Part shown: positions 1-20,720 of the stretch, one piece after another | How the letters are laid out: each line of letters opens with the position of its first letter | Numbering within the stretch: position 1 is the stretch's first letter | Source: a virus | Virus record (IMG/VR): IMGVR_UViG_3300044729_000503 | Location: 1 to 20,720 of that record | Length of the DNA: 20,720 nucleotides | Reading direction: 5' to 3' (one strand) | Position numbers and translations under genes: made by a program | Notes under the pieces: model-generated | Databases searched by the model: none | What the model saw: the letters and a program-made list of their open reading frames with translations, nothing else | Told to the model about the DNA's origin: nothing

Positions 1-42
1 CGCGGCAAGCCAAAGGTACGATGGGATTATTGAAGCCACTGC

Positions 43-360
43 GTGGATCACTGCATTGATGGCGCAAACCTCATCCCAAAACGCAGTGCAAAACATAGAT
101 TCAGGCAGCAAATCTTTGAGGCATGGCAGCATCAATGCGCTTACTGCGGAGATGCAGCTGACACGTTAGATCACGTCAAGCCGCGCCATAAAGGCGGCGC
201 TACTGTGACGACTAACCTTGTGCCAGCTTGCAGGCCATGCAATCGAAAGAAGGGCAGCGAAGAATGGCAGCAATGGTTCAGTCAGCAGGATTCTTATCTA
301 CTAGATCGTGAGCTTGCTGTGCTGCACTGGATTCAAGCATCTGATGATAGAACACCCTAG
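43..360 (+). CDS. HNH endonuclease
   Basis: A 105-residue HNH-family nuclease, expected to cut DNA with a metal-bound histidine. The zinc pair CAYC (C32, C35), the LDHVKP stretch (D43, H44), the asparagine in TTNLVPAC (N58) and the second pair CRPCN (C63, C66, N67) give a complete HNH core, so it should be active. The GTG at 43 is the only usual start upstream of the core, because the frame is closed by TGA at 31-33; a later start is possible. It points toward the sigma gene and ends 23 bp from that gene's stop (convergent). Such genes in phages are either homing-type nucleases or packaging helpers. With the terminase far away in this window, neither role is established. Family is sure; function is inferred. 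Confidence 0.85.
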   Translation: MDHCIDGANLIPKRSAKHRFRQQIFEAWQHQCAYCGDAADTLDHVKPRHKGGATVTTNLVPACRPCNRKKGSEEWQQWFSQQDSYLLDRELAVLHWIQASDDRTP

Positions 361-383
361 CCTGCCATTCTTGCTGGTGATCT

Positions 384-1310
384 TTACACATTCCCGCTAG
401 GCAGACCCTCCAGACGTTCCCGACTTTCCGCATTGTTGGTCCCAAGAGGTGTACCTGCCAGGGGATTACCTATCAGCATACGAAGGCGGTTGATACCGCG
501 CCTTTGTATTTCGCACATGCGTGCACGCGATAGGCCCATGCGCTTTTCTAGGTCATTCCATGGCACTGGATTGCGACTGTTGCGTGCGTAGATGATTTCA
601 CGAGTGCGATCATCTAAATGCTTATCGCAATAATCGCGCACTGTTTCAAGTTGCCAATCGTATTCAACGTCGTATTGTCTTTTATCGGCAATGATGTCAA
701 GAATGTTAGATGATTCATCTTGCGCAGGCTTATCAAGGCTTGTGACTCGATACGACTGCTGCAATGTGTCAGATATCACCTTAGGAGTCACATCAAGCAC
801 TGCGGCAAGCTCCGCCATGGTTGCTGTGCGTCCGTGCTCTTGCGCAAATGCCTGTGCTGTCTTGTTCAGCTTGATCAGCATTTCATGCACGCCAAGCGGC
901 AGCCTGATGATTGGATCGTATTGAATCAATGCGCGGCCAATGGATTGGCGAATCCACCAGTAGGCGTAGGTGGAGAATTTGTATCCACGGCTGTAGTCAA
1001 ACAGCTCAACAGCGCGCGCAAGACCGATGTTGCCCTCCTGGATCAAGTCCAGCATGTCAAGCGTTTGCGTGTTGCGTCTGCTGTACTTGCGTGCAACATG
1101 CACTACAAGCTGCAGGTTGGATTGCATGAACTTTTGCTGTGCGCGCTCACCGCTGCGTAGTTCACGGCGTTCTTGTGTCGTTAAAGGTCTTTCAAGATCC
1201 TTTAATTCTCTCCACTTTGAAACTCGGCGGCCAAGTTGTATCTCTTGTTGCGGTGTTAAAAGTGGATACCGCGCGATACTGTTCAAGTAGTCGCCAATAG
1301 CGTCAGACAT
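384..1310 (-). CDS. Sigma-70 family RNA polymerase sigma factor (cyanobacterial group 2-like)
   Basis: Directs RNA polymerase to promoters. In the 308-aa reading, residues 4-30 match region 1.2 (AIGDYLNSIARYPLLTPQQE), 57-140 are region 2 with the core-binding LDMLDLIQEGNIGLARAVE and the FSTYAYWWIRQ melting segment, 151-199 are region 3, and 211-271 are region 4 ending in the HTH SRARMCEIQRRGINRLR. I chose the ATG at 1310 because the region 1.2 homology starts immediately after it; an in-frame extension to 1361 adds 17 residues unlike sigma factors. The -12-reading residues of region 2.4 are changed: Y131 and I134 stand where E. coli sigma70 has Q437 and T440. Region 4.2 is also divergent. It is the last gene of the minus-strand arm. 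It probably redirects host polymerase to phage promoters (inference). Confidence 0.93.
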   Translation of the reverse strand: MSDAIGDYLNSIARYPLLTPQQEIQLGRRVSKWRELKDLERPLTTQERRELRSGERAQQKFMQSNLQLVVHVARKYSRRNTQTLDMLDLIQEGNIGLARAVELFDYSRGYKFSTYAYWWIRQSIGRALIQYDPIIRLPLGVHEMLIKLNKTAQAFAQEHGRTATMAELAAVLDVTPKVISDTLQQSYRVTSLDKPAQDESSNILDIIADKRQYDVEYDWQLETVRDYCDKHLDDRTREIIYARNSRNPVPWNDLEKRMGLSRARMCEIQRRGINRLRMLIGNPLAGTPLGTNNAESRERLEGLPSGNV

Positions 1311-1332
1311 GGAAAATCCGTTAGTACATACA

Positions 1333-1569
1333 ATGGAAGCACAATTCCACGGTGCTGCCAATGCCGCGCAGCTACGTGCGTTACATGCTGCAGCAGATTG
1401 GGGCGGACTGTTGGAATATGCGCTGCTGCTAGCCGAGCAAGAAGCAAGCCAGCGGTCTCAAATCCACTGGCTTGTGCAGGAGGCATCGGCAGCGTTGCGG
1501 ACTGGACTAGAGCAGTGGCACCTAGATGCCGCTGAGGAACTGCTTCGAGGCCGTCGTCGTGAGATCTGA
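1333..1569 (+). CDS. Small protein of unknown function between sigma factor and dCTP deaminase genes
   Basis: A 78-residue product beginning MEAQFHGAANAAQLRALHAA, predicted mostly helical, with no signal peptide or membrane segment. I do not recognise a family. It lies on the plus strand against its neighbours. The start is 23 bp from the divergent sigma start, and its last 48 bp overlap the convergent end of the dCTP deaminase gene. An in-frame ATG at 1309 would add eight residues and overlap the sigma start codon; the ATG at 1333 looks better because MEAQF begins the amphipathic helical part. No clear Shine-Dalgarno site precedes either start. The composition looks like real protein rather than an antisense shadow, but the call is moderate. 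Confidence 0.5.
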   Translation: MEAQFHGAANAAQLRALHAAADWGGLLEYALLLAEQEASQRSQIHWLVQEASAALRTGLEQWHLDAAEELLRGRRREI

Positions 1570-2052
1570 GTTGTAATGGCCAGTCACGCTGTAGCTGGTC
1601 ACCGGCTGCTGGCTCATGTGGAAAAAAACCATCTGACCAATCTTTAATCCAGGCCACAGCGGCAGCGGCAAGATCTGGCGTGAGTTCTTTAGTTCCAATG
1701 TCAGCACGCTGCCGTGCCAGCCCGGATCGGCGTAACCGGCGTGCAGATTTTCGTAGCCTTCCCTTGCGCGGCTTGACTTGAGGAAGAACAGACCAGCAAT
1801 GTTCTCCGGCATGTGGAACACCTCAATCGTCTGCGCAAGGATAAACTGCCCTGGCTTTAGCTCGTACGGATTTTCCGCCGTGCGTCCCGCAATGCTGAGC
1901 GGCCGCATGTTCAGGTTTTCAGCAGACTCGATCATGATCGTGTCACCAAGCCGTAAGTCAAGGCTGGCAGGATTGATCAATGCCTCGTCGTAGTTTGGCA
2001 CCATGCCGTCGGTGCACAGCGCTTTGATTTCGTAGTCGCAAAGGATGGTCAT
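1522..2052 (-). CDS. dcd: dCTP deaminase (Dcd/dUTPase superfamily)
   Basis: Deaminates dCTP to dUTP, feeding dTMP synthesis during phage replication; acts in the cytoplasm as a trimer in known members. The 176-aa protein shows NPASLDLRLG (27-36), the substrate motif SSRAR (93-97), HAGYADPGWHG (104-114) and the strand TLELKN with E120, which aligns with the catalytic glutamate of E. coli Dcd (E138 in LEF). It is slightly shorter than E. coli Dcd (193 aa). A bifunctional dCTP deaminase/dUTPase cannot be excluded from sequence alone. It is the final gene of the tightly packed small-gene series, 24 bp after the 107-aa gene, and overlaps the plus-strand gene 1333-1569 at its end. Confidence 0.92.
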   Translation of the reverse strand: MTILCDYEIKALCTDGMVPNYDEALINPASLDLRLGDTIMIESAENLNMRPLSIAGRTAENPYELKPGQFILAQTIEVFHMPENIAGLFFLKSSRAREGYENLHAGYADPGWHGSVLTLELKNSRQILPLPLWPGLKIGQMVFFHMSQQPVTSYSVTGHYNSDLTTTASKQFLSGI

Positions 2053-2076
2053 TGGTTGAGTAAATAGTGGGCTTGG

Positions 2077-2400
2077 CTAATCGGGGAGCTGCTCCAGTGC
2101 GCGGCGAAGTGGTTCGATGATGCCGGGATCTGTGGTCCGCTGCTGCAGCGCTTGTAGTGCTTCCAGCGCCTGCTCCTTCAAGCTCGATGACTTGGGGCGG
2201 CGGGCGGCGCGGAGTGCTAGCGCAGCGTCATAGCCATCGTTGTCCCTAGTCAATTCACAGCACGCCTCCAGCTCTTGGTCGGCACCGTATTGAGCGGCTT
2301 CAATTAATAGTTCATTGATTCCTTTGTTGTAATCATCATGCTGCTCAAACCAAAGCTGCAATAGCTCTGACGGTGGGGTGATCGGATGTTGTTGTGTCAT
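2077..2400 (-). CDS. Uncharacterised 107-aa phage/cyanobacterial protein
   Basis: A soluble helical protein with an N-terminal ITPPSELLQLWFEQ stretch, a central GADQELEACCEL segment (two adjacent cysteines), and a C-terminal part LRAARRPKSSSLKEQALEAL followed by RRALEQLPD. I recognise this pattern from hypothetical proteins encoded by Synechococcus genomes and their phages, but no function is known to me. Its ATG overlaps the stop of the upstream 61-aa HTH gene by 4 bp (ATGA), so translation is probably coupled. No catalytic motif, signal peptide or membrane segment is visible. It sits directly before dcd. Confidence 0.8.
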   Translation of the reverse strand: MTQQHPITPPSELLQLWFEQHDDYNKGINELLIEAAQYGADQELEACCELTRDNDGYDAALALRAARRPKSSSLKEQALEALQALQQRTTDPGIIEPLRRALEQLPD

Positions 2401-2582
2401 TCAAGCCAGCTCCATGCAATGCGTTGGCAGATGCGCCATGCGTGTTCTTTGCTGATGCCGTAGCGTTCTGCCAGTTGTCTGTAGCTGCTGCCAGCAACAC
2501 GCAACTGGCGTAGTTCGCGTACGTGATCTTCTGTGAGAAACGCGGCGTAGTTTTCCTCGCCGCGCTTAAATGGATCACTCAT
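2397..2582 (-). CDS. Small helix-turn-helix protein (61 aa)
   Basis: Likely a small DNA-binding protein. Residues 18-55 form an HTH pattern: EDHVRELRQL, then SYRQLAERYGISKEHAWRIC, which resembles the resolvase/HNH-associated HTH in which a Q-L-A/G-I-S turn precedes the recognition helix. Almost nothing lies outside the HTH, so it would act as a stand-alone regulator or a partner to another protein. It overlaps the DUF3310 gene by 8 bp upstream and the 107-aa gene by 4 bp downstream, so it belongs to the same transcript. Targets are unknown. Confidence 0.8.
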   Translation of the reverse strand: MSDPFKRGEENYAAFLTEDHVRELRQLRVAGSSYRQLAERYGISKEHAWRICQRIAWSWLE

Positions 2583-2793
2583 CTACATGCAACAGCAACC
2601 TGCGCATGTACCAGTCGGCTTTGCCGTAATCCTGATCGGCATTGCCTTTGTGCTCAGCACGCCATAGGTATTTGATGACGTTACCTTTGCAGTAAGCGCG
2701 GAAGCCATCATCACCGAGTGATGCCTTGATGGCTTGGATGCACTCAATGTCGCCGTGCTTGTAATGCGGCGGATGATTGACGAGATCACTCAT
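2575..2793 (-). CDS. DUF3310 family protein
   Basis: A 72-aa protein that matches DUF3310 (SaV-like) throughout: VNHPPHYKHGDIECIQAI at the N-terminus, then GNVIKYLWRAEHKGNADQDYGKA and WYMRRLLL. The family is widespread in phage early regions, often near nucleotide-metabolism and replication genes; its biochemical role is not settled. Here it lies between small HTH and hypothetical genes and overlaps both neighbours by 8 bp, consistent with one polycistronic early message. The conserved HPPHY and IKYLWR blocks are intact, so the protein is likely functional. Confidence 0.93.
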   Translation of the reverse strand: MSDLVNHPPHYKHGDIECIQAIKASLGDDGFRAYCKGNVIKYLWRAEHKGNADQDYGKADWYMRRLLLHVDE

Positions 2794-2941
2794 CGCCTAA
2801 AGCCTCTGCCATATCGCGGCGGATCAGATCAGCAATGCGTTGTTGATACAGACCGGTGTAGGTGCAGCAGGTCCGGCCGCTTTGCTGGTACAGCCACTGC
2901 AGGTAGTCATCACGGCGCTGCTCAGTTTTGTGGTTGATCAT
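2786..2941 (-). CDS. Small protein, 51 aa, unknown function
   Basis: A short gene reading MINHKTEQRRDDYLQWLYQQ, then SGRTCCTYTGLYQQ and ending in MAEALGDE. It has two adjacent cysteines in a TCCTYTGLY motif, a charged N-terminal helix and a C-terminal helix; no family is recognised. The case for reality is position: its stop overlaps the DUF3310 start by 8 bp and its ATG lies 20 bp inside the end of the preceding 51-aa gene, so it fills an otherwise empty slot in a gap-free series. It may be a small binding protein; no function can be assigned. Confidence 0.7.
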   Translation of the reverse strand: MINHKTEQRRDDYLQWLYQQSGRTCCTYTGLYQQRIADLIRRDMAEALGDE

Positions 2942-3077
2942 CTTGCATTAGCTCCAGGAGTTCAAGAATATGCGCGGCAAATGCCACGTGTGTCATCACT
3001 GCATGGGTGCCGGGAGGGCGCCCGTAGGACGCCTCCCACCACTCCTTGAATGCAATGTCAAGTGTGGTTTGATTCAT
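2922..3077 (-). CDS. Small protein, 51 aa, unknown function
   Basis: Reads MNQTTLDIAFKEWWEASYGR followed by PPGTHAVMTHVAFAAHILEL and a short acidic tail. It looks like a compact two-helix protein rich in aromatic residues (EWWEASYG) and resembles the EWW-type short proteins seen in many phage early regions, but I cannot name a family. The ATG overlaps the stop codon of the SSB gene (ATGA), which argues for translational coupling and fixes the start. Its end overlaps the next 51-aa gene by 20 bp. Confidence 0.72.
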   Translation of the reverse strand: MNQTTLDIAFKEWWEASYGRPPGTHAVMTHVAFAAHILELLELMQDDQPQN

Positions 3078-3427
3078 CAGAACACAGGCTCCTCGCTGGT
3101 GGTTGCTGCGCCGCGTGGCATGAATTCAAAGCGCTGGATGCTGAGCACATGCTTACTGCGCTTGGCACCAGTTTCCTTGTCGTTCCACTCTTGCCGGCGC
3201 ACGGCGCCAGTTACGAGAATGCTGTCGCCCTTTTTGAGCTTATCAACGATCAGCTCAGCGGACTTGCCCCAGATCTCGCAGTCGATTGCGTTATTGATCC
3301 AGTTGCCGTCTTTGTCTTTACCCTCTTGGATGCCACCAGCGAAGTTAGCAACCATGGTGCCAGATTCAAAGGCACGCAGTTGCGGGTCGGTAATGATGCG
3401 AACGATGCCAGTTGCGTAAAGGCTCAT
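3077..3427 (-). CDS. ssb: Single-stranded DNA-binding protein
   Basis: Coats single-stranded DNA during replication and recombination. The 116 residues hold an OB-fold of the bacterial SSB type: MSLYATGIVRIITDPQLRAF, then ANFAGGIQ, an IDCEIWGKSAELIVDKLKKG core and GDSILVTGAVRRQEW. The C-terminus ends EEPVF, an acidic-hydrophobic tip like the DDIPF tail through which bacterial SSB recruits partner proteins. The linker is much shorter than in host SSB. It sits between Bet/exonuclease and small early genes, matching a recombination set. The start ATG at 3427 lies just after the stop of the HTH gene. Confidence 0.93.
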   Translation of the reverse strand: MSLYATGIVRIITDPQLRAFESGTMVANFAGGIQEGKDKDGNWINNAIDCEIWGKSAELIVDKLKKGDSILVTGAVRRQEWNDKETGAKRSKHVLSIQRFEFMPRGAATTSEEPVF

Positions 3428-3428
3428 G

Positions 3429-3638
3429 TCAGTTCAGTGGTGTGATGCCATTGGCTTCTTCAAAAGCCAAGACTTGTGCAAGGGGATAGCGAACACGTGG
3501 CGTGCCTGCTGGTAGGCCAATGCGTGGTGCAGTGACGTAAGCCGGACCAATACCACGTGCGCGTTGGTTTTTTACGGCTGCTGGCTTCAATCCCCAACGT
3601 GCTGCCAGTTCGTCAGTGGTGAGGAATGGCTCAGTCAT
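3429..3638 (-). CDS. Excisionase/MerR-like HTH protein
   Basis: A 69-aa DNA-binding protein of the HTH_17/AlpA type. It begins EPFLTTDELAARWGLKPAAV, the usual 'tabletop' helix-turn-helix, followed by a wing containing GIGPAYV and PRVRYPLAQVLAFEE, where the RYPLAQVLAF strand-helix is typical of these proteins. I use the ATG at 3638; a TTG two codons upstream is less likely. It overlaps the Bet gene end by 8 bp and stops 1 bp before the SSB start. It could be a transcriptional regulator or a recombination directionality factor, but no integrase is in view, so regulator is the safer reading. Confidence 0.83.
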   Translation of the reverse strand: MTEPFLTTDELAARWGLKPAAVKNQRARGIGPAYVTAPRIGLPAGTPRVRYPLAQVLAFEEANGITPLN

Positions 3639-4386
3639 CAGCAAACGGATCCTCCGATGGCGTGTCGGATAGGACCGCCTCGCGCTCTACAGCAAGGCGC
3701 AGCAACTCGTCGTTCTGCTCATCGCTGAGATCAGGCTTGCGCTTATCCATGCGCGCTACGACCTCCTGCAGCTTGGCCAGTGTGTCGGCCTTGGCAATCG
3801 CAGCCTTGCCGGCTTGGAACAGCTTGGCGTCGCCTGCTGGTAGCGCAGGTGCAGCGGTAACGGTCACCGGCTCTACCTCGGCCTGCTGCATCTCATCGGT
3901 GCTGTAGACACCGGACATGTCGGCAGGGAACGCCTTACGCAGTGCCAATGCCTCAGAGCATTTGGCGATCATTGCGGCGCCCATCTTGGACCACAAGCCT
4001 TGGCCGGCGTTGTAGTCAGCAAAGCGTGCAACGCCAACAAATGGATGCTGGCTGCCCTTGCGATGGATGATGGTCTTGGCCGCGGCAGGTGGCTTGCTGC
4101 CAAGCCATACGTCAGTCCATACGCCGTCGTCACCGCACCAGTAGGTTTCGCTGCCGTCAAGCTGCCCGGTGCGCTCGGCAATGGCACGCAAGCCGTCAAT
4201 GCCGGCCTGGATGGTCATCTTGCCGCCACGCTTGATGGCGTAGATCTGCTTGCTGAACGGATCTAGCCCAGTGCGCTGGCAGGCGTAAGCAAACAGGCGC
4301 AACTCGTCATTGCTGCAGCCAGGCGCAATGGTGGTTGAGATCAGCTGCGTTTGCTCTGGTGTCCAGAGCGTGATGCTAGAAGTCAT
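3631..4386 (-). CDS. bet: Bet/RecT-family single-strand annealing protein
   Basis: Anneals complementary single strands exposed by the partner exonuclease. The 251-aa protein follows the lambda Bet pattern: APGCSNDELRLFAYACQRTG, LDPFSKQIYAIKRGGKMTIQ, AGIDGLRAIAERTGQLDG, then WSKMGAAMIAKCSEALALRK and AFPADMSGVYSTDEM. Length is close to lambda Bet (261 aa). The C-terminal third is low-complexity and acidic, ending in DPFADD, perhaps a partner-binding tail. It overlaps the exonuclease gene by 11 bp and is followed by an HTH gene and SSB, the usual exo-annealase-SSB order. Confidence 0.95.
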   Translation of the reverse strand: MTSSITLWTPEQTQLISTTIAPGCSNDELRLFAYACQRTGLDPFSKQIYAIKRGGKMTIQAGIDGLRAIAERTGQLDGSETYWCGDDGVWTDVWLGSKPPAAAKTIIHRKGSQHPFVGVARFADYNAGQGLWSKMGAAMIAKCSEALALRKAFPADMSGVYSTDEMQQAEVEPVTVTAAPALPAGDAKLFQAGKAAIAKADTLAKLQEVVARMDKRKPDLSDEQNDELLRLAVEREAVLSDTPSEDPFADD

Positions 4387-5167
4387 CGGATGTGATAGTT
4401 GGGTTGGCAGTTAATGCCCATGAAGGCAGGCTGAGCGTTTGGCAGTGATCGCCGTAACCCGCCCACTCCTTGGTGGCTTGGCAATCGGCAATCACGCGCA
4501 TGTCACGTTGCCGCAGCTCATCACCAGCAGCCATGGCCGCGGCGTCAAGCTCGTAGACCGCAACCGCGTACGGTGCAGTCTTCTCAACGGCAATGAACAC
4601 AAACCGCTCAGCACCGTGCAAGCCGGCTAGGTAGTGGCTCGCTTGCACATGGTAGCGGAAGGTAGCCACGCTACGGGCGAAGCCGGCAAGGCTGGCGTCT
4701 GTGGTGGTCTTGAGGTCAACCACCGTCGCGCCGGCGTACCAGTCGGGGCGGCATTTGCACCGCAGCCCAGTGGCAGCGTCATCCCACCAGAAAGACTGCT
4801 CAGCCTTGCCATGGGCGAGCAATGCTGCTGCTGCAGGGTGCACGCGGACGCTGGCAGCCATGCTGAGCGCTAGCGCCATATCGGACTGAGTGACGGCTTC
4901 AATGCCATCAGCAGCCATGCGCTCTGCTTGCTCTTTGCCAGCCTTGGTGTTGCGCGGACCGCAGACGCCATAGCGCTGCAGCAACTCCTCCGGCTCCAGC
5001 ACTGCGCAATGCACCAGTGATCCAAGCCGCATGGCAGCAGTCGGCTCCGGTGCAATGCGCTTGGGGTCGAGGTAGCGGCTCCAGTAGTGGTAAGGCGACT
5101 TGGCCACTGCGTGCAGGTGCGAAGCGCTGACGGCTGGGTCGGCGTGGTAGTCGGCATTGCTGGTCAT
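4376..5167 (-). CDS. PD-(D/E)xK exonuclease, RecE/DUF3799-like, partner of Bet
   Basis: Probably a 5'-3' double-strand DNA exonuclease that makes the tails used by the Bet protein. In 263 residues I see YHADPAVSASHLHAVAKSPY near the N-terminus, LGSLVHCAVLEP (48-59), E123, CRPDWY with D142, VVDLKTT with D151 and K153 (the D-x-K core), and the QASHY motif (Q175, Y179). That is the RecB-like nuclease set found in RecE and phage PDDEXK_1 proteins. Catalytic residues appear complete. It overlaps the 66-aa gene upstream by 4 bp and Bet downstream by 11 bp. Confidence 0.9.
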   Translation of the reverse strand: MTSNADYHADPAVSASHLHAVAKSPYHYWSRYLDPKRIAPEPTAAMRLGSLVHCAVLEPEELLQRYGVCGPRNTKAGKEQAERMAADGIEAVTQSDMALALSMAASVRVHPAAAALLAHGKAEQSFWWDDAATGLRCKCRPDWYAGATVVDLKTTTDASLAGFARSVATFRYHVQASHYLAGLHGAERFVFIAVEKTAPYAVAVYELDAAAMAAGDELRQRDMRVIADCQATKEWAGYGDHCQTLSLPSWALTANPTITSDDF

Positions 5168-5364
5168 ACCGCTGCTCCACTACGCAGTTGGCGGTGCATA
5201 CGGCTGGCGGTGCCGTAAGTGGAGACCAGCTCGGGGAATGCGTCCAGTAGGCGGCGCTTGTTGCCGGGGTCAGCCTTGAGGCCAGCAGCGGCTAGGGCTT
5301 GGAAGAATCCACCGCCGTGCTGGTAGGCGGTGGCAAATGTCCAGTAGATGTCTGTTTCAGTCAT
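5164..5364 (-). CDS. Small protein, 66 aa, unknown function
   Basis: Reads MTETDIYWTFATAYQHGGGF, then ALAAAGLKADPGNKRRLLDAF and PELVSTYG. The phrase ALAAAGLKADPGNKRRLLDAFPEL resembles short phage proteins seen in several hosts, where a helical segment is followed by N-R-R-L-L-x-A-F-P; no function is known to me. It is soluble and near neutral. The ATG overlaps the stop of the 41-aa membrane protein (ATGA) and its stop overlaps the exonuclease start, so it is part of one coupled message. A role connected with the exonuclease is possible only by context. Confidence 0.75.
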   Translation of the reverse strand: MTETDIYWTFATAYQHGGGFFQALAAAGLKADPGNKRRLLDAFPELVSTYGTASRMHRQLRSGAAV

Positions 5365-5486
5365 GGCTTGAGTTGCTCTTGGCAGGCGTGATGGCTGTAG
5401 GCGGGCTGCTGGCGGCCGGTGTCATAGGCCATTGCCCAGACACCGAAGATGATTGCCAGCACGGCGAGGCGGTTGAGATTGTTCAT
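5361..5486 (-). CDS. Small single-pass membrane protein, 41 aa
   Basis: Reads MNNLNRLAVLAIIFGVWAMA followed by a short polar tail with one cysteine near the C-terminus. Residues 6-20 form one hydrophobic helix, so a membrane anchor or uncleaved signal is likely, with the tail outside or in the periplasm depending on orientation. No family is recognised. Both ends overlap neighbours by 4 bp (ATGA), which supports it as a real gene despite its size. It directly follows the membrane-anchored HTH protein, so the two may act together at the membrane (inference). Confidence 0.68.
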   Translation of the reverse strand: MNNLNRLAVLAIIFGVWAMAYDTGRQQPAYSHHACQEQLKP

Positions 5487-5677
5487 GCCATCAGCGCCTT
5501 ACGGACGCGATAGGTGGACAGGTTGAGGCGATCGGCAATGCGCTTCTGGCTCAGGCCAGTGCGGCGCAGTACGCGGATGCGGCGATCATCTGAGGCGGTT
5601 AGCCAGTCGATCACGGCGACTACTACCAGCAGTGGCAGCAGCAGTTTCCAGATGATCAGCAGTGCGGTTGTGAGCAT
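5483..5677 (-). CDS. Membrane-anchored helix-turn-helix protein, 64 aa
   Basis: An unusual two-part protein. Residues 4-25 are one strongly hydrophobic helix (LLIIWKLLLPLLVVVAVI), and residues 35-62 form an HTH: VLRRTGLSQKRIADRLNLST then YRVRKAL. The HTH looks like the LuxR/resolvase kind, with the turn at GLSQKRIADRLNLS. It would place a DNA-binding head on the inner face of a membrane. It is the first gene behind the promoter at 5717-5744, with a 33-nt leader and a weak GAGAA ribosome site. Similar TM-HTH short proteins occur in cyanobacterial phages as far as I recall, without assigned function. Confidence 0.82.
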   Translation of the reverse strand: MLTTALLIIWKLLLPLLVVVAVIDWLTASDDRRIRVLRRTGLSQKRIADRLNLSTYRVRKALMA

Positions 5678-5694
5678 GGTTCTCGGTTTGGGGT

Positions 5695-5708
5695 GCCGGT
5701 TGTCCGGC
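5695..5708 (-). promoter_or_regulatory. Short inverted repeat at the start of the early leader (possible operator)
   Basis: GCCGG-TTGT-CCGGC, a 5-bp perfect inverted repeat with a 4-nt loop. It lies at about +2 to +16 of the transcript predicted from the promoter at 5717-5744, and upstream of the ATG at 5677. It could be an operator for a repressor or a leader hairpin. The short arms make chance possible. Confidence 0.35.
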
Positions 5709-5716
5709 TTGTGCGT

Positions 5717-5744
5717 ATCCTACACCATGTGCAACCCCTGTCAA
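5717..5744 (-). promoter_or_regulatory. Sigma-70-type promoter for the minus-strand recombination gene series
   Basis: On the minus strand a perfect -35 TTGACA (5744-5739) is followed, after a 16-bp spacer, by TAGGAT (5722-5717), matching TATAAT at four of six positions including the key A and final T. Transcription would start near 5710 and give a 33-nt leader before the ATG at 5677. The -35 box overlaps the stop codon of the VRR-NUC gene, so this promoter would split the minus-strand arm into an upstream helicase part and a downstream recombination/SSB part. Confidence 0.6.
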
Positions 5745-6088
5745 CTCCCGGCAGCCATGATCTGCTCCGCATCGCTGACCGACCGCGCCACGCCGGCAAT
5801 GCCACCAGCGGCCTGGACCGCATCCAGCCACTGCTGCTGCTCGGGCCGCAGCCTGCCTGTTGCGGTCTTCACCTCAATAGATAGGAAGACAGCCACGGTG
5901 CTGCCGACCATCTCGGGCGTAATGGTGACGCGCTTCCAGCCGATCAGATCAGCGCTGCCCTTGCACAGGCCGAACTGCACCGGGCGGCCATTGGCGTCCT
6001 TGAGCGTGCCGGTGTTGTTGCGGAACAGGCGCGTATCACCGTTGCTGCAGGCAATGCGGATCTCTTGCTGGATTTGCTGCTCGGTCAC
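5741..6088 (-). CDS. VRR-NUC domain nuclease
   Basis: A 115-aa stand-alone VRR-NUC protein, a PD-(D/E)xK nuclease of the type found in phages and in FAN1, expected to cut branched or recombining DNA. The core is complete: E9 in the first helix, GSADLIGW with D47, the strand FLSIEVK with E72 and K74, and the RPEQQQWLDAVQAAGG helix with the conserved glutamine. It begins with GTG at 6088, immediately after the RadD-like helicase stop codon at 6089-6091. Together with the helicase it looks like a helicase-nuclease pair for processing replication or recombination intermediates (inference). Confidence 0.93.
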   Translation of the reverse strand: MTEQQIQQEIRIACSNGDTRLFRNNTGTLKDANGRPVQFGLCKGSADLIGWKRVTITPEMVGSTVAVFLSIEVKTATGRLRPEQQQWLDAVQAAGGIAGVARSVSDAEQIMAAGS

Positions 6089-7435
6089 TCATCCGCCGTA
6101 ACGCTTCGCCAGTCTGGCTTGATAGACCCTTTCCGCCCAGCCGCGCTTGTAGCCGCGTTGCTGCGCTAGCTGGCGTAGGTCGTCGAGGGACTGGGCGCTG
6201 CCTTGCTCACGCTTGCGCTGGCGTACTGCCATCTCCACCAACTCCCCATCCACCTGCTGCAGCTCGCGGCGCTCCTGCGGCGCAAACACATGGCCACACT
6301 CGCGGCATACCTGCACTGCACTGGCGCTGGTGGCAAAGCATTGCGGGCAGACCTTGACCGATGGCGCTTGCTCGCGGTCGCGCTTTTTAAGGCCATCTAG
6401 GGTCCAGTCTCGTCGCTCTAAGTGATGTCCCATCCTGAGAGTGTTGCCGACGTGATCCAGCACCACGGCGCGCTTACCGAGTTGCGGGCGCAAGCACCGG
6501 CCGATCATCTGCAGGTGCAGCGCCACTGATGCTGTTGGCCGCAGCAGGATGCAGCCGCCGACTGATGGCACGTCCACGCCTTCACCGATCAATGCGCAAC
6601 TGGTGAGCACCTTGAGTTTGCCGGTGCCCAGATCGCTGAGCAACTGCCGGCGTTGTGCAGTATCCATGCTGCCGTCGATACTGGCCGCGGCGATGCCGTT
6701 GCGATGGAACAGATCCGCCACTGCCTCCGCGTGCGCCACTGAGCAGCAGAACGCGATTGCCGTTTGACCTGGCAGGTGCTTGCGGTAGTGGCCAAGGCAA
6801 TCGCCCATGATCGTGCCGACGCGCTGCTCAGCCTCCTTGGGGTCGAAGTCACCCATGCGCTTGCGCAGGCCAGTTGAGTCGAAGCCAGGCGGTGCCAGCA
6901 CCTTGGCAGCAGCAAGGAATCCGGCATCTGTGAGCTGCTGCGCTGTTGGGCCTTGCACCATGGATTGATAGTGCTCGCCTAGGCCGCGGCCATCGCTGCG
7001 GATCGGTGTTGCGGTCACGCCCAGCAGCTTGGCGGCATGGAAATGCTCGATGACCTTGGCCCATGTGCCAGCCGTGGTGTGGTGTGCCTCGTCCACCACT
7101 AGGAGCTGGAAGAAATCACGCGGTAGCAGGTGCAGCCGGCGGGCAACGGTTTGCACGCTGGCAATTTGCACGGCATGGCTGAGATCCATGCTGCGGCCAG
7201 CGCTGATACGGCCATGCGGCATGGGCATAGCGCGGCTGGCTTGATCCAGCAGCTCTTGCCGGTGCACAAGTACCAGCACGCGGTTGCCCTTGCGGCTGGC
7301 CTGCTCTGCGATGTAGCTAAAGCACACTGTCTTGCCGCCGCCGGTCGGCAGCACTGCTAGGACTGATTTATGCCCTAGCTGGTATTGCAGGCGGATGTCG
7401 TTGATTAGTTGCTGTTGGTAGGGACGGAGGTTCAT
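6089..7435 (-). CDS. SF2 DEAD/DEAH helicase, RadD/YejH-like
   Basis: An ATP-dependent DNA helicase or translocase. In the 448-aa reading: LRPYQQQLINDI (Q-motif region), Walker A PTGGGKT (30-36), DEAH (115-118), TATP (141-144), motif V GEGVDVP (284-290), and motif VI QMIGRCLRP (309-317). A zinc ribbon follows (CPQC 363-366, CREC 377-380), then a basic C-terminus. This layout matches RadD-like proteins, which help with double-strand break repair in bacteria. I use the ATG at 7435, forming a TGATG overlap with the upstream helicase-methyltransferase gene, rather than the GTG one codon earlier. The adjacent VRR-NUC nuclease suggests a functional pair. Confidence 0.93.
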   Translation of the reverse strand: MNLRPYQQQLINDIRLQYQLGHKSVLAVLPTGGGKTVCFSYIAEQASRKGNRVLVLVHRQELLDQASRAMPMPHGRISAGRSMDLSHAVQIASVQTVARRLHLLPRDFFQLLVVDEAHHTTAGTWAKVIEHFHAAKLLGVTATPIRSDGRGLGEHYQSMVQGPTAQQLTDAGFLAAAKVLAPPGFDSTGLRKRMGDFDPKEAEQRVGTIMGDCLGHYRKHLPGQTAIAFCCSVAHAEAVADLFHRNGIAAASIDGSMDTAQRRQLLSDLGTGKLKVLTSCALIGEGVDVPSVGGCILLRPTASVALHLQMIGRCLRPQLGKRAVVLDHVGNTLRMGHHLERRDWTLDGLKKRDREQAPSVKVCPQCFATSASAVQVCRECGHVFAPQERRELQQVDGELVEMAVRQRKREQGSAQSLDDLRQLAQQRGYKRGWAERVYQARLAKRYGG

Positions 7436-9693
7436 CACACCAGCACTCCTTGCTTGTTGTTGGCCACCTCAGCCAGGTTCTTGACTGCGCAGTTGAAATA
7501 CGAAGGCTTTAGCTCAAAGCCAACAAACTGGCGCCCAGCTTGGATGCTGCAGTAGCCCTCGCTGCCGATGCCGGCAAACGGCGACAGCACCACGTCGCCA
7601 GGGTTGCTCCATAGCTGCAGGCCGCGGCGGATCACCTCCAGCTGCAGCGGGCAGATGTGACGCTCATCCTCATTGGCGCGTGCGCTGCGGTATTGCAGCG
7701 TGTCCGATGGGTTGATGTCCATCCACACCGGGCTGGCGTAGCGCTGCCAGATGTTGATCGAGTCCTTGATCGGGTCGCCGCTTTTGGCTGGTGGGTTCTC
7801 GCCAGCAAACTCAGTGAACGGACCAGCCACTGGCTCAGGGTTGTCGCCCAGCTTGCGCACGGTCACCAGGTAGTCAGGGATGCCCTGGCGGCTGAGTGCT
7901 GAATCCTTACGCACTTGCTTATGCAGCAGGCCGATTGCCTTGGTGCGCTGCATTGCGGTGACAGGATCCTTCCAGATGCACACCTCGCTATGGAACACGA
8001 ATCCAGCAGACTGGAAGATGCGCAGCATGTCACCGCGGAAGTCTTTCACGCCGATGAAGCCATCGCGTTCTTTGCTGCTGGGCAGATTCATGCAGTGGAA
8101 GCTGATCAACCGGCCGGGCATCATTACGCGGTGCAGCTCGCTAGCAAGGAATGCGAAATGATCGAAGAACTCCTGCTCAGTGCGGCTGTTGCCCATGTCG
8201 CGGTCGCTGTTGCTGTAGGTGTAAAGCGACGCGAACGGTGGGCTGAAGATGCTGTAGTGGATTGAGTTGCTGTCGAGCTGCTTAATGCTCTCCACGCAGT
8301 CGCCCATATACATGTCCCATCCATCGCCGGACTTGTGCTCAGTGATGTGCGGCGCCACTTGGCGCTGGATCTTTTTGAGTTGTTCCATGGTTTGTTGCTT
8401 CATGATTTCAACCATTGATTGGGCCATTTGGATGCTGTCCGCTTCTTTGCGGCGGATGTTGTCGATCACGCGGCCTTCCGCCACGTCGTAGATGATGTGA
8501 GCGTTGACGGGCTGCTCTTGGCCAAATCGCCAGCAGCGGCGGATGGCTTGATAGAACGCCTCATAGCTGTGTGACAGGCCAACAAATGCAACGTTGTGGC
8601 ATCGCTGGAAGTTGAGGCCAAAGCCAAAGATGCTGGGCTTGCTAACTAACACGCGGATCTTGCCGTCTTGGAAGTCGATAGCAGCTTGCCGCTTGTGATC
8701 GTCAGAGTCTGAGCCCGACACCTCAACCGCGCCATTGATAGCCGCAGTCAGCGCCTTGCTCTCGTCGTTGAGATCACACCACACCAGCCATTGATCGGTG
8801 TTGCTGTTGGCCAGCTTGGCAGCGGCTGCCACGCGGAGGCTGAGCGATGCTTTGCGCACCTTGCGTTGATCATTGAGCGTGCGGGCTTCCATGGCAAATA
8901 GCGCCATCTGCCCGTCATCACCTGCTGTTGCCTCCCGTGGCGTCTCGACAGTGCAGTCTTGGATCTGTAGTGCCGGCAGCACGAAGTTGCCATCCTCGTA
9001 GCCAAGGTCTGATGGCTTGCGGATGGTCACCGCCCAACTGCAGACCCACTCCCAGAACTTGCTCCGCGCATGACCCTTAAGCCGCCACTTGGCAGTGTCG
9101 CCGCCGTCATGCACAAAGAACATGGCCAGCATCTCAGTGCGGGTCATCACGCCGATGAACTCGGCATGGTTGCCCAGCTCCATGTGGTCATTGGGTGCTG
9201 GTGTAGCTGAGCAGGCCAGACGGTATGGAGTGAGGCTGAACGACTCGATGATCTGATTGCGGATCTTGCCCGTATATGCCTTGAGGATGCTGCTCTCATC
9301 GAGCACCACGCCTTGGAAGCTGCCGGGGTCGAAGTGGCTCAGCTTCTCGTAGTTGGTGATCGTGATGCCGGGCTCCACCTCGGACTGCGTGGCAGCAAAC
9401 GAGCATGGGATGCCGAACTTGCCGCCTTCGCGCACGGTTTGATGCGCCACGGCAAGCGGTGTCAGCACCAGCACGTTGGCGCCAGTGTGCTGATGCACCT
9501 GATGTGCCCACTCAAGCTGCATGGCGGTTTTGCCCATGCCGCAGTCGGCCCAGATGCAGAACTTGCCGACGCGGCAAGCCATGGTCACGATGTCCCGCTG
9601 AAACGGAAACAGCGGCGCGGTGAACTGTTGCGGGTCAAAGCCAGCAACAGGTGCTGCAGTGGATTTGGAAGCTAAGAAGTCTTGGTAGGTCAT
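7435..9693 (-). CDS. SNF2-like helicase fused to a beta-class DNA methyltransferase
   Basis: A 752-aa two-domain protein. The N-terminal SF2 helicase carries Walker A ADCGMGKT (49-56), LDESS in place of DEAH (121-125), CSATPAPND (151-159) and motif VI QAIRRCWRFGQ (372-382). Residues 447-752 form a DNA methyltransferase: GDCVESIKQL (454-463), catalytic SPPF (474-477), a long target-recognition stretch, then SAM-binding SPFAGIGSEGY (694-704) and FVGFELKPSYF. Catalytic motif before SAM motif means the beta class; SPPF suggests N4-cytosine more than N6-adenine, though this is not certain. No nuclease domain is present. The start at 9693 avoids a 98-residue extension that would run through the palindrome and into the primase gene. 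Confidence 0.92.
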   Translation of the reverse strand: MTYQDFLASKSTAAPVAGFDPQQFTAPLFPFQRDIVTMACRVGKFCIWADCGMGKTAMQLEWAHQVHQHTGANVLVLTPLAVAHQTVREGGKFGIPCSFAATQSEVEPGITITNYEKLSHFDPGSFQGVVLDESSILKAYTGKIRNQIIESFSLTPYRLACSATPAPNDHMELGNHAEFIGVMTRTEMLAMFFVHDGGDTAKWRLKGHARSKFWEWVCSWAVTIRKPSDLGYEDGNFVLPALQIQDCTVETPREATAGDDGQMALFAMEARTLNDQRKVRKASLSLRVAAAAKLANSNTDQWLVWCDLNDESKALTAAINGAVEVSGSDSDDHKRQAAIDFQDGKIRVLVSKPSIFGFGLNFQRCHNVAFVGLSHSYEAFYQAIRRCWRFGQEQPVNAHIIYDVAEGRVIDNIRRKEADSIQMAQSMVEIMKQQTMEQLKKIQRQVAPHITEHKSGDGWDMYMGDCVESIKQLDSNSIHYSIFSPPFASLYTYSNSDRDMGNSRTEQEFFDHFAFLASELHRVMMPGRLISFHCMNLPSSKERDGFIGVKDFRGDMLRIFQSAGFVFHSEVCIWKDPVTAMQRTKAIGLLHKQVRKDSALSRQGIPDYLVTVRKLGDNPEPVAGPFTEFAGENPPAKSGDPIKDSINIWQRYASPVWMDINPSDTLQYRSARANEDERHICPLQLEVIRRGLQLWSNPGDVVLSPFAGIGSEGYCSIQAGRQFVGFELKPSYFNCAVKNLAEVANNKQGVLV

Positions 9694-9708
9694 GGCAGTG
9701 TGCAGCCA

Positions 9709-9744
9709 CTTGCAACCGTAGCAGTTGTTGCTACGCTTTGCAAG
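9709..9744. promoter_or_regulatory. Nested palindrome in the divergent intergenic region
   Basis: Outer arms CTTGCAA (9709-9715) and TTGCAAG (9738-9744) flank inner arms CGTAGCA (9717-9723) and TGCTACG (9729-9735) around a 5-nt loop GTTGT. All arms pair perfectly, with only a small internal loop between them (14 paired bases). It lies between the divergent start codons at 9693 (-) and 9761 (+), and so can serve as an operator, a cruciform, or part of a replication origin. TTGCAA on each strand also sits 16-17 bp from weak -10-like hexamers, so a two-way promoter under the palindrome is possible. Confidence 0.6.
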
Positions 9745-9760
9745 CCTGTAGTCGAAACCA

Positions 9761-9898
9761 GTGCGCCTTAGCCATCCAACGCATATACGCCTGACTCCAG
9801 ACCTATTGCGGCAACTGGATTCTTGGCGTGGTGATCGCATGAACCGCGCCACCGCCATCAGGTTGCTACTGGAACAGGCGCTTAAGGAGTCCAAGTGA
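9761..9898 (+). CDS. Ribbon-helix-helix DNA-binding protein, 45 aa
   Basis: A tiny CopG/Arc-type protein: the strand THIRLTPDLL, then helix RQLDSWRGDRMN, then helix RATAIRLLLEQALKESK. The pattern of one N-terminal strand followed by two helices is that of RHH dimers, which often repress their own operon. It starts with GTG at 9761 because the frame is closed by TAG at 9749-9751 and no ATG lies before the strand. Its stop overlaps the primase GTG start (GTGA at 9895-9898), so the two genes are translationally coupled. The nested palindrome lies just upstream and would be its natural operator (inference). Confidence 0.78.
   Translation: MRLSHPTHIRLTPDLLRQLDSWRGDRMNRATAIRLLLEQALKESK
9884..9889 (+). 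promoter_or_regulatory. Ribosome binding site for the primase gene
   Basis: AAGGAG lies five bases before the GTG at 9895. Most genes here lack an obvious site, so this strong one supports GTG 9895 as the primase start, although the frame could begin elsewhere. Confidence 0.7.
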
Positions 9899-11961
9899 GC
9901 CTGCAGCAAGAATTGGCCCGCCTGCCCAATGACTGGGGTTATGTCGCAGTTGACGGTCAAAAGCGCCCGTATCAGCCTGCGTGGCAAGACAACCCACTAA
10001 ATAAGGATGCGCTACTGGCCGAACTGAGCAGCGGTCGCGCACGTGCCATTGGTGTTTGCTGCGGCGTGCCGTCCGGTGGTCTGTTGTTTTTGGACCACGA
10101 TGGCAAGTCAGCCAGCACGCTCCTATCCGAGTGGGATCTGCCGCTGTCGTCCCTGCCGCGCAGCTGGGTGGTCAAGTCAGGCCGCGATGGCCGAATGCAA
10201 ATCATCTACCGCGTGCCTGAGCAGTACTGGGATGCGATTACCACGCGCAAATACAAGACCGGCGTCATTGATGACGACGGCAAGGCCGAGCAAGTGGAGT
10301 TGCGCTGGAACGGCTGCCAGTCCGTCGTAGCCGGGGCACACCCGCAAACCATCGGCTACTACTGGGTGCCAGGCCATGGGCCAGGTGACCGCGACATAGC
10401 AGAAGCGCCGCTTGGATTGATTGAGCGGATGCTCAAGCCGCAACCGCAGCCGGTGCGCGCTGAGCTAGTCCAGCTGCCTGACCCGCAGGGCGATGCAGAT
10501 CGCGCGCGGTCATACCTCGCCGCATTGGATGCCAGCCGCGCTGATGACTACGACGACTGGCTTGCGGTTGGCATGTCGCTTCACAGCGTCGGTGATGACA
10601 GCCTGCTCGATCAATGGGAGGAGTGGTCGGCGCAGTCCGCTAAGCACAAACCCAGCGACTGCCAACGCAAGTGGCGGAGCTTTAAGAAATCCGGCATCAC
10701 GCTCGGCACCCTTGGCGACATGGCCAAAAAAGACGGCTGGCGTAGCGCTAGCCCAGTACGGCGTGAGCCTGGTGGCCGCACCGCTGACCCGGACCCGCAG
10801 GCAGGTGGCCGCGCGCCAGTAGGCGGCAGCCCGCAAAAGCTAGAGGCCGCCGAGTTGCTGGAGTACCTGCGTCGCAATGCCGGTGACATCAGGCTCAACA
10901 TCTTTACCCAGCAGATCGAGGTCGATAACCAAGTGATCGAAGGCGTCGACCGCTATTACCTCAAGCTGGCAGAGCAGGGCTACAAGGTCGGCAAGGAGCT
11001 TGCCATTGATTGCTTGGTCCAAGTGGCAAGTGAGAAGCCATATGACCCGGTGCGCCTTTACCTAGAGCATTGCGCCGACCACGTTGCACCGACCTACATC
11101 GACAGGTTGGCCACCGCTTACCTGCGGCCGTGTGATGCCGCGCTGCCAGAGCCGACCATCTATGACGAGATGCTCAAGCGCACGCTGATCGGTGCCGTAG
11201 CTCGTGCCTTCAATCCTGGCTGCAAACACGACACCGCCTGCGTATTGATGGGCGATCAAGGTGCCTACAAATCCAGCTTCTGGGGTTGCCTAGGTGGCCC
11301 GTTCTTCTCAGATGCGTTAGGCGACATCAGCACAAAAGACGACGTGATGGTGCTCCATCGGTCGTGGATGATGGAATGGGCGGAGCTTGACCACATCACA
11401 GGTAGGCGGCACGCGGGACAGGTAAAAGCCTTTCTTTCGCAGGCTATTGATCTAATGCGCGTGCCATATGGCAAGGAAGTTGAGTCATTCCCAAGGCGTG
11501 GCATCATTGTTGGCACAACTAACAAAACCACTGGGTTTCTGGTGGATGAAACCGGCAACCGCCGCTTCTGGGTCATCCCGACCACTAAGACACAGCAGGA
11601 CCAAATTGATACCGCTTCACTGATGCTTGAACGCGATGCGATTTGGTCCGCTATTGTACATGCCTACAGGGCAGGTGAGACCAACCGGCTACCTGTTGAG
11701 ATGGAAGTCAAGGTGACCGAAGAGAATGATAACTACGTGATTGACTCGCCATGGCGTAGTGCCATTGCGGAATATCTTGCCCGCAGGTGTTCTACTGATG
11801 TGTTCATGATTGAGGACGTTCTTACTCACGGAATCAAAAAACCACTGGAGCGCCAGAACCGATCGGATCAGATGCAGGTGGCTGCGATTCTCAAGGATCT
11901 CGGGTTGGTCCGCAAACGAGAGGCGACAGGCAAGAGACGCTGGCACTACGCCCCGTCCTAA
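9895..11961 (+). CDS. Primase-polymerase / VirE-type helicase (replication initiation protein)
   Basis: Main replication protein of the phage, 688 aa. Residues about 5-175 are an archaeo-eukaryotic-type primase-polymerase domain, with LLFLDHDG (63-70, catalytic D67/D69), KSGRDGR (94-100) and the WNGCQSVVAGAHP stretch (138-150). Residues about 200-282 match the PriCT_2 linker domain. Residues about 400-620 are a VirE-family ATPase: Walker A-like GDQGAYKSS (453-461), acidic WMMEWAELDH, YGKEVESFPRR (525-535), then GTTNKTTGFLVDETGNRRFW (540-559). A C-terminal winged-helix-like part follows. Such proteins synthesise primers and unwind DNA. No DNA polymerase is visible in the window, so host Pol III or an outside gene is needed. 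Confidence 0.93.
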   Translation: MSLQQELARLPNDWGYVAVDGQKRPYQPAWQDNPLNKDALLAELSSGRARAIGVCCGVPSGGLLFLDHDGKSASTLLSEWDLPLSSLPRSWVVKSGRDGRMQIIYRVPEQYWDAITTRKYKTGVIDDDGKAEQVELRWNGCQSVVAGAHPQTIGYYWVPGHGPGDRDIAEAPLGLIERMLKPQPQPVRAELVQLPDPQGDADRARSYLAALDASRADDYDDWLAVGMSLHSVGDDSLLDQWEEWSAQSAKHKPSDCQRKWRSFKKSGITLGTLGDMAKKDGWRSASPVRREPGGRTADPDPQAGGRAPVGGSPQKLEAAELLEYLRRNAGDIRLNIFTQQIEVDNQVIEGVDRYYLKLAEQGYKVGKELAIDCLVQVASEKPYDPVRLYLEHCADHVAPTYIDRLATAYLRPCDAALPEPTIYDEMLKRTLIGAVARAFNPGCKHDTACVLMGDQGAYKSSFWGCLGGPFFSDALGDISTKDDVMVLHRSWMMEWAELDHITGRRHAGQVKAFLSQAIDLMRVPYGKEVESFPRRGIIVGTTNKTTGFLVDETGNRRFWVIPTTKTQQDQIDTASLMLERDAIWSAIVHAYRAGETNRLPVEMEVKVTEENDNYVIDSPWRSAIAEYLARRCSTDVFMIEDVLTHGIKKPLERQNRSDQMQVAAILKDLGLVRKREATGKRRWHYAPS

Positions 11962-12005
11962 GTGGGTGCGGACGGCGAGATCCATTGCAATGACTGGGTT
12001 TTGAG

Positions 12006-12174
12006 CCGTCCTATCCCCGTCTGGTCCTACATAGGGTTTAAGAGTTTCCTAATCCCCCTCCTCCTCCCCCTCTTTATCCCATTTTATTAAGAGGTTAGGA
12101 CGGTAGGACGGTAGGACAAGGCCAGTTGCCGCAAGGCGTCTCACCGTCCGAACCCCGCAAACTGCGTTAGGACG
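12006..12174. repeat. TAGGAC(GG) repeat cluster with pyrimidine tract (candidate origin or operator)
   Basis: The 253-bp gap 11962-12214 has no gene. It holds an 8-bp direct repeat, TAGGACGG at 12096-12103 and 12104-12111, followed by TAGGAC at 12112-12117. The same box is inverted upstream (CCGTCCTA at 12006-12013, GTCCTA at 12024-12029), and TAGGACG recurs at 12168-12174. Between the inverted and direct copies lies a pyrimidine-rich stretch (12047-12080) and an AT-rich run (12071-12090). Iterons plus an AT-rich segment beside a replication protein gene are typical of origins, but they could equally be operator sites for the RHH protein encoded at 12215. Confidence 0.6.
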
Positions 12175-12183
12175 CCGCTTTTT
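12131..12183 (+). terminator. Possible intrinsic terminator after the primase gene
   Basis: GGCGTC (12135-12140) pairs with GACGCC (12171-12176), with flanking GC pairs (12131-12132 with 12177-12178), and is followed directly by TTTTT (12179-12183). The loop is about 30 nt, which is long for a terminator, so the call is weak. Confidence 0.35.
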
Positions 12184-12214
12184 GCCTATGCTCCGCCTCG
12201 ATTGGAACCACTAA

Positions 12215-12484
12215 ATGCCCGAAATCAAGATCAATGTCACCGCCGACGACCTGGCGCGGCTGAACGCTGAAGCAGCAGCACATGGGATGCCGCGTGCGCA
12301 TCTGATCCGGCAGCGTGCTTTGAGCGGTGGGGTTGTTGCAGGATTGACCACGGCGGCTTACCATGCTCTGGTGGCGGACGCCTGCGCCTTCATGCGTGGT
12401 GATCTGAACCGCCGTCACGTTGAAACTCTCGTTGCATATGTCATCGCTCATTCACATTCCAGCCAAGCAGCAGCCGGTGATTAA
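12215..12484 (+). CDS. Ribbon-helix-helix-like protein, 89 aa
   Basis: The N-terminus IKINVTADDLARLNAEAAAH followed by GMPRAHLIRQRAL has the strand-helix-helix pattern of CopG/MobC-type RHH proteins. The C-terminal half is helical (TAAYHALVADACAFMRGDL) and may mediate oligomer formation. It is the first gene behind the TAGGAC repeat cluster, so it could bind those repeats as a regulator or replication accessory (inference). Its end overlaps the next gene by 47 bp. The ATG at 12215 is preceded by no clear ribosome site. Confidence 0.78.
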   Translation: MPEIKINVTADDLARLNAEAAAHGMPRAHLIRQRALSGGVVAGLTTAAYHALVADACAFMRGDLNRRHVETLVAYVIAHSHSSQAAAGD

Positions 12485-12647
12485 TCGGCTGCATGAGACC
12501 ATGACCCAGGCAGTGGCGTACGCCGCAGCCATTGCCGACAACGCCATTGATGACGGCGTACCGCTACCCATGGACCTTGTGGATAGCTTTGCCGCTGATT
12601 ACCAACGCATCATCACCAGCCTCGTCACTGCCGCCACCGCCAAATGA
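12438..12647 (+). CDS. Small helical protein, 69 aa, unknown function
   Basis: From the ATG at 12438 it reads MSSLIHIPAKQQPVINRLHE, then MTQAVAYAAAIADNAIDDGV and a helix DLVDSFAADYQRIITSLVTA. It is soluble and helical; no family is recognised. The frame can start six codons earlier (12420) or at a later ATG (MTQAV), so the N-terminus is uncertain. Its last codons overlap the sliding clamp ATG (ATGA at 12644-12647), which argues for a coupled, real gene. Function unknown; context suggests a replication accessory. Confidence 0.62.
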   Translation: MSSLIHIPAKQQPVINRLHETMTQAVAYAAAIADNAIDDGVPLPMDLVDSFAADYQRIITSLVTAATAK

Positions 12648-13684
12648 AAGCCGTTACCTGCCAAGCCGATCTCGATCACGCGCTGCGCACCATCGCGCCA
12701 GCCGTTGGCCATCGCAGCAGCCATCCGATCCTTGATTGCTGCTTGATCCAAGCCGCTGGTGGTGTCATGACCATCACCGGCTTCAACCTTGACCTTGGCA
12801 TCACCGTCACCATCCCAGCGGCAGTGGAGACCGATGGCGCCGTAGCGCTGCCGTATCGGCTGCTGGCTGGCCTTGTGAGCCGCTTTGACGGCGATGAGGC
12901 TCTGACCCTCGCAGATGGCGCTCTAACGGCTTCTGCGGGCTCCTACGGGCTTGCAGCGGCCAATGCGGCGGATTACCCCGCGCTGCCGGTTGTAGACGCT
13001 GCTACGAGCGAGCTGCACCTGTCCGCTGGCATCCGTGCCTGCATGGCAGCTGCCAGCACTGGCGCCAGCAAGCAGATGCTCCAAGGCATCCACCTCGGCA
13101 GTGGTCACATGGAGGCCACTGACGGGCATCGCCTGATGCGTTACGCCATTGATCTGCCAGATGGCCTAGACCTCGTGCTGCCAGCCAGCACCATGCGCCT
13201 GCTGCAGGATCGCGTGGTTACCATCGCCGTTGCCAAAGGGCAAGCCGTGATCGACGCAGGCGATGGCATCACCATCTACAGCCGCATCATGGATGGCACC
13301 TACCCAGACGTGGCCAGACTGGTACCCGCTGAGTTCAAAAGCACCATCACCGCTGATCGTCGCCGCTTGACCCGTGCCTTGGAGCGTGTTGCCATCATTG
13401 CCAATGCGCACAACTCCATCGTCAAGATCGAGGCTGTAGGTGGCACCATTGCCATCACCGCTGAATCAGACGCCAACAACGGCAAGGAGCTGCTCAAGGT
13501 GGAAGGCACCGCCAATGGCGCATGGGCGTTCAACGTCCACTACCTGCTAGACGGCATCAAGGCGTTCAAGCCTGCAGAAGCCATCACCCTGCACGTCAAT
13601 ACGGCAACCACACCCGTGGTATTGACACCTAGTGGCGTGGATGGTGTAACTTATCTTGTAATGCCTGTGCAAATTAAGGGCTAA
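12644..13684 (+). CDS. dnaN: Phage-encoded DNA polymerase III beta subunit (sliding clamp)
   Basis: Forms a ring around DNA that tethers the replicative polymerase. The 346-aa protein has three repeated clamp folds: MKAVTCQADLDHALRTIAPA..., the middle part with GIHLGSGHMEATDGHRLMRY, and the third with MDGTYPDVARLVP and KELLKVEG. It ends YLVMPVQIKG, resembling the YLIMPMRL end of E. coli beta. ATDGHRL is the hallmark of the second domain. It is shorter than host clamps (about 366-390 aa). It sits between replication and packaging genes, with ATGA coupling to the preceding gene. No polymerase gene is visible, so it may serve or hijack the host polymerase (inference). Confidence 0.93.
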   Translation: MKAVTCQADLDHALRTIAPAVGHRSSHPILDCCLIQAAGGVMTITGFNLDLGITVTIPAAVETDGAVALPYRLLAGLVSRFDGDEALTLADGALTASAGSYGLAAANAADYPALPVVDAATSELHLSAGIRACMAAASTGASKQMLQGIHLGSGHMEATDGHRLMRYAIDLPDGLDLVLPASTMRLLQDRVVTIAVAKGQAVIDAGDGITIYSRIMDGTYPDVARLVPAEFKSTITADRRRLTRALERVAIIANAHNSIVKIEAVGGTIAITAESDANNGKELLKVEGTANGAWAFNVHYLLDGIKAFKPAEAITLHVNTATTPVVLTPSGVDGVTYLVMPVQIKG

Positions 13685-13687
13685 ACG

Positions 13688-14011
13688 GTGGCTAAAAAGT
13701 GCACCAACTCCGAATCAGATCAGCGGGTAAACACCGTTTATGATCTGCTTTTGCGTGCACACAGTAGGACGCAAATTATACGATTTGCGTCGGAAACATG
13801 GGATGTAGGCGAGCGTCAGGCAGAGATTTACATGTCTCGCGCTCGCCAGCTCATGGCGTTGGATGCAGAGCTAGAGCGGCCGCAGTGGCTAGCTGCTGCT
13901 GTCGCTCGCTTGCAAGATTACGAGCGTGAAGCACGCGCCAAGGGGAACCTCAGCATTGCAATCAAAGCCCTAGAAGATCAGGCCAAGCTGCTGCGGTTTG
14001 AAATGTCATGA
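13688..14011 (+). CDS. Terminase small subunit-like protein
   Basis: Recognises phage DNA for packaging. The 107-aa protein starts with GTG at 13688, three bases after the clamp stop. It has an HTH-like segment RVNTVYDLLLRAHSRTQIIR, then FASETWDVGERQAEIYMSRA, the usual small-terminase pattern in which W-x-V/I-x-x-R-Q-A-E-I-Y-x-x-R-A is the recognition helix. A long C-terminal helix (LAAAVARLQDYEREARAKGN) could serve for oligomerisation. Its end overlaps the large subunit start (ATGA), the standard arrangement. Confidence 0.85.
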   Translation: MAKKCTNSESDQRVNTVYDLLLRAHSRTQIIRFASETWDVGERQAEIYMSRARQLMALDAELERPQWLAAAVARLQDYEREARAKGNLSIAIKALEDQAKLLRFEMS

Positions 14012-15357
14012 GCTTGCTCGCCGGCATCTGCCAACCCGGCAGCCTGCTTGGGTTTATGGATGTTGCAACGCAAGAGGACACGGGCGATCTGCTGCAACGC
14101 ATCCGCGCTGATCTGCACCCTGGCCAGCTTGCGTTTGTAGACGACAGCGACACGCAGATCATCGGCATCTCAGCTGGTTATGGCGCCGGCAAGACACGTG
14201 CGCTGTGCGCCAAGGCTGTGATGCTGGCCGCGGCTAATCAAGGCTTCATCGGTGCAGTGATGGAGCCGACCGGCCCATTGATCCGCGACATTTGGCAGAA
14301 CGACTTCGAGAACTTCCTAGAGGCATATGAGATTCCGTACACCTTCAGGGCATCACCGCTGCCTGAGTACATGCTGCACCTGCCAGGCGGTGATACCAAG
14401 ATCCTGTGCCGCAGCTTTGAGAACTGGAGCCGCATCATCGGATTGAACCTTGCTTGGGTACTCGCCGATGAGATCGACACAGTGACGCCATCTATCGCCA
14501 ACAAGGCATTCCCCAAGATCCTTGGCCGCTTGCGCTCCGGCAACGTGCGGCAGTTTGGCGCTGCATCTACACCAGAAGGATTCCGCTGGATGTGGAACAC
14601 GTTCGGCAGTGAGGATGCCAAGGGACGCGCTGACCGCAAGCTGATCAAGATGCGGTCAGCAGATAACCCGCATCTGCCGCCGGACTTTATCGAGCGCCTC
14701 GAAGCGAACTACGACCCAAACCTGCTGCGGGCCTACCTAGACGGTGAGTTCGTCAACCTCACCACCGGCACTATCTATGACCGCTTCAGCCGCGACAAGC
14801 ACGTGGTGGCCGAGCTGCTAGGCCTAGACCGCGAGCCGCTACGCATTGGCGTTGATTTCAACGTTGGCAACATGTCTGCTGTAATCGGCGTCCGCACTGG
14901 CAGCAGCCTGCTAGTGATTGATGAGATCAGCGGCGCCCATGACACCGACGCGTTGGCGCAAGAGATCCAAGCGCGTTATCCGCAGCGGCGTATCTACATC
15001 TACCCAGATGCCAGCGGCGGTAACCGCAGCACCAACGCAAGCCAGACCGATATTCAGATCCTGGAGTCCTACGGCATGTCAAACCAGTCACCACGCGCAA
15101 ATCCTCCCGTCCGTGATCGCGTGGCTGCTGTTCAGGCTTTACTGGAAAACGGCAAGGGTCAGGTCAGACTCACCATCCACCAGCGATGCAAGCGGCTGAT
15201 CGAATGCCTAGAGCTGCAGTGCTACACCGACAAGGGCGACCCTGACAAGGATGCCGGCCATGACCACATGAACGATGCGCTCGGCTACTTGGTCTGGCGT
15301 GAATTCAACCCATTGCACGCAGGTGCTGGGCGATCTACAGGCATCAGGCTATATTGA
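14008..15357 (+). CDS. terL: Terminase large subunit
   Basis: Motor and nuclease for DNA packaging, 449 aa. The N-terminal ATPase has Walker A GYGAGKTR (57-64), Walker B LAWVLADEID (148-157, D154 and E155) and the coupling motif AASTPE (185-190). The C-terminal RNase H-like nuclease has VDFNVGN with D283, IYPDASGG with D334, and the metal residue near HMNDALGYLVW (D423). All acidic residues appear in place, so the protein should be active. It couples with the small subunit and is followed 24 bp later by a cyAbrB-like gene rather than the portal, which is an unusual insertion. Confidence 0.95.
   Translation: MSLLAGICQPGSLLGFMDVATQEDTGDLLQRIRADLHPGQLAFVDDSDTQIIGISAGYGAGKTRALCAKAVMLAAANQGFIGAVMEPTGPLIRDIWQNDFENFLEAYEIPYTFRASPLPEYMLHLPGGDTKILCRSFENWSRIIGLNLAWVLADEIDTVTPSIANKAFPKILGRLRSGNVRQFGAASTPEGFRWMWNTFGSEDAKGRADRKLIKMRSADNPHLPPDFIERLEANYDPNLLRAYLDGEFVNLTTGTIYDRFSRDKHVVAELLGLDREPLRIGVDFNVGNMSAVIGVRTGSSLLVIDEISGAHDTDALAQEIQARYPQRRIYIYPDASGGNRSTNASQTDIQILESYGMSNQSPRANPPVRDRVAAVQALLENGKGQVRLTIHQRCKRLIECLELQCYTDKGDPDKDAGHDHMNDALGYLVWREFNPLHAGAGRSTGIRLY
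15350..15355 (+). promoter_or_regulatory. Possible -10 box for the cyAbrB-like gene
   Basis: TATATT inside the last codons of the large terminase gene, about 26 bp before the ATG at 15382. It fits a -10 element at five of six positions, but no -35 box lies 16-18 bp upstream. It would give the regulator its own transcript. Weak evidence. Confidence 0.25.
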
Positions 15358-15381
15358 TTCCGCCAATCATTAACTCTACCC

Positions 15382-15705
15382 ATGCTCAAGGGCGTCGAAC
15401 TACTCGCCAAGGTGAAAGAACTGGGCAATGCGCCTAAGTCCGAACTGGTGCGTGCTTGCGGCTACGTGATCAAGGATCGCGTGGCATTCACGCAGTTTTA
15501 TGAAGCACTGCTGGAAGCCAAAGGCGTTGACCTAGTAGGCAACAAGACAGCAAAGCGCGGCCGCGGCCTAACCTACAAGGCAAAGGTGCAATTCAACGGC
15601 AAGCTGCAGATTGGCGATGGCTACCTGCGCGAGATGGGTTACGAGCCCGGCGCTGAGTTTGACATCAAGATTGGCCGCAATAGCATCACGCTGACTGCCG
15701 CTTAA
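15382..15705 (+). CDS. cyAbrB-like transcriptional regulator
   Basis: A 107-aa homologue of the cyanobacterial AbrB proteins. The N-terminal half carries the cyAbrB signature ELLAKVKELGNAPKSELVRA, CGYV, and then FTQFYEALLEAKG; the C-terminal half is an AbrB-type DNA-binding fold: YKAKVQFNGKLQIGDGYLRE, GYEPGAEFDIKIGRNSITL. In cyanobacteria, cyAbrB paralogues control nitrogen, carbon and stress genes and are found across the phylum. This copy is shorter, lacking residues in the middle of the N-terminal domain. It lies between the large terminase and portal genes, with 24 and 26 bp gaps, and probably alters host gene expression late in infection or times late genes (inference). Confidence 0.9.
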   Translation: MLKGVELLAKVKELGNAPKSELVRACGYVIKDRVAFTQFYEALLEAKGVDLVGNKTAKRGRGLTYKAKVQFNGKLQIGDGYLREMGYEPGAEFDIKIGRNSITLTAA

Positions 15706-15731
15706 ACTGCATTCATGACTGCGGCGCTGTA

Positions 15732-17177
15732 ATGTACACCGGCTTTAACAACTACGACCGGCCGATTGCGCAGCGCCGCGTTACTCGCGTGCAGGATGCC
15801 AATACGGCGTGGTATGCACAAGAGGCGCATTGGATCTTGATTGAAGACCTGCTGCAAGGCACCTATGGGATGCGCCGCAAACATCGGCGCTATCTGCCGC
15901 AGGAGCCGCGCGAGCTGGATGAGTCCTACGACAACCGCCTAGCACGCAGCGTATGCCCGCCGTATTACCAGCGACTAGAGCGGATGCTGGCCGGCATGTT
16001 GACGCGCAAGCCGGTGCGGCTTGACGACACGGCCGACGTGATCCGCGAGCAGTTGTTTGATGTTGACCTACAAGGCAATGACCTCAATGTTTGGACCTAC
16101 GAAACCACCCGCAAGATGGTCCGTTATGGCCACGTTGGTGTACTGGTGGATGCACCTGCTGATGGGGGTAGGCCCTATTGGGTGACCTACACACCACGGC
16201 AGATTCTTGGTTGGCGTGCTGAGCAGCAGGAAGGCCGGCAAGTGTTGACGCAACTGCGGCTTGCCGAGACGGTCACAGTTCCTGATGGTGAGTTTGGAGA
16301 GAAGGCAGTCGAGCAAATCCGGGTGCTGACACCAGGTGAGTTTCAACTACACCAGAAGCAAGACAACGGCGACTTTAAGGTTGTCGACGAGGGCCGCACA
16401 AGCCTCAGTAAGATTCCCTTCTCAGTTGCTTATGCGCAGCGCCATGGCTTCATGGAGTCACGTCCGCCGCTGGAAGATATTGCTGAGCTAAACCTGAAGG
16501 CGTATCAGATCCAGAGCGATCTCGATAACCAGCTCCACATCAGCGCCGTGCCGATGCTGGCGTTTTATGGCTTCCCATCTGCAGCAGAGGAAGTCAGCGC
16601 TGGACCCGGCGAGGCGATCGCATTCCCCGCTGATGGCCGCGCTGAATACATCGAACCTGCTGGCCGCAGTTTTGATTATCAGTTCCGCAGGCTTGAGCAG
16701 CTTGCACTGCAGATCAACGAGTTAGGGCTATCGGCAGTGCTGGGCCAGAAGCTATCTGCTGAAACTGCTGAGGCAAAGCGCATTGATCGCAGCCAAGGCG
16801 ACAGCACGATGATGGTGATTGCGCAGAATGTGCAAGACATGATCGACAACTGTTTACAGTTTCATGCGCAATACATCGGCAACAGCACATCGCCTGGCAG
16901 CAGCTATGTCAATCGTGATTTCCTGGGCATGCGCCTTGAGCCGCAGGAGATCCAAGCGCTGCTGCAGCTTTACACCGCAGGCACCATCACGCAAGAAACC
17001 TTACTGCGTGAGCTTGCCGAAGGCGATGTACTAGGCGACGACTTTAACGTGGATGAGGAGCTTGAAGCTACGGCCAATGCGGGGCTTGATCTACAACCTG
17101 CTGGACTGGGTGACCGACCGCTTAGTGGACCTGATGATCTGGATGGAACCGAAGAAACCGAGGAGACAAGAGCTTGA
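15732..17177 (+). CDS. Portal protein (DUF4055 family)
   Basis: Forms the ring at the capsid vertex through which DNA passes. The 481-aa protein has the DUF4055 features: YLPQEPRELDESYDNRLARS, then a YYQRLERMLAGMLTRKP helix, VRYGHVGVLVDAP, YTPRQILGWR and SKIPFSVAYAQRHG; a long helical segment follows (PPLEDIAELNLKAYQIQSDL), then QKLSAETAEAKRIDRSQGDS. The C-terminus is acidic. Its place after the terminase and before MuF agrees with a portal. The acidic tail overlaps the next small gene in another frame. Confidence 0.92.
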   Translation: MYTGFNNYDRPIAQRRVTRVQDANTAWYAQEAHWILIEDLLQGTYGMRRKHRRYLPQEPRELDESYDNRLARSVCPPYYQRLERMLAGMLTRKPVRLDDTADVIREQLFDVDLQGNDLNVWTYETTRKMVRYGHVGVLVDAPADGGRPYWVTYTPRQILGWRAEQQEGRQVLTQLRLAETVTVPDGEFGEKAVEQIRVLTPGEFQLHQKQDNGDFKVVDEGRTSLSKIPFSVAYAQRHGFMESRPPLEDIAELNLKAYQIQSDLDNQLHISAVPMLAFYGFPSAAEEVSAGPGEAIAFPADGRAEYIEPAGRSFDYQFRRLEQLALQINELGLSAVLGQKLSAETAEAKRIDRSQGDSTMMVIAQNVQDMIDNCLQFHAQYIGNSTSPGSSYVNRDFLGMRLEPQEIQALLQLYTAGTITQETLLRELAEGDVLGDDFNVDEELEATANAGLDLQPAGLGDRPLSGPDDLDGTEETEETRA

Positions 17178-17397
17178 TTATCACGTCAGCGCCCTGCCGG
17201 AAGAGGTTTTAGCCATCGTGCGCATCAGCTGGTACAAGCAAGGCAGAGCCGATGAGATTGACGAAACGATCTTGTACGAAGACGGGCAAAACGGTTATGA
17301 CGCATTTGCTGCATTGGTCACCACTGCATTGAACCGCGGCGCTAACGTCAGTATTCGCAGCGGCTATCAACCGGAAGATCTTGGCATTGAACGATGA
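17143..17397 (+). CDS. Small protein, 84 aa, unknown function, between portal and MuF
   Basis: From the ATG at 17143 it reads MEPKKPRRQELDYHVSALPE then IVRISWYKQGRADEIDETIL and YDAFAALVTTALNRGA. It appears to be a small alpha/beta protein; no family is recognised. The frame is open from 17053, but earlier starts lie deep inside the portal gene; an ATG at 17134 is the nearest alternative. Its stop overlaps the MuF ATG by 4 bp (ATGA), the main evidence that it is translated. It may be a capsid accessory factor judging by position only. Confidence 0.65.
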   Translation: MEPKKPRRQELDYHVSALPEEVLAIVRISWYKQGRADEIDETILYEDGQNGYDAFAALVTTALNRGANVSIRSGYQPEDLGIER

Positions 17398-18584
17398 GCA
17401 CACCAGAAGCGCTCTACCGCAATGCAATAGATCTGAACCGCTACAGCAATAGCGTTGCGCGGCGTGTGATCAATGCCTACAACGACATCATCATTGATGC
17501 CGTCAATCAACTGCGCACCATTGATGAGATATCGGCGCCAGTCAAAGCGGCGCGGCTCCGCGCGATCCTTGCTCAGTTGAAGGACAGCTTGGCAACATGG
17601 GCAGGCGATGCAACGGAGCTGACAGCATTAGAACTGCAAGGCATTGCAGAGCTGCAATCTGAGTTTGTGGCTGGTCAATTGCGGCGTGCATTGCCGGCAG
17701 GTGCACGTGATGCAGTGCGCACCGTTGAGATCAGCCCGCAGTTTGCGCAGTCAGTGGTCACCACGGATCCGACGCAGATCAACGTGGTGGCGCTGTCGGA
17801 CGACCTGTTTGCTGCAGTACAAGGTGCACCGGCAACATTCAGCCTCACCGCAGCGCAAGGTGCCACAATTACGTTGCCCAATGGTGAAGTGGTCACCAAA
17901 GCATTCCGCGGCATTGCAGTAGATCAAGCAGAGCGGTTCTCGCAAGTCGTGCGGCAAGGTCTGCTGACTGGTGAGCCAACGCCAGCCATTGCCAAGCGGT
18001 TGATTGGAAACCTTGAATTTGGCGAAGAGGCTAAGACCGTGAAGCAGCTAGTTGCAGCAGGCGGGCAGGCAACAGCGGTTGCGGATAATCAGATCGTTAG
18101 CCTTGTGCGCACCAGCATCAACCAAGTAGCCAATGCAGCTAGTCAACAGGTGTACGAAGCAAATCAAGACATCACTAAAAAGTATCGCTATGTGGCAACA
18201 CTGGATACCCGCACCAGTAGCATTTGCCGTGCATTGGATGGTCGAGAGTTTGAATACGGCAAAGGCCCGACTCCGCCGCAGCATTTCAATTGCAGATCAA
18301 CGACAGTGCCGGTGATCGACTACGACGAGTTGGGTTTCACGCCACCACCGCCAGCAAAGCGTGCATCAGCAGGTGGCCAGGTGCCGGCAGATCAAACTTA
18401 CGGGCAATGGCTGGCAAAGCAAGATCTTGAGACCAAGGCCAAGGCATTGGGCGCTAACAAAGTGCCGTATTTCAACCGGCTTGCTGACAAGTATGGCCCA
18501 ACTGATGCCATCGCCAAGCTAGTTCGTGATGACGGCTCAGAGCTAACCTTAGATCAGCTTCGTGCACGATATGGACCTGCCTAG
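17394..18584 (+). CDS. MuF-like minor head protein
   Basis: A head-morphogenesis protein related to phage Mu gpF and SPP1 gp7, present in a few copies in the capsid. The 396-aa protein has long N-terminal helices and the MuF core at about 261-310: YVATLDTRTSSICRALDG and PPQHFNCRSTTVPV, with C278 and C300 and the H-F-N-C-R signature. The C-terminus TYGQWLAKQDLETKAKALG through LADKYG is also common in MuF proteins. No toxin domain is attached. It starts within the previous gene (ATGA) and is followed by an overlapping small gene. Confidence 0.93.
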   Translation: MSTPEALYRNAIDLNRYSNSVARRVINAYNDIIIDAVNQLRTIDEISAPVKAARLRAILAQLKDSLATWAGDATELTALELQGIAELQSEFVAGQLRRALPAGARDAVRTVEISPQFAQSVVTTDPTQINVVALSDDLFAAVQGAPATFSLTAAQGATITLPNGEVVTKAFRGIAVDQAERFSQVVRQGLLTGEPTPAIAKRLIGNLEFGEEAKTVKQLVAAGGQATAVADNQIVSLVRTSINQVANAASQQVYEANQDITKKYRYVATLDTRTSSICRALDGREFEYGKGPTPPQHFNCRSTTVPVIDYDELGFTPPPPAKRASAGGQVPADQTYGQWLAKQDLETKAKALGANKVPYFNRLADKYGPTDAIAKLVRDDGSELTLDQLRARYGPA

Positions 18585-18873
18585 CCTGCGGCATTTTCAG
18601 AATGGTTTGATCGTCAGCGATCCTGTGCAAGCATTAGTCGGCGAAGCATGGGTTCAAGCAGTGCTGTGCCAACGTGAAGATGGTAGCCAGTATTGGGCGA
18701 CGCTTGACATGGCTAAACTTACAGCAGTAACAGAGTGGTGCTATGCCATTGAAAAAGGGCAAGTCGCAGGCTGCAGTATCAGCCAACATCAAAACGGAGA
18801 TGAAAAAAGGCAAGCCGCAAAAGCAAGCGGTAGCAATCGCGCTCGCAAAAGCCGGCAAGTCACGCAAGGGTAA
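18571..18873 (+). CDS. Small protein with a C-terminus overprinting the next gene
   Basis: From the ATG at 18571 (14 bp before the MuF end) it reads MDLPSLRHFQNGLIVSDPVQ, then ALVGEAWVQAVLCQREDGSQ and YWATLDMAKLTAV. Residues 1-58 look like a real compact beta-rich protein. The last ~43 residues (basic, Q/S/R-rich) are read over the next gene, MPLKKGKS..., in another frame, and look like by-product sequence. No family is known to me. An alternative is that the protein originally ended near residue 58 and lost its stop. Confidence 0.6.
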   Translation: MDLPSLRHFQNGLIVSDPVQALVGEAWVQAVLCQREDGSQYWATLDMAKLTAVTEWCYAIEKGQVAGCSISQHQNGDEKRQAAKASGSNRARKSRQVTQG

Positions 18874-18880
18874 GAAGTGA
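18743..18880 (+). CDS. Small lysine-rich protein, 45 aa (DUF6496-like)
   Basis: Reads MPLKKGKSQAAVSANIKTEM, then KKGKPQKQAVAIALAKAGKS and RKGKK. This is the short MPLKKGKS-type protein seen in very many phages, usually just after head genes; it resembles the DUF6496 pattern with KQAVAIAL. It is very basic, so nucleic-acid binding or a capsid-interior role is plausible, but no function is established. It overlaps the preceding gene by 131 bp in another frame, and its TGA overlaps the next ATG (TGATG). Confidence 0.85.
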   Translation: MPLKKGKSQAAVSANIKTEMKKGKPQKQAVAIALAKAGKSRKGKK

Positions 18881-19035
18881 TGGCTAAGAAGCCTGGCCTA
18901 TACGCCAACATTGCCGCCAAACGCAAGCGCATTGAAGCCGGCAGCAAGGAGCGCATGGCACGTAAAGGCGAAGCCGGCAGGCCATCTGCTGCTGCATTTA
19001 AGGCGGCCGCTAAGACCGCGAAGAAAAAGAAATAA
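18880..19035 (+). CDS. Small basic protein, 51 aa (MAKKPGLYANIAAKRKRI type)
   Basis: Reads MAKKPGLYANIAAKRKRIEA then GSKERMARKGEAGRPSAAAF and a lysine-rich end KTAKKKK. I recognise the GLYANI-x-AKRxRI-x-AGS-x-ERM pattern as a short protein widespread in phage head regions, with no known function. Strongly basic, like its neighbours. Its ATG shares a base with the previous stop (TGATG), so the two are coupled. It fills an otherwise empty gap between two genes. Confidence 0.85.
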   Translation: MAKKPGLYANIAAKRKRIEAGSKERMARKGEAGRPSAAAFKAAAKTAKKKK

Positions 19036-19045
19036 TCAGCACGGC

Positions 19046-19051
19046 TAGAAT
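19046..19051 (+). promoter_or_regulatory. Possible -10 box (TAGAAT) before the basic 164-aa gene
   Basis: TAGAAT at 19046-19051 fits a cyanobacterial -10 element at five of six positions and lies 25 bp before the ATG at 19076. No -35 box is apparent, so a phage sigma or an activator would be needed. A related box TAGAGG occurs at 20124-20129 before the scaffold gene. Confidence 0.35.
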
Positions 19052-19075
19052 GCGATTATGAATTAATAAAAGCCA

Positions 19076-19570
19076 ATGGCCCGTACCTACAAACGCGACT
19101 CCATAGGGCGCTTTGCCGGCGGCGGCGGCGGCGGCGGTAAATCCAAGTCCGGCTCTACGCGCTCCGCTAACACTGCTCGCTCTAAAGAATTAAAAGCTAA
19201 AGGCACAACTGCCATCGGCGGTCGCGTCAAGGCGCAAGGCTTTTCTGGTCAAAAAGCCGCTCAGCAGCGGGCCGGCGGACTTCGAGCCACTAGCACAAAA
19301 GGCTTGAAAACAAAAGGCACCGGTGCAGGTGCAGGCACTCGTGCTGGTATGAAGGCCAGTGCTGCTCAAGTTGGGAAATCACGCTCTAAGGCTGCCTCTA
19401 AAGGCACCAAGAAAATGAGCAAGGCTCCGGTGAGTGCTGCTAAAACTCGCTACAAGGATCTAAGCGGCCGCGCTCGTCAGTCCTCACCGTTCCGTTCTGC
19501 GGCAGACAACCGCAAAGCCGCTGGTGCCAAGCGCAGCCTCGCAACGATGATCAAAAAGCGCGGGCGTTAA
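19076..19570 (+). CDS. Highly basic glycine/alanine/lysine-rich protein, 164 aa
   Basis: Begins MARTYKRDSIGRFAGGGGGG, an N-terminus I associate with phage structural-region proteins (RDxxGRF then a glycine run). The rest is low-complexity, rich in K, R, G, A and S, with only four acidic residues in the whole protein; it ends RSLATMIKKRGR. It is probably largely disordered and DNA-binding, perhaps packed with DNA or binding the scaffold; no family is assigned. A candidate -10 box lies 25 bp upstream. It stops back-to-back with the opposing gene 19571-19813 (TAA then TTA). Confidence 0.82.
   Translation: MARTYKRDSIGRFAGGGGGGGKSKSGSTRSANTARSKELKAKGTTAIGGRVKAQGFSGQKAAQQRAGGLRATSTKGLKTKGTGAGAGTRAGMKASAAQVGKSRSKAASKGTKKMSKAPVSAAKTRYKDLSGRARQSSPFRSAADNRKAAGAKRSLATMIKKRGR
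19118..19138 (+). repeat. GGC triplet repeat coding seven glycines
   Basis: Six GGC codons and one GGT encode residues 15-21 of the basic protein. Simple repeats like this are prone to length change by slippage, so the glycine number may vary between related phages. Confidence 0.85.
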
Positions 19571-19813
19571 TTAGCTTGCAAATTCATCCCAAGTTCCCAA
19601 GCTTTCCATAATCTCTTGGGCAAAATCGGTGATGAATACCAAATCGCCATCCTCATCCCGAGCGATGGCGATAACTCTTGATAGGTGCATGTTGCCAACG
19701 GCAGCAAATAAACACACCTCATTGCCGTTTTCGTCGACATCAATGATCCGCTTCAACGCACTGCGAATAGCGCGTGATCCAAGGCCGTCTGGGTCCGATG
19801 CGATAATTTCCAT
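19571..19813 (-). CDS. Small acidic protein on the opposite strand, 80 aa
   Basis: Reads MEIIASDPDGLGSRAIRSAL, then KRIIDVDENGNEVCLFAAVG and ARDEDGDLVFITDFAQEIME. It looks like an alpha/beta protein with several strands and clear acidic character; no family is recognised. It is the only minus-strand gene among the late genes. It is supported by good residue composition and by filling the gap exactly between two genes, while the plus-strand alternative there (19629-19826) is serine/arginine-rich noise. It may be a recently inserted (moron-like) gene or a regulator; unknown. Confidence 0.6.
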   Translation of the reverse strand: MEIIASDPDGLGSRAIRSALKRIIDVDENGNEVCLFAAVGNMHLSRVIAIARDEDGDLVFITDFAQEIMESLGTWDEFAS

Positions 19814-19848
19814 GCGGCTAGCCTAGTCCAGCGACGGCCAATGGCGCC

Positions 19849-20121
19849 ATGATCACCTACCGCGGCGAGCAGTTTGACGGCTACAACAAGCCGAAGCGGA
19901 CGCCAAAGCATCCGAACAAATCGCACGCGGTGCTCGCCAAGGAAGGCGACAAGGTAAAGCTGATCCGCTTTGGCCAGCAAGGCGTTAGCGGCAGCCCATC
20001 ACGCGAGGGTGAATCCGCCGCGGCCAAAGCACGACGAGCTTCTTTCAAGGCGCGTCACGCCGGCAATATCGCTAAGGGCAAGATGTCTGCTGCGTGGTGG
20101 GCAGATAAAGAGAAGTGGTAA
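19849..20121 (+). CDS. Conserved phage protein, 90 aa (DUF6321-like)
   Basis: Reads MITYRGEQFDGYNKPKRTPK, HPNKSHAVLAKEGDKVKLIR and FGQQGVSGSP, ending with ARHAGNIAKGKMSAAWWADK. I recognise this as a protein common in marine and freshwater phages, placed near the scaffold gene; I believe it is annotated as DUF6321. The KSHAVLAKEGDKVKLIRFGQQG core looks like a small beta fold and the rest is basic and helical. No enzymatic motif is visible. Function is unknown; context suggests a head role. Confidence 0.85.
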   Translation: MITYRGEQFDGYNKPKRTPKHPNKSHAVLAKEGDKVKLIRFGQQGVSGSPSREGESAAAKARRASFKARHAGNIAKGKMSAAWWADKEKW

Positions 20122-20135
20122 CGTAGAGGTGTAAT

Positions 20136-20150
20136 TAAGCCTGCGGCTTA
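20136..20150 (+). promoter_or_regulatory. Stem-loop directly before the scaffold-like gene
   Basis: TAAGCC-TGC-GGCTTA, a 6-bp perfect stem with a 3-nt loop, ends three bases before the ATG at 20154, where a ribosome site would normally lie. It may limit or time translation of this gene; the short gap makes it more likely to matter. Confidence 0.45.
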
Positions 20151-20153
20151 TCC

Positions 20154-20720
20154 ATGTCTGATGAACAACAAACCCAAGAGTCTGCGACTACTGGGGTTGA
20201 AGCTGAAGCGTTGCAGCGCAGCGTAGAAGCGCTAGAGCGCAAGAATCAAGAGCTGATTGCTGAGCTGCGTGCAGCAAAGAAATCCAAGGCGCCTGATGGC
20301 GTTGACATCAATGAGCTACTGGAATTCAAGCGCCGCGCTGAACAAGCCGAACTTGAATCTCAAGGAAAGTATACCGAAGCCAGACAGGCTTTGGAGCAGC
20401 AGTTCCGTGAGGCGACGGCGCAGAAAGACCAGCGCATTGCCGAGCTTGAGTCCCGCGTGCGGGAACTTGAGCTGCTTACACCAGCTGTCAGCGCCTTAGC
20501 TGACATCGTTCACGATCCCGACCTAGTGCTCAAAACCAAGCTGAACGCTGATCAGATCGAGCGGGAAGCTGATGGCACTGTTGTCGTTGTAGACGGCTAC
20601 CAACGCACGCCCGTTAGCGAGTGGGCAAAGCAAAGCCTGCCAGCTTGGATGCAAAAGCAACCCAAGCCACAAGGCAGCGGAGCACCAACCGGCGGCAGCA
20701 ATGGCACTATCCCGACTGGC
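20154..20720 (+). CDS. Scaffold-like phage structural protein (partial, runs off the window)
   Basis: Open from the ATG at 20154 to the window end (189 codons, no stop), so it is 3'-truncated here. It reads MSDEQQTQESATTGVEAEAL and continues with a long coiled-coil-rich stretch: LQRSVEALERKNQELIAELR, then FKRRAEQAELESQGKYTEAR and IAELESRVRELELL. The later part has SEWAKQSLPAWMQKQPKPQG. An acidic start, then heptads, then a Q/P/G-rich tail resembles capsid scaffolding proteins of the Gp20 (phage minor structural) kind. Expected next is the major capsid gene. It helps build the head and is normally removed or cleaved. Confidence 0.8.
   Translation, partial: MSDEQQTQESATTGVEAEALQRSVEALERKNQELIAELRAAKKSKAPDGVDINELLEFKRRAEQAELESQGKYTEARQALEQQFREATAQKDQRIAELESRVRELELLTPAVSALADIVHDPDLVLKTKLNADQIEREADGTVVVVDGYQRTPVSEWAKQSLPAWMQKQPKPQGSGAPTGGSNGTIPTG

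Follow-up and report, generated by a model that had tools for sequence, protein, structure and literature searches.

We analysed a 20,720-base virus record, hereafter referred to as the window, and found that it carries the gene of a phage sigma70-type factor on the minus strand (387-1310, stop codon 384-386), in agreement with the initial annotation, which had called a sigma factor at 384-1310. The 308-residue product matched four Pfam domains, PF00140, PF04542, PF04539 and PF04545 (regions 1.2, 2, 3 and 4), all above their cut-offs and region 4 barely so (24.2 bits, cut-off 24.1), and was assigned to the PHROGs sigma factor family phrog_351. Region 1.2 starts at residue 3 and region 1.1 is lacking, an architecture of the cyanobacterial group 2 type (regions 1.2, 2, 3 and 4; no 1.1), and we refer to the protein as group-2-like. 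The predicted structure (mean pLDDT 78.6, pTM 0.54) matched SigA and RpoS chains with Z of 17.6-19.2 among the 50 matches listed; the rmsd was large, probably because flexible linkers join the domains, and residues 1-131 superposed on SigA of M. smegmatis at 2.5 Å over 128 residues. Relatives of the protein are encoded in at least 596 IMG/VR stretches, and the sigma ORF spans at least 180 codons in all 80 family loci (best 80 of 596). The gene is under purifying selection (dN/dS 0.057-0.121 in 7/7 comparisons). The ORF is a real group-2-type sigma70 factor gene, and it comes from a cyanophage.

The sigma gene closes a leftward gene run whose members upstream of it (1522..9693, minus strand) serve replication and recombination and were assigned from the gene map and from Pfam and PHROGs families as helicase-methylase, ResIII helicase, VRR-NUC nuclease, PDDEXK DUF3799, RecT and dCTP deaminase. 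This run would be expressed early. A primase/helicase gene lies on the opposite strand (9895-11961; gene map and PHROGs), and from the beta clamp and terminase onward the genes are mostly rightward (12438..20720, plus strand; families, gene map and synteny). These rightward genes are syntenic with the scaffold and coat genes of S-H1, and we propose them as the probable target of the sigma. The S-H1 terminase is 79% identical to that of the window, and a tblastn search for the sigma over the whole 39,158-base S-H1 record gave nothing above chance (best E 0.09); the sigma is thus not required in every phage of the wider group. The related genomes G001, G003 and G004 carry terminal direct repeats (117, 112 and 127 bases, respectively), consistent with their being complete and circularly permuted.

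Several other genes were noted. The phage-encoded DNA polymerase III beta clamp (12644-13684, plus strand) stands where the rightward genes begin, and the sliding clamp of T4 activates late transcription (PMC2988020). An AbrB-like regulator (PF14250; 15382-15705, plus strand) directly follows the terminase gene. In the leftward run, an HTH-like protein of 61 residues (2397-2582, minus strand) matched the late transcriptional activator family phrog_836 weakly (E 2.4e-5) and endonuclease families better. No Rfam family matched the window at its gathering score.

Head-to-head with the sigma gene is an unannotated ORF of 86 residues on the plus strand (1309..1569), and the two start codons overlap in the sequence CATG (1308-1311). 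This ORF is open, with 81-86 residues, in 42/42 sequences (the window and 41 of the 80 family loci). Over its first 70 codons, dN/dS was 0.014-0.117 and the lowest of the six frames in 7/7 pairs; the ORF is under purifying selection. Searches of Pfam, of PHROGs and of the phage collection gave no match to its product, which could be an anti-sigma factor or a co-regulator.

The residue register was set by a gap-free alignment with E. coli RpoD 403-462, and a phmmer comparison with cellular SigA, likewise gap-free over this stretch, gave the identical register. W433 and W434 of E. coli correspond to W118 and W119 of the window sigma, and Q437 is kept as Q122 (codon 945..947; minus strand here and below). 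T440 is replaced by glycine (G125; 936..938), as is H455, the reader of the extended -10 element (G140; 891..893), and E458 is kept as E143. Besides the two tryptophans, R436, R441 and R451 are unchanged; T432 is tyrosine, an ordinary residue here among cyanobacterial group 2 sigmas, and L573 is tryptophan. In the recognition helix of region 4.2 (R262-A-R-M-C266; 513..527), R584 is retained as R262, E585 has become A263 and R588 has become C266. The window sigma consequently lacks the full host-type reader set of Q437, T440, H455 and E458 with R584, E585 and R588.

The ungapped alignment confirms the retention of the WW, R-Q and I-R-x-P framework described in the initial annotation, and the divergence it saw in region 4.2 is upheld by E585A, R588C and the marginal Pfam score of region 4. 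Its equation of Q437 with Tyr131 and of T440 with Ile134 fails because the register was off by nine residues: Y131-I134 (909..920) align with Q446-T449, so that Y131 stands at Q446 and I134 at T449. The altered -12 reader that it predicted from these two residues holds, by chance, in so far as the true T440 equivalent, G125, is changed. It had counted host sigma factors with the same residues as evidence against its reading; none turned up in the sample, where T440 stands in 80/80 cyanobacterial loci (best 80 of 590) and in 27/27 readable sigma ORFs of six genomes. A difference in promoter-reading residues between the window sigma and those of the host is supported by these alignments.

In E. 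coli sigma, Q437H and T440I suppress T-to-C changes at -12 (PMC2613000). In that review, the -14 pair is an interaction partner of H455 and E458, positions -31 and -33 are touched by R584 and E585, and recognition at -33 is relaxed in R588H; Q437, T440 and R441 have been called highly conserved in sigma70 across phyla (PMC8407463). In endosymbionts with reduced genomes, position 437 is His (Hodgkinia) and position 440 is Leu or Ile (Carsonella; PMC8321222), so changed -12 readers were already known in cells; these endosymbiont sigmas differ from the window sigma in the residues themselves and in their setting, which is genome erosion and not phage expression. E. coli RpoS, like the window sigma, departs from Thr at 440, where it has Glu, but unlike the window sigma it keeps H455, E585 and R588, with Lys at 458. 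The Glu440 of RpoS means that loss of Thr alone does not imply a new -12 base, and the base read is not predicted by residue 440 alone. The changed readers would be expected to relax or alter recognition at -12, -14 and -33, and a changed promoter choice by the window sigma is plausible.

We further compared 54 phage sigmas with 52 cyanobacterial cell sigmas (non-redundant at 80% and 85%, respectively) and found 45 alignment positions at which the cell set does not vary. Position 440 was the most variable of these in phages (2.82 bits; T14, S10, Q8, N7, M6, G4, A3, C1 and I1 among the 54 sequences), L573 was second (2.76 bits) and 455 third (2.33 bits; G16, N15, H15 and others), against a median of 0.45 bits. 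Part of the entropy gap between phage and cell sigmas is due to the greater overall divergence of the phage sequences, and the rank among cell-invariant positions is the fairer measure. To our knowledge L573 has no base-reading role, and its second rank indicates that the turnover is not confined to readers. Q437, T440, H455 and E458 were jointly kept in 2/54 phage sigmas (L130 and L152) versus 52/52 cell sigmas, and the -35 set (R584, E or D at 585, and R588) in 31/54 versus 52/52. T440, R448, H455, E458 and R588 are each invariant in the 52 cell sigmas, and the window sigma retains only E458. Within its own family, Gly stands at 440 in 79/79 scored loci (from the best 80 of 596).

The locus sets of the phage family, of an additional search and of cyanobacteria (best 80 of 596, 598 and 590, respectively) were fetched partly by the peptide YAYWWIRQ and another set by YWWIRQSM. 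Both peptides include Q437 and not 440, so the unanimity of Q437 is biased and the counts at 440 are not biased in this way; the region 3 profile set and the cultured isolates are free of this bias. Position 440 was scored in 79/80 family loci, in 65/79 and 13/14 new loci of the two added sets and in 80/80 cyanobacterial loci. The region 3 profile set, from six cyanobacterial genomes, passed from 42 matches through 30 loci and 28 sigma ORFs to the 27 readable ones. In the larger added set, L115, 90% identical to a cell sigma, was excluded from the alignment, L154 is one contig with L076, and L088 is S-CBS3 itself. MaAM05 was not used because its neighbouring genes look cellular.

A quick tree of 52 phage and 18 cell rows (every third cell row; L180 and L086 excluded as long branches), made without columns 440 and 455, separated phage from cell rows by a single branch (SH-aLRT 98). 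The window sigma does not fall among the cell sigmas but clusters with sigmas of related phages, and its gene lies in a phage gene neighbourhood. On this tree the parsimony minimum was 17 changes at 440, 13 at 455, 0 at 437 and 0 at 441, counts that are approximate with 21/67 inner branches open. With L180 and L086 included, the minima were 18 at 440, 15 at 455, 0 at 437 and 1 at 441, L180 being the sole row with a residue other than Arg at 441. The fixed state of 437 and 441 holds for the tree rows only: among three cultured phages outside the tree, position 441 is Lys in S-CBS2 and S-CRES3 and Glu in P-SS2, in which 437 is Lys as well. As far as alignment and tree indicate, exchange of reader residues on a kept framework is common across the phage sigma lineage.

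Sigmas of cyanosiphoviruses were known before, in S-CBS1, S-CBS3 and KBS-S-2A (KBS2A; annotations and PMC3751600) and in S-LBS1 (PMC6157547, seen in part). None of the seven cultured cyanophages examined (S-CBS1, S-CBS3, KBS-S-2A, S-LBS1, S-CBS2, P-SS2 and S-CRES3, the last three read from a weaker alignment) keeps all four -12/-14 residues. The group 2 sigmas of the Synechococcus siphophages S-CBS1 and S-CBS3, annotated rpsD4, are homologous to the window sigma (51.6% identity over 69% and 38.8% over 99%), and their genes likewise lie near the end of a run on their own strand, before lysozyme and tail genes on the opposite strand. They carry Cys and Ser at 440, respectively, and unlike the window sigma both keep H455. 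The RpoD-like sigma of KBS-S-2A is also homologous (41.7% over 78%), and the terminase of that phage is 79% identical to that of the window; its sigma differs in keeping T440, E585 and R588, with Asn at 455. In the Prochlorococcus siphophage P-SS2, the sigma gene (ORF 113) has a dCTP deaminase gene immediately upstream, as in the window, and, unlike in the window, is directly followed by ssb. The P-SS2 sigma is very diverged (Lys 440 in addition to the residues at 437 and 441; lower-confidence alignment), and in the view of its authors this group 2 sigma most probably acts at canonical promoters (PMC2784084). Cyanobacterial group 1 and 2 sigmas have the domain order of the window sigma, and the group 2 members share Y432-WW-IRQ with it. 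A search of the open-access literature found no paper on region 2.4 of cyanophage sigmas and no title on their reader residues; phage group 2 sigmas as such were known, and the family-wide turnover of reader residues was in none of the papers searched.

We then considered promoters. Two candidates of the host type, both by consensus match only, lie on the minus strand before the leftward run (TTGCAA-N17-TACGGT, 9715..9743) and inside it (TTGACA-N16-TAGGAT, 5717..5744), and are consistent with an order in which a host sigma first drives expression of the phage sigma. Pairs of TTG and TANNNT before leftward genes numbered 2, 2 and 3 versus 0.4, 0.3 and 0.4 expected, and before rightward genes 4, 2 and 2 versus 0.8, 0.4 and 0.7 (G001, G003 and G004), some of the rightward pairs falling within the divergent region or within sequence that is probably coding. 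The word CTANNNT, with T at the -12 place, occurred before rightward genes 10, 4 and 7 times versus 2.1, 1.1 and 2.1 expected in these related, non-independent genomes, and 4, 3 and 3 times antisense in the same upstream regions. Sixteen words were compared, GCTANAAT words being tallied beside CTANNNT, and the gaps, which depend on gene calls made for this analysis, include truly coding ones (e.g., before 17391/17394).

Leader comparison and promoter-pair, word and EM motif searches yielded no sigma-specific promoter motif, and the motif searches did not find the promoter of the sigma gene itself. The phage-specific promoter class foreseen in the initial annotation is a prediction; T440G, H455G, E585A, R588C and the family pattern support the broader idea of a sigma that differs in its promoter-reading residues. 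In the rightward gaps of G001 and G004, the best EM motif beat all eight shuffles in 4/4 tests (25.8 versus a shuffle maximum of 24.9; 42.1 versus 39.8; 29.1 versus 25.7; 43.7 versus 39.8), compared with 1/4 tests for leftward gaps; its G+C-rich words (GCCTGCG-n-CTG) resemble leader hairpins and not a promoter. In relatives of the window and in KBS-S-2A, the coat gene is preceded by a conserved leader that contains GGCTGCGCC and GGGCTGCGCCC (in G004 at 20368-20451 of the rotated genome, outside the window). It was rejected as sigma-specific, for S-H1, with no sigma match above chance, has a similar leader with GGGCTGCGCCC. At the coat site, the 9-mer CCGTTAGTA that the sigma and coat leaders have in common overlaps a stop codon, and chance probably explains the match.

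Taking the gene with its homology and selection, the residue states and the family pattern together, we lean with moderate confidence towards a phage group-2-type sigma that directs host RNA polymerase to phage promoters. From its place at the end of the leftward run, the sigma gene would be expressed with the replication genes, and its product would take over from the host sigma on the polymerase; the promoters served would most likely be those of the rightward, late genes. Such a sigma would recognise DNA through an unchanged framework, with Q437 and the melting residues also retained, and with the other base readers probably altered in effect by T440G at -12, H455G at the extended -10 element and E585A with R588C at -35. 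The position of the gene in the genome and the host-type candidates in the leftward run also speak for this explanation. Points against it are the over-represented host-type pairs before rightward genes, the counterpart of the coat leader in S-H1, the Glu440 of RpoS, the second rank of L573 and the failure of the promoter searches to yield a sigma-specific motif or the promoter of the sigma gene.

The same pairs fit a sigma that reads ordinary host-type promoters and merely raises or sustains phage transcription, as the P-SS2 authors assumed, the changes at 440, 455 and in region 4.2 being tolerated drift. Host-type candidates exceed expectation before both leftward and rightward genes, CTANNNT is over-represented before the rightward genes of the related genomes, Q437, WW, R436, R441 and R451 are unchanged and RpoS manages with Glu at 440; nevertheless, the changes at 440 and 455 concentrate at sites that are invariant in cells and far above the median variability, and we regard this alternative as rather unlikely. 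A host-reprogramming role, in which the phage would have captured a cyanobacterial group 2 sigma to switch on stress or energy genes of its host for its own benefit, is improbable: the group-2-like architecture of the protein and the Y432 found in most sampled cyanobacterial group 2 sigmas would suit such reprogramming, but phage sigmas occupy their own side of the tree and the reader residues are unlike those of all host sigmas sampled. A decaying relic, to which the weak region 4 score and a stop within the matched stretch of one family locus (L078) might point, is scarcely credible in view of the low dN/dS in every comparison and the long ORF in all 80 loci.

Beyond a sigma that directs host polymerase to phage promoters, we tentatively suggest a private cyanophage sigma lineage in which the readers of -12 (440) and -14 (455) have been repeatedly exchanged against a fixed background of Q437, R441 and the melting framework, so that each phage group may have its own promoter code. 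It is equally tentative, as part of the same reading, that these codes are separate from those of the host and of competing phages. If true, the phage sigmas would form a natural collection of base-reader variants that share an otherwise constant scaffold; they would reveal which sigma residues govern preference at -12 and -14, and how, and would offer orthogonal sigma-promoter pairs for cyanobacteria, and the P-SS2 assumption of canonical promoters for a cyanophage group 2 sigma would come into doubt.

We also observed an inverted repeat, AAGCC-TGC-GGCTT (20137-20149, plus strand), just 5' of the start codon of the gene at 20154. A single fold of a 50-base piece with this repeat gave a best structure different from the inverted repeat. 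At the matching place, G001 and S-H1 have ACCC-TGC-GGGT, the arms appearing as if changed together.
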